Below, one piece after another: positions 1-64,000 of a DNA stretch of 64,000 bases; within the stretch, counting starts at the first letter, position 1, and each line of letters opens with the position of its first letter. The notes under the pieces are model-generated. The model was not told the DNA's origin. It searched no databases and saw only the letters and a program-made list of their open reading frames with translations. The translations under genes and the position numbers were made by a program. The stretch is from Bacteroidales bacterium. Lineage in GTDB: Bacteria; Bacteroidota; Bacteroidia; Bacteroidales; UBA932. The DNA lies in the NCBI GenBank assembly GCA_017453565.1, contig JAFTEQ010000001.1:23788-87787 (forward strand), given 5' to 3'.

Positions 1-581
1 AGGCCGCAGCTCTGGGCGAGCATCATGGTGAGCAGGGCGTAGGAAGCGATGTTGAAGGGCACGCCCAGGAAGGTGTCGGCGCTGCGCTGGTAGAGCTGGC
101 AGGAGAGTTTCCCGTCGGCTACATAGAACTGGAAAAGGCAGTGGCAGGGCGGCAGGGCCATCTTGTCCACCTCGCCCGGATTCCAGGCGCAGACGAGCAT
201 GCGGCGCGAATCGGGATTGGTGCGGATGGTTTCCTGCACCTGCGCGAGCTGGTCGATGCTGCGTCCGTCGGGGGCGGGCCAGCTGCGCCACTGATGCCCG
301 TAGACCGGACCCAGGTCGCCGTTTTCGTCGGCCCACTCGTCCCAGATACTCACCCCATTCTCCTTGAGGTAGCGGATGTTGGTGTCGCCCGCAATAAACC
401 AGAGGAGTTCGTGGATGATCGACTTCAAGTGCACTTTCTTGGTGGTGAGCAGGGGGAAGCCCGCGCTCAGGTCGAAGCGCATCTGGTAGCCGAAGACGCT
501 CTGGGTGCCCACGCCCGTGCGGTCGTGCTTGATGCTCCCGTGGGCGCGGATGTGGCGGAGAAGGTCCAGGTATTGCTGCAT
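1..581 (-). CDS. thyA: Thymidylate synthase, 3' end cut by window edge
   Basis: Converts dUMP to dTMP with methylene-tetrahydrofolate in the cytoplasm. Translation of the minus strand from the ATG at 581 begins [15 protein letters not shown] and gives 193 residues before the window ends, against about 264 for the family. Visible landmarks are HDRTGVGT (folate/dUMP phosphate region), [10 protein letters not shown], the catalytic cysteine in [12 protein letters not shown] and the dUMP-binding stretch [16 protein letters not shown]. The C-terminal part is missing only because of the window boundary. A TAnnTTTG box lies 19 nt upstream, and the symporter gene is divergent. Confidence 0.97.
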
Positions 582-600
582 AAGGCGAAAAAATAACTAT

Positions 601-646
601 CAAAGATAAGGATTTTTTCTTTGTCTGCGCAAAAACACTACCTTTG
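601..646. promoter_or_regulatory. Divergent promoters for thyA and the symporter
   Basis: Two matches to the Bacteroidota -7 box TAnnTTTG face outward: TATCTTTG on the minus strand (608-601) towards thyA and TACCTTTG on the plus strand (639-646) towards the symporter. A TTTG at 620-623 could be the plus-strand -33 element, but its 15-nt spacer is shorter than the usual ~19. Confidence 0.6.
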
Positions 647-677
647 TATCCGTTAAACCGTAGTGTATCCTTCTTCC

Positions 678-1982
678 ATGGAAAGAGAGAAATTCGGCAG
701 CCGCTTTGCCGTTATCATGGCCATGGCCGGTTCGGCCATCGGGCTGGGCAATATCTGGCGTTTCCCTTATATGGTGGGCGAAAACGGCGGCGCGGCCTTC
801 ATTGTGGTGTATCTGCTCTGCTGTCTCTTCCTTTCGCTGCCCGTCTTTTTCTGTGAATCCATCCTGGGGCGCAGCACCCGGACCGACACGGCGGGGGCTC
901 TGCGGAAATTCCTGCCCGGCTGGCGGGCGCGTCTGATCGGGCTGGTGCCGGTACTCACCGCCTTCTGCCTCCTCTCGTTCTACAGCGTGGTGGGCGGATG
1001 GTCGGCCGATTACTTCTACCGCTCCTGCTTCACGGGTTTCGAGGGACTTTCCACCGAGGCGGCCACCTCGCTTTTCGAGGGGATGTCATCATCGGTCTGG
1101 GAGCCGGTGCTGGGACATACGGTCTTCCTGCTGCTCACCGCCCTCATCGTGCTGGCGGGCGTAGAGAAGGGCATCGGCCGCTTCTCCAAATTCACCATGC
1201 CCGTGCTGTTCATCACCATGGCGCTCATCCTCTGGAGGTCGGTCACCCTGCCGGGCGCGTCCGCCGGCATCGAATACCTGTTCAGGCCCGATTTTTCGCA
1301 GCTCACCGGCCGCAGCGTCGCCTCGGCCCTGGGGCAGTCGTTCTTCTCCATGTCACTGGGCGTGGGGGTTATCCTCACCTACTCTTCCTACATGAAGAAC
1401 GACGAGAATATCCTGGCTTCGGGCGGGTGGACGGCACTCTTCGACACGCTGTTCGCCCTCATCGCGGGGCTGGCCATCATGCCGGCCGTGTTCAGTGCGG
1501 GCATCCGTCCGGAAGCCGGACCTTCGCTCGTGTTCGAAACCCTGCCCGTCATCTTCTCTGGCATCGGACCCCTGGTTCCCATCCTCTTTTTCGCCTCCAT
1601 CCTCATCGCGGCCCTGTCGTCTTCCATTTCGGTGTTCGAGGTGTGCGTGGCCTTCCTGGTGGAGCATAAGGGACTGAGCCGCAAGGCCGCCACCTGGCTG
1701 GTCTTCGCCTTCGCCTGGATTCTGGGCGTGGCCTGCGCCGTGGGCCCGGCCGTGTTCTCGTTCTGCGATCACCTCACCTCCAATTACCTGATGATCTTCT
1801 GCGCGCTGGTCTTCACCATGATGGTGGGCTGGAAGATGAAAAAGGAGGAGGTGCGCAGCGTAGTCACCAATGGCGGCCGCCTGCGTGCGGGCAGGATCCT
1901 GTTCCCGGCGCTGTGGTTCCTCATCCGCTATGTGGCGCCCGTCGCCATAGCGGCCATTTTCCTGTCGAATTTCCTGCTGTAG
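678..1982 (+). CDS. Sodium-dependent transporter, NSS/SNF family
   Basis: Inner-membrane Na+-coupled symporter of the neurotransmitter:sodium symporter family, probably for an amino acid or similar small amine; the substrate cannot be read from sequence. About 434 residues with roughly 11 hydrophobic segments. The N-terminal signature GSAIGLGNIWRFPYMVGENGGAAF (family TM1, sodium and substrate site) is intact. I chose the ATG at 678 (MEREKFGSRF) over the in-frame ATG at 663 because family members start just before the first membrane segment. It ends 6 nt before the mutS stop, so the two genes converge. Confidence 0.93.
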   Translation: MEREKFGSRFAVIMAMAGSAIGLGNIWRFPYMVGENGGAAFIVVYLLCCLFLSLPVFFCESILGRSTRTDTAGALRKFLPGWRARLIGLVPVLTAFCLLSFYSVVGGWSADYFYRSCFTGFEGLSTEAATSLFEGMSSSVWEPVLGHTVFLLLTALIVLAGVEKGIGRFSKFTMPVLFITMALILWRSVTLPGASAGIEYLFRPDFSQLTGRSVASALGQSFFSMSLGVGVILTYSSYMKNDENILASGGWTALFDTLFALIAGLAIMPAVFSAGIRPEAGPSLVFETLPVIFSGIGPLVPILFFASILIAALSSSISVFEVCVAFLVEHKGLSRKAATWLVFAFAWILGVACAVGPAVFSFCDHLTSNYLMIFCALVFTMMVGWKMKKEEVRSVVTNGGRLRAGRILFPALWFLIRYVAPVAIAAIFLSNFLL

Positions 1983-1988
1983 CGGAGT

Positions 1989-4601
1989 CTAGTCCTTCAG
2001 GCCCATCTCGGCCTTCATCTCGCGGAGCAGGTCGAAAGCCTGCAGGGGGGTCATGTTGTTGATGTCGGCCGCCTCGAGCCGGGCGCGGAGCGCAGCGAGG
2101 GTGGGGTCATCGAGCTGGAAGAACGAGAGCTGCACGCTGCCGTCTTCCTGCACCGCTCCCTGCCGGGCCACCGCTTTCACGCTGTTTTCCTTGCGCTCCA
2201 GTTCGCGCAGGGTGCGTTCGGCCGATTCCACCACCTCGCGCGGCATGCCGGCCATGCGGGCCACGTGGATGCCGAAGCTGTGGGCTACGCCGCCCTCGCA
2301 GAGTTTGCGCAGGAAGATGACCTGTCCGCCCGCTTCCTTGATGGCGATGTGGTAATTCTTCACGCGGGGGAACTGCTCCTCCAGGTCGTTGAGTTCGTGG
2401 TAGTGCGTGGCGAAAAGGGTCTTGGCGCCTTTCCCGCTGCGGTGGATGTATTCCACCAGGGCGCGGGCAATGCTCATGCCGTCGTAGGTGGAGGTGCCGC
2501 GCCCGATCTCGTCGAGCAGCACCAGGCTGCGGGCCGAGAGGTTGTGCATGATCATGGAGGTCTCGAGCATCTCCACCATGAAGGTGGATTCGCCTCGGGA
2601 GATGTTGTCGGTGGCGCCCACGCGGGTGAAGATCTTGTCGAAGATGCCGAAATGCGCCGCTTCGGCGGGGACGAACGAGCCGATCTGGGCCATCAGCACA
2701 ATGAGGGCGGTCTGTCTCAGAAGGGCCGACTTTCCGGCCATGTTGGGCCCCGTGAGTATGATGATCTGGGTAGACGAACTGTCCATGTGCAGGTCGTTGG
2801 GCACGTATTCCTCGCCCGCGGGCATGAGGGTCTCGATGACCGGGTGCCGCCCTTGACGGATGTCGAGCACCGTGCCGCCATCCACCTCGGGCCGGCAGTA
2901 ATTCCTTTCCGCGGCCTGCAGGGCGAAACCCGCCAGCACGTCGAGCGCCGACACGATGCCGCAGTCCTTCTGGATGGCGCGGATGTTCTTCTGCACCTCG
3001 GCCACCAGGGCGGCGTAGAGGCGGCTTTCGAGGGCGTAGATGCGCTCTTCGGCGCTCAGGATCTTCTCCTCGTATTCCTTGAGTTCGGCCGTGATGTAAC
3101 GTTCCGCATTCACCAGGGTCTGCTTGCGCACCCACTCCGGCGGCACCTTGTCGCGCGAGGAATTGCGCACTTCGATATAGTAGCCGAAAACGTTGTTGTA
3201 GCCGATTTTGAGCGAGCCGATCCCGCTGCTTTCGGCTTCGCGCTGCTGCAGCTGCAGGAGGAAATCCTTTCCGCCCCGGGAGATGGCGCGCAGCTCGTCG
3301 AGTTCGGCGTTCACCCCGGGGGCGATGACGTCCCCCTTGCCGATGAGCGCGGCCGGTGTGGGACAGAGGGTCGCGGCGATCTTCCCGATGAGGGAGGGGC
3401 AGTGGTTCATGCCGCGCACGAGTTTGTCGAGGGCGGGGACCGATGCGGCCGCACAGAGCTCCGAGATGGGCTGCATCTGCGAGAGGCTGCGGTGCAGCTG
3501 CATCATCTCGCGGGGCAGGATCTTGCCGGTGGCGGCGCGCGACAGGATGCGCTCCAGGTCGCCCACGTCGCCGATATGGCCACGCAGGGTTGCGAGGCCC
3601 TCCTCGTCGCGGACGAAGTGCTCCACAATGTCGTAGCGGGCATTCAGCCGCTGCCGGTCCATGATGGGCATGGCGAGCCATTCGCGCAGCAGCCGGGCGC
3701 CCATGGGCGAGGCGCAGCGGTCGAGCACGTCGACCAGGGCCACCCCGTCCTTACCCGCGTTGGAGGCGAAGATTTCGAGGTTGCGGAAGGTGAAGCGGTC
3801 CATCCAGACGAACTTCCCCTCGTCGATGCGCTGCAGCGAGCAGATGTTGCCCAGGCCCGCGTGCTGCGTCTGTTCCAGATAGACCATGAGGGCGCCGGCA
3901 GAGCAGAGGGCGAGCGGGAAGGCATCGACGGCGAAGCCCTTGAGCGACTCTACCTTCAGCTGCCGGCAGAGCCGTTCCACGGCCGCGTCGTACACGAAGG
4001 CCCACTCGTCGAGGGCCGAGACGTAGTAGTCGCCGAAGCGCTCTTTCACTCCGCGCAGGCAGTCGCGCTGCACCACCAGCTCCTTGGGACAGAGCGAGGA
4101 GAGCAGGGTACCGATGTATTCAACGCTGCCCTGGGCCACCTGAAAGGTGCCGGTAGAGACGTCGAGGAAGGCGGCACCACAGCTCTCGCCGTCGAAGGTG
4201 AGGCCCGCCAGGTAGTTGTGCTCCTTCTGTTCAAGCATCCCCGCCCCGAAGGCCACGCCGGGGGTGAGGATCTCGGTGACACCCCGTTTCACGAGTTTGC
4301 CCGAGGCGAGTTTGGGGTCTTCGAGCTGGTCGCACACGGCCACCTTGAAGCCGGCGCGGATGAGTTTCTGCAGATACTGCTCCAGGGCGTGGTGGGGGAA
4401 ACCGGCCATGGCCACGTCGCCCTTCTCCCCGTTGGAACGGCGCGTCTGTACAAGCCCCAGCACTTTGCTCGCCGTGACGGCGTCGTCGCTGTAGGTTTCG
4501 TAAAAGTCGCCCACCCGGTAAAGCAGGAGCGCCTCGGGGTATTGCGCCTTGGTGGCGAAATACTGCCGCAGCATGGGTGTATCCTCGTTCTTCTTGGCCA
4601 T
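1989..4601 (-). CDS. mutS: DNA mismatch repair protein MutS
   Basis: Mismatch recognition ATPase that starts methyl-independent or methyl-directed repair together with MutL. 870 residues from the ATG at 4601 (MAKKNEDTPMLRQYF); a TTG nine bases upstream is less likely. The N-terminal mismatch-reading motif is present as GDFYETY (Phe and Glu conserved), and the C-terminal ATPase has Walker A GPNMAGKS, followed by LLDEIGRGTSTYDG (Walker B/signature) and ATHYHEL. Full length for MutS1. A TACATTTG promoter box ends 6 nt before the start codon. Confidence 0.98.
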   Translation of the reverse strand: MAKKNEDTPMLRQYFATKAQYPEALLLYRVGDFYETYSDDAVTASKVLGLVQTRRSNGEKGDVAMAGFPHHALEQYLQKLIRAGFKVAVCDQLEDPKLASGKLVKRGVTEILTPGVAFGAGMLEQKEHNYLAGLTFDGESCGAAFLDVSTGTFQVAQGSVEYIGTLLSSLCPKELVVQRDCLRGVKERFGDYYVSALDEWAFVYDAAVERLCRQLKVESLKGFAVDAFPLALCSAGALMVYLEQTQHAGLGNICSLQRIDEGKFVWMDRFTFRNLEIFASNAGKDGVALVDVLDRCASPMGARLLREWLAMPIMDRQRLNARYDIVEHFVRDEEGLATLRGHIGDVGDLERILSRAATGKILPREMMQLHRSLSQMQPISELCAAASVPALDKLVRGMNHCPSLIGKIAATLCPTPAALIGKGDVIAPGVNAELDELRAISRGGKDFLLQLQQREAESSGIGSLKIGYNNVFGYYIEVRNSSRDKVPPEWVRKQTLVNAERYITAELKEYEEKILSAEERIYALESRLYAALVAEVQKNIRAIQKDCGIVSALDVLAGFALQAAERNYCRPEVDGGTVLDIRQGRHPVIETLMPAGEEYVPNDLHMDSSSTQIIILTGPNMAGKSALLRQTALIVLMAQIGSFVPAEAAHFGIFDKIFTRVGATDNISRGESTFMVEMLETSMIMHNLSARSLVLLDEIGRGTSTYDGMSIARALVEYIHRSGKGAKTLFATHYHELNDLEEQFPRVKNYHIAIKEAGGQVIFLRKLCEGGVAHSFGIHVARMAGMPREVVESAERTLRELERKENSVKAVARQGAVQEDGSVQLSFFQLDDPTLAALRARLEAADINNMTPLQAFDLLREMKAEMGLKD

Positions 4602-4607
4602 GTCACA

Positions 4608-4634
4608 CAAATGTACGAATTTTTATTAACTTTG
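4608..4634. promoter_or_regulatory. Back-to-back promoters, mutS and glycosyltransferase
   Basis: TACATTTG on the minus strand (4615-4608) and TAACTTTG on the plus strand (4627-4634) each end exactly 6 nt from the start codon of their gene (4601 and 4641). Since transcription in this phylum starts a few nucleotides past this box, both mRNAs would be leaderless or nearly so. That last step is inference. Confidence 0.6.
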
Positions 4635-4640
4635 TGTTCT

Positions 4641-5936
4641 ATGAAGCGGGCCTTGATCGTTTCCTATTACTGGCCGCCGACCGGAGGGTCGGGGGTGCAG
4701 CGCTGGGTGAAATTCTGCAAGTATCTGCCTGCCGCCGGATGGCAGTGTACGGTATGCACGCCCGACAATCCGGACCGCCTCGCTCCTGACTCTTCGCTCC
4801 TGGACGACATCCCCGCTGAAACGGAGGTGCTGCGCCTTCCCATCCGCGAGCCCTATGCCCTCTACCGGCGGCTCACGGGCCGGAGCGGCGCCGTGAAGGG
4901 CGCCGGCGTGAATCCGGTGAACGCCCAGAAAAAGAGCTTCCTGCAGCGTCTGATCCTCTTTCTGCGTTCCAATCTCTTTGTCCCGGACCCCCGTGCGGGT
5001 TGGGTCCGTCCCGCCACCCGCTACCTGAAAGCCTGGCTGCAGGAGCATCCCGCCGACGTGCTGGTGACCACCGGTCCGCCGCACTCCATGCATCTCATCG
5101 GGCTGCGGCTGCACCGGGCCACGGGCATCCCCTGGGTGGCCGATTTCCGCGACCCCTGGACGCGGATCTTCTATTTCAAACATCTGTCGCTGCTGCCCGC
5201 CGTAAGGAAGCGGCATTTCCGTCTGGAACAGGCCGTGCTCGACGAAGCCTCGGCCGTGGTCTCGGTCTCTCCGCGCGTGCAGGCCGATTTCGCCGCCCGC
5301 ACCCGGACGACGGTCCACCTCATTACCAACGGCTATGACGAGGAGGACTTCGACCGGCCCGCCCCGGAACCCGACGGCTTTTTCCGCCTGGTGCACACAG
5401 GGCTTTTCGCCAGCGACGGCAACCCCGGCGTGTTTTGGGATGTGCTGGCGCACAAATGCGCGCAGGACCCGGAATTCCACAGCCGTCTCCGTCTGGTGCT
5501 GGCAGGGAAGGTCGACCCGGAAATCGTGGCGTCGCTGCGCAAGCGCGGCCTTATGGCTTGCGTGGAACTGCCGGGTTATCTCCCCCACAACGAGTCGGTG
5601 GAGGCATTGCTGCGGGCAGACCTGCTCCTGCTCCCGCTGCGCTGGGAGCCCGAATACAGCAAAGTCCTTCCCGGAAAGATTTTCGAATATCTGGCCGCCC
5701 GTCGGCCCGTGCTGGGGATAGGCCCCGTGAACAGCGCCGCGGCCGACGTGCTGCGCGATGCCGGCGCCGGCGTTTTTGCCGACTGGATAGACGCCCTCAC
5801 CATGAGTCAGACCCTCGACGCTGCCTGGGACGATTTCCGCTCCGGAACGGCCCGCCGTCCGGAAGGCCGGATCGAAGTGTACGCGCGGCGCCTGCTCACG
5901 CAGCGTATGGCCGACCTGTTCAACAGCCTCCTATGA
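4641..5936 (+). CDS. Glycosyltransferase, GT4-like
   Basis: Cytoplasmic or membrane-associated retaining glycosyltransferase, probably acting on a surface glycan; donor and acceptor unknown. 431 residues, starting MKRALIVSYYWPPTGGSGVQ, the usual N-terminus of the Bacteroidota GT4-like group, with the GG loop that faces the acceptor. The C-terminal Rossmann domain carries LVLAGKVDPE, LPGYLPHNES and the nucleotide-sugar motif PGKIFEYLAARRPVLGIG. Its stop overlaps the start of the YfhO-like gene (ATGA at 5933-5936), which suggests coupled translation and a joint role in glycan assembly. Confidence 0.9.
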   Translation: MKRALIVSYYWPPTGGSGVQRWVKFCKYLPAAGWQCTVCTPDNPDRLAPDSSLLDDIPAETEVLRLPIREPYALYRRLTGRSGAVKGAGVNPVNAQKKSFLQRLILFLRSNLFVPDPRAGWVRPATRYLKAWLQEHPADVLVTTGPPHSMHLIGLRLHRATGIPWVADFRDPWTRIFYFKHLSLLPAVRKRHFRLEQAVLDEASAVVSVSPRVQADFAARTRTTVHLITNGYDEEDFDRPAPEPDGFFRLVHTGLFASDGNPGVFWDVLAHKCAQDPEFHSRLRLVLAGKVDPEIVASLRKRGLMACVELPGYLPHNESVEALLRADLLLLPLRWEPEYSKVLPGKIFEYLAARRPVLGIGPVNSAAADVLRDAGAGVFADWIDALTMSQTLDAAWDDFRSGTARRPEGRIEVYARRLLTQRMADLFNSLL

Positions 5937-8323
5937 AGAAAAAAGCAGTAGCATACGTCCTCATCGTCCTCTTCTTCCTCGTGCTCTCCTATGCCTTCGT
6001 GCCGCAGGTGCTCGGGGGCAAGATTGTGAACCAGAGCGACATTTCGGGGCACCTCGGGATGGCGCAGGAGATGACGGTCTGGAACAAGGCGCACCCCGGC
6101 GAGCCGGCCGCATGGACGGGCTCGATGTTTGGCGGCATGCCTACCGTGACCATCCACGCACCCGAGCGGGGCGACTGGACGCAACCCCTGTACAAGGCCC
6201 TCTTGTTCGGAAAACGTCCCGCCAGTTATTTCTTCCTGTCGCTGCTGGGGGCCTTCCTCCTGCTGCTCGCCCTGGGGGTGCATCCTCTCATTGCGGCGGG
6301 CGGGGCCGTGGCCGTGAGTTTCTGCGCCTACAATCCGCAGATCATCCAGGTGGGACACAACACCAAGATGCAGGCCATCGCATTTATGCCCTGGGTGCTT
6401 GCCGCCGTGGTGTTTACCTACCGTTCCCTGTTGGAGCGCAAAGACCGCAGGGGCTGGGTCCGGGGCCTGTTGGGTGCGGCGCTCTTCGCCCTGGCGCTGA
6501 GTTTCCAGGTGAAGGCCAATCATCCGCAGATCAGCTATTACCTGGCCCTCGTGCTCGCGTGCTACGTGCTCGCGCTCTTCGTTTCCGTGCTCCTTTCTCA
6601 GGAGCGGAAGGCCGCGCTGGGCCGTTTCTTCGCCGCGTCGGGCCTGCTGCTGGTGCTGGGCTGCGCGGGCCTTGCCACCAACGCCACCAAGTTGATGCCC
6701 ACCTGGGAGTATACCCCCTATTCCATGCGCGGTGGCTCGTCGTCGGGAGAGAGCAAAGGACTCGACCTGGGCTACGCCACTGCCTGGTCCTACGGCTGGG
6801 AAGAGCTGCCCAACCTCATGATCCCCAATTTCAACGGGGGATCGTCATCGGGGGCCGTCAATCCCGATAAGTCGGAAACCATCCGCCTGTTGCGCGGCGC
6901 CGGCCGGGGTGACGTGCGTGAAATGGCCCGGCATCTGCCGCTCTACTGGGGTCCGCAGCCCTTCACGGCCGGCCCTATGTATATGGGCGCCATCACCCTG
7001 TTCCTCTTCCTACTGGGCCTGCTGCTCTGCAAGGGACGCGACCGCTGGTGGCTTCTTGCCGCCACTATTCTGGCGGTGCTGCTGGCGCTGGGCAGTCATT
7101 TCATGGGCTTTACGCGCCTGTGCTTCAAGCTGCTGCCGCTCTATAACAAGTTCCGTACGGTCTCCATGGCGCTGGTGGTGCTGCAAGTCACCCTGCCCGT
7201 GCTGGGCTTCATGGCCCTGGACCGGATGGTCCGGGGTGAATTCGCCGAGCGGGACTTCCGCCGCGGTCTGAGCATCGCGGGCGGCATCACTGCGGGATTC
7301 TGCGCCCTGCTGGTGCTTGTGCCTTCGTTGGCCGGGAGTTTTCTGGGCGCGGCCGACGCCGGTCAGCCCGAGGCCCTGCAGCAGGCCCTGGCGGCCGACC
7401 GCCGGTCCCTTTTGGTGCACGACGCCTTGCGTTCACTCCTCTTTATCGTAGCGGCCTGCGCCCTGCTCCGCTGGGGTTCCGCCCGTGGAAGCCGGCGCCT
7501 TCCCGCCGCCCTCTGCGTGAGCCTGCTCGTGCTCGTCGACCTCTTCACGGTGGGGCACCGTTATCTGAATGCCGAGCATTTCGTGACGCCGCGTTCCTTC
7601 CACGCGCAGTTCAAGCAGCGGCCCGTCGACAAGGAAATCCTGGCCGACAAGGATCCGTCGTTCCGGGTGCTCGACCTCACGGTGAACGTGTTCAACGACG
7701 CTCATCCCTCCTACTGGCACAAGAACATCGGCGGCTACTCGCCCGCCAAGCTGCAGCGCTATCAAGAGTATATCGAGCACCACCTGAACGGGGAGATCAA
7801 CACCCTCTACAAGGCGCTGGAAGGGGTTTCTTCGCTGGAGGAGGCCACCGCGGCGCTGCCCGAACTGGAGGGGCTTTCCAAACTCAACTGCCGCTACCTC
7901 ATCCTGGGCGGGGAACTCCCGCCGCTGCGTTATCCCTATGCCAGAGGCAACGCCTGGTTCGAAGCCGCGCCGGAAGGGGCGGCCATCGAGTTGCTTTCTT
8001 ACACGCCCGACTGCCTGCGCTACCGCTACAGCACGCCCGAGGCGGCGAAAGCCGTTTTCAGCGAGGTGTACTACCCCGCCGGATGGAGCCTCACCGTCTG
8101 CGACACCGGAGAAACGCTCCCCATTGAACTGAGCGACGAGGTGCTGCGCAGCGCCCTCCTGCCTGCCGGAACGCACGAGCTGGAGATGCGCTTCCAGCCG
8201 GTTTCCTACCGGCGCGGAGCCGCCGTTTCCCGCATCGCTTCGGTGCTGGTGCTGATCGCCCTGCTGGGCGCCGTGGTCCTGTTTGTCGTCCAAAAACGAA
8301 AGGAAGATGGAAGTGAGGGCTAA
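5933..8323 (+). CDS. YfhO-family polytopic membrane protein
   Basis: 796-residue integral membrane protein. It has an N-terminal membrane anchor (AVAYVLIVLFFLVLSYAFV), a periplasmic stretch with the Bacteroidota YfhO signature (WTGSMFGGMPT, ERGDW), then about a dozen hydrophobic segments and a C-terminal soluble region followed by a last membrane segment near residue 780. YfhO relatives in Firmicutes help transfer sugars onto surface polymers from a lipid carrier; a similar role with the overlapping glycosyltransferase is plausible but not shown. It overlaps rsmA by 17 nt at its 3' end. Confidence 0.85.
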   Translation: MKKKAVAYVLIVLFFLVLSYAFVPQVLGGKIVNQSDISGHLGMAQEMTVWNKAHPGEPAAWTGSMFGGMPTVTIHAPERGDWTQPLYKALLFGKRPASYFFLSLLGAFLLLLALGVHPLIAAGGAVAVSFCAYNPQIIQVGHNTKMQAIAFMPWVLAAVVFTYRSLLERKDRRGWVRGLLGAALFALALSFQVKANHPQISYYLALVLACYVLALFVSVLLSQERKAALGRFFAASGLLLVLGCAGLATNATKLMPTWEYTPYSMRGGSSSGESKGLDLGYATAWSYGWEELPNLMIPNFNGGSSSGAVNPDKSETIRLLRGAGRGDVREMARHLPLYWGPQPFTAGPMYMGAITLFLFLLGLLLCKGRDRWWLLAATILAVLLALGSHFMGFTRLCFKLLPLYNKFRTVSMALVVLQVTLPVLGFMALDRMVRGEFAERDFRRGLSIAGGITAGFCALLVLVPSLAGSFLGAADAGQPEALQQALAADRRSLLVHDALRSLLFIVAACALLRWGSARGSRRLPAALCVSLLVLVDLFTVGHRYLNAEHFVTPRSFHAQFKQRPVDKEILADKDPSFRVLDLTVNVFNDAHPSYWHKNIGGYSPAKLQRYQEYIEHHLNGEINTLYKALEGVSSLEEATAALPELEGLSKLNCRYLILGGELPPLRYPYARGNAWFEAAPEGAAIELLSYTPDCLRYRYSTPEAAKAVFSEVYYPAGWSLTVCDTGETLPIELSDEVLRSALLPAGTHELEMRFQPVSYRRGAAVSRIASVLVLIALLGAVVLFVVQKRKEDGSEG

Positions 8324-9089
8324 AAAGGCGCTGGGGCAGCATTTCCTGGTAGACCAGGGTGTGGCGCGCCGCATCGTGGAGGCGCTGGAACCCCGCGAAG
8401 GCCTGCGCGACCTGCTGGAAGTGGGCCCGGGCACGGGGGTGCTGACCCGTTATCTGCTGGAACGGCCCGATCTCGACCTCAAACTGGTGGAGATCGATCC
8501 CGAGTCGGTGGAATACCTTCGTGCGCACTATCCGGGCATGGAAGGCCGACTCCTGCAGGCCGACTTCCTGCGGCTTCCTCTGGAGCGTTTCTTCCCGGGC
8601 CCGTACCGTATTATCGGCAATTTCCCCTACAACATCTCCTCGCAGATCTTTTTCAAGATCCTCGACGAGCGTGACCGGGTGCGGGAGGTGGTGTGTATGA
8701 TCCAGAAAGAGGTTGCCGACCGCCTTTGCGAAGGCCCCGGCAGCAAGACCTACGGCATCCTGTCGGTGCTGCTGCAGGCCTGGTACGGGATCGAGCCCCT
8801 CTTTACCGTTGAGGCGGGCGCTTTCGCTCCGCCGCCCAAGGTGCGTTCGGCCGTCATCCGCCTGCGCCGGAACGGGCGGGACAGCCTGGGTGTAGACCCC
8901 GCGCGTTTTAAGGCGGTGGTGAAGACCGCCTTCAATCAGCGGCGCAAGACCCTGCGCAACGCCCTCAAGCCGCTTCTGCCCGAGGGCGCCGACACATCGG
9001 ACCCGGTCTTCGACCTGCGGGCCGAACGGCTGGGCGTGGAAGATTATATTGATTTAACCCGCAAATTATTCCCCGGTGATCAGGCCTAG
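8307..9089 (+). CDS. rsmA: 16S rRNA (A1518/A1519) dimethyltransferase
   Basis: Dimethylates two adjacent adenosines in the 3' hairpin of 16S rRNA. 260 residues from the ATG at 8307 (MEVRAKKALGQHFLVDQ). SAM-binding motif EVGPGTGVLT, acidic loop VEIDPES, and the catalytic NFPYNISS motif are all present; the C-terminal FNQRRKTLRNAL is typical. The start lies inside the YfhO-like gene, 17 nt before its stop, and its own stop overlaps the next gene by 14 nt, so this is a tightly packed transcription unit. Confidence 0.97.
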   Translation: MEVRAKKALGQHFLVDQGVARRIVEALEPREGLRDLLEVGPGTGVLTRYLLERPDLDLKLVEIDPESVEYLRAHYPGMEGRLLQADFLRLPLERFFPGPYRIIGNFPYNISSQIFFKILDERDRVREVVCMIQKEVADRLCEGPGSKTYGILSVLLQAWYGIEPLFTVEAGAFAPPPKVRSAVIRLRRNGRDSLGVDPARFKAVVKTAFNQRRKTLRNALKPLLPEGADTSDPVFDLRAERLGVEDYIDLTRKLFPGDQA

Positions 9090-11673
9090 ACTATATTTCT
9101 CGATACTTTGTCTGCTCGGCATGGCGGTCTCCTGCAAGGAAGCGCCGGAAGACACGCCCCCCGTTCAGGAAGACGGGGTTGAGCTGCAGTCGGATATTGC
9201 GGAAGGAGCCGTCACCCTGTTCAACGATCGCACGACTGAAGCCCTCCCGCTGGTGCTGGAAGACGGTGTAGGACGGGTGGTGCTGCCCAAAGGAGTGACA
9301 CAGCTTTATGCCCTCTATCCCTTTGTCGCCAATCCGGGAAGCGGCCCTGCGAATGCGGTGGTCCGCCTGGCCCGGAGTCAGGAACGCAGCGGTCTGGGCG
9401 AACCTCCGCTCAAGGCCTGTCCGCGTTACGCCCAAGCTTCCGTGCGTGAGGGTGAGCCCATCTCTCTGCACTTCGCCCCGCTTTGCGCAACGCTCAAGTT
9501 TGATTTCTGTGCGCCCCCTGCGGCAGGAGAAAAACTCAAAGCCGTCTCCTTCTCCACGGCCAAGCCCCAGTCGCTTTGCGGCGCGGGCATCGTGGATCTC
9601 ACGTCCGAGCGGCCCCTTTACCTTTCCGGCGATGAAAAATACGCAGCCCTGGAGGCCGTGCTGGAGGCGCCTGCAGCCATTCCCTCCACCGCATCGGGCT
9701 CCGATGCCGGCCGGCTCTTCCTTTATCTCCCCTGTCAGCGTTTCACGGCCATCACCCTGACGGTCTTTACCGACAAGGCGCGCTATACTTTACTCCTTCC
9801 CGACGACTTCGAACTCGATCTCAGCGGAGCGGAAAGCCGCTATGTGCGGGTTTCGCTCGCATCGGGCCGTTTGCAACTTGAGGGCGGGCCCGAAGTGGAA
9901 TGCACCCGCCGCACCGTCGAGCCGGGCGACTTCTCGTCCCTGGATCAGATTCCTCCACGCGATACCCTCTCGGTGGATATCATTCCCGACTACAGCCGTG
10001 TGGGCTACAAATACGGTGACGCAGCCATTCCCGATCTGCCCGTGAAGCGGACGGTGACGGTGGCGGACGTGGCGGCGGCCATTGCGGCGAATCCGCAGCT
10101 CGACACCACCTCTTATCTGCAGAGTGTGATCGACGAGGTGGGCTCGTCGGGGGGCGGCGCCGTGCTGCTCAAGAACGGCGTGTACAACGTGGCGGGGACG
10201 CTGTTTATCGATTTCGACAATACCGTCCTGCGGGGCGAGAGCGAAGCAGGGACCGTCATCAACGCCTGGGGGCACGGCCGCCGCGTGGTGCTGGCCCTGG
10301 GCCGTTCCATCGAGGGCCGCAAACTGAACGTGGAAAAGCAGCAGACCATGGACGTATTCAAGAACATCATCATCATGGAAACGCTGCGTCCGGCCACCCC
10401 AGCCCGTGAAGTTGATTTTAATACTCAAACCTCTGTGATTGAGGACTTTGTGCCCGTTGGACGGATGTGGGTGCGGGTGGCGAATCCCGAGAACTTCAAT
10501 CCGGGCGACCGGGTGGTTGTGGTGCGGCCGGGAACCGATCAGTGGGTGAGCGATATCGGAATGGACAAGGTGGCCAACGGCAGCGGGGAACTGATTGGCG
10601 AGATTGCGCCCTGGAAGCCTTCCGCTTACGACCTCACATACGAGCGCATCGTCACGGCCGTGAACGGCGACCGGATCTATTTCGAAGCGCCCCTGGTGCA
10701 GGCCCTCTACAAGGAGTATGGCGGCGGATACGTGGCCCGCTGCAGTTTCGACCGCATTCATGGCAGCGGCGTCGAGAACCTCACCGTAGACAGCACGTTT
10801 GACGGCACGCTGCTCTCGACCAATAACCTCTATACCGAAACAGGCAAGAAATACTGCTACGACGAGAACCACGCCTGGAACGGCGTGACGGTGTCGGCGG
10901 CCGAAGACTGCTGGGTGCGCCATTTCACCTGCAGGCACTATGCGCAGTCGGTGGTCTACTTCCAGCGCGGAGCACGTCGCTGCACGGCCGAATACTGCAC
11001 AGGGCTTGATCCCATATCGATCGTGCGCGGCTACCGTCGCTATGCCTATTATTATGGTTCCGGGCCGGAACTCTGTCTGGTACAGCATTCCAGTTGCGAC
11101 CACGACCGGCACTGCTGTGTGACGGGCAAGGCTTTCGGGCCCAACGTCTTCTACGACGTAACCTGCACCCGGACACATGAGGTGGTGGGGCCGCACATGT
11201 CTTGGTGTACGGGCACGCTCTACGACAGCATCTGGACCGACTACGGCTTCCAGTCCATCGACCGCGGCAATTACGGAAACGGGCACGGATGGGCGGGTGC
11301 GAACCAGGTGTTCTGGAACTGTACGGCCACGGGCAGCTACGGCATCGCGGCGCAGAGCCCCTGGGTGAGCGCCCGCAACTACGTGGTAGGCTGCGTAGGT
11401 TACCGCAATCCGGGGCGCAAGGACTATGGCCAGTACAGTGAAGATTACTACGAGGCCCAGGGCCTTTCGCGGCCCGAGGCGGAGTGGTATCCCGAGCGGG
11501 CGATAGGTTCTACCGGCGGCAGCAAGGTCTCGCTCCCGCTGGCCGTGCCGCCCCGTGACTGGTGGCCACGTTTTCAGATATCAAGCTTTTCCACTCCCGA
11601 GTCGCTCTACGTCTGCCAGCTGGAAGACCGCCACGCGCGGGGAATTTGGCTTGCGGGTTCCCTGACAGACTAA
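9076..11673 (+). CDS. Lipoprotein: fimbrillin-like N-domain plus beta-helix
   Basis: 865 residues, probably surface or outer-membrane anchored. The GTG start at 9076 gives MIRPRLYFSILCLLGMAVSC, a lipoprotein signal with Cys20. Residues ~25-270 resemble fimbrillin-like domains of Bacteroidota lipoproteins (the LYALYPF and LFLYLPCQRFTAITLTV patterns recur in the lipoprotein at 16784-19075). Residues ~320-830 form a right-handed parallel beta-helix of the pectate-lyase superfamily type (LQSVIDEVGSSGGGAVLL, GVYNVAGTLFIDFDNTVLRG). It may bind or cleave a uronic-acid polysaccharide; no catalytic residues can be assigned. Its C-terminal TPESLY/HARGIWL tail recurs in the remnant at 15437-15559. Confidence 0.75.
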   Translation: MIRPRLYFSILCLLGMAVSCKEAPEDTPPVQEDGVELQSDIAEGAVTLFNDRTTEALPLVLEDGVGRVVLPKGVTQLYALYPFVANPGSGPANAVVRLARSQERSGLGEPPLKACPRYAQASVREGEPISLHFAPLCATLKFDFCAPPAAGEKLKAVSFSTAKPQSLCGAGIVDLTSERPLYLSGDEKYAALEAVLEAPAAIPSTASGSDAGRLFLYLPCQRFTAITLTVFTDKARYTLLLPDDFELDLSGAESRYVRVSLASGRLQLEGGPEVECTRRTVEPGDFSSLDQIPPRDTLSVDIIPDYSRVGYKYGDAAIPDLPVKRTVTVADVAAAIAANPQLDTTSYLQSVIDEVGSSGGGAVLLKNGVYNVAGTLFIDFDNTVLRGESEAGTVINAWGHGRRVVLALGRSIEGRKLNVEKQQTMDVFKNIIIMETLRPATPAREVDFNTQTSVIEDFVPVGRMWVRVANPENFNPGDRVVVVRPGTDQWVSDIGMDKVANGSGELIGEIAPWKPSAYDLTYERIVTAVNGDRIYFEAPLVQALYKEYGGGYVARCSFDRIHGSGVENLTVDSTFDGTLLSTNNLYTETGKKYCYDENHAWNGVTVSAAEDCWVRHFTCRHYAQSVVYFQRGARRCTAEYCTGLDPISIVRGYRRYAYYYGSGPELCLVQHSSCDHDRHCCVTGKAFGPNVFYDVTCTRTHEVVGPHMSWCTGTLYDSIWTDYGFQSIDRGNYGNGHGWAGANQVFWNCTATGSYGIAAQSPWVSARNYVVGCVGYRNPGRKDYGQYSEDYYEAQGLSRPEAEWYPERAIGSTGGSKVSLPLAVPPRDWWPRFQISSFSTPESLYVCQLEDRHARGIWLAGSLTD

Positions 11674-11685
11674 ACAAACCAGATT

Positions 11686-13212
11686 ATGAATAAGCTTTTG
11701 CTTCTTGTCCCCCTTTGCCTCACCTGCGTTTCGCTAGGCGCTAAGCCCCGTTTTATCACTTACGAACAGTATGGTGCCAAGGGTGATGGCCATACCGACG
11801 ACATGCCGGCGATTGTCGCCGCGCATAAGGCCGCCAACGAAAAAGGCCTGCCCGTGCGGGCCAAAGACGGAAAGACCTATTTTATCAGCAATGCGCCCCT
11901 GACGGCCGAGATCCGCACAGACACCGACTTTGGGAAGGCGAAATTCATTATAGATGATGTGGGGACGGAAGGAATCAGAAAAGCGGTCTTTACCGTTCTT
12001 CCGGACGAGGAATCCTTCCAGCCGGATGGACTCCGGACGCTCTACCGCGGACAGACCAATCTGGGGACCCGGCTGCCTTGCAGATGCCTTGTGGAAGTGA
12101 TGAACAACGGCCATAAGGTCTTTATCCGGAAGGGGCTCAACCAGAATAGCGGTACCGCGCAGAAGGAGGTGCTGCTCGTCGACAAGGACGGAAGTATCGA
12201 CCCCTCCACGCCGGTCGTTTTTAACTACGACCAGATTACCTCTGTCAAGGCCTGGCCGGTTGGGGAGAAACCCATAAGTCTGAAGGGCGGAACCTTTACG
12301 ACCATCGCCAACCAGTGCGAGAACACCCGCATGTACCATGCTCGCGGCATTACCGTCAAACGTTCCAACACCCGCATAGAGGGAATTACCCACTTGGTTG
12401 CCGGAGAGTTGGACCACGGAGCTCCCTACGGCGGATTTATCTTACTGGACCATGTTACCGGGGTGGTTGTGAGCGACTGCCTCATGACGGGTCACAAAAC
12501 CTATGTGCGCGCCAAGGGCGCCGCGGGAAAACCGGTGCGGGTGGGGACCTATGACCTCAACGCAAGCTGCAGCGCAGGCATCCTGTGGAAGAACTGTCGC
12601 CAGACCAACAGCATCGACGATACGACCTATTGGGGCGTATTCACCTCCAATTTTTGCAAGGACCTCCGGCTTGAAGACTGCTCCTTTTCCCGCTTTGACG
12701 CACACCAGAGCGTGACGAATGTCAGGCTCAAGGGCTGCACCTTTGGTCATATGGCCGTGCGGATGGTGGGCTACGGAACCATCCGGATGGAGGATTGTGA
12801 AGAGCACGCCAATTATCTTCTGGCTCTCCGGGACGATTATGGCAGCACTTGGGATGGCGATATCATTGTCCGCAACTGCATCATCAAGCCCAATGCGGAT
12901 GTGAAGGAGGTCTTTATTCTTAAAGGCGGAAACAACGGTTCACACGATTTTGGCTATCCGTGCAGCCTGCCCTCCTCGCTCACCGTAGAGGGCCTGGTTA
13001 TCGACGACAGCGCCGTCACATCCCCGAACTACAAAGGTCCCAGCGTGCTGTCCTCGTTTAGCAGGAAAACCGGAGCGGAAGAACCCTTCCCGTTCAAGAC
13101 AGACTGCATTGTGAACCTTTCTGCGCTTCAGATAAGCAGCGGAAAGCCCCTGTCGCCGGCGCCCAATCCCGGGGCTTTTCCCGGGCTGGTCGTCCGGGGG
13201 GAGACTCACTGA
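11686..13212 (+). CDS. Secreted pectate-lyase-superfamily beta-helix protein
   Basis: 508 residues with a Sec signal peptide (MNKLLLLVPLCLTCVSLGA). The mature start FITYEQYGAKGDGHTDDMPAI is the classic opening of the pectate-lyase-3 type beta-helix, and the body continues with short beta-strand coils (IEGITHLV, VVVSDCLMTGH, VRLKGCTFGHMAV, IRMEDCEEHA). Likely a periplasmic or exported polysaccharide-active protein. It follows the previous lipoprotein gene after 12 nt and meets the GH88 gene tail to tail with a 7-nt overlap of the two stop regions. Confidence 0.8.
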   Translation: MNKLLLLVPLCLTCVSLGAKPRFITYEQYGAKGDGHTDDMPAIVAAHKAANEKGLPVRAKDGKTYFISNAPLTAEIRTDTDFGKAKFIIDDVGTEGIRKAVFTVLPDEESFQPDGLRTLYRGQTNLGTRLPCRCLVEVMNNGHKVFIRKGLNQNSGTAQKEVLLVDKDGSIDPSTPVVFNYDQITSVKAWPVGEKPISLKGGTFTTIANQCENTRMYHARGITVKRSNTRIEGITHLVAGELDHGAPYGGFILLDHVTGVVVSDCLMTGHKTYVRAKGAAGKPVRVGTYDLNASCSAGILWKNCRQTNSIDDTTYWGVFTSNFCKDLRLEDCSFSRFDAHQSVTNVRLKGCTFGHMAVRMVGYGTIRMEDCEEHANYLLALRDDYGSTWDGDIIVRNCIIKPNADVKEVFILKGGNNGSHDFGYPCSLPSSLTVEGLVIDDSAVTSPNYKGPSVLSSFSRKTGAEEPFPFKTDCIVNLSALQISSGKPLSPAPNPGAFPGLVVRGETH

Positions 13213-14384
13213 TTCTTACACTTCATCAGGCGCTCAAAAGCCTCCAGGAAGTAATAATCTGCATAAGAGAGCGGCGCGTCAACCTCTGAATGGCGGGGCA
13301 GGTTGCCGGTGGAATGCTTTAGAATAAAGCCGCCGTTGGTTCCGGGTTCGGCAAGGTATTCGGGAGAGGATAGGACCCTGAGCGTCTTTTCTGCAGCCGC
13401 CAGGTATCGGGCTCCCTCTTGTTCCGGCACATATCCGCTGAGTTCCACAAGGGCACTCGCTGCAAGTGCGGCAGCAGAAGCATCCCGGGGTGCTTGGGGG
13501 ATGGCTGGATCGTCATAGTCCCAGTAGGGTACCATGTCCTGGGGGAGGCGGGAAAGGATGTAACCGGCAATCCTCTGCGCGTGTTCCAGGAAGGCGGGGT
13601 CCTTGGTGTAGCGGTACATCATGGTGAAGCCGTACAGGCCCCACGCCTGTCCCCGGGACCACGAGGAATCGTCGGCATAGCCCTGGTGGGTATGCTTGGA
13701 CGTAACCTCCCCGGTCTGCGGATCATATTCAACGACGTGCCAGCTGCTGAAGTTGGGCCTGAAATGGTTCTTCATGGTGGTACGGGCATGGCTCACGGCA
13801 ATATCGGACAAAGTAGTGTCTCCCGACAGTTCCGCCGCTTCCATGAGCAGTTCAATGACCATCATGTTGTCTATGATTACCCTGAAAAGGCCCGGCCGGT
13901 CCTTGGGGGCGTCCCAGCTGAGGATACAGCCAGTATTGGGATTGAAACGGGTGGCCAGATGCCGGGCCGAGGCGATGATTTCCTCTTTGTCGGCTTCCTG
14001 GCCCAGGAGCTTGTAGCGCCGTCCGTAGCTGCAGATGATCTGCAGGCCGATATCGTGTTGGGAGGTGGTTGTCTTCAAAGTTTCAAGTCCTTCGGTCAGG
14101 CGGTTGGCGGGCTCAAGGAAACGCTCTTCTCCTGTTGCCGCGAACAGTTCCCACAGCACACCGGGGAAGTAACCGGAGCACCACCATTTGTAGTCAGACG
14201 TCCATAATTCCCCATCTTGGACGGAACGGGGATACTCTCCGGGTTTGATGGAGGCGAGCATTGCGTCTGTTTGGGCGCACGCGCTTTTCAAAACCCTCTG
14301 ATAGACCTGGTCGATGGGCTCTTCCCTGTGGCATCCCGCAAAGAGCAGAACGGCGAACGCGAGAAGACTAATAACTCTTTTCAT
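13206..14384 (-). CDS. GH88 unsaturated glucuronyl hydrolase
   Basis: Removes the delta-4,5-unsaturated uronic acid left at the non-reducing end after a polysaccharide lyase cut. 392 residues from the ATG near 14384 (MKRVISLLAF), with lipobox LFAGC at Cys18. The (alpha/alpha)6 barrel signatures are present: QHDIGLQI (catalytic Asp111) and VIIDNMMVIELL (Asp172), plus SSWSRGQAWGLYGF. The neighbouring beta-helix proteins could supply its substrates, which would make this a small uronic-acid glycan locus. The TTG codon 33 nt upstream is in frame but less likely as a start. Confidence 0.92.
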   Translation of the reverse strand: MKRVISLLAFAVLLFAGCHREEPIDQVYQRVLKSACAQTDAMLASIKPGEYPRSVQDGELWTSDYKWWCSGYFPGVLWELFAATGEERFLEPANRLTEGLETLKTTTSQHDIGLQIICSYGRRYKLLGQEADKEEIIASARHLATRFNPNTGCILSWDAPKDRPGLFRVIIDNMMVIELLMEAAELSGDTTLSDIAVSHARTTMKNHFRPNFSSWHVVEYDPQTGEVTSKHTHQGYADDSSWSRGQAWGLYGFTMMYRYTKDPAFLEHAQRIAGYILSRLPQDMVPYWDYDDPAIPQAPRDASAAALAASALVELSGYVPEQEGARYLAAAEKTLRVLSSPEYLAEPGTNGGFILKHSTGNLPRHSEVDAPLSYADYYFLEAFERLMKCKNQ

Positions 14385-14424
14385 ACTAAAGCACATTGAA
14401 ACGGTTAAAGATAACAAAAAATCG

Positions 14425-14432
14425 TAACTTTG
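14425..14432 (+). promoter_or_regulatory. Promoter -7 box for the RraA-like gene
   Basis: TAACTTTG matches the TAnnTTTG consensus and lies 28 nt before the ATG at 14461, in the divergent gap between the GH88 gene and the RraA-like gene. Confidence 0.5.
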
Positions 14433-14460
14433 ATTTCAAAGAAACCAATACTCATTACCC

Positions 14461-15435
14461 ATGAAAAAGTTTTTCATTTACATCTGCGCTGCGGCGCTCT
14501 GCATGTTTGCGTGCAATGAATCAAAAGCTCAAACCATCGCCGGTACGCCCGAGTACATCAAGGCCCTCACGGCGGAGTGGAAAGGAGAACGCTTTCCCGA
14601 CGGCCGTCCCCGGATTCCGGACGATCTCCTGGAACGGCTCAAGCATGTAACCATTGAGGAATGCTGGGACGAGCTGATGAAACTTGGGTATAAAAACCAG
14701 TATGAGGGCGACTGGAAGCTTGTCCATGAAACGGAAGATGCTGTGATGACCGGCCGGGCCGTGACGGCGCAGTTCATGCCTTACCGTCCCGATTTCGAAG
14801 ACGCGATCATTGAGCAGGGCAAGAAGGAAGGACGTATGTGGGAGCAGCGAAGGACGGTCTCGTGGGTCATCAACAGTCTCGTGAAGGGCGATGTCTATGT
14901 GGCCGATACCTATAATAAGGAGTTCTACGGTACTGTCATAGGCTCCAACCTGGGCGCGGGCGTCTATAACGCCACCGGCAACGGCATCGTTACCTATGGC
15001 CACGTCAGGGATTTGGAGCGACTGCGCAGGATTCCGGGCTTCAACGCCTGGACCAAGGGGTACGACCCATCCTATATGCAAGGCTATGACAACGCCCACC
15101 TGCGGGAAGCCATCCTCACCAGCTACAATATTCCCATCCGTATCGGCAAGGCCACGGTTATCCCCGGAGATGCCGTTCTGGCCAAACCGGGCGCCGTCCT
15201 GTTCATCCCGGCGCACCTTGTGGAGCAGATCGTCCTCACTTCTGAGTTTACGAGGCTGACCGACGAATTTGGAGAAGAGATGATCCGGAGGGGCGTCTAT
15301 ACGGCAGGTCGGATCGACAGCGGCTGGGACGACGAGATGAACAAGCGCTTCAAGGAATGGCTTAAGACCTATCCCGAAAAGCTGTCCATGACTGACGAGC
15401 AACTTGAGCGCTGCCTTCAGGGAAGGAGCAATTAG
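14461..15435 (+). CDS. Exported RraA-family protein (aldolase-like fold)
   Basis: 324 residues. RraA-family proteins include 4-hydroxy-4-methyl-2-oxoglutarate/oxaloacetate-cleaving enzymes and RNase E regulators and are normally cytoplasmic. This one has an N-terminal signal (MKKFFIYICAAALCMFACNESKAQ), so it is exported; cleavage could be at SKA-QT, or Cys18 could be lipidated. The family core is clear: GSNLGAG, then GNGIVTYGHVRDLERLRRIPGF with the Arg-Asp pair that binds substrate and metal, then VIPGDAVLAKPGAVLFIP. Its place among uronic-acid genes suggests a role in periplasmic sugar-acid handling (inference). Confidence 0.85.
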   Translation: MKKFFIYICAAALCMFACNESKAQTIAGTPEYIKALTAEWKGERFPDGRPRIPDDLLERLKHVTIEECWDELMKLGYKNQYEGDWKLVHETEDAVMTGRAVTAQFMPYRPDFEDAIIEQGKKEGRMWEQRRTVSWVINSLVKGDVYVADTYNKEFYGTVIGSNLGAGVYNATGNGIVTYGHVRDLERLRRIPGFNAWTKGYDPSYMQGYDNAHLREAILTSYNIPIRIGKATVIPGDAVLAKPGAVLFIPAHLVEQIVLTSEFTRLTDEFGEEMIRRGVYTAGRIDSGWDDEMNKRFKEWLKTYPEKLSMTDEQLERCLQGRSN

Positions 15436-15436
15436 G

Positions 15437-15559
15437 ATGCTCTATACCCCGCTGAAACTGGAGAAGCCGCCGTCTACGGGAAGGACCACTCCCGAGTCGC
15501 TCTACGCCTGCCAGCTTGAAGACCGGCACGCGCGCGGCATTTGGCTGAACAACCTATAG
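15437..15559 (+). pseudogene. Remnant: C-terminal tail of a lost beta-helix lipoprotein
   Basis: A 40-codon open frame starts one base after the RraA-like stop and ends TPESLYACQLEDRHARGIWL-NNL. The same tail closes the lipoprotein at 9076-11673, and 15486-15550 matches 11591-11655 with about six mismatches in 65 bases. Only the tail is present, so the simplest reading is that a paralogous gene was deleted from here and its last codons were left behind. An intact micro-protein is possible but less likely. Confidence 0.6.
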
Positions 15560-15572
15560 AACAGTATAAGCA

Positions 15573-16715
15573 ATGAAAAGATTCTTTACCACTGCAGCGT
15601 TGCTGCTCCTTGCCGTCTCGCTTCAGGCGCAGACGGTCCGGCATCCGGTCATCGTTCCCGACATTCCCGGATATGTGACCCTGAAGGGCGACTTGCACAT
15701 CCACACGATGTTCTCTGACGGCCAGGTATGGCCGGTCAACCGCGTGAACGAAGCGTACCTGGAGGGCCTCGACTACATTGCCATTACCGATCACCTGGAG
15801 ACCAAACTCCGGAAGCAGATCACTGCGGGCATCGTCAATGGCGACCGCGACAAATCCTACGAAATGGCGCGCGACCACGGCAAGGGCCGGGGTATCATTG
15901 TGATCCATGGCGCGGAAATTACGCGCGGCATGCCTCCCGGACACTTCAATGCCACCTTTACCACGGACAATGATCCCATGGGAGAGGTTTCCGACGCCGA
16001 AAAGAACAATCAGAAAGCCATGCTCGCCTGTCTCGAAATCGCCCGCAGCCAGGGGGCTTTCCTGGTGTGGAACCACCCCAACTGGTCGCGTCAGGCCCCT
16101 CAGGAAACCAAGTGGTTTAAGGAGCATACCGAGATTTATGAGCGCAAACTGATGGATGGCATCGAGATCTTCAACGGGTACTGCGGCTATGCCCCGGAAG
16201 CCCATCATTGGGCCGTAGAAAAGGGGCTGACCATCGTGAGCGGCACCGATTCGCACCAGTTGGTGTCTCTCCGCAATGACATTACCGGCGGCGCATTCCG
16301 TCCGATGAACCTAACCTTTGCGACGGAACGGAGCGAAAAGGGCATTCACGAGGCGCTCAAGGCTGGCCGCAACGCCGTCTTTGCCGATGATCGCGTCTAC
16401 GGGCCGGAAACCGTCCTGCGTCCGCTGCTCGACCAGATCCTGAAGATCGAGAAGGTTTCCAGGGACGCAAAACAGGTTGGTATCCGTGTCCACAACGGCA
16501 CGTCCATTCCGGTCTATCTGGAGAAAGCCGCACCCGATGCCTACAGCTACGACCGCACTATCTACATTGCCCCGGGAGCCGACTTTTCCATCCGTGTCAC
16601 TCCGGCCAATGCCAAGGCCGGTTTTCCGGCGGGCCCCGTTGAAATCAAGTACAAGGCCACCAACTTCTTCGTAGACGCCGGTGTGCCCCTGGAGTACAGT
16701 ATAAAGGTCGACTGA
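15573..16715 (+). CDS. Exported PHP-domain phosphoesterase
   Basis: 380 residues with a Sec signal peptide ending SLQAQ. PHP domains bind two or three metals and hydrolyse phosphoesters. The ligand motifs are in order: LHIHTMFSDG, ITDHLE, HGAEITRG, WNHPNWSR and GTDSHQL. The C-terminal ~100 residues look like a small beta-sandwich (YSIKVD end). Several Bacteroidota glycan loci encode such exported PHP proteins; the substrate is not known. It lies 13 nt after the remnant ORF and is followed by a strong hairpin. Confidence 0.88.
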   Translation: MKRFFTTAALLLLAVSLQAQTVRHPVIVPDIPGYVTLKGDLHIHTMFSDGQVWPVNRVNEAYLEGLDYIAITDHLETKLRKQITAGIVNGDRDKSYEMARDHGKGRGIIVIHGAEITRGMPPGHFNATFTTDNDPMGEVSDAEKNNQKAMLACLEIARSQGAFLVWNHPNWSRQAPQETKWFKEHTEIYERKLMDGIEIFNGYCGYAPEAHHWAVEKGLTIVSGTDSHQLVSLRNDITGGAFRPMNLTFATERSEKGIHEALKAGRNAVFADDRVYGPETVLRPLLDQILKIEKVSRDAKQVGIRVHNGTSIPVYLEKAAPDAYSYDRTIYIAPGADFSIRVTPANAKAGFPAGPVEIKYKATNFFVDAGVPLEYSIKVD

Positions 16716-16736
16716 CCGTTCCATACGGCAAACAAA

Positions 16737-16763
16737 GAGGCCGGTCCGAAAGGGGCCGGCCTC
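16737..16763. terminator. Intergenic terminator hairpin
   Basis: Eleven-base-pair GC-rich stem (GAGGCCGGTCC paired with GGGCCGGCCTC, one G-T pair) around a GAAAG loop, midway between two convergent genes. There is no clear U-run on either side, so efficiency is uncertain; it probably serves both directions. Confidence 0.65.
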
Positions 16764-16783
16764 GATGCGTTTATGGCGTTCTG

Positions 16784-19075
16784 TTAATAGGTATAGTAGA
16801 ACTCCAGTTTGCTGACAGTAAGGTTGTAGCCGTAATAGCTGGTGCCGCTGGTGGCGTAGAAGGCCAGGTAGTAAGGCGTGTCGAGTTCTGGATTGGCGAG
16901 CTCCCAGGTTTTTTCGGCGCCTTTACTGACAGTCGTAGCCGCATACTGGCGGTAGTCGCCTGTCCCTTCGTACGGCACCTGATTGGAGATGTTCCAGCGG
17001 GATTTGTTGCCGCCCACCGTGAAGACCACCTTGGCAAGACGCTTCCCGGGCACGACCGCGGTCCTGAGCCAGCCGATACCGTCTTTGCCACCGTAGGTCG
17101 GAGGATCGTTCGACGTGTCACAGGTGTTGTACCGCAGGCCGTTGATGTTGCCGCTGCTTGTGGATTTGGAGATGCCGTAGGTGGCCCAAAGCTGGAAGGT
17201 GTAGGGCGTTCCCAGATTGTGGTAGAGGATGGTCCCGCCGTTACAGGTCGCCCCTTCCACCGAGGCCCGGTTGCTCGGCAGGTCGTCGATGGCCGATCCG
17301 CTCGGAGTGCCCGGAGCCAGGTTGATCTTGAAGGTAAAGGCGCTTTCGCCGTCGGGGATGAAGGTGTGGAAGCTCCGGGTGGGGCCGTACACCTTAGCGC
17401 CCGAGCCCTTCGCCCATGCGCGGTAGGAGTAGTCGGTGTCCTTCGTGAGCCCCGTCACGGCCTTACTGAAGTTGATGGCCGGGCTGTCGCAGCTGACCGA
17501 GGTCCAGTCACCGTCGCCCGCCGCCTTGTACTCGAAGCCGCAGCTATACTGGGTGGCGTCGAAGCCTTCGGAGGGGATGAACGAGCCGCTCATGAGGGCG
17601 GTGGTACCGGTGGTGAGGTCGTTGTCGCGCGCGTCAATGGTGGTCACCCTGGCGGCATTGTAGACACCGGTTTCATCGGCCGTCGTGTACCAGACTTCGA
17701 TCCGTCCCATACAGAGGGTTCCGTCTGCGGTCATCTGGATGCGGTAGGGCGTGTTCTCTGCGGTCCCGGAAAGGTACCAGGTGTGTTCTTCTCCGTTGAA
17801 GACCGTTCCTGTCCAGGCCTCGCCTCCGGTGACCAGGGTGCCGCCGGTGGTGTAGATAGCGGGCGACCCGATCGCTCCGCTCATATTGGGCGTGGCCTGT
17901 ATCCGGATTTTGTAGATGCGTTTGCCAGCCTGGGCCGGGACCTCCATATAGTCGCCGCTCGCGCCGCCGAAACGTACGCCGAGATAGCCGTGGCGGGCAA
18001 TGGCGTTGGAAGCAAGGATCCTGAACGGAAGGCCAGAGCCGGAGAGCGTGTATTCAAACACGTCCGTGCCGGCGGTCCAGCTGCCCGCACCGGTAAGATT
18101 GGTGTAGGCCGTTGTGGTCTTTTCCGCATTGTACGAGGTAGGCATGGTGTTGGTGTTCTGCGTGAACGGCCAGTTGTAGTAACGGCAGCCCTTGGTGAAG
18201 GCAATCTCCAGCGGAGCGTCTTCCCAGTCAAGGCTGGCCGGGTTGATGGTGCCCAGGGGCGTGATGCCCGAACGGACCACGTCGAGGATGGAGTCGCCCA
18301 ACTTCTCGGCGTACTTGCCGTCGTTACGGTAGAAACGCAGGGAAATGCCCTTTGTGAACCTCATGACCGGCAGGCACATGTAATAGGTGCCAGCTTTAAA
18401 GGTCCCTTCTTCCGGGGTGAGGGCGAGGCGGTAACTGCGGTGTCCCTCCGGGGTGGAGGCGACAGCCGGATCCTTGTAATACAGGGAAGTGGGGATACCG
18501 TCGCTGCCGAAGTCGATCTTGGCGATGCCGGACACCCATTCCTGGTTGCGGCCCACGAGGACAATCTTCTCAATATCGGTGTCGGCGGCAAAGGTGACGC
18601 TCACCAGGCCGTCGGCGTTCTTCATGGAGAATTCGCCGCTCACTTCGGTAACGCCCGCAGAGAAATGCGCCGCCGGGTCGAAGGAGCCCGCAGGTGCCGT
18701 CTGGTCCATGGGATAGGTTACCAGGATGTCGGCACTGCTGGAAATCTCGGCGCTGGCGGAATAGGGATAGAGGGCGTAGTACTTGCCGTCGTCGGAAACC
18801 GCGGCGCTGCCCGTGAAGGTGGCGTTTTTGCCGCTTTCGGTGGTGGTGAAGGTGTAGGACGTCCCGTTGGAGAAGACGTTGATCTTGTCTCCGCTCACCC
18901 AGTTGATGGTGCTGCCGTCGCCGTCCAGGGCGGCACGGGCGTCGTCGGACCGGACAGAGAACGACATAGGAATGAGTTCCCGGCCCTCGTTTTGCGGGGC
19001 TGCGGCCTCTTTGGCGCAGGATGCGGCTACCGTCGCTGCGACGGTAGCCAGCAGGAGAAAACACTTACCATTCAT
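16784..19075 (-). CDS. Lipoprotein: fimbrillin-like, WPF module, Fn3-like, module B
   Basis: 763 residues with lipobox VAASC (Cys20). Residues ~35-290 are fimbrillin-like (INWVSGDKINVFSNG, YYALYPYSA). Residues ~293-465 hold the WPF module also found in the next three genes: YYNWPF, IARHGYLGVRFGG, YMEVPAQAG, GEAWTGTVFNGEEHTWYL, GRIEVWY. Residues ~470-570 look like a fibronectin-III-type domain. The end is module B, shared with the 386- and 388-residue proteins (YTFQLWATYGISKSTSSG). Probably exposed on the surface, with a binding or adhesive role; no enzyme motif is visible. It is the last and largest gene of the minus-strand array. Confidence 0.7.
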   Translation of the reverse strand: MNGKCFLLLATVAATVAASCAKEAAAPQNEGRELIPMSFSVRSDDARAALDGDGSTINWVSGDKINVFSNGTSYTFTTTESGKNATFTGSAAVSDDGKYYALYPYSASAEISSSADILVTYPMDQTAPAGSFDPAAHFSAGVTEVSGEFSMKNADGLVSVTFAADTDIEKIVLVGRNQEWVSGIAKIDFGSDGIPTSLYYKDPAVASTPEGHRSYRLALTPEEGTFKAGTYYMCLPVMRFTKGISLRFYRNDGKYAEKLGDSILDVVRSGITPLGTINPASLDWEDAPLEIAFTKGCRYYNWPFTQNTNTMPTSYNAEKTTTAYTNLTGAGSWTAGTDVFEYTLSGSGLPFRILASNAIARHGYLGVRFGGASGDYMEVPAQAGKRIYKIRIQATPNMSGAIGSPAIYTTGGTLVTGGEAWTGTVFNGEEHTWYLSGTAENTPYRIQMTADGTLCMGRIEVWYTTADETGVYNAARVTTIDARDNDLTTGTTALMSGSFIPSEGFDATQYSCGFEYKAAGDGDWTSVSCDSPAINFSKAVTGLTKDTDYSYRAWAKGSGAKVYGPTRSFHTFIPDGESAFTFKINLAPGTPSGSAIDDLPSNRASVEGATCNGGTILYHNLGTPYTFQLWATYGISKSTSSGNINGLRYNTCDTSNDPPTYGGKDGIGWLRTAVVPGKRLAKVVFTVGGNKSRWNISNQVPYEGTGDYRQYAATTVSKGAEKTWELANPELDTPYYLAFYATSGTSYYGYNLTVSKLEFYYTY

Positions 19076-19175
19076 ACTCGTCCTCGGTTTTTAGTCCTTC
19101 CATGCTGACGCAGAGGATCGCCTGGGGCCGCAGATCCACGACCTCAAGGCTGGGGGATGTGTACGTATTGTTCAT
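19065..19175 (-). CDS. Small 36-residue protein in the WPF array
   Basis: Reads MNNTYTSPSLEVVDLRPQAI and ends TEDEYEW. Short proteins with a xYxSPxLEV start followed by a hydrophobic ILC patch are common in Bacteroidales as separate tiny genes next to surface-protein genes. Its stop overlaps the start of the large lipoprotein by 11 nt, and it starts 3 nt after the stop of the previous gene, so it fits the operon exactly. Function unknown. An overlapping gene of this size could be chance, but the family resemblance argues against that. Confidence 0.55.
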   Translation of the reverse strand: MNNTYTSPSLEVVDLRPQAILCVSMEGLKTEDEYEW

Positions 19176-19178
19176 GAT

Positions 19179-19796
19179 CTATTTAACCTTCGCTTTCTTG
19201 ACTTTCTTCACCTTGCCTGGCACCTGGTAGTAGACGCTGATGCCGAAAATGTCGCAGGTGTATTTGCTGCTGAGCACGAGGCGGGCCGGCTCTCCGGCTT
19301 TGAGCCCGGAAAGCACCCAGCTGTGTTCTTCGCCGGTCTGCTTGTTGCCGGTCCAGGCCGCTCCGCCTTCAACGTCGGCGCCGGAAGCGTCGGTAATCTT
19401 GGGGTTGCCGCAGTTGCCATTGGTGGCCCCGCTCACGAGCACCACTTTTGTGACGGCCTGTCCGGGGATGGCGGGGAATTCAATGTAGTCGCCCACTTTG
19501 GAGCCGAAACGGATGCCCCGCTTGGAGTTGCGCACCAGGGTGGTGCTGGGACAGAACTTGAACACGTGGCTGCTGCCGCGAACGGTGAACGCGGTCTCTT
19601 TGCCAAGTAAGGGATTCTCGTCTCTGGCGGAAGTCGGGACCTGCGTGGACTTGCCCTCGAATGGCCAGACCAACTTTGCTCCGTCGTGGAAACTGATGCT
19701 GATGACGGTGTTCTGGTCCGCTTTCTGCTTGGGGGCGGCCGAAGCGCTCAGGCAGAGGCCCGCCACTGCGGCGAGCAGGAGGATTATGCGTTTCAT
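19179..19796 (-). CDS. Exported single WPF-module protein
   Basis: 205 residues with a Sec signal (MKRIILLLAAVAGLCLSASAA). It consists of one copy of the WPF module: KLVWPFEGKSTQVPTSARD, GIRFGSKVGDYIEFPAIPGQAVTKV, WTGNKQTGEEHSWVL, FGISVYY, then a Lys-rich tail (KVKKVKKAKVK). No lipobox and no catalytic motif. Its conserved positions match those of the two upstream neighbours, from which it differs by lacking module B. Likely a soluble periplasmic or secreted binding protein; function unknown. Confidence 0.72.
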   Translation of the reverse strand: MKRIILLLAAVAGLCLSASAAPKQKADQNTVISISFHDGAKLVWPFEGKSTQVPTSARDENPLLGKETAFTVRGSSHVFKFCPSTTLVRNSKRGIRFGSKVGDYIEFPAIPGQAVTKVVLVSGATNGNCGNPKITDASGADVEGGAAWTGNKQTGEEHSWVLSGLKAGEPARLVLSSKYTCDIFGISVYYQVPGKVKKVKKAKVK

Positions 19797-19799
19797 ATT

Positions 19800-20966
19800 C
19801 TATTTCTTATAGGTAAGGGTGATTTTCTGGACGGTGAAATTCTTGGCGTCCTTGATGCTGATGTAGTAGGGACGGCCCGCTTCCGGGTCTTCGAGGAGCA
19901 TCGAGGCCGTGCGGGAGAAGGCGAAAGAAGTGTCGCCCACCTGGTCGGCGCTGCCGCGTCCGCTCTCGTCGATGATGGCCGAGGAGATGCCGGCTACGCC
20001 CGAGGAGCGGTCTTTGGCGGGAATGGTGGCGCTGGTGGTCATTTCCACGCTGACGAGTTTCATTCCCTCGATGCCGGGCAGTTTGATCCAGGCCGCGGCG
20101 GGCTCTTCCGATCCATAGTGCTTCTTGGTGGCCGAACTCATACCTTCCGCATTGAGGCTCAGGGCGCTGATGACCTTTCCGCCGCCGGAGGTGGCTTTGG
20201 TCACGCCGTTCTTGGCCCAGAAGTCGAAGTTGTATTTACCCACGGTCTTGGTAATCGTCTTGCCGGCGTTCTTGTCGGTATAGGCGAGGGTGGGAAGGTC
20301 GAAGAGGAGGTCGCCCTTTTCGTTGGTTTCGCTGTTAAAGACGATCTCCACCACTTCCACCGAGCCTTTCTTGGGCTTCTTTACCTTGGCGTTCTTGTAG
20401 AAGACTTCCAGGTCCTGCAGCTCGCAGATGCCGCTGCGGGTGATGGTGAGGCGCACCGGAGCGCCGGGCTCCACGCCTTCGAGCATCCACTCGTGCTCGT
20501 CGCCGGTCTGTTTCTTGCCCGTCCAGGGCTCACCGCCCTTGATGTCGGCGCCGCCCACGGTCTTGATGGCGGGCGTGCCGGCTGCGGACCCCTTGCTGCC
20601 CGCGCGCATACGGACTTTGGCCACCACCATGCCCTCCTGGCCGGGGATCTCAAAGAAATCGCCGGCCTTGTTGCCGAAGCGGAAGCCCATGGAGGGGTGC
20701 GGAGAAAGGATATCCGAGGCATAGACTTTCACGAACAGATTGCTCTCCTTCACGGCGAAGGTGTGGATCTTGCCGCGCAGTTCCTGCTGTGCGGGATCGC
20801 TCACGGAACCCGGAAGGCGGCTCTTGCCCGCGAAGGGCCAGTTCTGATGGCGGTCGTTGCTGCCGAAATTGAGGTGCAGGCTGCTCTCTTTGGCCGCCGA
20901 TGCGCCGGTGACGCTGCCCAGCAGGGTGGCGAGGGCCAGCGCCAGGGAAAGGAAACGTCTGTTCAT
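19800..20966 (-). CDS. Exported WPF module plus module B protein
   Basis: 388 residues, signal peptide MNRRFLSLALALATLLGSVTGASA. First half is the WPF module (HQNWPFAGKSRLP, MGFRFGNKAGDFFEIPGQEGMVVAKV, GEPWTGKKQTGDEHEWML, LEVFYKNAKVKKPKKG). Second half is module B (EIVFNSETNEKGDLLFDLPTL, YNFDFWAKNGVTKATSGGGKVISALSLNAEG, YYISIKDAKNFTVQKITLTYKK). The signal peptide nearly matches that of the next gene upstream, so the two arose by tandem duplication. Gene spacing is only 3 nt on both sides. No known function. Confidence 0.72.
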   Translation of the reverse strand: MNRRFLSLALALATLLGSVTGASAAKESSLHLNFGSNDRHQNWPFAGKSRLPGSVSDPAQQELRGKIHTFAVKESNLFVKVYASDILSPHPSMGFRFGNKAGDFFEIPGQEGMVVAKVRMRAGSKGSAAGTPAIKTVGGADIKGGEPWTGKKQTGDEHEWMLEGVEPGAPVRLTITRSGICELQDLEVFYKNAKVKKPKKGSVEVVEIVFNSETNEKGDLLFDLPTLAYTDKNAGKTITKTVGKYNFDFWAKNGVTKATSGGGKVISALSLNAEGMSSATKKHYGSEEPAAAWIKLPGIEGMKLVSVEMTTSATIPAKDRSSGVAGISSAIIDESGRGSADQVGDTSFAFSRTASMLLEDPEAGRPYYISIKDAKNFTVQKITLTYKK

Positions 20967-20969
20967 GGT

Positions 20970-22130
20970 CTACCTCTTTTCGTATTTAAGAACCAGATGC
21001 TTGATGCTCACGTTCTTGGCGTCCTTGAAGCAGACCCAGACGGGTTGCCCGACCAGGGGTTTTTCAATATTGATTGTAACGCCGGGCGTGAAGACGAAGT
21101 AGACTTCGGGCGAGAGGTCGCCGTTTCCGGTGCCGTCCGTGTTGATAAGAGCGCTCGAAAGATTCATAACGCCCGAGGCGACCTTGGAGGGGAAGGTGTA
21201 GTTGCACTGCACCTCCACGCTCACGAGCGCCAGGCCGTCGATGGCGGGCGCCTTGATCCAGGCATTGCCCACTTCGCCGTAGGGCTCGCCCTTCCGATTG
21301 CCGGCGGGATTGAACACCAGGCCGGTGATCTTCTGTCCGCCGTTTACGGTGGCCTTGGCCACGCCGTGCTCTGCCCAGAAGGTCAGTTCGTATTTACCCA
21401 TCTTCAGGGGCACGTTCTTGCCGCTGTTCTTGGCGATGGCAGCTCCGAGCGTGGGAAGCCCGAAGATGAGGTCGCCGTCGGTGTTGGTGTCGCTGTTGAA
21501 GATGGCGTCAATGGTGACCTGGGTGCCTTTCTTGGCTTTCTTTGCCTTCACGGTCTTGTAGAAAACCTCGATTTCCTGAGGCTCGATGGCGCCGTTTCTC
21601 GTGGAAATGAGGCGCAGGGGCTGTCCGGCCACGGGCTCCTCGATGGTCCAGACGTGCTCATCGCCCTGGGTCTTCTTGCCGGACCAGACGCCGCCGCCTT
21701 TCACGATGCGGCCGTCGATGCTCTGGATGCAGGGTTCGCCGCAGAAGGAGCCGGTCTGTCCGGCGCGCAGGCGCACTTTCACGATGGCCTGGTTGGGTTG
21801 GGCGGGGAGTTCAAAATAGGCGCCGGCGTGGTTGCCCACACGCAGGCCCATCCACGGGTGGCGGGCAATGACGTCGGGAGCGAAGATCTTGACGGGGACC
21901 TGGCTGTCCTTGACGGTGAAGACATGGATCTTACCGGCAACGGTCGCCTGTCTCGGGTCTTGGACTGACGAGGGAACAAGCTTTGCCGGAGAAGCGAAGG
22001 GCCAGAGCATCTGTTTTTCGCTGTCACAGAACTTCAGCAGGAGGCTGCTTTCTTTCGCGGCGGAGGCGCAAAGGGCGCTTCCGAGCAGGGTTGCAAGGGC
22101 AAAAGCCCAGGTAAGGAAACGTGCTTTCAT
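20970..22130 (-). CDS. Exported WPF module plus module B protein
   Basis: 386 residues, signal peptide MKARFLTWAFALATLLGSALCASA. Same two-module plan as the 19800-20966 product: MLWPFASPAKLVP, MGLRVGNHAGAYFELPAQPNQAIVKV, VWSGKKTQGDEHVWTI and IEVFYKTVKAKKAKKG in the first half, then AIFNSDTNTDGDLIFGLPTL, YELTFWAEHGVAKATVNGGQKITGL and VCFKDAKNVSIKHLVLKYEKR in the second. It is the first gene of the array, 30 nt downstream of the EF-G2 stop, so the array may be read from the EF-G2 promoter or from a weak promoter in between. Confidence 0.72.
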   Translation of the reverse strand: MKARFLTWAFALATLLGSALCASAAKESSLLLKFCDSEKQMLWPFASPAKLVPSSVQDPRQATVAGKIHVFTVKDSQVPVKIFAPDVIARHPWMGLRVGNHAGAYFELPAQPNQAIVKVRLRAGQTGSFCGEPCIQSIDGRIVKGGGVWSGKKTQGDEHVWTIEEPVAGQPLRLISTRNGAIEPQEIEVFYKTVKAKKAKKGTQVTIDAIFNSDTNTDGDLIFGLPTLGAAIAKNSGKNVPLKMGKYELTFWAEHGVAKATVNGGQKITGLVFNPAGNRKGEPYGEVGNAWIKAPAIDGLALVSVEVQCNYTFPSKVASGVMNLSSALINTDGTGNGDLSPEVYFVFTPGVTINIEKPLVGQPVWVCFKDAKNVSIKHLVLKYEKR

Positions 22131-22160
22131 ATGTGGTTAATTGGTTATTAGTTACTTTGA

Positions 22161-24272
22161 TTATTCATCATCCTTCTCTTCCGCGGCGTAGGCTTCGAGC
22201 AGTTTGGTCTGCACTTCGGCCGGCACCTGCTGGTACTCGGCGAACTTCATGCTGAAGGTAGCACTGCCGCCGGTGAGCGAACTCAGGGTGGTGGAATAGC
22301 GGTAGAGCTCGGCGAGCGGCACGCGGGCGTGCAGCACGGTGAAGCCCTTGTCCATATCCTGGTTCATGATCATGCCGCGACGGGTGTTGAGGTCGGACAT
22401 GCAGGGACCCACATAGTCGTTCGGCGTGAGGATGTCCACGTTGTAGATGGGCTCCAGGATCTTGGGGCCGGCGTTGCGGAAGGCCTCCTTGAAGGCGTTG
22501 CGGCCGGCGATGATGAAGGCGATTTCCTTGGAATCCACGGGGTGCATCTTACCGTCGTAGACGTAGACGCGGATGTCGCGGGCGTAGGAGCCGGTGAGGG
22601 GGCCTTCCTCCATCTTGGACTTGATACCCTTAAGGATGGCGGGCATGAAGCTGAGGTCGATGGAGCCGCCCACCACGCAGTTGTAGAACTCCAGGCGTCC
22701 GCCCCATTCGAGGTCGATGATTTCCTGGCTCTTGAAGTTGAACACGGTGTCCTTGCCGTCGATCTTGAAGTTCTTGGGAGCGTCACCCTCGGTGTAGGGG
22801 CAGACCAGCAGGTGCACTTCGCCGAACTGGCCGGCGCCGCCCGACTGCTTCTTGTGGCGGTACTGGGCCGTGGCGATCTTGGTGATGGTCTCGCGGTACG
22901 GCACCTTGGGGGCGTAGAGTTCGATGTTGAGCTTGAACTCGTTGTTCACGCGCCACTTCACGTAGTTGATGTGCTGCTCACCCATGCCGCTCAGGATGGT
23001 CTGGCGGAGTTCCTTGGAGTATTCCACGTTGATGGTGGGATCCTGGGCCGCAATCTTGTTGAGGGCGTCGCCCACCTTGGCCTCGTCGTTCTTGTCGACG
23101 GCCTTCACGGCGCAGCGATACTTGGCGTCGGGGAAGACCATGTGCGGGATGGCCTTCACGCCCGGCTGGGCGAGGGTGACGTCGGTCTTGCCGTTCTTGA
23201 GTTTCATAACGCAGCCGATGTCGCCGGCGCTGATGGAGGAAACCTTCTCCTTCTTGGCGCCCGCCACGGCGTAGATGGCGCTGAGGCGCTCTCCGTTGCC
23301 GTTTTCGGGGTTCACGAGGTCGGCGCCTTCATTGAGGGTGCCGCTCATTACCTTGAAGTAAGATACGTCGCCGAGGTGCTGCTCCACGCTGGTCTTGTAG
23401 ATGAAGAGGCTCACGGGGCCGTCGCTCTTGCAGGCGGGGGCGGGGGCCACGTTCACGATGAACTCCATGAGGCGCTTCACGCCCATGTCGTTCTTGGCGG
23501 AAAGGCAGAAAACGGGGATGACTTCGTCTTTCGCCAGACCCATGGCGAGACCCTGGCAGATCTCCTCGGTGCTGAGCTCCATGGTGTCGAAGAACTTCTC
23601 CATGAGTTCGTCGGAGCCTTCGGCGGCCTTCTCCATGAGTTCGGCGCGCAGGCTCTCGGCCTCGTCGGCGTATTCGGCGGGGATGTCGAGCTCTTCACGG
23701 GTGCCGTTGTTGTCCTTGAAACGGTAGTACTTCATGGTGATCACGTCCACGAAGCCGTTGAAGCCGGCGCCCGGGTTCACGGGGAACTGGCAGAGGATGG
23801 CCTTCTTGCCGAAATGCTCGTTCAGCGAACGGTGCACGAGGTCCCAGTTGGCCTTTTCGTGGTCGAGCTGGTTCACGGCCACGATGAGCGGAATCTTGTA
23901 GTTGTCGGCGTAGCGGGCGAAGATCTGCGTGCCCACTTCCACGCCCTGCTGCGCGTTCACGAGCAGGACGGCGCTTTCCACCACCTTGAAGGCGGAAAGG
24001 GCGCCGCCGCTGAAGTCGTCGGAACCGGGGGCGTCGATGATGTTGAGTTTGTGGTTCAGGAATTCCGCGTACAACGGGGTCGCGTTCACGGATTTCTGGT
24101 TGGTCTGCTCGAATTCGGTATTGTCCGACACGGTGTTCTTGTCTTCCACCGTGCCGCGGCGGTCAATTACCTTTCCTTCGTAGAGCATGGCTTCCGCCAG
24201 GGTGGTTTTGCCGGACTTCGAACTGCCCAGCAGAACGACATTCCTGATTTCTTTGGTAGCGTAAGATTTCAT
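22161..24272 (-). CDS. EF-G2, elongation factor G paralogue
   Basis: 703 residues with the full EF-G domain order. The GTPase domain is divergent: P-loop GSSKSGKT (residues 16-23), switch II DAPGSDDF where EF-G has DTPGH, so the catalytic His is Ser84, and NQLD in place of NKxD. This is the pattern of the second EF-G of Bacteroides thetaiotaomicron, reported to support translocation without GTP hydrolysis and to matter during carbon limitation and gut colonisation. The same role here is inference by homology. The canonical fusA must lie elsewhere. Confidence 0.93.
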   Translation of the reverse strand: MKSYATKEIRNVVLLGSSKSGKTTLAEAMLYEGKVIDRRGTVEDKNTVSDNTEFEQTNQKSVNATPLYAEFLNHKLNIIDAPGSDDFSGGALSAFKVVESAVLLVNAQQGVEVGTQIFARYADNYKIPLIVAVNQLDHEKANWDLVHRSLNEHFGKKAILCQFPVNPGAGFNGFVDVITMKYYRFKDNNGTREELDIPAEYADEAESLRAELMEKAAEGSDELMEKFFDTMELSTEEICQGLAMGLAKDEVIPVFCLSAKNDMGVKRLMEFIVNVAPAPACKSDGPVSLFIYKTSVEQHLGDVSYFKVMSGTLNEGADLVNPENGNGERLSAIYAVAGAKKEKVSSISAGDIGCVMKLKNGKTDVTLAQPGVKAIPHMVFPDAKYRCAVKAVDKNDEAKVGDALNKIAAQDPTINVEYSKELRQTILSGMGEQHINYVKWRVNNEFKLNIELYAPKVPYRETITKIATAQYRHKKQSGGAGQFGEVHLLVCPYTEGDAPKNFKIDGKDTVFNFKSQEIIDLEWGGRLEFYNCVVGGSIDLSFMPAILKGIKSKMEEGPLTGSYARDIRVYVYDGKMHPVDSKEIAFIIAGRNAFKEAFRNAGPKILEPIYNVDILTPNDYVGPCMSDLNTRRGMIMNQDMDKGFTVLHARVPLAELYRYSTTLSSLTGGSATFSMKFAEYQQVPAEVQTKLLEAYAAEEKDDE

Positions 24273-24320
24273 TGTTTGGTTATTATTTGAACTTTTGTTT
24301 TTGCTGCCTTTAATAATAGC

Positions 24321-24524
24321 CTACAAATCTAACAAATTTTGGAAGCAATACAAAATTTCGGGCCCGTCCATCCCCAATTCTTTTTGCGCGTACGCGTCGA
24401 GGGACGCGGGCGAGACCCTCAGGCGCAGGCAGATTTGTTCGTAGGAGGGGCAGCGTTCCCCGCTGGCGCCGCCGCGGAGCAACCAGCGGCCGAAGCGCTC
24501 GAATTTCTTTTCAATGGTGCACAT
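24321..24524 (-). CDS. Small hypothetical protein, possible HTH
   Basis: 67 residues from the ATG at 24524 (MCTIEKKFERFGRWLLRGGA). The stretch CPSYEQICLRLRVSPASLDAYAQKELGMDGPEIL has the spacing of a single helix-turn-helix, like a stripped AraC-type half-domain. A TAGATTTG box for the EF-G2 gene lies over its last codons. It is divergent from the XRE regulator gene. The coding character looks real, but the function is not known. Confidence 0.55.
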   Translation of the reverse strand: MCTIEKKFERFGRWLLRGGASGERCPSYEQICLRLRVSPASLDAYAQKELGMDGPEILYCFQNLLDL

Positions 24525-24586
24525 AATCTTGTCTTGTTTGGCAAGGCAAAGATGTCCCTGCCGAAGCGAAAAAGCAAGCATTTCCC

Positions 24587-24610
24587 TGGAGTAAAACATG
24601 GAGTAAAAAC
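24587..24610. repeat. Tandem direct repeat, possible operator
   Basis: TGGAGTAAAA occurs twice with a 12-nt period (24587-24596 and 24599-24608), between the small minus-strand gene and the XRE regulator. It could be an operator for that regulator, or chance in an A-rich gap. Confidence 0.3.
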
Positions 24611-24696
24611 AAAAAATTTACGTTTTCATAGTAAAAAGAAAATTTATACTTGCCTTTGAAAAGATTTTCTTGCCCCCTTGGAAGGCCTCCAAAGTG

Positions 24697-24704
24697 TATT
24701 TTTG
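24697..24704 (+). promoter_or_regulatory. Promoter -7 box for the XRE regulator
   Basis: TATTTTTG matches TAnnTTTG, 24 nt before the ATG at 24729. Confidence 0.5.
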
Positions 24705-24728
24705 AAGTCCAACAATGCTAAAGAAGAG

Positions 24729-25142
24729 ATGGACGAAAAAAGCGTGAAAAGGAACATCCGACGTACGCGTGAGGCGCTGGGGCTGTCGCAGCGGCAAATG
24801 GCCGAACAGCTGGGCATTTCGCGGACGGCTTACCGCAATTTCGAAACAGGGGAAACCCGGATTTACAGCGAACACATCACGCAGATGGCTGGAATGGCGG
24901 GCAAGACCGACGAGGAGGTCCTGCTGGGCGACGAAGCCCGCGCCGCCGCCTCCGAACTTCGGGAGAGCGTCGACTGGGAGGCGCGGATGCGCGCCCTCAC
25001 CGCCGAATACGAGCGCCGTCTCGAAGATCTGCGCCGTGAAATCAAGCATCTCAAGGCCTTGTTGGAGTCGAAAGAACAATCCATCCGCCTGCAGGAGCAA
25101 CTTCTCGGAATGTATGCCCGTAAATCGCAGGAAAATGATTAA
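24729..25142 (+). CDS. XRE-family HTH regulator with coiled-coil tail
   Basis: 137 residues from the ATG at 24729. Residues ~5-60 are a Cro/C1-type helix-turn-helix (NIRRTREALGLSQRQMAEQLGISRTAYRNFETGETRI). Residues ~78-130 are charged and heptad-like (ERRLEDLRREIKHLKALLESK), so it probably dimerises through a coiled coil. An in-frame ATG at 24678 would overlap the promoter box and is less likely. Its stop codon overlaps the -7 box of rnhB. Target genes unknown. Confidence 0.85.
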   Translation: MDEKSVKRNIRRTREALGLSQRQMAEQLGISRTAYRNFETGETRIYSEHITQMAGMAGKTDEEVLLGDEARAAASELRESVDWEARMRALTAEYERRLEDLRREIKHLKALLESKEQSIRLQEQLLGMYARKSQEND

Positions 25143-25147
25143 ATTTG
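25140..25147 (+). promoter_or_regulatory. Promoter -7 box for rnhB, overlapping a stop codon
   Basis: TAAATTTG begins with the TAA stop of the XRE gene and ends 7 nt before the rnhB ATG, so a transcript from it would have almost no leader. Confidence 0.5.
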
Positions 25148-25154
25148 TGGCTGT

Positions 25155-25781
25155 ATGCCACGCGAGATCCATCTTTTGGACCACTTCTGCGAGGGGGTGG
25201 TAGAGGCCGGGTGTGACGAGGCCGGCCGGGGGCCGCTCGCCGGACCCGTCTATGCGGCGGCCGTCATCCTGCCGGAAGGCTTCCGGCATCCGCTGCTCAA
25301 CGACTCCAAACAGATGAGCGAAACTGCCCGGAACGAACTGCGCGCCGTGATCGAGCGGGAAGCCGTGGCCTGGGCCGTGGAGGCGGTGGAACCCGCCGAA
25401 ATCGATGCCCTGAATATCCTCAGGGCCTCCATTGAAGGCATGCGCCGCGCCGTGCTGCGCCTCTCGCCCCGTCCAGATTTTCTGCTGGTAGACGGCAACC
25501 GTTTCCTCCCCTGCGACGGCATTCCCTACCGGACCGTGGTACACGGAGACGCTACCTACGCCTGCATTGCGGCCGCGTCGGTCCTTGCCAAGACCCACCG
25601 CGACGAGCGGATGCGCGCCCTCGCCCTGGAATATCCGGGTTACGGCTGGGAGCGGAACATGGGTTATCCCACGCCCGAACACATCGCGGCCATCCGCCGG
25701 CTCGGCTACACGCCGATGCACAGAAATAGTTTCCATCCCAAAGAACTGGAACCCGTGCTGTTTGATTTTGAAAACAACTGA
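25155..25781 (+). CDS. rnhB: Ribonuclease HII
   Basis: Cuts RNA in RNA-DNA hybrids and removes single ribonucleotides from DNA. 208 residues. The signature GCDEAGRGPLAGPVYAAAV holds the first catalytic Asp-Glu pair and the GRG motif that reads the RNA-DNA junction; LLNDSKQMSE, LVDGNRFLP and AAASVLAKTHRDERM supply the remaining acidic and structural motifs, and YGWERNMGYPTPEH is the conserved C-terminal loop. Full length. Confidence 0.97.
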   Translation: MPREIHLLDHFCEGVVEAGCDEAGRGPLAGPVYAAAVILPEGFRHPLLNDSKQMSETARNELRAVIEREAVAWAVEAVEPAEIDALNILRASIEGMRRAVLRLSPRPDFLLVDGNRFLPCDGIPYRTVVHGDATYACIAAASVLAKTHRDERMRALALEYPGYGWERNMGYPTPEHIAAIRRLGYTPMHRNSFHPKELEPVLFDFENN

Positions 25782-25784
25782 GAT

Positions 25785-27818
25785 ATGAAGAGATTCGCTT
25801 TGGCCCTTGCCCTGCTGCTGACCGTGCAGGGGGCCCTTCGCGCCGACGAGGGGATGTGGATGCTGCCCCTCCTCCAGAAAATGAACGCCGACGCCATGCG
25901 GCGCCTGGGCAGCCGGCTCAGCCCGGAAGACATCTACAGCATCAACAAATCTTCGCTGAAAGACGCCGTGGTGCATTTCGGCGGGGGCTGCACTGGGGAA
26001 ATCATTTCCGACGCCGGCCTGCTGGTCACCAACCACCACTGTGGCTACGGCTCCATCCAGGCCCTCTCCACCCCCGAAAGGAACTACCTCGAAGACGGCT
26101 TCTGGGCTTCGTCGCGGAGCGAGGAACTGCCGGTGCCGGGCCTGACCGTCACCTTCCTGCAGTCCATGACCGACGTGACCCCCGTCTTCGACAAACTGGA
26201 AGGGGCGGCGCCCGAGGCGGTGCAGGCCGCGGAGCAGGCGCGTAAGGACAACCCGGGCTGCGACGCTTCTGTGACCCGTTTCTACAACGGGAACGTTCGC
26301 TACCTCATCGTGTCAAAGGTCTACCGCGACGTCCGTTTCGTGGGCGCTCCGCCGGCCTCGGTGGGCAAGTTCGGGGGCGACACCGACAATTGGATGTGGC
26401 CGCGCCACACCTGCGATTTCTCCATGTTCCGCGTCTATGCGGGGGCCGATAACGAGCCGGCCGACTACAGTCCCGACAACCGCCCCTTCACGCCGAAGAA
26501 GTCGCTGAGCATCTCGCTCCGGGGCGTGCGTGAGGGCGATTTCGCGATGATTATGGGCTATCCGGGCCGCACGCAGCGTTTCCAGACGGCCGCCCAGTTG
26601 GAAGAGATGCTCGCCGTGAACGAGATCCGCATCGCGGCCCGAACCATCCGGCAGGAAGTGCTCTGGAAGGAGATGCGGGCGAGCGACAAGGTGGGCCTGC
26701 AGTATGCCAGCAAATACGCCCGCTCGTCGAACGGCTGGAAAAAGTGGATCGGGATGCGTGAGGCTTTCGCCAAACTCGATATCATCGGGCGCGAACGCCA
26801 GAAGGAGGCCGATTTCATGAAATGGGTGAACAAGAACGGAAAGCGCCGGGCCCGTTACGGCGGGGCCCTGGAAGGCCTTTCCGGGGCCACGGCCTCCTGC
26901 GCGGCGCAGACCCGGGCCTATGTGTTGCTCACTGAAACCCTCCTGCAGATTGAACTCGGTGGCCTGAGCCGCCTTCAGGGCGAGGAACTCCAGCGCGCCT
27001 GGCGCGATTACGACCCCGCCGTAGACCGCAAGGTGGCCTCGGCCATGCTGCGGCACTACCTGGAAAACGTGGCCCCGCAGGATAAGGTGGAGGTTCCCGG
27101 AATCGACCTGAAAAAAGCCAATTACGAGCAGTGGCTCGACGATCTTTTCGCCGGCAGCGCCTTCGTGAGCGAGGAGCGTTATGCCGCGGCCGTGGCCGCC
27201 GGCGCCGACTTGGAGCAGGATCCCGCCGCCGTGCTGCGCAGGGCCATCCGCGACCGGGGAAGGGCACTCGGCCCCGTCGTGCGCAAAGGCATGGAGGCGA
27301 TGGAACCCTACGCCCGCGCCTTTGCCGCCGGGCTTCTGGAATGGAAGAAGGGCGAACCCTCATACCCCGACGCCAACTCCACCTGTCGCCTCACCTACGG
27401 TAGCGTGAAGGCCTACTCGCCCCGCGACGGCGTGCTCTACCGCCATTTCACCACGCTGGCCGGCGTCATGGAGAAAGAAGACCCCGACAATTACGAGTTC
27501 CGGGTTCCCGCCCGGCTCAAGGAGATTGATCAGAAGAAGGACTTCGGCCGCTACGCCGACGCCGACGGCAGCCTGCATACCTGTTTCCTCACCAACTGCG
27601 ACATCACGGGCGGCAATTCGGGAAGTCCGGTGCTCGACGCCGACGGCAACCTGGTGGGCCTGGCCTTCGACGGCAACTGGGAATCGATGAGCAGCGACGT
27701 CATGTTCGAACCCGAACTGCAGCGCTGCATCTGCGTGGACATCCGCTACGTGCTGCTGATGCTCGACAAGTTCGGCGGCGCCGGCTGGCTGCTCAAGGAA
27801 ATGAAACTGGTGCAATAA
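25785..27818 (+). CDS. S46 dipeptidyl-peptidase, DPP7 type
   Basis: Periplasmic serine exopeptidase that releases N-terminal dipeptides. 677 residues, signal peptide ending at ALRA. Catalytic triad positions are visible: His84/85 in VTNHHCGY, Asp in RHTCDFSMF and Ser612 in GGNSGSPV. The residue 18 positions after the catalytic Ser is Gly (FDGNWE, Gly630), matching Gly673 of DPP7, whereas DPP11 has Arg there; this predicts preference for hydrophobic rather than acidic P1 residues. It fits the peptide-based nutrition of the phylum. Only 3 nt separate it from rnhB. Confidence 0.94.
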   Translation: MKRFALALALLLTVQGALRADEGMWMLPLLQKMNADAMRRLGSRLSPEDIYSINKSSLKDAVVHFGGGCTGEIISDAGLLVTNHHCGYGSIQALSTPERNYLEDGFWASSRSEELPVPGLTVTFLQSMTDVTPVFDKLEGAAPEAVQAAEQARKDNPGCDASVTRFYNGNVRYLIVSKVYRDVRFVGAPPASVGKFGGDTDNWMWPRHTCDFSMFRVYAGADNEPADYSPDNRPFTPKKSLSISLRGVREGDFAMIMGYPGRTQRFQTAAQLEEMLAVNEIRIAARTIRQEVLWKEMRASDKVGLQYASKYARSSNGWKKWIGMREAFAKLDIIGRERQKEADFMKWVNKNGKRRARYGGALEGLSGATASCAAQTRAYVLLTETLLQIELGGLSRLQGEELQRAWRDYDPAVDRKVASAMLRHYLENVAPQDKVEVPGIDLKKANYEQWLDDLFAGSAFVSEERYAAAVAAGADLEQDPAAVLRRAIRDRGRALGPVVRKGMEAMEPYARAFAAGLLEWKKGEPSYPDANSTCRLTYGSVKAYSPRDGVLYRHFTTLAGVMEKEDPDNYEFRVPARLKEIDQKKDFGRYADADGSLHTCFLTNCDITGGNSGSPVLDADGNLVGLAFDGNWESMSSDVMFEPELQRCICVDIRYVLLMLDKFGGAGWLLKEMKLVQ

Positions 27819-27819
27819 C

Positions 27820-28893
27820 ATGAAAGAGAAAGAGATCCTGAAATATCTGCGCGAAGTGCAGCACCCGGCCGAACAGGACCGGGACATCGTGTCGCTGGGC
27901 ATGGTGCAGGGGGTTGAAATCACGTCCGGCAAGGTGACGGTGACACTCGTCTTCCCGCGCCGGCGCGACCCGCTTGCGAACTACCTGGTGGGCAGTGCCC
28001 GGGCGGCCCTCATCCGGCATCTTCCCAAAGAGGTGGAGTCGGAAGTGAAGACCGTGGTGGCCGAAGAGGAAGCGCCCAAAAAGAAAGGGCTCGACCTCGA
28101 CGAAAAAGGCCTGGAGCAGGTGCAGCACATCATCGGGATCGCCTCCGGGAAGGGAGGCGTGGGCAAATCGACCGTGGCGGTGAACCTGGCCGTCGCGCTC
28201 GCCCGCCTGGGCTACAAGGTGGGCCTCGCCGATGCCGACGTGTACGGTCCGTCGGTTCCCCTGATGACCGGCACCGAGGGCGCCGTGCCCGCCGCACTTG
28301 AACTTGACGGCCGCGACTGGATGATTCCCATCGAGAAATACGGGGTCAAGTGGATGTCTGTGGGCTATTTCGCGCAGCGGGGGCAGGCCCTTATCTGGCG
28401 CGGACCCATGGCGTGCAACGCCCTCAAACAGATGATCCTTCAGGTGCAGTGGGGTGAACTCGACTTCCTGCTGGTGGACATGCCGCCAGGCACGGGCGAC
28501 ATCCACATCAGCCTGGTGAAGGACATTCCCATGAAGGCGGCCGTGATTGTGACGACGCCTCAGGAGGTGGCCCTCGCCGACGTGGAGAAAGGGGTGCAGA
28601 TGTTCCGCAACGACAACATCTCCTGCGAGATCCTGGGTCTGGTGGAGAACATGTCCTGGTTCACGCCGGCGGCCCATCCGGACGAGCGCTACTACCTCTT
28701 CGGCCGCGACGGCGGCGCCCGCATGGCGGAGCGTTTCGGCCTGCCGCTGCTGGGGCAGATCCCCCTGGTCCAGGACATCCGGGAAGACGGAGACCGGGGC
28801 GAACCGGCTGCGCTTTCAGCCCGGCCCGACGGCCTGGCTTTCGTGCAGTTGGCTGGAGCCCTTGCCGATGCGGCCGGCGCTACGAAAAAATGA
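27820..28893 (+). CDS. mrp: Mrp/ApbC Fe-S cluster carrier ATPase
   Basis: Cytoplasmic P-loop ATPase thought to carry Fe-S clusters to target proteins. 357 residues: an N-terminal MIP18/DUF59 domain (residues ~1-85) and the ATPase with deviant Walker A GKGGVGKST, switch DADVYGPS and VDMPPGTGD. The usual CxxC after ENMSxF is missing: the sequence reads ENMSWFTPAAHPDE. It starts 1 nt after the dipeptidyl-peptidase stop. Confidence 0.92.
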   Translation: MKEKEILKYLREVQHPAEQDRDIVSLGMVQGVEITSGKVTVTLVFPRRRDPLANYLVGSARAALIRHLPKEVESEVKTVVAEEEAPKKKGLDLDEKGLEQVQHIIGIASGKGGVGKSTVAVNLAVALARLGYKVGLADADVYGPSVPLMTGTEGAVPAALELDGRDWMIPIEKYGVKWMSVGYFAQRGQALIWRGPMACNALKQMILQVQWGELDFLLVDMPPGTGDIHISLVKDIPMKAAVIVTTPQEVALADVEKGVQMFRNDNISCEILGLVENMSWFTPAAHPDERYYLFGRDGGARMAERFGLPLLGQIPLVQDIREDGDRGEPAALSARPDGLAFVQLAGALADAAGATKK

Positions 28894-28894
28894 G

Positions 28895-28902
28895 TATATT
28901 TG
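28895..28902 (+). promoter_or_regulatory. Promoter -7 box for aspS
   Basis: TATATTTG matches TAnnTTTG, 22 nt before the aspS ATG and directly after the mrp stop, so aspS likely starts a new transcription unit. Confidence 0.55.
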
Positions 28903-28924
28903 TATTCCATAAATAAACCAACAT

Positions 28925-30694
28925 ATGTACAGAACACATACCTGCGGAGAACTCCGCCTTTCGCACGCCGGGCAGAAAGTGACCCTGGCGGGCTGGGTGC
29001 AGCGTTCCCGTAAACTCGGCGGCATGCTTTTCATCGACCTGCGCGACCGTTACGGCATTACTCAGCTGGTGGTTGAGGCCACCGCCCCCGCCGAACTGCT
29101 CGCCGTTGCAGAAGGGCTGGGCCGCGAATACGTGATTCAGGTGCGCGGAACCGTGGTGGAGCGGCAGAGCAAGAACCCCAAGATGCCCACCGGCGAGATT
29201 GAGATCGGGGTGGAAGCCATCACGGTGCTCAATGCGGCCGCGACGCCGCCCTTCACCATTGAGGAGAACAGCGACGGCGGCGAGGACCTGCGGGCCCGTT
29301 ACCGCTACCTCGACCTGCGCCGGCCCCCGCTGCAGCGTGCCCTGGCCCTACGGCACCGCCTGGCCCAGGAGGTCCGGAGCTACCTCGACAAGCAGGGATT
29401 CATGGAGATCGAGACCCCTTATCTCATCAAGTCCACCCCGGAAGGGGCGCGCGACTTCGTGGTCCCCTCCCGCATGAATCCGGGCACTTTCTACGCTCTG
29501 CCCCAGAGCCCGCAGACCTTCAAGCAGCTGCTTATGGTGGCCGGGTATGACCGCTACTTCCAGATCGTACGCTGTTTCCGCGACGAGGACCTGCGCGCCG
29601 ACCGTCAGCCCGAGTTCACCCAGATCGACTGCGAGATGAGTTTCGTGGAGCAGGAAGATGTGCTCGAGACCTTCGAGGGCATGATGCGGCAGATGTTCCG
29701 CGGCGCCCTGGGTGTGGAGATCCCCAATCCCATCCCGCGTATGCCCTGGGCCGAGGCCATGGACCGCTACGGTTCCGACAAACCCGACATCCGTTTCGGG
29801 ATGACCATCTCCGAGATTACCCCGCTGGTGCAGGGACACGGGTTCGGCGTATTCGACAGCGTGCCGTACGTGGGTGCAATCGCCGTCCCGGCCGCGGCCG
29901 AGTGGTCCCGTAAGGACCTCGACGGTCTCACCGAATGGGTGAAACGTCCGCAGGTGGGCGCCAAGGGCCTCATCTACATCAAATGGGCTGCGGACGGAAG
30001 CATCAAATCGAGCATCGACAAGTTCTTTACCCCCGAGCAGCTGCGTCCCGTGGCCGAAAAGGCGGGCGCCGCGCCGGGCGACCTGGTGCTGGTGCTCTGC
30101 GGACCCAAACGCAAGGCGCAGACCCAGCTGGGCGTGCTCCGCATCGAACTGGGTAACCGTCTGGGCCTGCGCGATCCGGGCGTCTTCGCCCCGCTCTGGG
30201 TGGTGGACTTCCCCCTGCTGGAATGGAGCGAGGAAGACAATCGCTTCTACGCCATGCACCATCCCTTCACGGCGCCCAAGCCCGAACACGAGCAGTGGTT
30301 CTATTCCGACAGGAAGGAGGATCTGGAGCGCGTTTGCGCCAACGCCTATGACTTCGTACTCAACGGCACCGAGCTCGGCGGCGGCTCCATCCGTATCCAC
30401 AACGCAGACATGCAGAAGCGGATGTTCGAAGTGCTGGGGATCGGCCCCGAGGAAGCGGAATACAAGTTCGGTTTCATCATCAACGCCTTCAAGTTCGGCG
30501 CCCCGCCCCACGGCGGCCTGGCCTTCGGTTTCGATCGGGTCTGCGCCCTCTTCGGCGGGCAGGAGACCATCCGCGACTACATCGCCTTCCCCAAGAACAA
30601 CCAGGGCCGCGACGTAATGATCGATTCCCCCTCGCGGATCGACGAGGTGCAGCTCGAAGAACTCTGCATCGCTATAAAGGAAGAAAACCAATAA
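28925..30694 (+). CDS. aspS: Aspartyl-tRNA synthetase
   Basis: Charges tRNA-Asp. 589 residues of bacterial type: N-terminal anticodon-binding OB fold ([26 protein letters not shown]), class II motif 2 ([18 protein letters not shown]), a GAD insertion domain in the middle and motif 3 ([16 protein letters not shown]). The ending [16 protein letters not shown] is typical. The presence of GatCAB elsewhere would decide whether it also charges tRNA-Asn; this cannot be seen here. Confidence 0.98.
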
Positions 30695-30706
30695 CCAATT
30701 AAGTAT

Positions 30707-31525
30707 ATGGAGAATATCTTTGACATCAAGGGCAAGGTGGTCGTGGTGACCGGTGCCTGCGGCGTGCTGGGCACCCGCATCGTTCGTTATTTCGCCGGCC
30801 AGGGCTGCAAGGTGGTCCTGCTCGCCCGCGAGCGCCATGCCGACGAGGCGAATGCCGTCGTGGCCGAGATCAAGGCTGCGGGCGGTGAGGCCATGTTCCT
30901 TGTTTCCGACGTGCTCAACCAGGAGATCCTGGAGCAGAACCTGAAGGACGTGCTCAAGGCCTACGGCTGCGTGGACGTGCTGATGAACGCCGCTGGCGGC
31001 AATATGGGTCCGGCCAACGTGACCCCGGAACAGACCATCTTCGACCTCGATATCGAGGCCACGCGCCGCGTGGTTGACCTCAACCTCTTCGGAGCCATCA
31101 TTCCCACCAAGGTCTTCGCCAAACCCATGGCCGAGGCGGGCAAGGGTTCCATCATCAACTTCTGCTCCATGTCGTCGTTCCGTCCGCTCACGCGCGTGGC
31201 GGGCTACGGCGTGGCCAAGGCGGGTCTGGCCAGCTGGACGCAATGGCTGGCGGGTGAACTGGCCATCAAGTTCGGCTCGGGCTTGCGCGTGAACGGCATC
31301 GCCCCCGGCTTCATCCTCACCAACCAGAACCGCACGCTGCTCACCAATCCCGACGGCAGCCTCACCGCCCGTTCGCACGCCATCATGGGCCATACGCCCT
31401 TCGGACGTTTCCTCGAGGCGGACGAACTGCTCGGCGCCCTCCATTATCTGGCTTCCGACGCCTCCAAGGGAGTAACCGGCACCATCGAGGTGGTGGACGG
31501 AGGATTCAACAGCTTCGCCATCTAG
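30707..31525 (+). CDS. SDR oxidoreductase, D-mannonate oxidoreductase-like
   Basis: 272-residue NAD(P)-dependent short-chain dehydrogenase. Cofactor motif TGACGVLGTRI has the TGxxGVLG spacing of SDR-type D-mannonate/fructuronate reductases; the N-A-A-G motif reads MNAAGGN, and the catalytic Ser and Tyr-x-x-x-Lys lie in FCSMSSF and GYGVAKAG. It heads a five-gene operon with a sugar porter, nagA, nagB and a GH20 enzyme, so an amino-sugar or sugar-acid substrate is equally possible. Starts 12 nt after aspS. Confidence 0.82.
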   Translation: MENIFDIKGKVVVVTGACGVLGTRIVRYFAGQGCKVVLLARERHADEANAVVAEIKAAGGEAMFLVSDVLNQEILEQNLKDVLKAYGCVDVLMNAAGGNMGPANVTPEQTIFDLDIEATRRVVDLNLFGAIIPTKVFAKPMAEAGKGSIINFCSMSSFRPLTRVAGYGVAKAGLASWTQWLAGELAIKFGSGLRVNGIAPGFILTNQNRTLLTNPDGSLTARSHAIMGHTPFGRFLEADELLGALHYLASDASKGVTGTIEVVDGGFNSFAI

Positions 31526-31528
31526 ATT

Positions 31529-32800
31529 ATGCCCCAGACGTCCAAGAAGCAGTACTACGCTTCCTTGGCGATGCTGGGATGCCTGTTCTTCGTCTTCGGC
31601 CTCGTGTCATGGGTGAACTCCATCCTGGTACCGTATTTCAAGGTTGCATGTGAACTCAAGAGCGAGGTGCAAGGCTACCTCGCCCAGTTCGCTTTCTACA
31701 TCGCCTACCTGGTGATGACCATCCCGGCCTCGGCGCTGCTGAGCCGCACCGGCTACAAGAAAGGCGCCCTCATCGGGCTCTGGATCCTGGCCGGCGGAGC
31801 GCTGCTCTTCATCCCAGCCGCGCTGAGCCGTACCTACAACCTCTTCCTGCTGGCCCTCTTCACCATGGGAACGGCCCTGGCGATCCTGCAGACCGTGGCG
31901 AACCCCTTCGTGACCATCATCGGTCCCATCGAGAGCGCAGCCAAGCGCATCAGTATCATGGGTATCTGCAACAAATTTGCAGGTATCCTCGCGCCCATCC
32001 TCTTCTCGGCCATCGTGATTGCGCCGCAGAAGCCGCGTATGGACGCCATCGCCGCGGGTACGCTCACTGGCGCCGAGAAGGAAGCGGCCCTCGACGCACT
32101 CCTGCACGGGGTAATCCCCCCGTACCTGGTACTGGGTGTGGTGCTCTTCCTCTTCGGCATCCTGTTCTACCGCTCGTCGCTGCAGGACATCAACCCGGCC
32201 AAGAACGCGCCGGCGACGGATGAGGGACGGAAGTCAATCTTCGCCTATCCCTACCTCGTGCTGGGTGTGCTGGCCCTCTTCTGCCATCTGGGTACCCAGG
32301 CCCTGAGCGTCAATACCATCATCGGCTTCGCGGCCGAATCGGGTGCCGGTGCAGGTGCCATCCTGCCCTGGAGCTCGCTCACCCTGGCCTGCACGCTGCT
32401 GGGTTATTTCATCGGGGTGCTGCTCATTCCCAAGGTGCTGACCCAGCAGCAGATGCTGCGGATCGTCACCTGCGTGATCCTGCTGCTCTCGGTGCTGGTG
32501 CCGCTGCTGCCGCCCGACAAGGCCGTCTGGTGCCTGGTGCTCATGGGCATCCCCAACTCGGTGGTCTACGCCGGCATCTGGCCGCTGGCCATCCACGACC
32601 TGGGCAAATGGACCAACCTGGGCTCTGCCATCATGGTCATGGCCCTCTGCGGCAGCGCCATCTTCCCGCTGGTCTACGCTTCCATCGCCGACGCCTCCGG
32701 CTCGCTGCACACGGCCTACTGGCTGCTGCTGCCCGCCGCGCTCTATATGGTGTACTATGCTTTTGCCGGACATAAGATAAACCATTGGAAGAAAGCATGA
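31529..32800 (+). CDS. FucP-type MFS sugar:H+ symporter, NagP candidate
   Basis: 423 residues, about 12 membrane segments. The N-terminus (CLFFVFGLVSWVNSILVPYFKVACEL) is the signature of the fucose/glucose/galactose-H+ symporter group, which in Bacteroidota and gamma-proteobacteria includes the N-acetylglucosamine porter NagP. The downstream nagA, overlapping by 4 nt, and nagB make GlcNAc or a related amino sugar the best guess for the substrate (inference from context). Confidence 0.87.
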   Translation: MPQTSKKQYYASLAMLGCLFFVFGLVSWVNSILVPYFKVACELKSEVQGYLAQFAFYIAYLVMTIPASALLSRTGYKKGALIGLWILAGGALLFIPAALSRTYNLFLLALFTMGTALAILQTVANPFVTIIGPIESAAKRISIMGICNKFAGILAPILFSAIVIAPQKPRMDAIAAGTLTGAEKEAALDALLHGVIPPYLVLGVVLFLFGILFYRSSLQDINPAKNAPATDEGRKSIFAYPYLVLGVLALFCHLGTQALSVNTIIGFAAESGAGAGAILPWSSLTLACTLLGYFIGVLLIPKVLTQQQMLRIVTCVILLLSVLVPLLPPDKAVWCLVLMGIPNSVVYAGIWPLAIHDLGKWTNLGSAIMVMALCGSAIFPLVYASIADASGSLHTAYWLLLPAALYMVYYAFAGHKINHWKKA

Positions 32801-34011
32801 AGACGTTAATCAAGAACGCCCGGCTCATCCTTCCGGACGGAATCCGCGAGGGGACGCTGATTCTCTCCGACGGCAAGATAGAAGAGGTGGGAGCACCCTG
32901 GAAAGGCAAACTGCCCGAGCTGGTACATGCTGACGACCTGCAGGTGATCGATGCCGGCGGCAAGTATGTGGCGCCCGGCTTCATTGATATGCACACGCAT
33001 GGCGCCGGCGGGGCAGACTTCATGGACGGGACGGTGGAGGCCTACTGCACGGCGGCGCGCATGCACGCCAGTCACGGTACCACCCTGCTTTTCCCCACCA
33101 CGCTCACCAGTACCAACGAGGCCCTTTTCGAGTCGTTCGACACCTACCGCGAGGCTGTGAAAGCCAATACCGACGGTGCCGCGTTCGGCGGAATGCACCT
33201 TGAAGGACCCTATTTCTCGCCCAAACAGGCTGGAGCCCAGGACCCGCGTTACCTGCGTCATCCCGAGCCTTCTGACTACCGGGAGATCCTGCGCCGGGCC
33301 GATGGACTGCTGAAGCGCTGGAGCTTCGCCCCCGAACTGGAAGGCTCTCCCGCTTTCGCCGCCGAACTGAAGGAACGGGGCATCATCTCGTCGATGGGCC
33401 ATACCGACGCCACCTTCGAAGACTGTGACGCGGCGTTCCGCAGCGGCTGCAGCCTCATGACCCATTTCTACTCCTGCATGAGCAGTATCACCCGGCGCAA
33501 CGCTTACCGCTATGCCGGTGTGATCGAGTACGGCTACTGGCAGGACGCGATGGACATTGAGATCATTGCCGACGGCATCCATGTGCCCGCTCCGCTGCTG
33601 AAACTGGTGGTGAAGATCAAGGGAACGGGCCGCATCTCGCTGGTGACCGACTCCATGCGTGCGGCCGGCATGCCCGAAGGACCCAGCATCCTGGGTGGCC
33701 TGAAGGGCGGCCAGGAGGTGATTGTGGAGGGTGGCGTGGCCAAGATGCCCGACCGTACGGCCTTTGCCGGCAGCGTGGCTACAGCCGACCGTCTGGTGCG
33801 TACCATGGTGCGTGAGGGCGGCGTCCCGCTCGAGGACGCCGTGCGTATGATGACCGCCAACCCCGCCCGCATCATGGGCCTTTCCGACCGGAAGGGCAGT
33901 ATCGAGAAAGGAAAGGACGCCGACCTGGTGATCTTCGCCGGGGAAGACGTTCGGATAGACAAAACCATTGTTGGAGGTAAAATTGTTTACGATGCTAAAG
34001 AAAGATTATAA
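32797..34011 (+). CDS. nagA: N-acetylglucosamine-6-phosphate deacetylase
   Basis: Removes acetate from GlcNAc-6-phosphate. 404 residues from the ATG at 32797, which overlaps the porter stop as ATGA. Amidohydrolase motifs: FIDMHTHGAGG (first metal ligands), HLEGPYFSP (Glu ligand), SMGHTDATF (His), MTHFYSCM (His) and LVTDSMRAAGMPEG (catalytic Asp). C-terminal MTANPARIMGLSDRKGSIEKGKDADLV closes the barrel. Overlaps nagB by 20 nt. Confidence 0.95.
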   Translation: MKTLIKNARLILPDGIREGTLILSDGKIEEVGAPWKGKLPELVHADDLQVIDAGGKYVAPGFIDMHTHGAGGADFMDGTVEAYCTAARMHASHGTTLLFPTTLTSTNEALFESFDTYREAVKANTDGAAFGGMHLEGPYFSPKQAGAQDPRYLRHPEPSDYREILRRADGLLKRWSFAPELEGSPAFAAELKERGIISSMGHTDATFEDCDAAFRSGCSLMTHFYSCMSSITRRNAYRYAGVIEYGYWQDAMDIEIIADGIHVPAPLLKLVVKIKGTGRISLVTDSMRAAGMPEGPSILGGLKGGQEVIVEGGVAKMPDRTAFAGSVATADRLVRTMVREGGVPLEDAVRMMTANPARIMGLSDRKGSIEKGKDADLVIFAGEDVRIDKTIVGGKIVYDAKERL

Positions 34012-34756
34012 GGTTGACGCCCTGCGCGTCAAGATTTACGGGAGCCGCGCCGCCATGGGCGCCGCGGCCGCGGCCGACGTGGCCGCCTGCCTTCGCGGCC
34101 TGCTCGCCAAACAGAAAGAGGTGTGGATGATCTTCGCCGCCGCACCCTCGCAGAACGAGGCCCTTGCGGCCCTCTGCGCCGAGGAAGGGGTGGACTGGAC
34201 GCGCGTACACGCCGTGCACATGGACGAGTACGTGGGTCTTCCCGCCGACCATCCGGCCGGTTTCGGAAACTTCCTCAAGCGGGGCATTTTCGACCGCCTG
34301 CCCTTCGCTTCGGTGCATCTGATCGGTTCGCAGAAAGCGCCGGAACAGGCCATTGCCGACTACGACCGTCTGCTTGCGGAACACCATCCGGACCTGTGCC
34401 TGATGGGGATAGGCGAGAACGGACACATTGCTTTCAACGACCCCCATGTGGCCGATTTCGACGATCCCGTGCGCATCAAGAAGGTGGATCTCGACCTCAA
34501 GTGCCGCACCCAGCAGGTGCACGACGGCTGTTTCGCCCGGCTCGAAGAGGTTCCGGAGTACGCCCTCACCCTCACGGTGCCCACGCTTTTCGGCTGCCCG
34601 CATCTCTTCTGCGTGGTGCCGGCGCCCACCAAGGCGGAAGCCGTGCGCACGACGTTGCAGGGGCCCGTTTCCGAGGCCTGCCCGGCATCCATCCTGCGCC
34701 GGCACGGCGACGCCACGCTCTACCTCGACCCCGACAGCGCCAGTCTGATCCTGTAA
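33992..34756 (+). CDS. nagB: Glucosamine-6-phosphate deaminase
   Basis: Turns glucosamine-6-phosphate into fructose-6-phosphate and ammonia, the entry into glycolysis. 254 residues from the ATG at 33992. Motifs HMDEYVGLPADHPAGFGNFL (catalytic Asp region) and LMGIGENGHIAFNDP (catalytic Asp/His/Glu loop) are conserved. The N-terminal phosphate loop reads FAAAPSQNEAL instead of the usual G-x-TP form, so this is a divergent member of the group and could act on a related hexosamine phosphate. Its start lies inside nagA. Confidence 0.9.
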   Translation: MLKKDYKVDALRVKIYGSRAAMGAAAAADVAACLRGLLAKQKEVWMIFAAAPSQNEALAALCAEEGVDWTRVHAVHMDEYVGLPADHPAGFGNFLKRGIFDRLPFASVHLIGSQKAPEQAIADYDRLLAEHHPDLCLMGIGENGHIAFNDPHVADFDDPVRIKKVDLDLKCRTQQVHDGCFARLEEVPEYALTLTVPTLFGCPHLFCVVPAPTKAEAVRTTLQGPVSEACPASILRRHGDATLYLDPDSASLIL

Positions 34757-34759
34757 TCT

Positions 34760-36877
34760 ATGAAAAGGCTGCTTCTTTCTTTGCTTGCTGTAGCTCTTCT
34801 TGGGCAAAGGCCGCTCTGCGCCCACGAATTCGGAATCCGTGGTTTCCATGTGGATCACCGGACCCAGGTGATGACGCTCCCGGCGCTGAAGGCGTTGGCC
34901 GACAAAGCCGCTGCGGGAGGGCTCAACACCCTCCTGATGGAGTGGGAATCCTCCTTCCCCTTCCAGGAAAACGCCACCCTGTGCGGCCCCGATGCTTTTA
35001 CGCCAGAGGAACATAAGGAGTTTATCGACTACTGCGCCGCCCGGGGCATCGAGGTGATTCCCCTGCAGAACTGCTTCGGCCATGCGCAATACATCCTCCG
35101 CCATGAGCGTTACGCGTCATTGAGGGAGGACGACAATGACCGTTCGCAGGTCTGCCCGCTCAAAGTAGAGGAAGCCCGTGCCGTCTTTGGCAGCATTTTC
35201 AGTGAGATTGCCCGCGCCCACCCGTCCAGGTACATGCACATCGGTTGCGACGAAACCCGCTTGCTGGGCCGCTGCCCCCGCTGTGCGGAGAAAATGGCCC
35301 GGGACGGGATATCGCGCCTGTTCGTGGACTACGTGATTGAGATGTGCGCCCTGGTGCGCGCCCTTGGCAAGACGCCCGTCATCTGGGGCGACATGCTGCT
35401 CCAACACCCTGAAGCTGCAGACCTGCTGCCGAAGGACCTCATCGTGATGGACTGGAACTACGGCCGCCCGTTCAACCGTTTCGGCGATATCGGGGCGCTG
35501 CGCGCCAAGGGCTTCGAGATGTGGGGCGCCTCTGCGCTGCGCTGCGGCCCGGACAACATCTTTCTCACCAACTGGCCCAAACACTTTCATAACCTCGAAA
35601 ACTACCTCCCGTATTGCCGCAAGATGGGGTTCACGGGCATCGTGCAGACCTCCTGGTCTACCTCCGGCGCCTACGGCTACATCTATGACAACGGGCATGA
35701 GGTCATTGATATCCAGCCAATCCGCCAGGTCTATCCCATGTCGGGCTTCGATGTCCTGCAGCAGGCCTTCTGCGAAGCGGTGCGCATGCAGGGCCCCATG
35801 GATGCCGGGGCCTTCATCGAACGCTATACTGCAGCGCATTTCGGCCTGGGTGCGGACGGTGTCGCCGTCTTCAAGGACCTGTTCCTTCAGGACCAGCGCG
35901 AGGTGACCGGCCGCAATTTCAATGAGGAGACCATCCGTCGCGAACTGGCACGGGCAATGGACCTGCGCCGTCGTCTGGGCGCGTTGGTGCCTACCAGGGG
36001 AACTGCCGATTTCGTCCACTTCCCGTTGATGCTGGATATCCGCATCAATTACCTGCAGTTCATGGCCCTGCGTTGTGAATTCGAGTCGCCCTCGTTCCGT
36101 GCCGGACAGAAAGCGGCCCTGGCCGCCAGGCTGGCGCCCGTGTTGCAGGAAGCCCAGCGCCTGCGCCGTCGTTTCAGTCAGCTCAACGGCTTCTACCTCA
36201 AGCATCCGGAACAGTGCCTGAACGACTGGACTTACGTGAAACAGATGGAAAACCTCTCCCAAATCCTTAACAATCCTATGACCATTTCCCGCACCCCTGC
36301 CCAGGCCCCGCAGGCCATCGCCTGTCTGAACTGGGCCGAAGCCTACCCCTATGCTCCCGACGTGCAGTTCAACGCCTGGCACGACGGCGCCAACCTCTAC
36401 ATCGAATACAAGGTGAACGAAAAGACGACCCGCGCCCTTCAGAACGTACCCGGGAAGTTCGTCCACACCGATTCCTGCGTGGAGTTCTTCATCCAGCCCT
36501 CGAAGGACGATCCGCATTACTACAATTTTGAATGGAACGCGGGCGGCAACCTCTACCTGGCCCGCCGCACCAGCCGGCACGACCCGGAAGAGGCCCCGGC
36601 CTGGGTTCTCGAGAGCGTGGAGGCCGTTTCTTCCCTGGGCCCGGCGCCCTTTGCGGAAAGGGCCGTGGGCGGTCCCTGGACCCTGTGTGTGAAGATTCCC
36701 ATCTCGGCGCTTTGGGGTGACAAGTTTGAATCGTGGAGCGGCCTGCACGCCCGGGCCAACTTCTACAAATGCGGCGACGGCCTGCAGACGCCCCATTTCC
36801 TCACCTGGGTGCCTGTGAAAACACCCGCCCCCGACTACCACCGGCCCGAATTCTTCGCACCCGTCGAATTCTTGTAG
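34760..36877 (+). CDS. GH20-like beta-hexosaminidase with CBM9-like domain
   Basis: 705 residues with a Sec signal (LLGQRPLCA). The catalytic half is a GH20-type TIM barrel: FGIRGFHVDHRTQ at the start, NCFGHAQYIL, YMHIGCDETRLLGRC (the Asp-Glu pair that positions the acetamido group and donates the proton), TPVIWGDMLL. Residues ~505-705 look like a family-9 type carbohydrate-binding/DOMON sandwich (DSCVEFFIQPSKDDPHYYNFEWN). It would release GlcNAc-type sugars in the periplasm for the porter, nagA and nagB upstream. Starts 3 nt after nagB. Confidence 0.82.
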   Translation: MKRLLLSLLAVALLGQRPLCAHEFGIRGFHVDHRTQVMTLPALKALADKAAAGGLNTLLMEWESSFPFQENATLCGPDAFTPEEHKEFIDYCAARGIEVIPLQNCFGHAQYILRHERYASLREDDNDRSQVCPLKVEEARAVFGSIFSEIARAHPSRYMHIGCDETRLLGRCPRCAEKMARDGISRLFVDYVIEMCALVRALGKTPVIWGDMLLQHPEAADLLPKDLIVMDWNYGRPFNRFGDIGALRAKGFEMWGASALRCGPDNIFLTNWPKHFHNLENYLPYCRKMGFTGIVQTSWSTSGAYGYIYDNGHEVIDIQPIRQVYPMSGFDVLQQAFCEAVRMQGPMDAGAFIERYTAAHFGLGADGVAVFKDLFLQDQREVTGRNFNEETIRRELARAMDLRRRLGALVPTRGTADFVHFPLMLDIRINYLQFMALRCEFESPSFRAGQKAALAARLAPVLQEAQRLRRRFSQLNGFYLKHPEQCLNDWTYVKQMENLSQILNNPMTISRTPAQAPQAIACLNWAEAYPYAPDVQFNAWHDGANLYIEYKVNEKTTRALQNVPGKFVHTDSCVEFFIQPSKDDPHYYNFEWNAGGNLYLARRTSRHDPEEAPAWVLESVEAVSSLGPAPFAERAVGGPWTLCVKIPISALWGDKFESWSGLHARANFYKCGDGLQTPHFLTWVPVKTPAPDYHRPEFFAPVEFL

Positions 36878-36885
36878 TTTTCCAA

Positions 36886-36893
36886 TATCTTTG
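36886..36893 (+). promoter_or_regulatory. Promoter -7 box for murB
   Basis: TATCTTTG matches TAnnTTTG and ends 5 nt before the murB ATG, so the transcript would be nearly leaderless. Confidence 0.55.
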
Positions 36894-36898
36894 TAAGG

Positions 36899-37921
36899 AT
36901 GATCACCCGCACCGAAAACTATAATCTCCGTTCCCGGAATACCTTCGGGATGGATGTGTCGTGCGCCCTTTTCGTGGAGTACGACAGTGCGGGCGATCTT
37001 GCGCAACTCGACTGGGAGGCCCTTCCGAAACCCATCCTGCATGTGGGGGGCGGGAGCAACCTGCTCTTTACCGGCGACTTTCCGGGCACCGTCTTGCACT
37101 CGGCCATCCGCTACGTGAAATTCGTAGACATGGGGCTCGACGACGTGCTCATGACCGTGGGTGCGGGCGTGGTCTTCGACGAGTTCGTGCAACGCGCCTG
37201 CGACGCATCGCTCTGGGGAGCCGAGAACCTGTCGCTCATTCCGGGGGAGGTGGGCGCCTGTGCCGTGCAGAACGTGGGGGCGTACGGAGCGGAATTCAAG
37301 GACATCGTCTCCGGAGTGGTGTGCTTCGACACCCACACCGGCGACAAAACCGTATTCAAGCAGCCGGAATGCGCCTACGGTTACCGCGACTCCATTTTCA
37401 AGCGCCCGGAGAACAAGGGGCGCTACATCGTGACCAGTGTCCTCTTCCGTCTTTCGCGGCGGCGCGGACCCCGGCTGGAGTACGGAGGGCTCAAGGCCGC
37501 CGTTGAGGCGGCGGGCGGTCCCGTGACCCCGCTCTCGGTGCGCGAGGCCGTCCTCGGCATCCGCCGGGCCAAACTGCCCGATCCCGCCGAAACGGGAAGC
37601 GCCGGCAGCTTTTTCAAGAACCCGGTGCTGGACCGCGAGCGTTTCTCGCGCATCCTCTCGGCCGCCGAGGGACAGGAGGTGCCGCATTACGACCTGCCCG
37701 GAGGGATGGTGAAGGTGCCCGCCGCCTGGCTCATCGAGCAGTGCGGCTTCAAGGGCTGCCGCAGGGGCGGCGCGGGCGTGTGGCCCAAACAGCCGCTCGT
37801 GCTGGTGAACGCCAGCGGATCGGCCCGGCCCGACGAGATCGTGGCCCTCAAGGACGAGATTGTGGCCGTGGTGCGCGCCCGCTTCGGCGTGACGCTCGAG
37901 CCGGAAGTGGTAATTGTTTGA
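36899..37921 (+). CDS. murB: UDP-N-acetylenolpyruvoylglucosamine reductase
   Basis: FAD enzyme that reduces the MurA product to UDP-MurNAc. 340 residues, long (type I) form. FAD-binding motifs ILHVGGGSNLLF and IPGEVGACAVQNVGAYGAE, the YGYRDSIFK loop with substrate Tyr, the catalytic Ser in GSAGSFFKNP, and a C-terminal Glu in VTLEPEVVIV are visible. First gene of a wall-precursor run with murA 13 nt downstream. Confidence 0.96.
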   Translation: MITRTENYNLRSRNTFGMDVSCALFVEYDSAGDLAQLDWEALPKPILHVGGGSNLLFTGDFPGTVLHSAIRYVKFVDMGLDDVLMTVGAGVVFDEFVQRACDASLWGAENLSLIPGEVGACAVQNVGAYGAEFKDIVSGVVCFDTHTGDKTVFKQPECAYGYRDSIFKRPENKGRYIVTSVLFRLSRRRGPRLEYGGLKAAVEAAGGPVTPLSVREAVLGIRRAKLPDPAETGSAGSFFKNPVLDRERFSRILSAAEGQEVPHYDLPGGMVKVPAAWLIEQCGFKGCRRGGAGVWPKQPLVLVNASGSARPDEIVALKDEIVAVVRARFGVTLEPEVVIV

Positions 37922-37934
37922 TAAATCATTCGCT

Positions 37935-39242
37935 ATGAGCCAGTTTATTATAGAAGGAGGCCATCGCCTGAGCGGGAGCATCACCCCGCAGGGGGCCAAG
38001 AACGAAGCCCTGCAGATCCTGAGCGCCGTGCTGCTCACTGCAGAGGAGGTGCACGTCTCCAACGTGCCCGAGATTCTGGACGTGCGCAACCTCATCGCCC
38101 TCCTGGAGGGGATGGGCGTGCAGGTGAAGCGGCTTCAGAAGGGCGACTACCTCTTCAAGGCCGACGCCCTCGACATGGACTTCGTGGGCAGCGCCGAGTT
38201 CGTGCGCAAATGCGCCTCGCTGCGCGGATCGGTGATGATCGCCGGCCCACTCCTGGCCCGTTTCGGCGAGGCCTGGTTCCCCAAACCGGGCGGCGACAAG
38301 ATCGGCCGTCGCAGGGTGGACACCCACATCGAGGGTTTCCGCTCCCTGGGTGCCGGATTCGACTACGACAAGGACCGCAAGGCCTACCACCTCACGGCCC
38401 CCAAAGGCCTGCACGGCCGCTATATGCTGCTCGACGAGGCCTCGGTGACGGGTACGGCCAACATCGTGATGGCCGCCACCCTGGCGGAGGGGACCACCAC
38501 CATCTACAACGCGGCCTGCGAACCCTATGTGCAGCAGCTCTGCCGCATGCTTTCGGCCATGGGTGCGAAGATCGATGGGATCGGGTCCAACCTCCTCACC
38601 ATCAGCGGCGTTCCCCGGCTCGGCGGCGCGGAGCACCGGATTCTGCCCGATATGATCGAGGTGGGTTCGTTCATCGGCCTGGCGGCCATCACCCAGAGCG
38701 AACTCACCATCCGCAACGTCTCCTACGACAATCTGGGCATCATCCCCGAGAGTTTCCGCCGCCTGGGCGTGAAACTCGAGCAGCGGGGCGACGATATCTA
38801 CGTCCCCGCCCAGGAGAGTTACGAGATTGAATCGTTCATCGACGGGAGCATCATGACCATTGCCGACGCGCCCTGGCCGGGCCTCACCCCCGACCTGCTG
38901 AGCGTTCTGCTGGTGGTGGCCACGCAGTGCAAAGGCAGCGTGCTGGTGCATCAGAAGATGTTCGAGAGCCGCCTGTTCTTCGTCGATAAACTCATCGACA
39001 TGGGCGCGCAGATCATCCTCTGCGACCCGCACCGTGCCGTGGTGATCGGGCACGACCATAAGTTCCGCCTGCGTGCCGGGCGGATGGTCTCACCCGATAT
39101 CCGCGCCGGTATCGCCCTGCTGCTGGCCGCCATGTCGGCCAAGGGCGTCTCGGAAATCGACAACATCGAGCAGATCGACCGCGGTTACGAAGATATCGAC
39201 GGCCGTCTGCGTGCGCTGGGCGCCAGGATCGAGCGCCGATAA
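37935..39242 (+). CDS. murA: UDP-GlcNAc 1-carboxyvinyltransferase (MurA), Asp form
   Basis: First committed step of peptidoglycan synthesis, adding enolpyruvate to UDP-GlcNAc. 435 residues from the ATG at 37935. Early motif GSITPQGAKNEALQIL is conserved. The catalytic-loop Cys (Cys115 in E. coli, in PGGCAIG) is Asp121 here (PGGDKIGRR; codon GAC at 38295-38297). Enzymes with Asp at this site are active but not alkylated by fosfomycin. Ends 3 nt before the aminotransferase gene. Confidence 0.96.
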   Translation: MSQFIIEGGHRLSGSITPQGAKNEALQILSAVLLTAEEVHVSNVPEILDVRNLIALLEGMGVQVKRLQKGDYLFKADALDMDFVGSAEFVRKCASLRGSVMIAGPLLARFGEAWFPKPGGDKIGRRRVDTHIEGFRSLGAGFDYDKDRKAYHLTAPKGLHGRYMLLDEASVTGTANIVMAATLAEGTTTIYNAACEPYVQQLCRMLSAMGAKIDGIGSNLLTISGVPRLGGAEHRILPDMIEVGSFIGLAAITQSELTIRNVSYDNLGIIPESFRRLGVKLEQRGDDIYVPAQESYEIESFIDGSIMTIADAPWPGLTPDLLSVLLVVATQCKGSVLVHQKMFESRLFFVDKLIDMGAQIILCDPHRAVVIGHDHKFRLRAGRMVSPDIRAGIALLLAAMSAKGVSEIDNIEQIDRGYEDIDGRLRALGARIERR

Positions 39243-39245
39243 GCC

Positions 39246-40394
39246 ATGGATTACGCGCGTTTCTTCTCCGACGACGTGGCGTCGTTCCTGCCCTCGCCGG
39301 TGCGGGAGATTTTCCGGAAGGTGGACCTTTCGGCCATCTGCTCCTTTGCCGGAGGCTATCCCGATGCGGCCACTTTTCCCTTGCGGGAAATGCCGGAACT
39401 GACGGCCCGGGTGCTGGAGAAATACGGCTCCAGGGCCCTTCAGTACGGAGCTACGCAGGGTGTGCCGGAGTTGCGCGCGTTGCTGGCGGAGCGGGAGGGC
39501 GTTTCGCCCGATGAGGTTCAGATCACCACGTCCTCGCAGCAGGGGATCGACGTCTGCGCGCGCATCCTGCTCAATCCGGGCGACCGGGTGCACGTACAGG
39601 AACCCACCTATCTGGGGGCGCTGCAGTCGCTGCGGGCCTACCGGGCCGAAACCGTGGCCCTGCCCGCTTCGCTGGGGGACGCCCGGGCCGTGCCGGGCGC
39701 CAAATACATCTACGTCATCCCCGATTTCTCGAACCCCTCCGGAGAAACGCTCTCGCTGCCGGAGCGGGAGGCGTTGGTAGACTTCGCCCGCAGGGAAGAC
39801 CTGCTCATCGTGGAAGACAGTCCCTACCGGGCCCTGCGTTATGAAGGGACCCCGCTGCCAACCCTCCGGAGCCTTGCGCCGGAGCGGACGCTTTACCTGG
39901 GGAGCTTCTCCAAGATCTTCGCGCCCGGCTTCCGCCTGGGCTGGATGGTCGGGCCCCCGGAGCTGCTCGGAAAGGTGTACCTGTGCAAGCAGGCGCTCGA
40001 CCTCTGTCCGCCCGTGTTCGACCAGTACCTGGCCACCGAGTTCCTGGCCAGCGGCGCGCTCGACCGTAACCTTGCCCGCAGCGTGGAACTCTACCGCGGC
40101 AAACGCGACCGGATGTGCGACCTGCTTGCCCGGTATATGCCGGAAGGCGTGCGCTGGACGCATCCGGAAGGCGGACTTTTCCTCTTCGTGAGGCTGCCGG
40201 AACAGATTGACACCGTGGCCCTCTACGACGAGGCCCTTTCCGCGGGCGTGGCCTACGTGGCCGGCTCGTTCTTCTACCCCGACGGGAGCCACCGCAACAC
40301 CATGCGGCTTAATTTCTCGTTCGTTGCCCCTGAAAAAATGGAGCCGGGCATCCGGCTGCTTGCCTCCCTCATCAGAAACAAACTGTCCTTATGA
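39246..40394 (+). CDS. PLP-dependent class I/II aminotransferase
   Basis: 382 residues, fold type I. The PLP lysine is in LGSFSKIFAPGFRLGW; other cofactor contacts are TTSSQQGIDV, PDFSNPSGETL and EDSPYRALRY; the start SFAGGYPDAATFP and the LQYGATQG motif match the 2-aminoadipate/aromatic (LysN/ARO8) group rather than LL-diaminopimelate aminotransferase (DapL). It sits between murA and dapF, so a role in supplying a wall amino acid is possible but unproven. Its stop overlaps the next start (ATGA). Confidence 0.88.
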   Translation: MDYARFFSDDVASFLPSPVREIFRKVDLSAICSFAGGYPDAATFPLREMPELTARVLEKYGSRALQYGATQGVPELRALLAEREGVSPDEVQITTSSQQGIDVCARILLNPGDRVHVQEPTYLGALQSLRAYRAETVALPASLGDARAVPGAKYIYVIPDFSNPSGETLSLPEREALVDFARREDLLIVEDSPYRALRYEGTPLPTLRSLAPERTLYLGSFSKIFAPGFRLGWMVGPPELLGKVYLCKQALDLCPPVFDQYLATEFLASGALDRNLARSVELYRGKRDRMCDLLARYMPEGVRWTHPEGGLFLFVRLPEQIDTVALYDEALSAGVAYVAGSFFYPDGSHRNTMRLNFSFVAPEKMEPGIRLLASLIRNKLSL

Positions 40395-42502
40395 ACAAGA
40401 CCTTTACCCTTCTTCTGGTTATGACCGCCGCCCTCACCCTCGATTCCTGCGCCCCGCGCCTCCCCCAGACGCGCAAGGACGATACCGTAGACAGCTATTT
40501 CGGTCAGGAGGTAGCCGACCCCTACCGCTGGCTCGAAGACGACAATTCCGAAGAGACGGCCGCCTGGGTGGCCGCCCAGAACCGCGTGACGGAGCATTAC
40601 CTGAAACGGATCCCCTGCCGCACTCCGCTGCTGAAGCGCCTTACGGAACTGAGCAACTACGAGAAGATCGGCGTACCCACGCGCAGGAAGAACGGGAAAT
40701 GGTATTTCTACCGCAACGACGGCCTGCAGAACCAGAGCGTCCTGTATGAAATGGACGCCCCAGGCTCTGAAGCGCGCGTGCTGCTCGATCCGAACGCCCT
40801 TTCCGACGACGGCACCGTGGCCCTCAAGGGGACCTGGTTCAACAAGGACTGCAGCCTCATGGCCTACGCTATCTCGCGCAGCGGCAGCGACTGGCAGGAG
40901 TTTTATGTCATGGATGTGAAGACGGGGGCGCTGCTCCCCGACCATATCGAGTGGGCCAAGTTCTCCGGAGCGGCCTGGCAGGGCGACGGCTTCTACTACA
41001 GTGCCTACGGCATCCCCGAGCAGGGGCACGAGTTCTCGGTGAAGAACGAGGGCCACAAGGTCTTCTACCATAAGATCGGTACGCCCCAGAGCGAAGACAA
41101 GGTCTTCTTCGAGAACCCGGCAGAACCCATGCGTTTCTATCTGCTCTATACCAACGAGGAGCAGACCATGGCCTTCCTTTTCGAGGACGGGGCCGACGTG
41201 GGCAACAACCTCTATGTTAAGGACCTGCGCGTTGAGGGCAGCCGCTTCGTGCAGATGACCCCGGACATGAAACACAATTGTTCTCCGGTCGAGACCGACG
41301 GCGACACCATCTATCTGCTCACCAACCTCGATGCGCCCATGAATCGCTTGGTGGCGGCCGACGTGCACCGTCCGCAGAGCGTCCATTGGAAGGACGTGCT
41401 GCCCGAGGGGGAGAGCGTGCTGGACGAAGTCTGCTTTGCGGGCGATCGGATCATCGCCACCTATAATAAAGATGCGGCCACACACGCCTATGTTTGCGGA
41501 CGCGATGGTAAGGACTTGCGCGAACTGGCCCTTCCGGGCCTGGGCAGCGCCGGCTTCAACGGCAGCATCGGCGAGGACTGGTGCTACTATGCCTACACCT
41601 CCTTCACCACGCCGGGCACCATCTATTCGCTCGACCTCGCTTCCCTTGAGAGCTCGGTTTATACCGCCCCCAAGCTGGCGTTCGATTCCGACGCCTTCGT
41701 GAGCGAGCAGCTTTTCTTTGCGAGCAAGGACGGTACCCGCATCCCCATGTTCATTACCTACCGCAAGGGTCTGGAGCGGAACGGGAAGAACCCCGTTTAC
41801 CTCTATGGTTACGGCGGATTCAACATCTCGCTGGGCCCGGGCTTTTCGGCCATGCGCCTGCCCTTCCTGGAGAACGGGGGCATCTACGCCCAGGTGAACC
41901 TGCGCGGCGGCGGCGAGTACGGTGAGGCCTGGCATCTGGCGGGGACCAAGTGCAACAAGCAGAACGTCTTCGACGACTTCATCGGCGCGGCCGAGTTCCT
42001 CATTGCCGAGGGCTATACCAATAAGGACAAGATCGCCATTGTGGGCGGCTCCAACGGCGGATTGCTGGTGGGCGCCTGCATGACGCAGCGGCCCGACCTC
42101 TTCGCCGTGGCCGTGCCCGAGGTGGGCGTGATGGATATGCTGCGCTACCACAAGTTCACAATCGGCTGGAACTGGGCGCCCGACTACGGCACCAGCGAGG
42201 ACAGCCCCGAAATGTTCGCCTGCCTGCGGGCCTATTCGCCCCTGCATAACCTCAAGCCGGGCGTGTCCTATCCCGCCACGCTCGTGACCACGGCCGACCA
42301 CGATGACCGGGTGGTCCCGGCCCACTCCTTCAAGTTCGCCGCCACCCTGCAGGAATGCAATGCGGGTCCCGCGCCCGCCCTCATCCGGATCGATACCAAG
42401 GCCGGTCACGGTGGCGGAAAACCCCTTTCCAAGGTGCTGGAAGAGCAGGCCGACATCTACGCCTTCATTTTCAGCAACCTGGGTATGAAGTTCGGGGAAT
42501 GA
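40391..42502 (+). CDS. Prolyl oligopeptidase, S9A, lipoprotein
   Basis: Serine peptidase that cleaves after proline in short peptides. 703 residues with lipobox LTLDSC (Cys19), so it is anchored in the envelope. An N-terminal seven-bladed propeller (DPYRWLEDDNSEE start) gates the C-terminal alpha/beta hydrolase with GGSNGGLLVG (Ser nucleophile), ADHDDRVVP (Asp) and KAGHGGGK (His). Start and stop each overlap a neighbour by 4 nt. Confidence 0.95.
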   Translation: MNKTFTLLLVMTAALTLDSCAPRLPQTRKDDTVDSYFGQEVADPYRWLEDDNSEETAAWVAAQNRVTEHYLKRIPCRTPLLKRLTELSNYEKIGVPTRRKNGKWYFYRNDGLQNQSVLYEMDAPGSEARVLLDPNALSDDGTVALKGTWFNKDCSLMAYAISRSGSDWQEFYVMDVKTGALLPDHIEWAKFSGAAWQGDGFYYSAYGIPEQGHEFSVKNEGHKVFYHKIGTPQSEDKVFFENPAEPMRFYLLYTNEEQTMAFLFEDGADVGNNLYVKDLRVEGSRFVQMTPDMKHNCSPVETDGDTIYLLTNLDAPMNRLVAADVHRPQSVHWKDVLPEGESVLDEVCFAGDRIIATYNKDAATHAYVCGRDGKDLRELALPGLGSAGFNGSIGEDWCYYAYTSFTTPGTIYSLDLASLESSVYTAPKLAFDSDAFVSEQLFFASKDGTRIPMFITYRKGLERNGKNPVYLYGYGGFNISLGPGFSAMRLPFLENGGIYAQVNLRGGGEYGEAWHLAGTKCNKQNVFDDFIGAAEFLIAEGYTNKDKIAIVGGSNGGLLVGACMTQRPDLFAVAVPEVGVMDMLRYHKFTIGWNWAPDYGTSEDSPEMFACLRAYSPLHNLKPGVSYPATLVTTADHDDRVVPAHSFKFAATLQECNAGPAPALIRIDTKAGHGGGKPLSKVLEEQADIYAFIFSNLGMKFGE

Positions 42503-43368
42503 AGCCGTTCGTAGCATTCAGCGGAGCGGGCAACGACTTTGTCCTGCTCGACGGCCGCGGGGAAGAATACGCTCCGCTGCTGGAGGCGGCCGAGGTGCAG
42601 CGCGTCTGCCGGGAATGGAAGACCGACGGACTTATGATCCTGGACCTGCCCCGCGTGGCCGGAACTGACTTCCGTATGCTCTTTTTCAACCCCGACGGCA
42701 GCGGAGGTATGATGTGCGGCAACGGCGGGCGCTGCATCGCGGCCTACGCTGACAAACTCGGCATTGCGGCCTGCGCGCAGCAGAACGGGCTGCCCGTCTA
42801 TCGTTTTGAAGCCCCGGATGGAGTGCACGAGGCGGCGGTGCTGAGCCGTCCCTGCCCGGACTGTCCTGCCTGGACCGTGCGGCTCGGGATGAAGGATGTG
42901 ACCTCCGTCGAGCGGCTCCAGGAAGGATTCTTTCTCGACACCGGCACCCGCCATCTGGTCGTTTTCGTACATGACGTTGATAAGGTCGACGTGGCCGTGC
43001 GCGGGCGTCAGCTGCGCCATCTGCCCCGCTTCGCGCCCGTCGGGACCAACGTCGATTTCGTGTCCTTTCACGAGGATGGCCTTCACGTGCGCACCTTTGA
43101 AAAGGGGGTTGAGGGGGAGACCCTCGCCTGCGGCACGGGCATCACGGCCTCGGCCATCGCGGCCTTTGAATACGGCATCCCGCCGGAGTCCTGCGAAAGT
43201 ATCGTTCCGCCCGATTGCGGTATGCTGGACGGCCCCGAACGCGTAGGTTATGAGCTTATTGCCCGGCGCGGAGACCGCCTGAAGGTGGAATTCGACGTCC
43301 ACGCGGAGGGGGTCCTTGCCCGCAACGTGGTCCTCACCGGTCCGGCAGAAATTAGATTTGTTATATGA
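42499..43368 (+). CDS. dapF: Diaminopimelate epimerase
   Basis: Interconverts LL- and meso-diaminopimelate for peptidoglycan and lysine. 289 residues from the ATG at 42499. The two catalytic cysteines are in MMCGNGGRC (Cys73) and LACGTGITASA. The substrate motif FNPDGSGG is present, and HLVVFVHDVD replaces the usual PHxVxF stretch. It shares ATGA junctions with the peptidase gene before it and the lipoprotein gene after it. Confidence 0.95.
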   Translation: MKPFVAFSGAGNDFVLLDGRGEEYAPLLEAAEVQRVCREWKTDGLMILDLPRVAGTDFRMLFFNPDGSGGMMCGNGGRCIAAYADKLGIAACAQQNGLPVYRFEAPDGVHEAAVLSRPCPDCPAWTVRLGMKDVTSVERLQEGFFLDTGTRHLVVFVHDVDKVDVAVRGRQLRHLPRFAPVGTNVDFVSFHEDGLHVRTFEKGVEGETLACGTGITASAIAAFEYGIPPESCESIVPPDCGMLDGPERVGYELIARRGDRLKVEFDVHAEGVLARNVVLTGPAEIRFVI

Positions 43369-45347
43369 AACACATCCTGTATTTTACCCTTTCTTGCATT
43401 TTGCTGGCGTCAGTTTCCTGTCAGCGCAATTCGATGCCCCAGATCAGCTGGTCGCTGATGCACCCGGAAAAACTGGATTCCGTCTATATGCAGCGTATTG
43501 TTGCGGAAAGTGCAAAGCATCCTGTCAATCATTTCGAGATTTGCGGCGGAGACGCGGTGGGCCTGGACGGCCTTATGCTCTATGAGGAGTATCCGCTTGC
43601 CGCCGCGGCGCAAGATATGGAGAAGGTATTGGAGAGCCGTGCCCAACTCCGCAGCATTGTCCGGATGGCCCACGAGGCGGGAAAGGAAATTTACTTCTGG
43701 CATCGGGAAATCCTTTGCAACGAGGGGGTCATCGCCACGTTCCCCGACCTGCTTGGCCAGGATGGGGAGTTTGACCTGTTCGGCAAGACCTACGAGCAGT
43801 TGCTCCGCTATAAGATTGGCAAGACCTTCGAACTGGTCCCGGACCTTGACGGAATCGTACTGACGTTGACTGAGGCCCGTTATTCGGTGTTGCACCATTC
43901 CCGCCCCGACCTCTATCCACCCGAAAAGGTGGTGGCGCATATCGGCGGCATCTTCGCAGATGAGTTGGAAGCGCGCGGGAAACGTTTCATCATGCGCACT
44001 TTCGGGTCCATTTCTGAAGACTACGAGGCCATCATGGCAGGAAACGCGTTGCTGGCCAAAAACCATAAGTTCGAGGTAGAAACCAAGATCACCCCCTACG
44101 ACTTCGACCCCTTCCTGCCGGATAATCCCTTTTTGGTCAAAGTGCCCGGCACCACCCTTGGGGCGGAGTGTGAAGTGAGCGGCGAGTTCATGGGGTGCGC
44201 GCGCATGCTGGCCGAGCAGATTGAAGATATCGTCCGTTATGCCCGTTTCGCCCGCAAGCGGGGTGTGGACCGCATCACCATCCGTCTTGACCGGCGGGGG
44301 AAGACCATCTTCGATATCTATCCCATCAACCTGTATGCCTACGAACAGGCCCTTCAGCATCCCCGCATGACAGCAGACCAGATTCGGCATTCCTACTATT
44401 CTGCGCGCTATCCTGACGACATCTGCGACAGTCTTTGTGTCATGAGCAAGGAGGGGATGGAGGTGGTCCGGAAAACCGAGTATATTGACGGGAATTTGAT
44501 CTTCCACACCTTCCCCTTCCCGCCTAAGCTCCACTTGATCAAGGCTGGCGGCATCCTCGACGTGTTTGCACCGAATGGGTCGCTGGGGAATGCCCGGAAA
44601 CAGTGGGGCATCCTGTCCAATCAGGATGTTCCCGGCCGTGCGCAGATCCTTCGGGAGAAGGAGGCTGCCGTGGCGCTGGTCCATCGTAACCTCCGTCGCC
44701 TGGATTCCATAAAAGAGCGTCTGGACGCCCATGACCGCAAACGTCTTGAAGAGGCTTGGGCGTATTCCCTTGGGGAATCAGTGTCGGTGCTGGGACTGTG
44801 CCGGCTCATCTGCGCCTATTTCGATGAGATGGAAGCCCGCAGCGATGTGGCTCCGTCCTTGCACGCGGCGTTTGACAGTCTGTCCGGAAGCATCGAGGAC
44901 CTGACCCTTCTGCGTCCCATTCCCGAACTTGCCCGTTGTATCTGCGAAGAATACCCATCGGAACTTGCCTTGCGCAAGGAACTGGACGGTCTGGCTGTCG
45001 ACTACGTCCTTCCCGGCTGCATCACGGATCAGATCCGCACCGAACACTATATGCACGGCTGCCTCTACGATGTGCTTCCGGGCCGTCCGGTTGTGCAGAT
45101 TGGGAATCCGGTCTTCCCCAACGGCTATCTGACCGTTCACCTGAAGGGTACGGAAAAGGCGGCCACGCTCCTGCTCAAGGGCGAAGCTTGCTGCCGGGTG
45201 CGCGTGAATGGGACGGACTACGATGTAGACCTTTCTTCAGGTTCCGCACAGTTGCCGCTGCCGGCGGCCGGGTCGTATGAGCTCAGCGTTTTCAAACAAG
45301 TCGGCTCCTCTGTCTTCCCTGTTCTGGAGGCCATTGCAGTAATCTGA
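43365..45347 (+). CDS. Large lipoprotein, probable glycoside hydrolase of unknown family
   Basis: 660 residues with lipobox LASVSC (Cys19). Alternating strand/helix stretches such as HFEICGGDAVGLDG, AGKEIYFWHREI, LDGIVLTLTEARYS, GKRFIMRTFG and VDRITIRLDRRGK suggest a TIM barrel in residues ~35-400, with a helical middle part and a beta-sandwich end (~555-660). Acidic residues at strand ends (Glu in LTLTEA, Asp/Glu elsewhere) could be catalytic, as in alpha-glucuronidase-like families, but I cannot name the family. It is the last gene of the wall-precursor run and may act on glycan fragments. Confidence 0.6.
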   Translation: MKHILYFTLSCILLASVSCQRNSMPQISWSLMHPEKLDSVYMQRIVAESAKHPVNHFEICGGDAVGLDGLMLYEEYPLAAAAQDMEKVLESRAQLRSIVRMAHEAGKEIYFWHREILCNEGVIATFPDLLGQDGEFDLFGKTYEQLLRYKIGKTFELVPDLDGIVLTLTEARYSVLHHSRPDLYPPEKVVAHIGGIFADELEARGKRFIMRTFGSISEDYEAIMAGNALLAKNHKFEVETKITPYDFDPFLPDNPFLVKVPGTTLGAECEVSGEFMGCARMLAEQIEDIVRYARFARKRGVDRITIRLDRRGKTIFDIYPINLYAYEQALQHPRMTADQIRHSYYSARYPDDICDSLCVMSKEGMEVVRKTEYIDGNLIFHTFPFPPKLHLIKAGGILDVFAPNGSLGNARKQWGILSNQDVPGRAQILREKEAAVALVHRNLRRLDSIKERLDAHDRKRLEEAWAYSLGESVSVLGLCRLICAYFDEMEARSDVAPSLHAAFDSLSGSIEDLTLLRPIPELARCICEEYPSELALRKELDGLAVDYVLPGCITDQIRTEHYMHGCLYDVLPGRPVVQIGNPVFPNGYLTVHLKGTEKAATLLLKGEACCRVRVNGTDYDVDLSSGSAQLPLPAAGSYELSVFKQVGSSVFPVLEAIAVI

Positions 45348-45354
45348 TGTCTCG

Positions 45355-45379
45355 GCCCGGCCGGGCGCCTGCTGGCGCC
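45355..45379 (+). terminator. GC palindromes after the operon, possible terminator
   Basis: Directly after the lipoprotein stop lie the 12-base palindrome GCCCGGCCGGGC (45355-45366) and the hairpin GGCGCC-TGCT-GGCGCC (45364-45379), followed by a short T-rich GTATTTGTC. This could end transcription of the murB operon. Confidence 0.45.
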
Positions 45380-45440
45380 GTGTATTTGTCTGCTGCGGGT
45401 GACAGTCGCCCCTAACGGAAGGCCGGCGCCGCCTGCTCGC

Positions 45441-45592
45441 AGTTTCGCCAAACAAGCGCACGGAACAATGGCCTGTAGGCCTTTCTGGAGCATCCTCGCG
45501 TGCGCGACCCCCTCAATTTGACCCCCAAGCGCATCCTGCCCTTCCTTCTAAAGCGTTCAGTGGCCCCCTGTTGTGCGCTTGTCTGGCGAACT
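45441..45592. repeat. Long-range inverted repeat in a 447-bp gene-free gap
   Basis: The gap 45348-45794 has no convincing gene. Inside it, CGCCAAACAAGCGCAC (45446-45461) and its near-exact inverse GTGCGCTTGTCTGGCG (45573-45588) face each other, with partial complementarity continuing inward (GGCC...CTTTCTGGA against its counterpart). The whole could fold as a ~150-nt hairpin. It might be a miniature mobile element, a structured RNA or an attenuator; no flanking duplication was recognised. Confidence 0.45.
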
Positions 45593-45794
45593 CAAGTCGT
45601 TAGCCTTGCCCTCGTCGGCCGCCCCTTAAAAGATACCGTTCCTTCTCCCGCATCCTGCAATGCGGGCAAAGGTTATTGATGGCAATCTCTTAAGCAGTTC
45701 CGTCAAAGGAGAATTAATCACGGAAAAGGCGCCGGAGTTCAAGGGTGCGTTATTTTTTCGGAAGAGCAAAGGGCTCACAATCGGCCAATTATAC

Positions 45795-46289
45795 TTAGAG
45801 TATCGCCATTGCGATATGCGCGCAGGCCTCGGCGTCGGCCAGGGCGTGGTGGTGGTGCGTCAAATCGTAGCCACAGGCGGCTGCCACGGTTTGGAGCTGA
45901 TGGTTGGGAATACGCCAGCCGAAATGCCGCCTCGAAGCCGCGAGCGTGTCGTGGAACACGTAGTCGGGGTAATCCATCCGATAGACCTGGAACGCCGCCT
46001 TGAGGCAACCCTCGTCGAAGCGGGCGTTGTGGGCCACCAGCGGCAAGCCTTCGATCTTCGGGGCAATCTTCTCCCACACGAACGGGAACACCGGCGCATC
46101 GTCGGTGTCTTCCGGCCCCAGCCCGTGGACATGCTGGCAGAACGGCTGATAGTATTCAGGCTCCGGAAGGATCAGACTGTAAAACGAGTCCACGATTTGC
46201 CCGCCGCGGACGATGACCACCCCTACGCTGCACACGCTGCTGGGGCATTCGTTGGCGGTCTCGAAATCTATTGCTGCAAAATCTGTCAT
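45795..46289 (-). CDS. DnaQ-like 3'-5' exonuclease
   Basis: 164 residues, one DEDDh exonuclease domain. Acidic motifs are FAAIDFETAN (Asp8, Glu10), LVAHNARFD (middle Asp) and the closing HHHHALADAEA (His and last Asp). It is the short stand-alone type, not the polymerase III epsilon subunit with its clamp-binding tail. Possible roles are repair or turnover of short DNA or RNA. It lies in the accessory region beside an Rpn nuclease. Confidence 0.88.
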   Translation of the reverse strand: MTDFAAIDFETANECPSSVCSVGVVIVRGGQIVDSFYSLILPEPEYYQPFCQHVHGLGPEDTDDAPVFPFVWEKIAPKIEGLPLVAHNARFDEGCLKAAFQVYRMDYPDYVFHDTLAASRRHFGWRIPNHQLQTVAAACGYDLTHHHHALADAEACAHIAMAIL

Positions 46290-46327
46290 TTAGTGTCGTC
46301 AACCTGCGCTGTTTACGGTGTCCAGTA

Positions 46328-47050
46328 TTACAGGTTGGAGAGGTCTTTCCCGGAAAAGCCAGTGTACTTTTTAACAGTTTCTTCGGAGATCCCGTCGGCC
46401 AGCATCTGACGAGCGATGGCGATGCTGCGATTTCGTTCGCCTTCCTTCAAGCCTTTTTGTTTCGCAAAGGCAATCTGGTTACGTATGTCGCGTTCGGTTG
46501 TCATATCGTTTTCGTATCGGATACGTTCTTCGGGCGTAAATGTAGCAATATCCGCAGACTCAAACAAGAGTTGGAAGATTTCTTCTTTCAGTCCATCAGG
46601 TTTCCGGTCCAGCAAAGACAGGTTGTGCAGCGCCCAGCCGAACTTCTCCAGGATGCCGATGAAATAGACGGTCTTGAACGTATAGTTCTGCACGCCGGTT
46701 GCGAGTTGCTTCTGAACGGCGAAGGTGGAATAGAAGACGGCCCTGTCGAAGAAATCGAGTTGTTCAGCCCGCTGCATCTCCACGACGAAACGCCGGCCTT
46801 CGCTATCGGTGCACTCCACATCTACGCGAATGCCCTTGTCGTCTTCGTCAGGATTGAGACCTTCCTGCGCGGAATAGGCCAGGTCGACGATTTCGCGTTC
46901 GGGAATGAGTTCGTTGAGGAAGAGGATGAGCAGCCGTTTCCGGTTTTCGTTGCCGTAGAAGGTGCGCTTGAACCAATAATCGAGGAGGACGTTGGCGTAG
47001 TGCCGCGCCGCGGGGCGGGATTGAGGTTGAGATTGAGATGGGGTTTCCAT
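46328..47050 (-). CDS. Rpn-family nuclease, shortened
   Basis: 240 residues of the PD-(D/E)xK recombination-promoting nuclease/transposase-like family. Visible core: FKRTFYGNENRKRLLILFLNELIP, DDKGIRVDVECTDSEGRRFVVEMQ (the D...E-x-Q nuclease core) and FYSTFAVQKQL. VYFIGIL is followed at once by EKFGWALHNLSLLDRKP, whereas family members usually have about 50 more residues in between. The C-terminus AKQKGLKEGERNRSIAIARQML is normal. It may be an in-frame deletion form with altered or no activity. Confidence 0.82.
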   Translation of the reverse strand: METPSQSQPQSRPAARHYANVLLDYWFKRTFYGNENRKRLLILFLNELIPEREIVDLAYSAQEGLNPDEDDKGIRVDVECTDSEGRRFVVEMQRAEQLDFFDRAVFYSTFAVQKQLATGVQNYTFKTVYFIGILEKFGWALHNLSLLDRKPDGLKEEIFQLLFESADIATFTPEERIRYENDMTTERDIRNQIAFAKQKGLKEGERNRSIAIARQMLADGISEETVKKYTGFSGKDLSNL

Positions 47051-47209
47051 AATTATACGTTTAGGTGAGCGCTAAGCTACAACACGTCATTCAACGATGC
47101 AAGAAACCGAAAAATACATCTCAAAGATTTTTCTGTTTTCATATCGTTATTCATCCTTACTCCATCAAAATGAACTGAATATGGACTTGAACGGGAAGTG
47201 TAGGGTGGT

Positions 47210-47217
47210 TATTTTTG
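47210..47217 (+). promoter_or_regulatory. Promoter -7 box for the giant lipoprotein
   Basis: TATTTTTG matches TAnnTTTG, 30 nt before the ATG at 47248; no clear -33 TTTG. Confidence 0.45.
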
Positions 47218-47247
47218 CCAAGATTATCGATAATCCATTTTGACACT

Positions 47248-50200
47248 ATGATCAAAAAAATCTTTTATGGTGCTTTCGTGACATTGATGGCGTTGGTTTC
47301 ATGCGATTCAGCGACCGAGATCGAAACCCTTCAGCAGCAGATTGACGAGCTAAAGTCGGCCGACATTGCCACGATTCAGCAGCAGATTGCAGGAATAAGT
47401 GGTTCTCTAAATGCATTGGAAACGACTGATGCAGAGTTAAAAGGCTACATTAAGACGCTCCAGGAGCAAAAAGAAACGCTTGAACAGGCAGAGATGGACT
47501 TGGATCAAGCAATCAAAGACCTTCGGACTGAGTTCTCCGATGCAGTTTCAGCAGCGGAGGCCAGTTCGCTGGCGCAACTCGAGGCGTATAAAGCAAGTTT
47601 GGATGCGTCTATCCAGTCCATTCAATCAAAAATTAATGATTTGACGGCAAAGGATGCAGACCTTCAAGCACAGATAACGGCTTTAAGGAATTATATCGAC
47701 AACGAAATTAAATCCTTTATCAGCTCAGGGGATGATGCTGTAAAAAGCTGGGCGTCTGCTTCTTTCGCCACTCTTGCGCAGTATAACGCAACGGCAGAAA
47801 TCGTAACGGGAATCCAGGGCGATATTGAGGCCATCAACGACCGCATAAACGAACTTGCCGGTGGTGTTTCCAATTCTGGATTTGAGGAGGCGTTAGCTGC
47901 GCTTGATGCTAGTCTTCAAGAGAAAATAGCAAAGGCGGTGAGCGACTGCAACGATTCAATTACAGCAGCAAAGAATGAAATTACTGCTGCGTACACGGCA
48001 GCTATACGGGATGCGATTTCTGCAAGCGAGAACTCTATGAAGGTCTGGGTGAACGCTCAACTTGCCGGGTATTATACCATCGCGCAGACAGATGCAAAGA
48101 TTTCCGCTCTCAAGAGTAATCTCGAGGGACAGCTCAATAGTCAGAAGACCTACTTGGAGGGTCTTATCAGCAACCTTGAAAGCAGCTTGAATGGGAAGAT
48201 TGCTGCAAACAAAACCCTGATAGACGGTTTGCAGACGCAACTGAATGGACTTAGTAGCGATTTGGCGGAGTTAGCCGGGAAGGTGGTGGCCAACACCAAA
48301 AGTGTATCTGACAATGCAGCCGCCATTGCAGCCAATGCGCGTAGCATCACAGCCAATGCCAACGATATCGATGCCTGCGAACGTCTGATTGCGGCGAACA
48401 AAAGGCTCATAGAGGACAACACCTCCGCAATCAGCGCCAATGCCACTGCCATCACGGCGCTTCAGAACCGTACCTCAGCGGATGAGCAAAGTATTGCGTC
48501 CAATGCTGCAGCAATCGCGACGAATGCTTCCGATATAGCGGAGAACGCATCCTTGATTGCCGCCAATGCTACAGCTATTACCAATAATGCGAGGGCCATC
48601 AGCGACAATGCTGCAGCCATTGCCACATTGCGAACAGACTTGAATACCGCCCGCACCGAGATCACTTCTGCCTATCAGCAGGCAATCAGTTCAGCAATCA
48701 GCACTCTGGACGGGAAGTTGAGCGGCCAGTTGGCAACCGAGGTCGCAACCATCAATACGCGCATCGATAATGAGATTGCCGCTGTTGAAACGGCAATCGA
48801 TGCCCTTGCTGCCAGGGTTACCGCTTGCGAAAAGGACATCAAGAGCATTAAGAATACCATCTATTCGATGCAGCAGGACATCGAAGACCTGCAAGAGCAG
48901 GTGACTTCGATTCTTGCACGAATTCAGTCCATTACTTTCGCTCCTGCATATTCCGATGGGAAAGTGCCCGTAAGCTATACAGACAACGGAACGCTTACTC
49001 CCGGAACTGCCGTCCTGGACTTCAAACTTCAGCCTGCATTTACGGCTGCCGAACTCGTCAAGGTATGGCAGACGGCGCTCAAGATGGAAGCTGTATACAC
49101 CATCACAAAATCCGCTCCGTTGCAGGTGCAACTTCCCATAACCAGTGTGACGGCGGAAAACGGATTCATTACCGTGACCGTGAGTGGCAGTTCACTCAAA
49201 GAGGATTTCTTCCGTAGCCGTTGCAGCGCCAACGCTGCACTTGTCATTTCCGACGGGAACAACGAACTGGCCAGTGAATACGTCCCGCTGGTTCCCTGGA
49301 CAACCGATGTAATCTCTTTCGGATGCCCGAACTTCAAAGCCTACCTCGTGGAGAACTTCGACACGGATGGAGACGGCGAAATTACCGAAGATGAGGCAAA
49401 GGCGGTGACTAATATCACTGCATCTATGCTCAATATCACATCGCTTGTCGGCATTGAGTACTTCAGCAACCTGGAGACGATAGACGTGAGCTTTAATAAG
49501 TTGGAGGCGCTTAATCTTTCGCATTCTCCCAAAATGACGAGCATTTTGGCGAATGGCAACAAACTTCAGAGTCTTTCGCTGGCGGGGTTAACTGCCCTTC
49601 AGACGCTCGACTGCTCCAGCAACAAACTCACCGAGATAAACGTCAGCGAATCGGAAGGCCTGAAAAGCCTTATCTGTTCCGGGAATAACATTGGTACGCT
49701 CAACGTCAAGAAGAACAAGGCCCTCACCGACCTGCAGTGCTCCAATAACCAGCTCACATCTCTTGATCTTAAGAACAATACAGCACTAGAGACCCTTTAT
49801 TGCCGCAAGAACAGTATTGGCGTACTGGATGTGACCAAGCTTACTGCATTAAAGCACTTTGACTGCGCCAATAATAGTCTGTCTTCTTTGAACCTATATC
49901 AGAACACTCTTCTGGAGACGCTGTACTGCGGCAATAATAGCCTGACATCTCTGGGTGTCTCTGCCAATACCGCACTTACAGTCCTGGATTGTAGCGGAAA
50001 TGCCCTCACCGCTTTGGATCTCACCAAGAATGCGGCGCTGGAAACGCTCAGCTGCGCCAACAACGCGATGACCAGCCTGGATGTCAGCCGCAATGCGTCT
50101 CTGCTCTCGGTCAATTGCAAAGGTAATGTGTCAATGGCTAAGCTTTGGGTAAAGGATGCTGCGCAGGCGGCAGCGCTAACCATTCAGAAAGAGGACATTA

Positions 50201-51771
50201 CCCAGATTGCCTTCAACGACGGAGGCATCAACATCCCTGATGCCAACCTGAAGGCCTATCTACTGACTTTGTTCGATGATGACGAGGATGGAGAAATCAG
50301 CATCCTTGAGGCGGAGAACGTGCAGAATGTCAATTGCTCCGGACGCAGCATCGCCAGTCTTGTGGGTTTGGAAAGTTGCCCGAACCTGAAGTATGTGAAC
50401 TTCTCCGGGAATAGCGTGCCGGTGGTGGAATTGCCTAACCTGACGAAACTCGAGACCATCGTAGCTTATGGGAATCCCATTGAGCATTTGAATGTCGATA
50501 ACGATGCGGCTTTGGAAGCCCTTTATCTTCAAGCGGTAGACAAGAATGCTTTGATACCTCACGAAGAAGGACCTTGTGTATCGATTGAGGGATACAACCA
50601 AGCTCAGTCGCTTTTCCTTTCTTTTGAGGGGACGGGGCGGAAAACGCTGGTTTTGAAGGACAGTCCGTTGCTGACGTCAATCGACATATCAAACAATACG
50701 AGTCTCACGCACGTGAATGCAAGCGGGAACTCACTGATTTCACAGTTGAATGTGTCGACCTTGCCGAATCTAGCTTCTCTTGTGGTGAACGGTTGTTCGC
50801 TCACGTCGCTCAACGTCGAGAATAATCTCAAGCTGGGGTTGTTGAACTGTTCCGATAACAGTTTGGCCGCCTTGAACCTGGACAATAATGATGCACTCAA
50901 CGACTTAAACTGCGCGAGCAATCAACTCACAACCCTCCGCATCAGCAACAACCCCCTGCTGGAAACGGTCGATGTCTCCGACAACCAGTTGCTGAACCTC
51001 AATGTCCGTAACAACCCGCTCCTGAAGTCGCTGAATGTCGGCGGCAATGCAGGCATCACGGCCCTCGCCCTTGGCAACAACCCCGCCCTCGAGACCCTCG
51101 ACGCCTCCGGCACCGCCCTCACTGACATTGACCTCACTGCCAATACTGCGCTTACGGACCTCAACCTCAGCGGCTGCGCCGGTATCACAAGTATTAACCT
51201 CGCGGTCAATACCGCTCTGGTTGACCTCAACGTGGCATCAACGTCCCTCGCTACGCTTGATGTGTCGAATAACTCGGCCATCGATACGCTTGTGTTTGAT
51301 GGATGTACAATCAATGCAAGTGGTTTAAAAATAGGGGCCTATGTGAATGTGGCCAGTGAAAAGGGTGTTGTGTTCTATTCTTCCGGGTCTACGGTAAAAA
51401 TTGTTTCTGCGGATGAGGGTACTAAAAGGGCTTGGGGTTATGACGGGAGCATAACAGGTGCAAAGAGTGCTTCCGACGGGATGTTGAACACCGATATGAT
51501 TGTTTCGGGTTCAGCGGCCGCTAAATGGTGTAGAAATAAGGGTGTTATGTGGTATCTCCCCTCTAAAGATGAACTGGACGCAATTTTTAAAAATATATAC
51601 GCGTTGAACGCCACATTATCGTTAATTGACGGGGCGACGCTTAAAAGTAGCGTTTCATACTGGTCGTCTACTGAAGGCGATGTTAGCAATGCGTGGGCAG
51701 TTTCTCGTAGTGGAAGTGGTATTATATCCAAGAACTCCAACAATTATGTGCGTGCTGTTCGTGCTTTATAA
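47248..51771 (+). CDS. Giant coiled-coil/LRR lipoprotein with DUF1566-like end
   Basis: 1507 residues from the ATG at 47248, lipobox MALVSC (Cys19). Residues ~22-560 are coiled coil, with a very regular Asn/Ala-rich part (~347-465; IAANARSITANANDI style) like trimeric fibre stalks. A beta domain (~563-690) follows. Then come two leucine-rich-repeat blocks of ~21-residue units (LDCSNNQLTSLDLKNNTALE type), each preceded by an EF-hand-like loop (DTDGDGEITEDE near 703, DDDEDGEISILE near 1008). Residues ~1370-1507 are a DUF1566/FISUMP-like lectin-type domain (WYLPSKDELDAIF, YWSSTE, YVRAVRAL). Likely a long surface adhesin. GC is lower than in the flanking housekeeping genes. Confidence 0.8.
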   Translation: MIKKIFYGAFVTLMALVSCDSATEIETLQQQIDELKSADIATIQQQIAGISGSLNALETTDAELKGYIKTLQEQKETLEQAEMDLDQAIKDLRTEFSDAVSAAEASSLAQLEAYKASLDASIQSIQSKINDLTAKDADLQAQITALRNYIDNEIKSFISSGDDAVKSWASASFATLAQYNATAEIVTGIQGDIEAINDRINELAGGVSNSGFEEALAALDASLQEKIAKAVSDCNDSITAAKNEITAAYTAAIRDAISASENSMKVWVNAQLAGYYTIAQTDAKISALKSNLEGQLNSQKTYLEGLISNLESSLNGKIAANKTLIDGLQTQLNGLSSDLAELAGKVVANTKSVSDNAAAIAANARSITANANDIDACERLIAANKRLIEDNTSAISANATAITALQNRTSADEQSIASNAAAIATNASDIAENASLIAANATAITNNARAISDNAAAIATLRTDLNTARTEITSAYQQAISSAISTLDGKLSGQLATEVATINTRIDNEIAAVETAIDALAARVTACEKDIKSIKNTIYSMQQDIEDLQEQVTSILARIQSITFAPAYSDGKVPVSYTDNGTLTPGTAVLDFKLQPAFTAAELVKVWQTALKMEAVYTITKSAPLQVQLPITSVTAENGFITVTVSGSSLKEDFFRSRCSANAALVISDGNNELASEYVPLVPWTTDVISFGCPNFKAYLVENFDTDGDGEITEDEAKAVTNITASMLNITSLVGIEYFSNLETIDVSFNKLEALNLSHSPKMTSILANGNKLQSLSLAGLTALQTLDCSSNKLTEINVSESEGLKSLICSGNNIGTLNVKKNKALTDLQCSNNQLTSLDLKNNTALETLYCRKNSIGVLDVTKLTALKHFDCANNSLSSLNLYQNTLLETLYCGNNSLTSLGVSANTALTVLDCSGNALTALDLTKNAALETLSCANNAMTSLDVSRNASLLSVNCKGNVSMAKLWVKDAAQAAALTIQKEDITQIAFNDGGINIPDANLKAYLLTLFDDDEDGEISILEAENVQNVNCSGRSIASLVGLESCPNLKYVNFSGNSVPVVELPNLTKLETIVAYGNPIEHLNVDNDAALEALYLQAVDKNALIPHEEGPCVSIEGYNQAQSLFLSFEGTGRKTLVLKDSPLLTSIDISNNTSLTHVNASGNSLISQLNVSTLPNLASLVVNGCSLTSLNVENNLKLGLLNCSDNSLAALNLDNNDALNDLNCASNQLTTLRISNNPLLETVDVSDNQLLNLNVRNNPLLKSLNVGGNAGITALALGNNPALETLDASGTALTDIDLTANTALTDLNLSGCAGITSINLAVNTALVDLNVASTSLATLDVSNNSAIDTLVFDGCTINASGLKIGAYVNVASEKGVVFYSSGSTVKIVSADEGTKRAWGYDGSITGAKSASDGMLNTDMIVSGSAAAKWCRNKGVMWYLPSKDELDAIFKNIYALNATLSLIDGATLKSSVSYWSSTEGDVSNAWAVSRSGSGIISKNSNNYVRAVRAL

Positions 51772-51793
51772 TAACCATAAATCCATTAATCAT

Positions 51794-52195
51794 ATGAAAG
51801 TAATTTTACTTACCGGCCCATCAAATACGGGCAAGACCACCACTCTACATGAGTTGTACAACACACTTTGCCCAGATGGCAAGAGTAATAATATCGAGGC
51901 TCCCAAACCTCACCCCTTTGATGGTAGGGATTATATCTATTATGTAAGGTATAACAGCAAAAAGATAGGTATAGTCACATTGGGTGATTATGCCATAGAA
52001 ACCGTTTTTCAGATAGGAGTTTTTCTCGCTAAAGGAGCAGATGTTCTTGTGATAGCAAATAGTAACAAGGAATTTCCCGAAACTATTTGCAAATGGCATA
52101 GCGCAGAATATGATGGAGAGCTCGAAAGAGTCGTTGTAGATAAGCTCTCCATCAATGACCAGGGGAAAGTCCAAGAGATTATCGTCAAGTTATAG
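51794..52195 (+). CDS. Small P-loop NTPase-like protein
   Basis: 133 residues. Starts with a Walker A motif (MKVILLTGPSNTGKTTTLHE, residues 8-15) and has a possible Walker B strand in KGADVLVIANSNKE. The remainder is short, so this is a minimal nucleotide-binding fold; substrate and partners unknown. AT-richer than the surroundings, 22 nt after the giant lipoprotein gene and possibly co-transcribed with it. Confidence 0.65.
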   Translation: MKVILLTGPSNTGKTTTLHELYNTLCPDGKSNNIEAPKPHPFDGRDYIYYVRYNSKKIGIVTLGDYAIETVFQIGVFLAKGADVLVIANSNKEFPETICKWHSAEYDGELERVVVDKLSINDQGKVQEIIVKL

Positions 52196-52493
52196 TCCTC
52201 CAAGTCAACCAACTTGTCTTATTAGGGGAAAACATATTGTTCCGTTCCACAAGGGGAGTGGAACAGGCGGAATACAAGTATTCCAAACATCAAGAATGCC
52301 GATTTCAGTCAACGTGCTCAGTAATAATGGGTGTTTAGGTGAAGCGCCGAACGGACAGCTGTCTAACTATCAATGCCTTAGTGAGGGGGACTATTAACAC
52401 ATTTTAGTGGGTATTAATAGAATACGATAGATGTCGACGGCTTGCCCTATCAGCCGATAATGATTCTTTCAGCAAACACCTTATTTAACCACA
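52196..52493. other. Gene-free gap with a small hairpin
   Basis: 298 bp without a convincing gene. It contains the perfect 7-bp hairpin GTTCCAC-AAGGGGA-GTGGAAC (52244-52264), which may end transcription of the P-loop gene. An 80-codon open frame through it looks non-coding. The end is AT-rich and probably holds the promoter of the truncated lipoprotein copy. Confidence 0.4.
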
Positions 52494-52686
52494 ATGAAAC
52501 ACCTTTCTCACGCTCTACTGTTCATCGTATTCTTGTTACTTGGATGCGAGCAGGTGGAAGATTTGAACACGATCCAGCAACAAATAGACGAACTGAAGAA
52601 TACTCAGATTGTTACTATTGACGCCCAGATTCATAATACCCAAAAGTCATTGGGCGAAATGGGAGCTGCGGACAAGGAATTAACCG
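52494..52686 (+). pseudogene. Truncated copy of the giant lipoprotein (N-terminus only)
   Basis: Begins MKHLSHALLFIVFLLLGCEQ (lipobox, Cys18) and continues LNTIQQQIDELKNTQIVTID and ADKELT, parallel to ETLQQQIDELKSADIATIQ and TDAELK in the 47248-51771 product. Similarity stops near residue 64. The frame then runs on to 53000 through non-matching sequence and antisense to the kinase gene. The coiled coil, LRR and C-terminal domains are gone, so this is a decayed or truncated paralogue. Confidence 0.7.
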
Positions 52687-52779
52687 AACCTCCAGCGGTT
52701 ACAAACTCAAGAGCGGCGTTCAGAGGTGTTGCATTAGAAACTCCGACAAACAATAATTATTGGCGCAACCGCCGACGAC

Positions 52780-54762
52780 TCATTTGTCCACCGCCACCTT
52801 CACCTCCCACCCTTTGGGGATGCCGTTGGGACTCTTGGTGGACCAGGGGGTGTCGGGTGGGCAACAGAAGATGCCGCCTGGGGGCGTTTCCAGGAGCCAG
52901 TGGGTGGTGCAATCGGGCGCTGAGATGTCGCGGGCGCGTACGTCAATTAGGGAAATGTGGTTGCAGTATTGGAACATGCCCAGGTAGCAGTGTTCTGTAA
53001 GGGTTTCGGCCGGAAGGACGGGCGTTTGGGTGAGCGCGTTGCAATAGGCGAACATAAAGGCGTAACAGGAGGGACTCAGGACGATGGCGGGCAGTTCCGG
53101 CGCCTTCTGAAGCCCGGATGAGGAGAACATGAACGAATAGCAGGACTCCTCCAGTTCCGTTGCCGGAAGATCCGGTGCTTCTGTAAGGGAAGTGCAGCCC
53201 TCGAACATCTGTTTGTAGCATTCCTTGCTCAGCGAGGTTGCGGGGAGCGCCGGTGCCTTCACGAGGGAGGTGCAGTCGTCGAACAGTTCCTGATAGGCGC
53301 CTTCGCTGATACGTAGTGCCGGGAGTTCGGGTGCGTCGGTGAGCGCCGTGCAGCCGGAGAACATGCGGTGATATCCGAACGGAGGAACCGCTTTCGCGGG
53401 CAGCGCAGGCGACGTGCGCAAGGCGGTGCAGCCTTCAAACATGGATTGATAGCAGTAACCTTTGAGTTCGGTGGCGGGGAGTTCGGGTGCCTCCGTCAGG
53501 CCAGTACAGCCACGGAACATCCACCGGTAGCAGCCGACGGCGAGCGTGGTGGCTGGAAGGAGCAGTTTCTTTTTGGGGTGAAAGCGCAGATTGGGATTCT
53601 CTTCAAAGAGACGGGCGAAGTTGTGGCTGCGTGTGAGTGTTGTCAGGCCCTCGAAACAGGTGGAGTCGATGAGACTCATAATGTTGCCGTACACGTAGCA
53701 CAACCCTTGCGTCTTGAAGTGGGAATATTTCCGCTTTTCCAGTGAACCGCTCGAGTAGCCGTAGCGCTTGCCCCGCACGTACACAAGATCGCGGCGCTTG
53801 AGCGGGATGGAGAAGCCGCTGCTGTCGGCTGTTATCCAGTGTATGGCGTCATAGCTATACTGAACAGGTGTTTTAGGGCCCAGGGTGAATGTCAGGCGTC
53901 CGTCTTCGATGGCCTCGAAACAGAGCCCCGTCCAGTTGTTCTTTACCGGGAAGAGCGACGAGATGAAATTGAGTACGGGGTTGTGCCACCACAGGAGCGG
54001 GGCAATCACGACGGCGGCCGCGATTACGGCGGGCCAGGGGAACTTGCGCCGGCGTTCCAGGGCCTCGCGGACTTGTTCCACGCTGCTCCAGCGGCGGTGT
54101 GGGTTGAGGCTGCAGCAGCGGCGAACCACCTTTTTGGGGCCGACGCCCAACTCTGTGAGGATGATGCCAAGCGAGTAGATGTCGCTCCGGCAGTCCGCCT
54201 TGCCGCCCATCAGTTCCGGCGCCACATATCCCACGGTGCCGGCCTTCTCTTTTAGGACGGCCCAACGATCCGAATCGGCGAAGCCCAGATCGATGAGTTT
54301 TACGTGCCCTCCGTCTTTTGTGATGAGGATGTTGGCGGGTTTGAGGTCGCGGTGGATAATCTGCCGCTCATGCAGGTACGACAGCGCCCGGCAGAGTTCG
54401 TCGACCAGTTGCCGGCGCTGCTCGGGAATCTGCCCGGCGGCCAGAAGGTCTTCCAGGCTGCTGCCTTCCACATATTCCAGTTCCACGCAAAGACCGAGCT
54501 GAGGGTGCTCGATCAGCGCGTAGCTGCGGCGGATGAAAGGCGACTGAAGGTCCTTGCCCAGTTCGTATTCCTTTCGGAGCCATTCCTTGAGATAAAGATC
54601 GTTGCGATACTCTTCCCTGAGACACTTGAGCACGCGCCACTGCCCTTCGCGTACGCAGCGCCAGAGTTCCGTATAGCCTTCACTGCGATGGAGAAGTTCC
54701 AGGTTCTGCGAACCCGGATCGAGCGGTGAAAGTTTGCTGTCAAAGAATCCGGAAACGGGCAT
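52780..54762 (-). CDS. Transmembrane Hanks-type Ser/Thr kinase with BspA-like repeats
   Basis: 660 residues. Residues ~20-235 are an intact eukaryotic-like kinase: Lys46 in WRVLKCL, HRDLKPANI (Asp139), DLGFAD in place of DFG (Asp158), GTVGYVAPEL and SDIYSLGIIL. A single membrane helix (~242-259) follows. The outer part ends in eight repeats of ~23 residues of the BspA-like LRR type (consensus LPATxLxxxCYxxMFxGCTxLTxAPE). No PASTA domain. It probably senses an extracytoplasmic ligand or partner. It follows the 187-residue gene by 8 nt, so the two form an operon. Confidence 0.88.
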   Translation of the reverse strand: MPVSGFFDSKLSPLDPGSQNLELLHRSEGYTELWRCVREGQWRVLKCLREEYRNDLYLKEWLRKEYELGKDLQSPFIRRSYALIEHPQLGLCVELEYVEGSSLEDLLAAGQIPEQRRQLVDELCRALSYLHERQIIHRDLKPANILITKDGGHVKLIDLGFADSDRWAVLKEKAGTVGYVAPELMGGKADCRSDIYSLGIILTELGVGPKKVVRRCCSLNPHRRWSSVEQVREALERRRKFPWPAVIAAAVVIAPLLWWHNPVLNFISSLFPVKNNWTGLCFEAIEDGRLTFTLGPKTPVQYSYDAIHWITADSSGFSIPLKRRDLVYVRGKRYGYSSGSLEKRKYSHFKTQGLCYVYGNIMSLIDSTCFEGLTTLTRSHNFARLFEENPNLRFHPKKKLLLPATTLAVGCYRWMFRGCTGLTEAPELPATELKGYCYQSMFEGCTALRTSPALPAKAVPPFGYHRMFSGCTALTDAPELPALRISEGAYQELFDDCTSLVKAPALPATSLSKECYKQMFEGCTSLTEAPDLPATELEESCYSFMFSSSGLQKAPELPAIVLSPSCYAFMFAYCNALTQTPVLPAETLTEHCYLGMFQYCNHISLIDVRARDISAPDCTTHWLLETPPGGIFCCPPDTPWSTKSPNGIPKGWEVKVAVDK

Positions 54763-54770
54763 ATCGATGC

Positions 54771-55334
54771 TTATTGGGCAAGCTGGAGGGCTGTGATGCC
54801 CCCTTCCATCCCGGCTACGTAAGCGGGGATGGTCTCTCCGTCACAGACAATGTTGGTGAGCATAAGCGGTGCTCCCAGGAAAAAGTGTGTGGCCTCGCAT
54901 TGCGCCCCAGGCTTGATTTTGGCATTCTGGGCCCGTTCCACCTCGAAGCAGTTGCCGCCCAGGCAGCGGAGTGTGATGGACCTGTCCGGAGCCCAGCCGA
55001 CTTCTACCCGGTCCCCGGGTGACAGTTCGCCGACATCTATGTGACTGGCGCTGATGAAGTTGGAACTACCGTTATGGCAGAAGGCCGCGAACGAGGGAAT
55101 GCCCGAATAACGGCAGAGGATGTCGAGGGAACTGGCCCTGGGTGTGGCGAGAGAAGGGATATACCCCCAAAAACGTTTGAGGAAACTTTCCGAAAGCGGT
55201 GAACCGGTGCGTTGGAGAATGTCTTCTGCAAGGTCTGAAAAGTCGGAAAAGACACGCACCTCACGGCCGAATCTTTTTTCGACCCGGGCCCGCAGGACGG
55301 GTAACATAGCCCGCGTTTTGTCAGAGAGTTTCAC
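54771..55334 (-). CDS. Unknown partner protein of the kinase operon
   Basis: 187 residues, GTG start at 55334 (MKLSDKTRAML). The first ~95 residues are helical and could bind DNA or protein (FSDLAEDILQRTGSPLSESFLKRFWGYI; SSLDILCRYSGIPSFAAFC). The second half is a beta-rich domain (GDRVEVGWAPDRSITLRCLGGNCFEVE). No signal peptide or membrane helix, so it is likely cytoplasmic and might be a substrate or regulator for the kinase. Similar helical-plus-beta proteins without known function occur in Bacteroidota. No named family recognised. Confidence 0.7.
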   Translation of the reverse strand: MKLSDKTRAMLPVLRARVEKRFGREVRVFSDFSDLAEDILQRTGSPLSESFLKRFWGYIPSLATPRASSLDILCRYSGIPSFAAFCHNGSSNFISASHIDVGELSPGDRVEVGWAPDRSITLRCLGGNCFEVERAQNAKIKPGAQCEATHFFLGAPLMLTNIVCDGETIPAYVAGMEGGITALQLAQ

Positions 55335-55338
55335 TTTT

Positions 55339-55346
55339 CAAAGGTA
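55339..55346 (-). promoter_or_regulatory. Promoter -7 box for the kinase operon
   Basis: TACCTTTG on the minus strand ends 4 nt before the GTG start at 55334, again predicting a leaderless or nearly leaderless transcript. Confidence 0.5.
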
Positions 55347-55369
55347 GGGAATTGGCCCTTAAGAAACAA

Positions 55370-55405
55370 AAAAGAAACGGAAAAGAACTGTTTTCCGTTT
55401 CTTTT
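55370..55405. terminator. Perfect 15-bp bidirectional terminator hairpin
   Basis: AAAAGAAACGGAAAA (55370-55384), loop GAACTG, TTTTCCGTTTCTTTT (55391-55405). The stem is perfect, with A-run and T-run at the two ends, as for a two-way Rho-independent terminator. It lies between the host-type kinase operon and the first genes of the phage-like element. Confidence 0.75.
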
Positions 55406-55533
55406 GTCTGGATGACAGGATTTTACACTCCGACTTTAGACAAAAAGCCCTATTTGATTATCAATGAGTTATAATTCCCGAAGCCTCGGATTTTTCACAA
55501 AATAGGGGTATTTTTGGCGCGTTTTTGTCCCGG

Positions 55534-55812
55534 TTACTCCTTCGCATCTACCAGAGCTGCAAGCCCTTCCAGACGCTTCTCCAGCTCCTGGAAGCGGATC
55601 CGGTTCATCGCCTGGTTAAAATCCAAAGTGGCGGCCACCACCAGCTGGGCGATGACTCCAGGATGGGCGTCCGCCCAGCCCTTCCCCTTCAATGCTTCCA
55701 TCCTGGCCTCAATTTTCCCGTATAAATCCACGACGCCATCCGGCGCCTGGGCGTATAACTCCGAGCGGTTCAAGCTCTCGCCCTCATAGTGTCCGTCCTT
55801 TGTATAACTCAT
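55534..55812 (-). CDS. Small phage-region protein, unknown
   Basis: 92 residues, starting MSYTKDGHYEGESLNRSELY. Mostly helical and charged (GKIEARMEALKGKGWADAHP, FQELEKRLEGLAALVDAKE), with a hydrophobic stretch VIAQLVVAATLDF too short and mixed for a membrane helix. It follows the repressor gene by 2 nt and is probably co-expressed with it in the lysogenic state. Function unknown. Confidence 0.65.
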   Translation of the reverse strand: MSYTKDGHYEGESLNRSELYAQAPDGVVDLYGKIEARMEALKGKGWADAHPGVIAQLVVAATLDFNQAMNRIRFQELEKRLEGLAALVDAKE

Positions 55813-55814
55813 GG

Positions 55815-56174
55815 CTATTTATTTAATATCTCGATATTGTTCTCTCCGAAGACCAGCTTCAGGACCTGGTCCTTCTTCTCCTTTGTGAGTCTCATCTGAA
55901 GAAGTACCTCCGTAGGACTGCTTGTGCTGTCCTCCTGGGGATAGAATTTTATCGGCCAGGTCAAGAGATCAATCTCCCGAAGAGAGAGTCCCCTCGCTAT
56001 TTTAGAGAGATGGTCCATAGTAAGGCGCTGCGTTTTGTTCAATATTTTCGACAGCGCCTTCTCTGGTATATCTGACGAAACGGACAAGCCCGCCTGGTTC
56101 AAGCCGCTCTTTACGAGGGCCTTCCGTATATTTTCCACTATTTGGTTAGTGAAGGGAGTCTGCTCTATTTCCAT
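55815..56174 (-). CDS. Phage repressor-like HTH protein
   Basis: 119 residues. Residues ~8-65 are a Cro/C1-type helix-turn-helix (IRKALVKSGLNQAGLSVSSDIPEKALSKILNKTQRLTMDHLSKIARGLS). The C-terminal half is short, with no peptidase motif, so it is not a LexA/CI self-cleaving repressor. Its position, divergent from the early genes, makes it the likely lysogeny regulator. A TAAATTTG box ends 5 nt before its ATG. Confidence 0.8.
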   Translation of the reverse strand: MEIEQTPFTNQIVENIRKALVKSGLNQAGLSVSSDIPEKALSKILNKTQRLTMDHLSKIARGLSLREIDLLTWPIKFYPQEDSTSSPTEVLLQMRLTKEKKDQVLKLVFGENNIEILNK

Positions 56175-56179
56175 AAGTA

Positions 56180-56283
56180 CAAATTTAGCTATTGATTTTC
56201 AGCGCGTTATGACTTTTTAAGAGAATTTCTTACCAAATTAGAGAGAAAATATTTCCTTTTTAGAGATTAAATACCTATTTTTG
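56180..56283. promoter_or_regulatory. Divergent early promoters and candidate operators
   Basis: The gap 56175-56365 carries TAAATTTG facing left (56187-56180) and TATTTTTG facing right (56276-56283). Between them, the heptamers TAAGAGA (56218-56224), TTAGAGA (56238-56244) and TTAGAGA (56260-56266) recur at 20-22-bp steps, about two helical turns, as expected for repressor operators. Regulation by the adjacent repressor is inference. Confidence 0.5.
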
Positions 56284-56365
56284 CCACATAGAAATATATT
56301 TTCATATCGTGCCACAAAGGTACGATATAATAGAAAGCCCGTAAATAGCAAATTTTTACTACAAG

Positions 56366-56578
56366 ATGGCAAAGTATGCATTCAAAAAAGGGTGGGATCA
56401 GCTGCCCAACGTCAAACTGGGCGAGGCCCGGGAGAAACTGAAAAACGCGCTCGGAGTCACGGCCGACTCCAACTTCTACCGCCGGCTCCGCGGCATCCCG
56501 GAGCCTACAATATCCGAAGGAGAGGCCATCGTGGCCATCTTCGCCGAATACGGCATCACTGACATCTGGGGAGAATAA
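56366..56578 (+). CDS. Small Cro-like DNA-binding protein
   Basis: 70 residues (MAKYAFKKGWDQLPNVKLGE). The centre AREKLKNALGVTADSNFYRRLRGIPEPTISEGEAIVAIFAEYGI has the helix-turn-helix spacing seen in small Bacteroidota phage proteins at the start of the early operon. The first rightward gene after the control region and opposite to the repressor, so a Cro- or Ner-like role is likely. Confidence 0.7.
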   Translation: MAKYAFKKGWDQLPNVKLGEAREKLKNALGVTADSNFYRRLRGIPEPTISEGEAIVAIFAEYGITDIWGE

Positions 56579-56581
56579 GGC

Positions 56582-56977
56582 ATGGACCGACTGACACCCA
56601 GAGAGAAAGAGGTGGCCGAGATGGTCGCATGGGGAGCTTCCGCCAAAGAAGTCCCCGGCCTTCTCCGCAAAAAATCAGGCGGACGGGAGATATCCGTCTA
56701 TACCGTCCAGAACCTCCTCGCGAGAATCTACGCTAAAATACACCTTAACAAGGCGAACGAGCTGTCGGCCTGGTGGTTTACCCATACCCACCCGGCCGAC
56801 ATCGTCGCCCCTCTTCCTGAACTCGGGAAGAGGATCCTGGGCTTCTTCCTTTTCCTGCTTCTTCTCCCTCAAATCGCCAACGCCGACATCGACCAGGCCG
56901 TCCGAGCATCCCGAACTCGCTCACCGCGTCCCACGGAACAGGTGGCCCGCTCTCGGCGCAAAGATGAAAACGTATAA
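56582..56977 (+). CDS. LuxR-type HTH protein with a membrane segment
   Basis: 131 residues. Residues 1-65 are a GerE/LuxR helix-turn-helix (LTPREKEVAEMVAWGASAKEV, SVYTVQNLLARIYAKIHL). Residues ~85-103 are hydrophobic (ILGFFLFLLLLPQIANA) and could be a membrane helix, followed by a basic tail (RSRRKDENV). No receiver or sensor domain. A membrane-tethered DNA-binding protein would be unusual. 3 nt after the preceding gene. Confidence 0.7.
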   Translation: MDRLTPREKEVAEMVAWGASAKEVPGLLRKKSGGREISVYTVQNLLARIYAKIHLNKANELSAWWFTHTHPADIVAPLPELGKRILGFFLFLLLLPQIANADIDQAVRASRTRSPRPTEQVARSRRKDENV

Positions 56978-56981
56978 ATAT

Positions 56982-57131
56982 ATGGACATCTCTCTCCCAG
57001 ATCTCAAACTCATCAAAGACGCCCTGGAGATGAAAATCGCGTCCCTCTCTCTCCTGGAGGAAGGCGGTCCGCTTCTCTCCAGATATGAGCGTCTTCTGGA
57101 AGACATCGAGGCGCTCATCCTCCAGCACTAA
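56982..57131 (+). CDS. 49-residue helical protein
   Basis: ATG at 56982; reads MDISLPDLKLIKDALEMKIA and ends EDIEALILQH. A continuous amphipathic helix rich in Leu and acidic residues. Four nt after the LuxR-type gene and 5 nt before the next ORF, so it fits the operon although it is very short. Function unknown. Confidence 0.55.
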   Translation: MDISLPDLKLIKDALEMKIASLSLLEEGGPLLSRYERLLEDIEALILQH

Positions 57132-57136
57132 ATCCC

Positions 57137-57340
57137 ATGATTACCCCCCCCTATACTATAAAAATGATACAGGAAGTCCGGAGAGCCGTCAGGTCCCACT
57201 ATCACTGCGGAATATGCCCGCAGCGGGGCCGGTGTCTTTACGGTTCCGGAACGGATCCGGCGCTCGACTTCTACGACTGCGACGCCGACACCTACGCCAC
57301 CGGCTACCTCGCCGCCCTCATCGTCAACTCTAAACGATAG
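57137..57340 (+). CDS. 67-residue cysteine-containing protein
   Basis: MITPPYTIKMIQEVRRAVRS, then HYHCGICPQRGRCLYG with three Cys in Zn-ribbon-like spacing and one more Cys in DFYDCDAD. Could be a small metal-binding protein. Lies 5 nt before the primase gene. Function unknown. Confidence 0.6.
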   Translation: MITPPYTIKMIQEVRRAVRSHYHCGICPQRGRCLYGSGTDPALDFYDCDADTYATGYLAALIVNSKR

Positions 57341-57345
57341 ACACC

Positions 57346-60300
57346 ATGCCGAAAATCAAGCAAGACATATTTGAACGAATAATGGAGCGCCAGGATGAAG
57401 ACAAGAACGTCCTCCTGGAAGTCATAAAGGAACACACACAGCTCCGGAGAGAGGGCGCGAGCTTCAAGGGCGAGTGCCCATGCTGCCACGCGAACGCCAT
57501 GGTGGTCACGCCCGGGAAGGGCTTCTACTGTCACAGCTGCAACACCTTCAAAGGAAAAACGGCCTACCACTACCTCACCCAGGGCCTCGGAAAGACTACG
57601 ACCGAAGCAGTGGAAGAGCTGGCCCATCATCTGAACATCTTCGTCGAGTACGAGGAGTACGAGCGCCCCATCCAGACAAAAAGGCGGGGCTCTGACGAGT
57701 TCTGCTCGCGGATGCTGAAGTCTTCAGGACTCACCCGCGAGGACGTCAAGGCCAGGGTGTATGTCAACCCGGGCGACGACGCCACCCGCGACTTCGAGAC
57801 CTTCCAGAGCGGCACCATGACACCGAAGGGCGACCTGGTCGCAGGCGACGACGCCGTCATCTACTACTACGACCTGGAAGGCCGGCCGGTTACATATACG
57901 CCGGAGGGCGACAAGGAAGGCCGCCCCCGCCAGTACTACCGCGTCCGCTACCAATTCCCCGAAATGCACAAAGACAAGAAGGAAGGGAAGCCGATGAAGT
58001 ACCGCACCCCCTACGGTGCGCCCGCGTTCATTTACTACCCCCAGGCCATCCGGAAGGCCTACCAGGCCCAGACGCCCATAGAGACGCTGTACGTCCAGGA
58101 AGGCGAGAAGAAAGCCGAAAAAGCCACGAAGCACGGCATCCCATCCGTCGCCGTGTCCGGCATCCAGAACATCGCCCAGAAGGGGAAGCTGCCGGAGGAT
58201 CTGGTGAAGCTCATCGAGGTCTGCAAGGTCAAGGAGGTCATCTTCCTCCTGGACTCCGACTGCATGGACCTATCCCACGAGCTCCGGGTGGACGTTCCCA
58301 TCGAGAAGCGCCCCAAGAACTTCTTCTACGCCGTCAGGAACTTCCGCGACTACTTCAACGCGCTCGCCAGGTCCCAGCGGCTGTACGTCGAGATCCTCTT
58401 CGGCTACGTCCTCAAAAACGAGGCGAACGACAAAGGCATCGACGACCTCCTGGCCAACACCCTCAAAAAAGACCCGGGCGCCCTGGCCAAGGACATCGCC
58501 GACGCCAGGAACAGGAAGCCGATGACGGGCTCCTACGTCCAGCTCTACAAGATATCCACCTACTCCGACAACAAGCTCATGGAGATCTGGCACCTCCAGG
58601 CTCCGAAGGACTTCGCCCTCCAGTATATCGACCAGCTGAAGGACCTCCCGGAGTTTACCTTCGGCGGCCGTCGCTACCGCTTCAACGACAAGGGCGAGTT
58701 CGAGAGCGCCCAGCCCATCGAGGCGGACGAGAAGTTCTGGACCGACGTCAAACGGAAGGACGAGACCCTGGACGCCGCCTTTGACTACGACGGCGCCAAG
58801 AACTTCCTGGAGCATCGCGGCTTCTGGAGGCACGAGAAGCCCAACCACGAGTACGAGTTCGTCCACGTCGACGGCCAGATTGTCAGCGAAGTCAAGCCGC
58901 ACCAGATCGCCGATTTTATCAAACAATTCGCCCAGGACACCCTCCCCAAATACGTCCGGAACATGCTCCACCGCGGAGTCACCCAGTACTTCGGGCCCGT
59001 CTCTCTTTCCATGCTCGGCTACTTCACCGAGCCTTTTGACCGTCCAGCCTACGGCACGGAGCGGCTCTTCTTCCGGAACACCATATGGGAGATCACGGCC
59101 GACCACATCAAGTCCATCCCCTACACGTCCCTCGGCTTCTACATCTGGGGCATCCAGCGGAAGGACTTCGAGGTCACGGAACTCCCTGAGCTCATCCGGA
59201 TCCACGAAGAGGATGGCATCTGGAGCTACACCATCACCCCGGAGGGGCAGAAGTGCGACTTCCTCCGCTTCCTGGAGAACACCAGCAACTTCACCTGGAG
59301 GAAGGCCCCGAACGAAGTGACGGAGCAGGACCGCCGCGAGAACGCGCAGCACCTCGTCTCCAAGCTCTCCGCCCTGGGCTACCTCGTGGCCACCGGCAAG
59401 TCGAAGAGCATCTCGAAGGCGGTGATCGGCATGGACGGGAAGCAGTCGGAGGTCGGCGTCTCCAACGGCCGAAGCGGAAAGTCCCTGCTCGGCGATGCTG
59501 TCCGTCAGGTCGTTGACTCCGTCTATAAGAACGGGAAGGAGTTCACCGGCGGAAAGTTCAGCCCCTTCGTCTGGGATGGCGTCAATGAGCGGACGCGCTT
59601 CGTCTTCCTGGATGACGCCCAGAAGGACTTCGACTTTGAGTCCCTCTTCGCGCTCATCACCGGAGACTGGCCGGTCAACCCCAAAGGCGAGAAGGGCTTC
59701 ACCATCCCATGGTCACGCTCCCCGAAGATTTACATCTCCACGAACCACGCAGCGGTCGGCGACGGCGCCAGCTTCGAGGATCGCCAGTGGCTCATCGCCT
59801 TCTCCGACTTCTACAACACGACCCACAAGCCGATCCATGACTTCGGCACCCACTTCTTCAGCGACGAGTGGAGCTCGGAGCAGTGGAACAGCTTCTGGAA
59901 CCTGGTGGCCACCTGCCTCCGGATTTTTTTCCGTTTCGGTTTCGTCTGCGCTCCTGGCGACCGTCTGGAGAAGCGGAAGCTCCTCCAGGACGTGGGCGAG
60001 GAGTTCGTCCAGTGGGCCGACGAGTACTACAGCCCCGCCACGGAAGCCGGCAAGGTCTCCAAGCTGAACCAGGTGGACATCCCCAGGAAGGTCATCTACG
60101 ACAACTTCCTGGAGTATATCGGCCCGGCCAGGCGCACCTTCTACAACCCCAGGAACTTCAAGGCGAAGCTGCTCAAATACTGCGACCTCCGCGGCTATAT
60201 CTTCAACCCCCAGATCTTCGACCCTGTCCGCAAAGTCTACATCGGCAAGCCGAACGACGACGGAGTTCCCTCCAAGGACATCAAGCGCAACGGAACGGAG

Positions 60301-60432
60301 TATTTCACGGTGGGGAACGAGAACTACTACCAGAGCGAGCCGCAGATCTTCAACGAGGCCACCGACTCCGACGGCTCCACTCCGTCCTACATCCCGTCCT
60401 TCTCCGTAGATACCGACGACATCCCGGACTAA
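57346..60432 (+). CDS. Phage primase-helicase
   Basis: 1028 residues. N-terminal CHC2-type zinc finger (Cys44/Cys47/Cys62/Cys65, in GECPCCH and FYCHSC), Toprim-like catalytic part (VQEGEKKAEK, VIFLLDSDCMD; residues ~240-310), a long linker, and a C-terminal helicase-type ATPase: Walker A SNGRSGKS (~705-714), Walker B FVFLDDAQKDF, sensor KIYISTNHA (~795). Architecture is that of D5/P4-like replication proteins, which open and prime the element's origin. It is the largest gene of the element and suggests independent replication rather than Mu-type transposition. Confidence 0.88.
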   Translation: MPKIKQDIFERIMERQDEDKNVLLEVIKEHTQLRREGASFKGECPCCHANAMVVTPGKGFYCHSCNTFKGKTAYHYLTQGLGKTTTEAVEELAHHLNIFVEYEEYERPIQTKRRGSDEFCSRMLKSSGLTREDVKARVYVNPGDDATRDFETFQSGTMTPKGDLVAGDDAVIYYYDLEGRPVTYTPEGDKEGRPRQYYRVRYQFPEMHKDKKEGKPMKYRTPYGAPAFIYYPQAIRKAYQAQTPIETLYVQEGEKKAEKATKHGIPSVAVSGIQNIAQKGKLPEDLVKLIEVCKVKEVIFLLDSDCMDLSHELRVDVPIEKRPKNFFYAVRNFRDYFNALARSQRLYVEILFGYVLKNEANDKGIDDLLANTLKKDPGALAKDIADARNRKPMTGSYVQLYKISTYSDNKLMEIWHLQAPKDFALQYIDQLKDLPEFTFGGRRYRFNDKGEFESAQPIEADEKFWTDVKRKDETLDAAFDYDGAKNFLEHRGFWRHEKPNHEYEFVHVDGQIVSEVKPHQIADFIKQFAQDTLPKYVRNMLHRGVTQYFGPVSLSMLGYFTEPFDRPAYGTERLFFRNTIWEITADHIKSIPYTSLGFYIWGIQRKDFEVTELPELIRIHEEDGIWSYTITPEGQKCDFLRFLENTSNFTWRKAPNEVTEQDRRENAQHLVSKLSALGYLVATGKSKSISKAVIGMDGKQSEVGVSNGRSGKSLLGDAVRQVVDSVYKNGKEFTGGKFSPFVWDGVNERTRFVFLDDAQKDFDFESLFALITGDWPVNPKGEKGFTIPWSRSPKIYISTNHAAVGDGASFEDRQWLIAFSDFYNTTHKPIHDFGTHFFSDEWSSEQWNSFWNLVATCLRIFFRFGFVCAPGDRLEKRKLLQDVGEEFVQWADEYYSPATEAGKVSKLNQVDIPRKVIYDNFLEYIGPARRTFYNPRNFKAKLLKYCDLRGYIFNPQIFDPVRKVYIGKPNDDGVPSKDIKRNGTEYFTVGNENYYQSEPQIFNEATDSDGSTPSYIPSFSVDTDDIPD

Positions 60433-60433
60433 C

Positions 60434-60748
60434 ATGAACGAGTGCTTCCTTCTCCGATACACCTGGCAGACCGAGCAGTTCCGGGAGCGCTTCGCGGACT
60501 TTATCAGCAAATACGCCGAGAAGTACCGCGAGTGGTTCCAGGGGCTGCCGCTCTACGAGTGGGTCCGGATCCCGTGGACGGGGAAGCTCCTGGAGCCATC
60601 CATCAAGATCCTCTGCCTGCTCTATATCGAGGGGAAGATCAACCTGACGTTCGACCGGACCGTCACCATGGTCCAGCGCGGGGCCCTCTCCGAGGAAGAG
60701 TACCAGGAGTGGGCGGCCAAGTACTTCAAGAATTACACAAAATCATAA
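60434..60748 (+). CDS. Hypothetical phage protein
   Basis: 104 residues, starting MNECFLLRYTWQTEQFRERF 1 nt after the primase stop. Rich in aromatic residues (WFQGLPLYEWVRIPWTGKLLEP). No membrane helix and no motif recognised. Spacing shows it belongs to the early operon. Confidence 0.65.
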   Translation: MNECFLLRYTWQTEQFRERFADFISKYAEKYREWFQGLPLYEWVRIPWTGKLLEPSIKILCLLYIEGKINLTFDRTVTMVQRGALSEEEYQEWAAKYFKNYTKS

Positions 60749-60752
60749 AAAC

Positions 60753-61172
60753 ATGGAAATCACACACACCGTCACCGTCGAGGACGTCATCCAGAACACC
60801 GACTCGTTCAAGAAAAACCTCCAGGCCATCATCCTCCAGCGGGCCAGGACTTTCCAGGCAAAGAACGACTACCGCCGCAAGAACCACATGGCCCCGCTGC
60901 CGGACGATCCTGTCCTGTCGCTGGCCAGAATAGGCGCCGACCGCCTGGTCACTCTTTACGTCGAAGTCCGCGAGCGCCGCTGCTCTTTGTCGTCTCCAGC
61001 TCGCCGAGTCCTCTCCGAGTGCGGCGACGAGGCCGTGAAGGCCTCCATGGCGGACTTCACCCGGAAAATCCTCCAGGAACCCGCCCAAAAGCCCGCAGAA
61101 GCACCCGCGACCGACAAACCGAAGAGGCAGCCGGCAGCAAGGAAAAAGACCGCCAAAACGCCGGAAAAATGA
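60753..61172 (+). CDS. Hypothetical phage protein with basic tail
   Basis: 139 residues. Helical charged N-terminal part (VEDVIQNTDSFKKNLQAIIL) and a low-complexity Ala/Pro/Lys tail (KPKRQPAARKKTAKTPEK), which may bind nucleic acid. Its stop overlaps the next start (ATGA at 61169-61172). Function unknown. Confidence 0.65.
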   Translation: MEITHTVTVEDVIQNTDSFKKNLQAIILQRARTFQAKNDYRRKNHMAPLPDDPVLSLARIGADRLVTLYVEVRERRCSLSSPARRVLSECGDEAVKASMADFTRKILQEPAQKPAEAPATDKPKRQPAARKKTAKTPEK

Positions 61173-61906
61173 GAAAAATCGAGCTATCACAGGAACAAGA
61201 GGAGATCCTCCTGGAACACTTCGCCGCCACCCCGAAGAGAGAGCTGGCCGACATGCTGGGGATCTCCCTCCCTACTCTCTACAGGCTCGCCCACAATTAC
61301 GGGGTGGGTCTGCCGGGCCCGGCCAACAAGATCCTCCTGGACGATGAGCAGCTGGACTACCTGGTTCGCCACTTCAAGGACCGCGAGAACGAGTTCCTGG
61401 CCTACAAGCTCGGCATCAGCGAGTCAACACTCCACCGGCTGGCCAGGCGCTACGGCCTGACGAAGTCCCAGGCCTACCTGAAGGCCCGCAGCGTCGAGGG
61501 TGGCCACACTTCCATCTACTACCACCGGAAGAGGGGGACCTCGTTCATCCCAAAGAAGGGAGACCCGGTCCGCCCTGGGAGCGAGAAGGGCTGGTTCAAA
61601 CCAGGAGAGAAGCCGGTCGACAGGATAGGGCCCAAGAGAGAGGCCGAGAGGATCCAGCGTGCGGCCGCTTCAAGGAGAGCCACCCGCCTCGATGAGTTCG
61701 TCCGAGTCCAGAAGGGACTACCGCAGAAGACAAAGCTGAAGTTCCGGACGATACCGCCGAAGGCCTACGCCGAGCGTCACTACCTGAAGGCCCGCGGCTA
61801 TATCCTGGACAATTTCGCCCTCATGGCCTACTATACGCCGGACACCCGCCGCTGCCCCCGCCTGGAAGCCAATCCCCACATCTATCACTTCGCACCCGCA
61901 GTATAA
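61169..61906 (+). CDS. Tandem helix-turn-helix protein
   Basis: 245 residues from the ATG at 61169. Two successive HTH units of the resolvase/homeodomain kind: LADMLGISLPTLYRLAHNYG and LAYKLGISESTLHRLARRYG, about 53 residues apart. Then a basic Gly/Pro-rich linker (RKRGTSFIPKKGDPV, KGWFKPGEKP) like the DNA-binding repeats next to homing nucleases, and a C-terminal part without recognisable nuclease motif. Probably a phage DNA-binding regulator. Confidence 0.75.
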   Translation: MRKIELSQEQEEILLEHFAATPKRELADMLGISLPTLYRLAHNYGVGLPGPANKILLDDEQLDYLVRHFKDRENEFLAYKLGISESTLHRLARRYGLTKSQAYLKARSVEGGHTSIYYHRKRGTSFIPKKGDPVRPGSEKGWFKPGEKPVDRIGPKREAERIQRAAASRRATRLDEFVRVQKGLPQKTKLKFRTIPPKAYAERHYLKARGYILDNFALMAYYTPDTRRCPRLEANPHIYHFAPAV

Positions 61907-61923
61907 CAAAAACAAATAAAGAC

Positions 61924-62187
61924 ATGCAAATCATCATCAACTCGGCCGAGGAGCTCATCGAGCTCCGGAAGGCCCTCTGCGTTTACAGGAAACGCCGCCA
62001 GCTCAGCATCGACTCCATCCAACGCCTCCGCGAAAAGACCCGGGGGAGGGTAATTGTTCCGGAGCTTAAAAAAAGCCAGACACTGGAAGACCTCGACGCC
62101 ATCCGCCAGGAAATGATCAACAAGCGCCAGGCCTCCATCGACTGGGCCTCCGACTTCATCGAACAAATCAATCTACAAATCCAATAA
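61924..62187 (+). CDS. Helical phage protein upstream of the DGR-like ORF
   Basis: 87 residues (MQIIINSAEELIELRKALCV), predicted to be two long charged helices. Its last 70 nt overlap the open frame of the following DUF1566-like ORF, which lacks a usual start codon, so translational coupling or a frameshift between the two is possible. Function unknown. Confidence 0.65.
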   Translation: MQIIINSAEELIELRKALCVYRKRRQLSIDSIQRLREKTRGRVIVPELKKSQTLEDLDAIRQEMINKRQASIDWASDFIEQINLQIQ

Positions 62188-62191
62188 AATC

Positions 62192-62752
62192 CTGAACAAG
62201 ACACGCAACAATGACGTCCAAGCGGCCGTCCTGGACCTCGTAAAGGCCCGCATCGAGTACAACAACCCAGACATCTCCCGGAACCGCCTCACGGCTCTCC
62301 GTCATAAATACGGAGAAGGAACCCTCAGCAACGCCCCCATCCAGGCCACCATCGAGACCGGCGGCCTGGCAGTTCTCGCCCAGCTCATCGCCCCGGCCTG
62401 GGATGCAGAGCGCGGCGGCGTCTACATCCCTCTCCTGAACATCATCCTCCAGCCGAAGAACCTGGCCACCGAAAGCGGCGAACACTATATCGAGTGGGAG
62501 GAAGCGAACCGCCTGGCCGCAGTCGCTGGCGGCCGGCTCTTCACGAAAGAAGAGGCCCACCTTCTCTACTGGCAGAAGGACGCCATCAACGCCATCCTGA
62601 AAGAACACGGCGGCGAGCTGCTCGATGGTTACTTCTGGTCCTCGTCCGAGTATGTTGAGCCCTACGCCTGGTACGTCGGTTTCTCGTCGGGCGTCGTGGC
62701 CTACGTCAACAAGTTCAGCTCGTACGTGGCGCGAGCCGTCGTAGCATTATAA
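62192..62752 (+). CDS. DUF1566-like protein with DGR-type variable C-terminus
   Basis: The open frame runs 62117-62752. No ATG, GTG or TTG occurs in it until codons inside the last 60 nt, so the start is uncertain; the CTG at 62192, 4 nt after the previous stop, gives (M)NKTRNNDVQAAVLDLVKA. Residues ~75-186 resemble DUF1566/lectin-type ends: YIEWEEANRLAAVAGGRLFTKEEAHLL, then WSSSE, AW, K and the closing RAV. In that closing part, conserved positions are as in DGR target proteins, while the positions that are Asn (AAC) in template repeats hold Tyr, Val, Gly, Ser, Ala, Pro or Phe. A binding protein of the element, if expressed. Confidence 0.55.
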   Translation: MNKTRNNDVQAAVLDLVKARIEYNNPDISRNRLTALRHKYGEGTLSNAPIQATIETGGLAVLAQLIAPAWDAERGGVYIPLLNIILQPKNLATESGEHYIEWEEANRLAAVAGGRLFTKEEAHLLYWQKDAINAILKEHGGELLDGYFWSSSEYVEPYAWYVGFSSGVVAYVNKFSSYVARAVVAL

Positions 62753-62762
62753 TCTATTATTT

Positions 62763-62788
62763 GCCTGCGGACTTCGACGTCCGCAGGC
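62763..62788 (+). other. GC-rich hairpin just after the variable region
   Basis: GCCTGCGGAC-TTCGAC-GTCCGCAGGC, a perfect 10-bp stem with a 6-nt loop, 10 nt after the stop of the DUF1566-like ORF. Hairpins at this position are a known aid to retrohoming in DGRs. It could equally be a plain terminator, but there is no U-run (it is followed by CTAAAACC). Confidence 0.6.
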
Positions 62789-62805
62789 CTAAAACCTTCT
62801 GCTTT

Positions 62806-63087
62806 ATGGAAAAATGCACGGAACAAACAACTAAAAACGGCCAGGTCATCATCTGGACCGAAGTCGAGGAGATGGGCTGCCGCCTGGGCCTGCTCTTTAC
62901 GCCCGGCCATCGCCTCCAGCTCTACACTCACGCCCTCGTCTACGAAAACAACGAGGCACGCATGAAGCTCTTCTGCAACACCAAAGGGATGACCGTCATC
63001 GACAACGTCATCCGCCCACGCCTCCTGCAGTACGCCTCGGAGCACTACCCGAAGGAGTTCCAACCAATGCCGGATCCCAAAGACTGA
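62806..63087 (+). CDS. Hypothetical phage protein
   Basis: 93 residues from the ATG at 62806 (MEKCTEQTTKNGQVIIWTEV); an upstream in-frame start at 62761 would place the hairpin in the coding region and is unlikely. Mixed alpha/beta; no motif recognised. First gene after the hairpin. Confidence 0.6.
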   Translation: MEKCTEQTTKNGQVIIWTEVEEMGCRLGLLFTPGHRLQLYTHALVYENNEARMKLFCNTKGMTVIDNVIRPRLLQYASEHYPKEFQPMPDPKD

Positions 63088-63091
63088 CGCC

Positions 63092-63331
63092 ATGGATCAG
63101 ACCGTCATCGAGGGCTACAAGCTCATGAGGGAGAGGATGGCCGAGGAGTACCGTCAGAGGGACTTCCGGAGCATCTTCGACACACCAGCGCCCTCCGATG
63201 GCGGCCTCCCACCCGTCCAGCTGGACTTGGAACACCTGAAGGCCTTCGTCCGCTATTTCATCCTGAAGGAGCCCCGGGAGAATCCTGGAATCTTCTCAAA
63301 ACTGGCACAAGAAACAACCCCTACACCATGA
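63092..63331 (+). CDS. Hypothetical phage protein
   Basis: 79 residues, MDQTVIEGYKLMRERMAEEY. Charged helical N-terminus, Pro/Gly middle (APSDGGLPPVQ) and a second helix. Its stop overlaps the next start (ATGA at 63328-63331). Function unknown. Confidence 0.6.
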   Translation: MDQTVIEGYKLMRERMAEEYRQRDFRSIFDTPAPSDGGLPPVQLDLEHLKAFVRYFILKEPRENPGIFSKLAQETTPTP

Positions 63332-63624
63332 CAAAACCCCACAAACAAGTCACAGCGACGGCCCGCATCCTCCGGCTGGTCTTCGCGAAGCGCACGCCCG
63401 GCGTCTGCCGGGTGTGCGGCTGCACCATGACGGATCCGTGCTACAATCCCGGCTACGGTTTCTGCTGGTGGGCCGATGCCGATGAGACCATCTGCTCGCA
63501 CTGCTACCACAAGGAAATCTTCAAAGACCCAGCCACCGAGCACTGCGTGAACACAAAGAACCATATCGAGATTGGTGGCCGGCGGATCCTGGGCGCCGCT
63601 AATATCAAACTGACCGAGCAATAG
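63328..63624 (+). CDS. Small zinc-finger-like phage protein
   Basis: 98 residues. Cys cluster CRVCGCTMTDPC (C-x2-C-x-C-x5-C), then FCWWADADETICSHCYHKE (further Cys and His), consistent with one or two bound zinc ions. The W-x-A-D-x-D-E-T-x-C-S-H-C pattern is known from small phage-encoded zinc-binding proteins of unknown role. Confidence 0.65.
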   Translation: MTKPHKQVTATARILRLVFAKRTPGVCRVCGCTMTDPCYNPGYGFCWWADADETICSHCYHKEIFKDPATEHCVNTKNHIEIGGRRILGAANIKLTEQ

Positions 63625-63702
63625 CCGCGCACCGGTCCTTTCCCTCCTCGCCTCTCCACCCTACCTTCGCAGGAGTTAGAACTGAACTAAAACAGGAAAG
63701 CC

Positions 63703-63987
63703 ATGAAGCAGATCATCAAACTCATCGCCCGCAGGGCCGACTACCTCCTGCACCACATCGCCGGCGAAGACATCGCCGCCATCGTTCTCGCCATCCTCAT
63801 CCACTTCCTCCCTTGGTACTGGGCCATGGTCGTCGCCGACGTCGTGACCATCTTCTTCCTGGTAGGGAAGGAAATCTACGACAGCAAACACCCCGACACC
63901 CAGACGGCCGAGCTCATGGATATCATCAGTGGGCTCTTCGGGGTCGCCTTCATCGACATCGTCGCCGTCATCATGTTCGCCCTATGA
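63703..63987 (+). CDS. Holin-like small membrane protein
   Basis: 94 residues with two or three hydrophobic segments (IAAIVLAILIHFLPWYWAMVVADVVTIFFLVG; LFGVAFIDIVAVIMFAL). Size and layout fit a phage holin or another small membrane protein. AGGAAAGCC just before its ATG is one of the few Shine-Dalgarno-like sites in the window. The next gene starts inside its stop. Confidence 0.55.
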   Translation: MKQIIKLIARRADYLLHHIAGEDIAAIVLAILIHFLPWYWAMVVADVVTIFFLVGKEIYDSKHPDTQTAELMDIISGLFGVAFIDIVAVIMFAL

Positions 63988-64000
63988 GATACACCACCGC
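63984..64000 (+). CDS. Start of next gene, cut by window edge
   Basis: An ATG at 63984 overlaps the preceding stop as ATGA and reads MRYTT before the window ends. After a holin-like gene a lysis enzyme would be usual, but five codons cannot support that. Confidence 0.3.

Follow-up and report, generated by a model that had tools for sequence, protein, structure and literature searches.

The 3′ end of a small gene in a Bacteroidales prophage as a probable remote target of a phage-borne diversity-generating retroelement

Results

A small gene behind a primase in the left part of a prophage

The stretch of DNA analysed here, referred to as the window, covers 64,000 nt of a Bacteroidales contig (JAFTEQ010000001.1). 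From position 55402 rightward it is homologous to the viral contig G202 (L061, IMG/VR 3300037454_000738, 40331 bp), the nearest relative that carries a reverse transcriptase (RT), and position 14264 of L100 aligns with the same point. Judging from these alignments, the window would contain the left ~8.6 kb of an integrated prophage that extends from 55402 to beyond 64000, where the contig stops exactly. In G202 the point matching 55402 adjoins the integrase gene and, because its homology to the window begins there, G202 was taken as a permuted or circularised form. Adding to its 40.3 kb the ~3.7 kb of window DNA that are absent from it gives a presumed prophage size of ~44 kb, and the template repeat (TR) described below would lie ~11 kb from the small target gene in the circle and ~30 kb from it in the prophage. 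The features of the region are the following.

55402–55426, plus strand: left edge of the prophage (probable attL core), where DNA homology to G202 begins
55534–55812, minus strand: left-end gene
55815–56174, minus strand: left-end gene, XRE-like
56366–56578, plus strand: left-end gene
56582–56977, plus strand: left-end gene, LuxR-like
57346–60432, plus strand: primase-like replication protein, upstream of the target and in the same direction
60434–60748, plus strand: small gene between primase and target
60753–61172, plus strand: small gene between primase and target
61169–61906, plus strand: small gene between primase and target, HTH protein
61924–62187, plus strand: small gene between primase and target
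62192–62752, plus strand: probable remote target gene of a diversity-generating retroelement (DGR), protein of ~186 aa
62633–62746, plus strand: variable repeat (VR), the block matching the TR of G202; 114 nt, about the last 38 codons
62763–62788, plus strand: stem-loop 10 nt past the stop, with a perfect 10-bp stem (62763–62772/62779–62788) and a 6-nt loop

Homologous DNA was present in G202 across most of the stretch from 55534 to 56977. The primase-like protein has a CHC2 zinc finger (E 1.5e-8) and matches the DNA primase family phrog_6444 (E 7.7e-11), and its top PHROG match, phrog_28855 (E 6.3e-42), is of unknown function. The order of the first three small genes that follow it (60434–61906) is conserved in L022 (IMG/VR 3300037455_000727), which is 79–86% identical in DNA to the window over the shared part. 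Near the left edge of the prophage, a minus-strand gene (52780–54762) encodes a 660-aa protein with a kinase-like N-terminus (Ser/Thr, HRDLKPANIL recognised by eye) followed by repeats.

The reading frame of the target gene is open from 62117 to the stop codon at 62750–62752 and contains no ATG, GTG or TTG 5′ of the VR. The CTG at 62192 is most likely the start, since two relatives have an ATG at the same codon in the alignment; the CTG may be an uncommon initiation codon or have arisen by mutation or through an error in sequencing. This start yields a protein of 186 residues, which is the size given in a preliminary description of the sequence. The protein is predicted to consist of a helical N-terminus, modelled with low confidence and unreliable over residues 1–62 (pLDDT mostly <50), and of a C-terminal C-type-lectin-like (Lcl_C/DUF1566-like) domain, which in the model is a C-type-lectin fold with the VR at its C-terminus. 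The Pfam Lcl_C profile (PF07603) gave 22.3 bits for the window protein and 27.1 bits for the G202 copy, without reaching the curated cut-off of 34.9, and a sequence search of solved structures returned one chain, Lcl (8q4e, molecule listed as HbP1).

The variable repeat differs from related templates at adenines

The end of this ORF had been described, from its residue pattern, as a DGR-type VR, and comparison with the TR of G202 confirmed this assignment. Over the 114-nt block, which holds 32 A in the template, there are 20 mismatches, 18 of them at template adenines (hypergeometric p 1.7e-10), and the two others are silent third-position changes in a Ser and an Arg codon. The G202 TR contains 12 Asn codons. 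The proposed set of fixed and variable residues stood as a VR pattern except in two places: the Tyr of the 'YV' pair, listed as fixed, is variable and corresponds to Asn in the G202 TR, and the Glu following Tyr-Val, listed among the replaced template Asn, is encoded by GAG in both the G202 TR and the window.

The same bias was observed in the relatives. Against the G202 TR, all the mismatches within the 114 nt fall on adenines in L022 (17/17), in the second, small target of G202 (VR2, 9/9) and in its first target (VR1, 16/16). Over 120 nt compared with the respective TRs, the proportions at TR adenines were 11/11 (VR1) and 15/15 (VR2) in G200, 13/16 and 16/18 in G048, and 16/17 and 16/18 in G204, which shares target and VR with G203 and was counted once with it. 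For G032 they were 20/20 for VR1 and 19/32 for VR2, the latter count being spoiled by a one-codon indel at the 5′ end, as mismatches were simply counted.

Lcl_C/DUF1566 domains are not restricted to such targets, and the C-terminus might be an ordinary conserved domain that merely resembles a VR; the WSS..E / AW.V / G / K / VR pattern is indeed also found in the host gene 47215–51771, and no repeat belonging to that gene turned up in the window. This explanation, to which we give practically no credence, is refuted by the match to the TR and is at variance with the adenine-specific relation to the TRs of the relatives, with the unchanged third positions and with the hairpin described below. 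The host gene itself encodes a 1518-aa coiled-coil/leucine-rich-repeat protein that ends in an Lcl_C-like domain (26.0 bits) with a VR-like C-terminus, of which no adenine-type copy was found in the window. The own genome has six Lcl_C matches, one of them being the present target. In G082 (L026), a 1510-aa ORF also matches the C-terminal part of the small target.

Variation between alleles follows the same lines. Of the 114 VR nucleotides, 19 differ between L060 and L061, distributed over the three codon positions as 9, 10 and 0 (dN 0.259, dS 0), and of the 444 nt in the 5′ parts of the two genes 11 differ (2.5%), distributed as 5, 1 and 5 over 148 codons. As far as these alignments tell, the VR of this gene hypervaries between near-identical alleles in relatives, and the variable codons are not strictly conserved, as had been expected of a DGR target. 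Between the window and L060, the differences by codon position are 9, 9 and 2 in the VR and 23, 30 and 52 in the 5′ part. Positions 1+2 compared with position 3 distinguish the VR from the 5′ part (Fisher test, p 0.0011), the test having been run with 54 vs 52 for the 5′ part, one codon more than the codon-position count of 53 vs 52.

A hairpin follows most of the variable repeats but not the templates

Known DGRs have a stem-loop downstream of their VRs. The perfect 10-bp stem-loop reported earlier at 10 nt after the stop codon is present; of 5000 stretches of 60 nt drawn at random from the window, five contained a stem of at least 10 bp. When perfect Watson-Crick stems with a loop of 3–8 nt were sought in the next 60 nt after 12 VR ends, stems were of at least 10 bp in eight cases, 7–8 bp in three and 4 bp in one (G204 VR2, where no stem longer than 4 bp follows); these cases are not all independent, as G200 and G032 share hairpin sequences. 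The five TR ends gave stems of 3–4 bp only. Folding of eight VR ends, drawn from the window, L022, G200, G032 and G048 (both VRs of the last three), placed the start of the stem 6–19 nt beyond the VR tail, with energies of -20.6 to -34.6 kcal/mol, as compared with -12.9 to -15.2 kcal/mol for three TR ends.

Related phages carry the template and reverse transcriptase far from the small target

A search of viral contigs with the window protein alone gave no match, and the relatives were found with primase and alignment queries. Primase and target occur in the same order in L022, L021 (3300022660_003969, which is on the G200 contig) and G032, and the target is also present in G048. In five relatives (G202, G200, G032, G048 and G204) the small target matches a TR located 30–37 kb away on the same contig, in line with the earlier suggestion that the RT would be found elsewhere. 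In G202 the target occupies 795–1355, the RT 34275–35006 and the TR ~33963, a separation of ~33 kb. The VR1 gene (1926 aa) is followed there by a 172-aa ORF, by the RT ORF (538 aa), which contains the TR in frame, by small genes and by the integrase. The 1926-aa gene, whose PHROG matches are of unknown function, is probably a tail gene, from its size, its place and precedent; the 172-aa ORF between VR1 and RT had no convincing Pfam or PHROG match.

The G202 RT matched RVT_1 (E 3.3e-7, 30.6 bits for a cut-off of 29.6) and phrog_1423 (E 4.1e-51). RVT_1 scored above its cut-off in G202 and G204 and below it in G200, G032 and G048 (weakly in the last, E 0.09), and the RTs of G200, G032, G204 and G048 all matched the body of the G202 RT with 38–57% identity (E 2e-73 or better). 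In the G202 and G032 enzymes the catalytic motif is VDD, and a stretch IGNITSQ occurs; an SQ motif marks DGR RTs. When G200, G032 and G048 were scanned with a score that penalises mismatches except at the adenines of the copy, the TR was located beside the RT and a second VR ~720–800 nt before it, with scores of 50–105 against a background of 12–24.

Among the RT loci L069–L091 (e.g. L100:9868-11484), 18 of the 21 scanned had a repeat in frame in the 5′ end of the RT ORF, and at 12 loci, of which at least three are seemingly copies of one phage, the repeat was clear (>90% of mismatches at A). In the stretch of the RT ORF before the TR, differences were distributed over the codon positions as 8,6,7, as 8,5,5 and as 2,3,3; this lack of a third-position excess suggests that the stretch may function as an RNA element rather than as protein. 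From L077:10049 onward, the repeat in the RT ORF is itself VR-like, with Tyr, Ser and Gly where Asn would be expected; it looks as though the template had undergone mutagenesis and no longer had its adenines.

Sixteen RT contigs were scanned with the target profile, and an extra small ORF was found in two (G209 and G212) and was absent from 14, some of which are short. G209 and G212 were not kept as clean cases, the match of their small remote ORF to the repeat in the RT frame being interrupted. G205 was likewise rejected: it has a small target (L066, contig C29), but its TR was unmatched in the stretches looked at, and the RVT_1 hit of this genome lies on a different contig and gave no match to the G202 RT. 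In Dulem virus 29, which was set aside, the 18-kb locus contained no copy of the gene with an adenine bias, and no TR was found for the small DUF1566 gene of G144 in the 19 kb looked at. A second RT was noticed 1–3 kb downstream of a small DUF1566 gene in G144 (L054:10350-11699) and in phage BS-TP1 (gp79, L039:13026-14288), where it is distinct from the TR-bearing RT, gp25.

On one genome, VR1 and VR2 have the TR-homologous block in common, and the small gene could therefore be regarded as an archive that mainly stores VR variants for copying into the tail gene by recombination. This is very unlikely, as the N-terminal part of the protein is under purifying selection and the gene has been kept a few small genes past the primase in the window, L022, G200 and G032.

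Searches in the own genome and the state of the prophage

The RT and TR had been placed outside the window, and an ungapped scan of the window indeed gave no TR and no second copy of the VR. A search of the whole genome for an RT and for an adenine-biased near-copy, as proposed in the preliminary description, was negative in the own assembly and positive in the relatives, which have both: blastn found no TR or second VR copy, and the RVT_1 profile no RT, in the own assembly (1.95 Mb, 76.5% complete). A relative's RT used as query matched the VR alone (E 0.025), by way of the TR-encoded peptide within that ORF. The rest of the prophage was not found either: the 6.5 kb that come next in L022 were unmatched in the own genome bin, and a search for exact matches found no second att core in the own genome.

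That RT, TR and second att core were not found in the assembly, and that a CTG, which could mean gene decay, stands in place of the ATG, would fit a relic, i.e. a prophage whose visible half is defective and whose VR is a fossil of past mutagenesis. We consider this improbable, since the contig end at 64000 accounts for the missing half, the ORF is intact and constrained outside the VR (dN/dS ~0.38 against L060), and the copies of the two relatives compared above hypervary in the VR in spite of their low divergence elsewhere.

Discussion

A remote target modified in trans

The evidence that this gene is a DGR target is strong, and it is highly probable that the 3′ end of 62192–62752 is the VR of a phage-borne DGR acting in trans. 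According to the mechanism that we propose, a phage would have integrated at ~55402, and its left ~8.6 kb alone would have been assembled. The RT, an accessory gene, the TR and a first target would be located near the right end, ~30 kb on, as in the five relatives, this first target being a gene of very large size, probably for a tail protein, whose product ends in the same domain. The TR RNA would be reverse-transcribed with random bases at adenines, and the cDNA would replace the VR upstream of the hairpin, so that residues of the C-type-lectin domain would be rewritten. The existence and activity of an RT belonging to this very copy are presumed by analogy, the claim of activity resting on the relatives. 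The target itself is presumably a binding protein. In practical terms, a DGR target can be recognised through the TR of a relative even when the RT lies past the end of the contig.

What the small target may bind

Phage DGRs are mostly understood as tail-tropism switches. For the present gene we lean, with confidence barely above even, towards a soluble binding protein that would be produced early in infection, together with the replication module, and would be distinct from the tail receptor-binding protein. The other serious candidate, to which we assign somewhat less than an even chance, is a second adsorption protein, i.e. a virion or surface protein that helps in the choice of the host and whose place among early genes is incidental; it concerns the role only and leaves the DGR reading untouched. 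The early soluble binder is weakly favoured over it from the gene neighbourhood, from the N-termini and from a comparison of Bacuni phage isolates.

With respect to the neighbourhood, in four kinds of phage (the window, G048, G204 and Bacuni_F1) the genes around the remote target serve replication, recombination or methylation, which argues against an adsorption protein. The next recognisable genes in G048 are a YqaJ recombinase before the target and an N6-methylase/SNF2 protein after it, and in G204 a C5-methylase precedes the target and a protein of the same N6-methylase/SNF2 type follows it. This neighbourhood is not general, as most genes next to BS-TP1 gp76 encode hypothetical proteins and the ORF before the small target of G209 is YopX-like. 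None of nine N-termini has a signal-like segment, their highest 12-residue mean hydropathy being 0.52–1.65 as against 2.08 and 3.22 in two lipoprotein-like control sequences; this also speaks against adsorption.

The third line of evidence comes from phages F1, F2 and F4 of the Bacuni group, of which F1 and F4 infect different hosts and F1 and F2 the same host, according to the parts of Hedzet et al. 2021 (PMC8143477) covered here. The remote target sequences of F1 and F4 are identical in spite of the different hosts. Conversely, F1 and F2 share their host, yet their remote genes (L136:22548-23222 and L141:201-875) differ at 16 nt, which are confined to the last 113 nt and of which 15 fall on TR adenines, and their near targets differ at 1 nt. 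In these three isolates, which form one data set with a partial genome for F2, the sequence of the remote VR does not track the host range, and in the one isolate set compared the remote target varies independently of the near one. This host-range comparison does not appear in the parts of the Bacuni paper that were covered (PMC8143477).

A broader proposition would be that small cytoplasmic C-lectins form a recurrent class of non-virion DGR targets, with genes situated among those for replication, recombination and methylation, with early expression and with hypermutation in trans by the DGR of the tail. We put it forward tentatively and hold it to be rather doubtful; if it were true, a phage would diversify, together with its tail, a contact made inside the cell, such as one with a factor of host defence or replication. 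Among the matches listed in a literature search limited to titles and the openings of abstracts, no phage DGR target was called early or intracellular. Several kinds of Bacteroidales phage have retained a second, small target next to genes of DNA metabolism, which raises the question of what else phages diversify, and the cultured Bacuni phages make the question of the second target directly testable.

Comparison with known systems

The DGR of Bordetella phage BPP-1 (Mtd) has a single target, a tail protein beside the RT, and differs in this from the two-target layout discussed here. The closest published counterpart is the DGR of Bacuni_F1, F2 and F4, for which two targets, with adenine mutations in both, were described (Hedzet et al. 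2021, PMC8143477, in the parts covered). As in the present relatives, one DUF1566-type target lies beside TR and RT and one small target is remote; in Bacuni the near target also has Avd beside it. The remote target of Bacuni_F1 has 225 aa and is flanked by DNA polymerase A, with one small ORF between, on one side and by methyltransferase and primase genes on the other; its VR, ~12 kb from the TR, differs from it at A in 15 of 16 mismatches in a 100-nt core and in 18 of 27 over 120 nt. The preliminary description had considered a small target among early genes to be an unusual layout, and this is borne out by the relatives, with Bacuni as a precedent (PMC8143477, same parts). The Bacuni system differs in that its TR occupies a separate small ORF preceding the RT, in its RT (32.5% identical to that of G032) and in its near target, of 253 aa vs 1926 aa in G202.

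BS-TP1 (PQ571274) is similar in having an RT, gp25, with the TR inside its 5′ end, a 2187-aa gp27 with a VR-like C-terminus and a remote 223-aa DUF1566 protein, gp76, ~50 kb from the TR; it also has a gene annotated as a four-helix bundle. The gp76 gene differs from the TR in gp25 at 18 positions, 13 of them at A, and an ungapped scan gave only a partial match of gp27 to the TR. It is a 111-kb phage, unlike those considered here, and the N-terminal part of its small target is different.

Other systems share single traits. TRs that overlap the 5′ end of the RT ORF, as here, characterise group 3 of the DiGReF survey (PMC3521204), the covered parts of which do not describe the present phage group. 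One DGR with two targets is known, from the parts covered of each report, for the Faecalibacterium prophages Lelie and CP11, where the targets are of different size (PMC11792537), and for the tentaclin phages nd4 and nd12, where they are of different topology (PMC10743442); these targets are of DUF6273 or Ig type, unlike ours, and no remote target among replication genes is noted for either pair in those parts. Targets far from the core RT and TR have been reported for the DGR of Treponema denticola (PMC4891356, in part), which is cellular and without phage association according to its authors, whereas the present one is of phage. The two-target layout with a remote DUF1566 gene is thus already known, from the published Bacuni phages and also from BS-TP1. 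The Bacuni-type arrangement is present in the relatives G200, G202, G204, G032 and G048, and the window shows the remote target alone.
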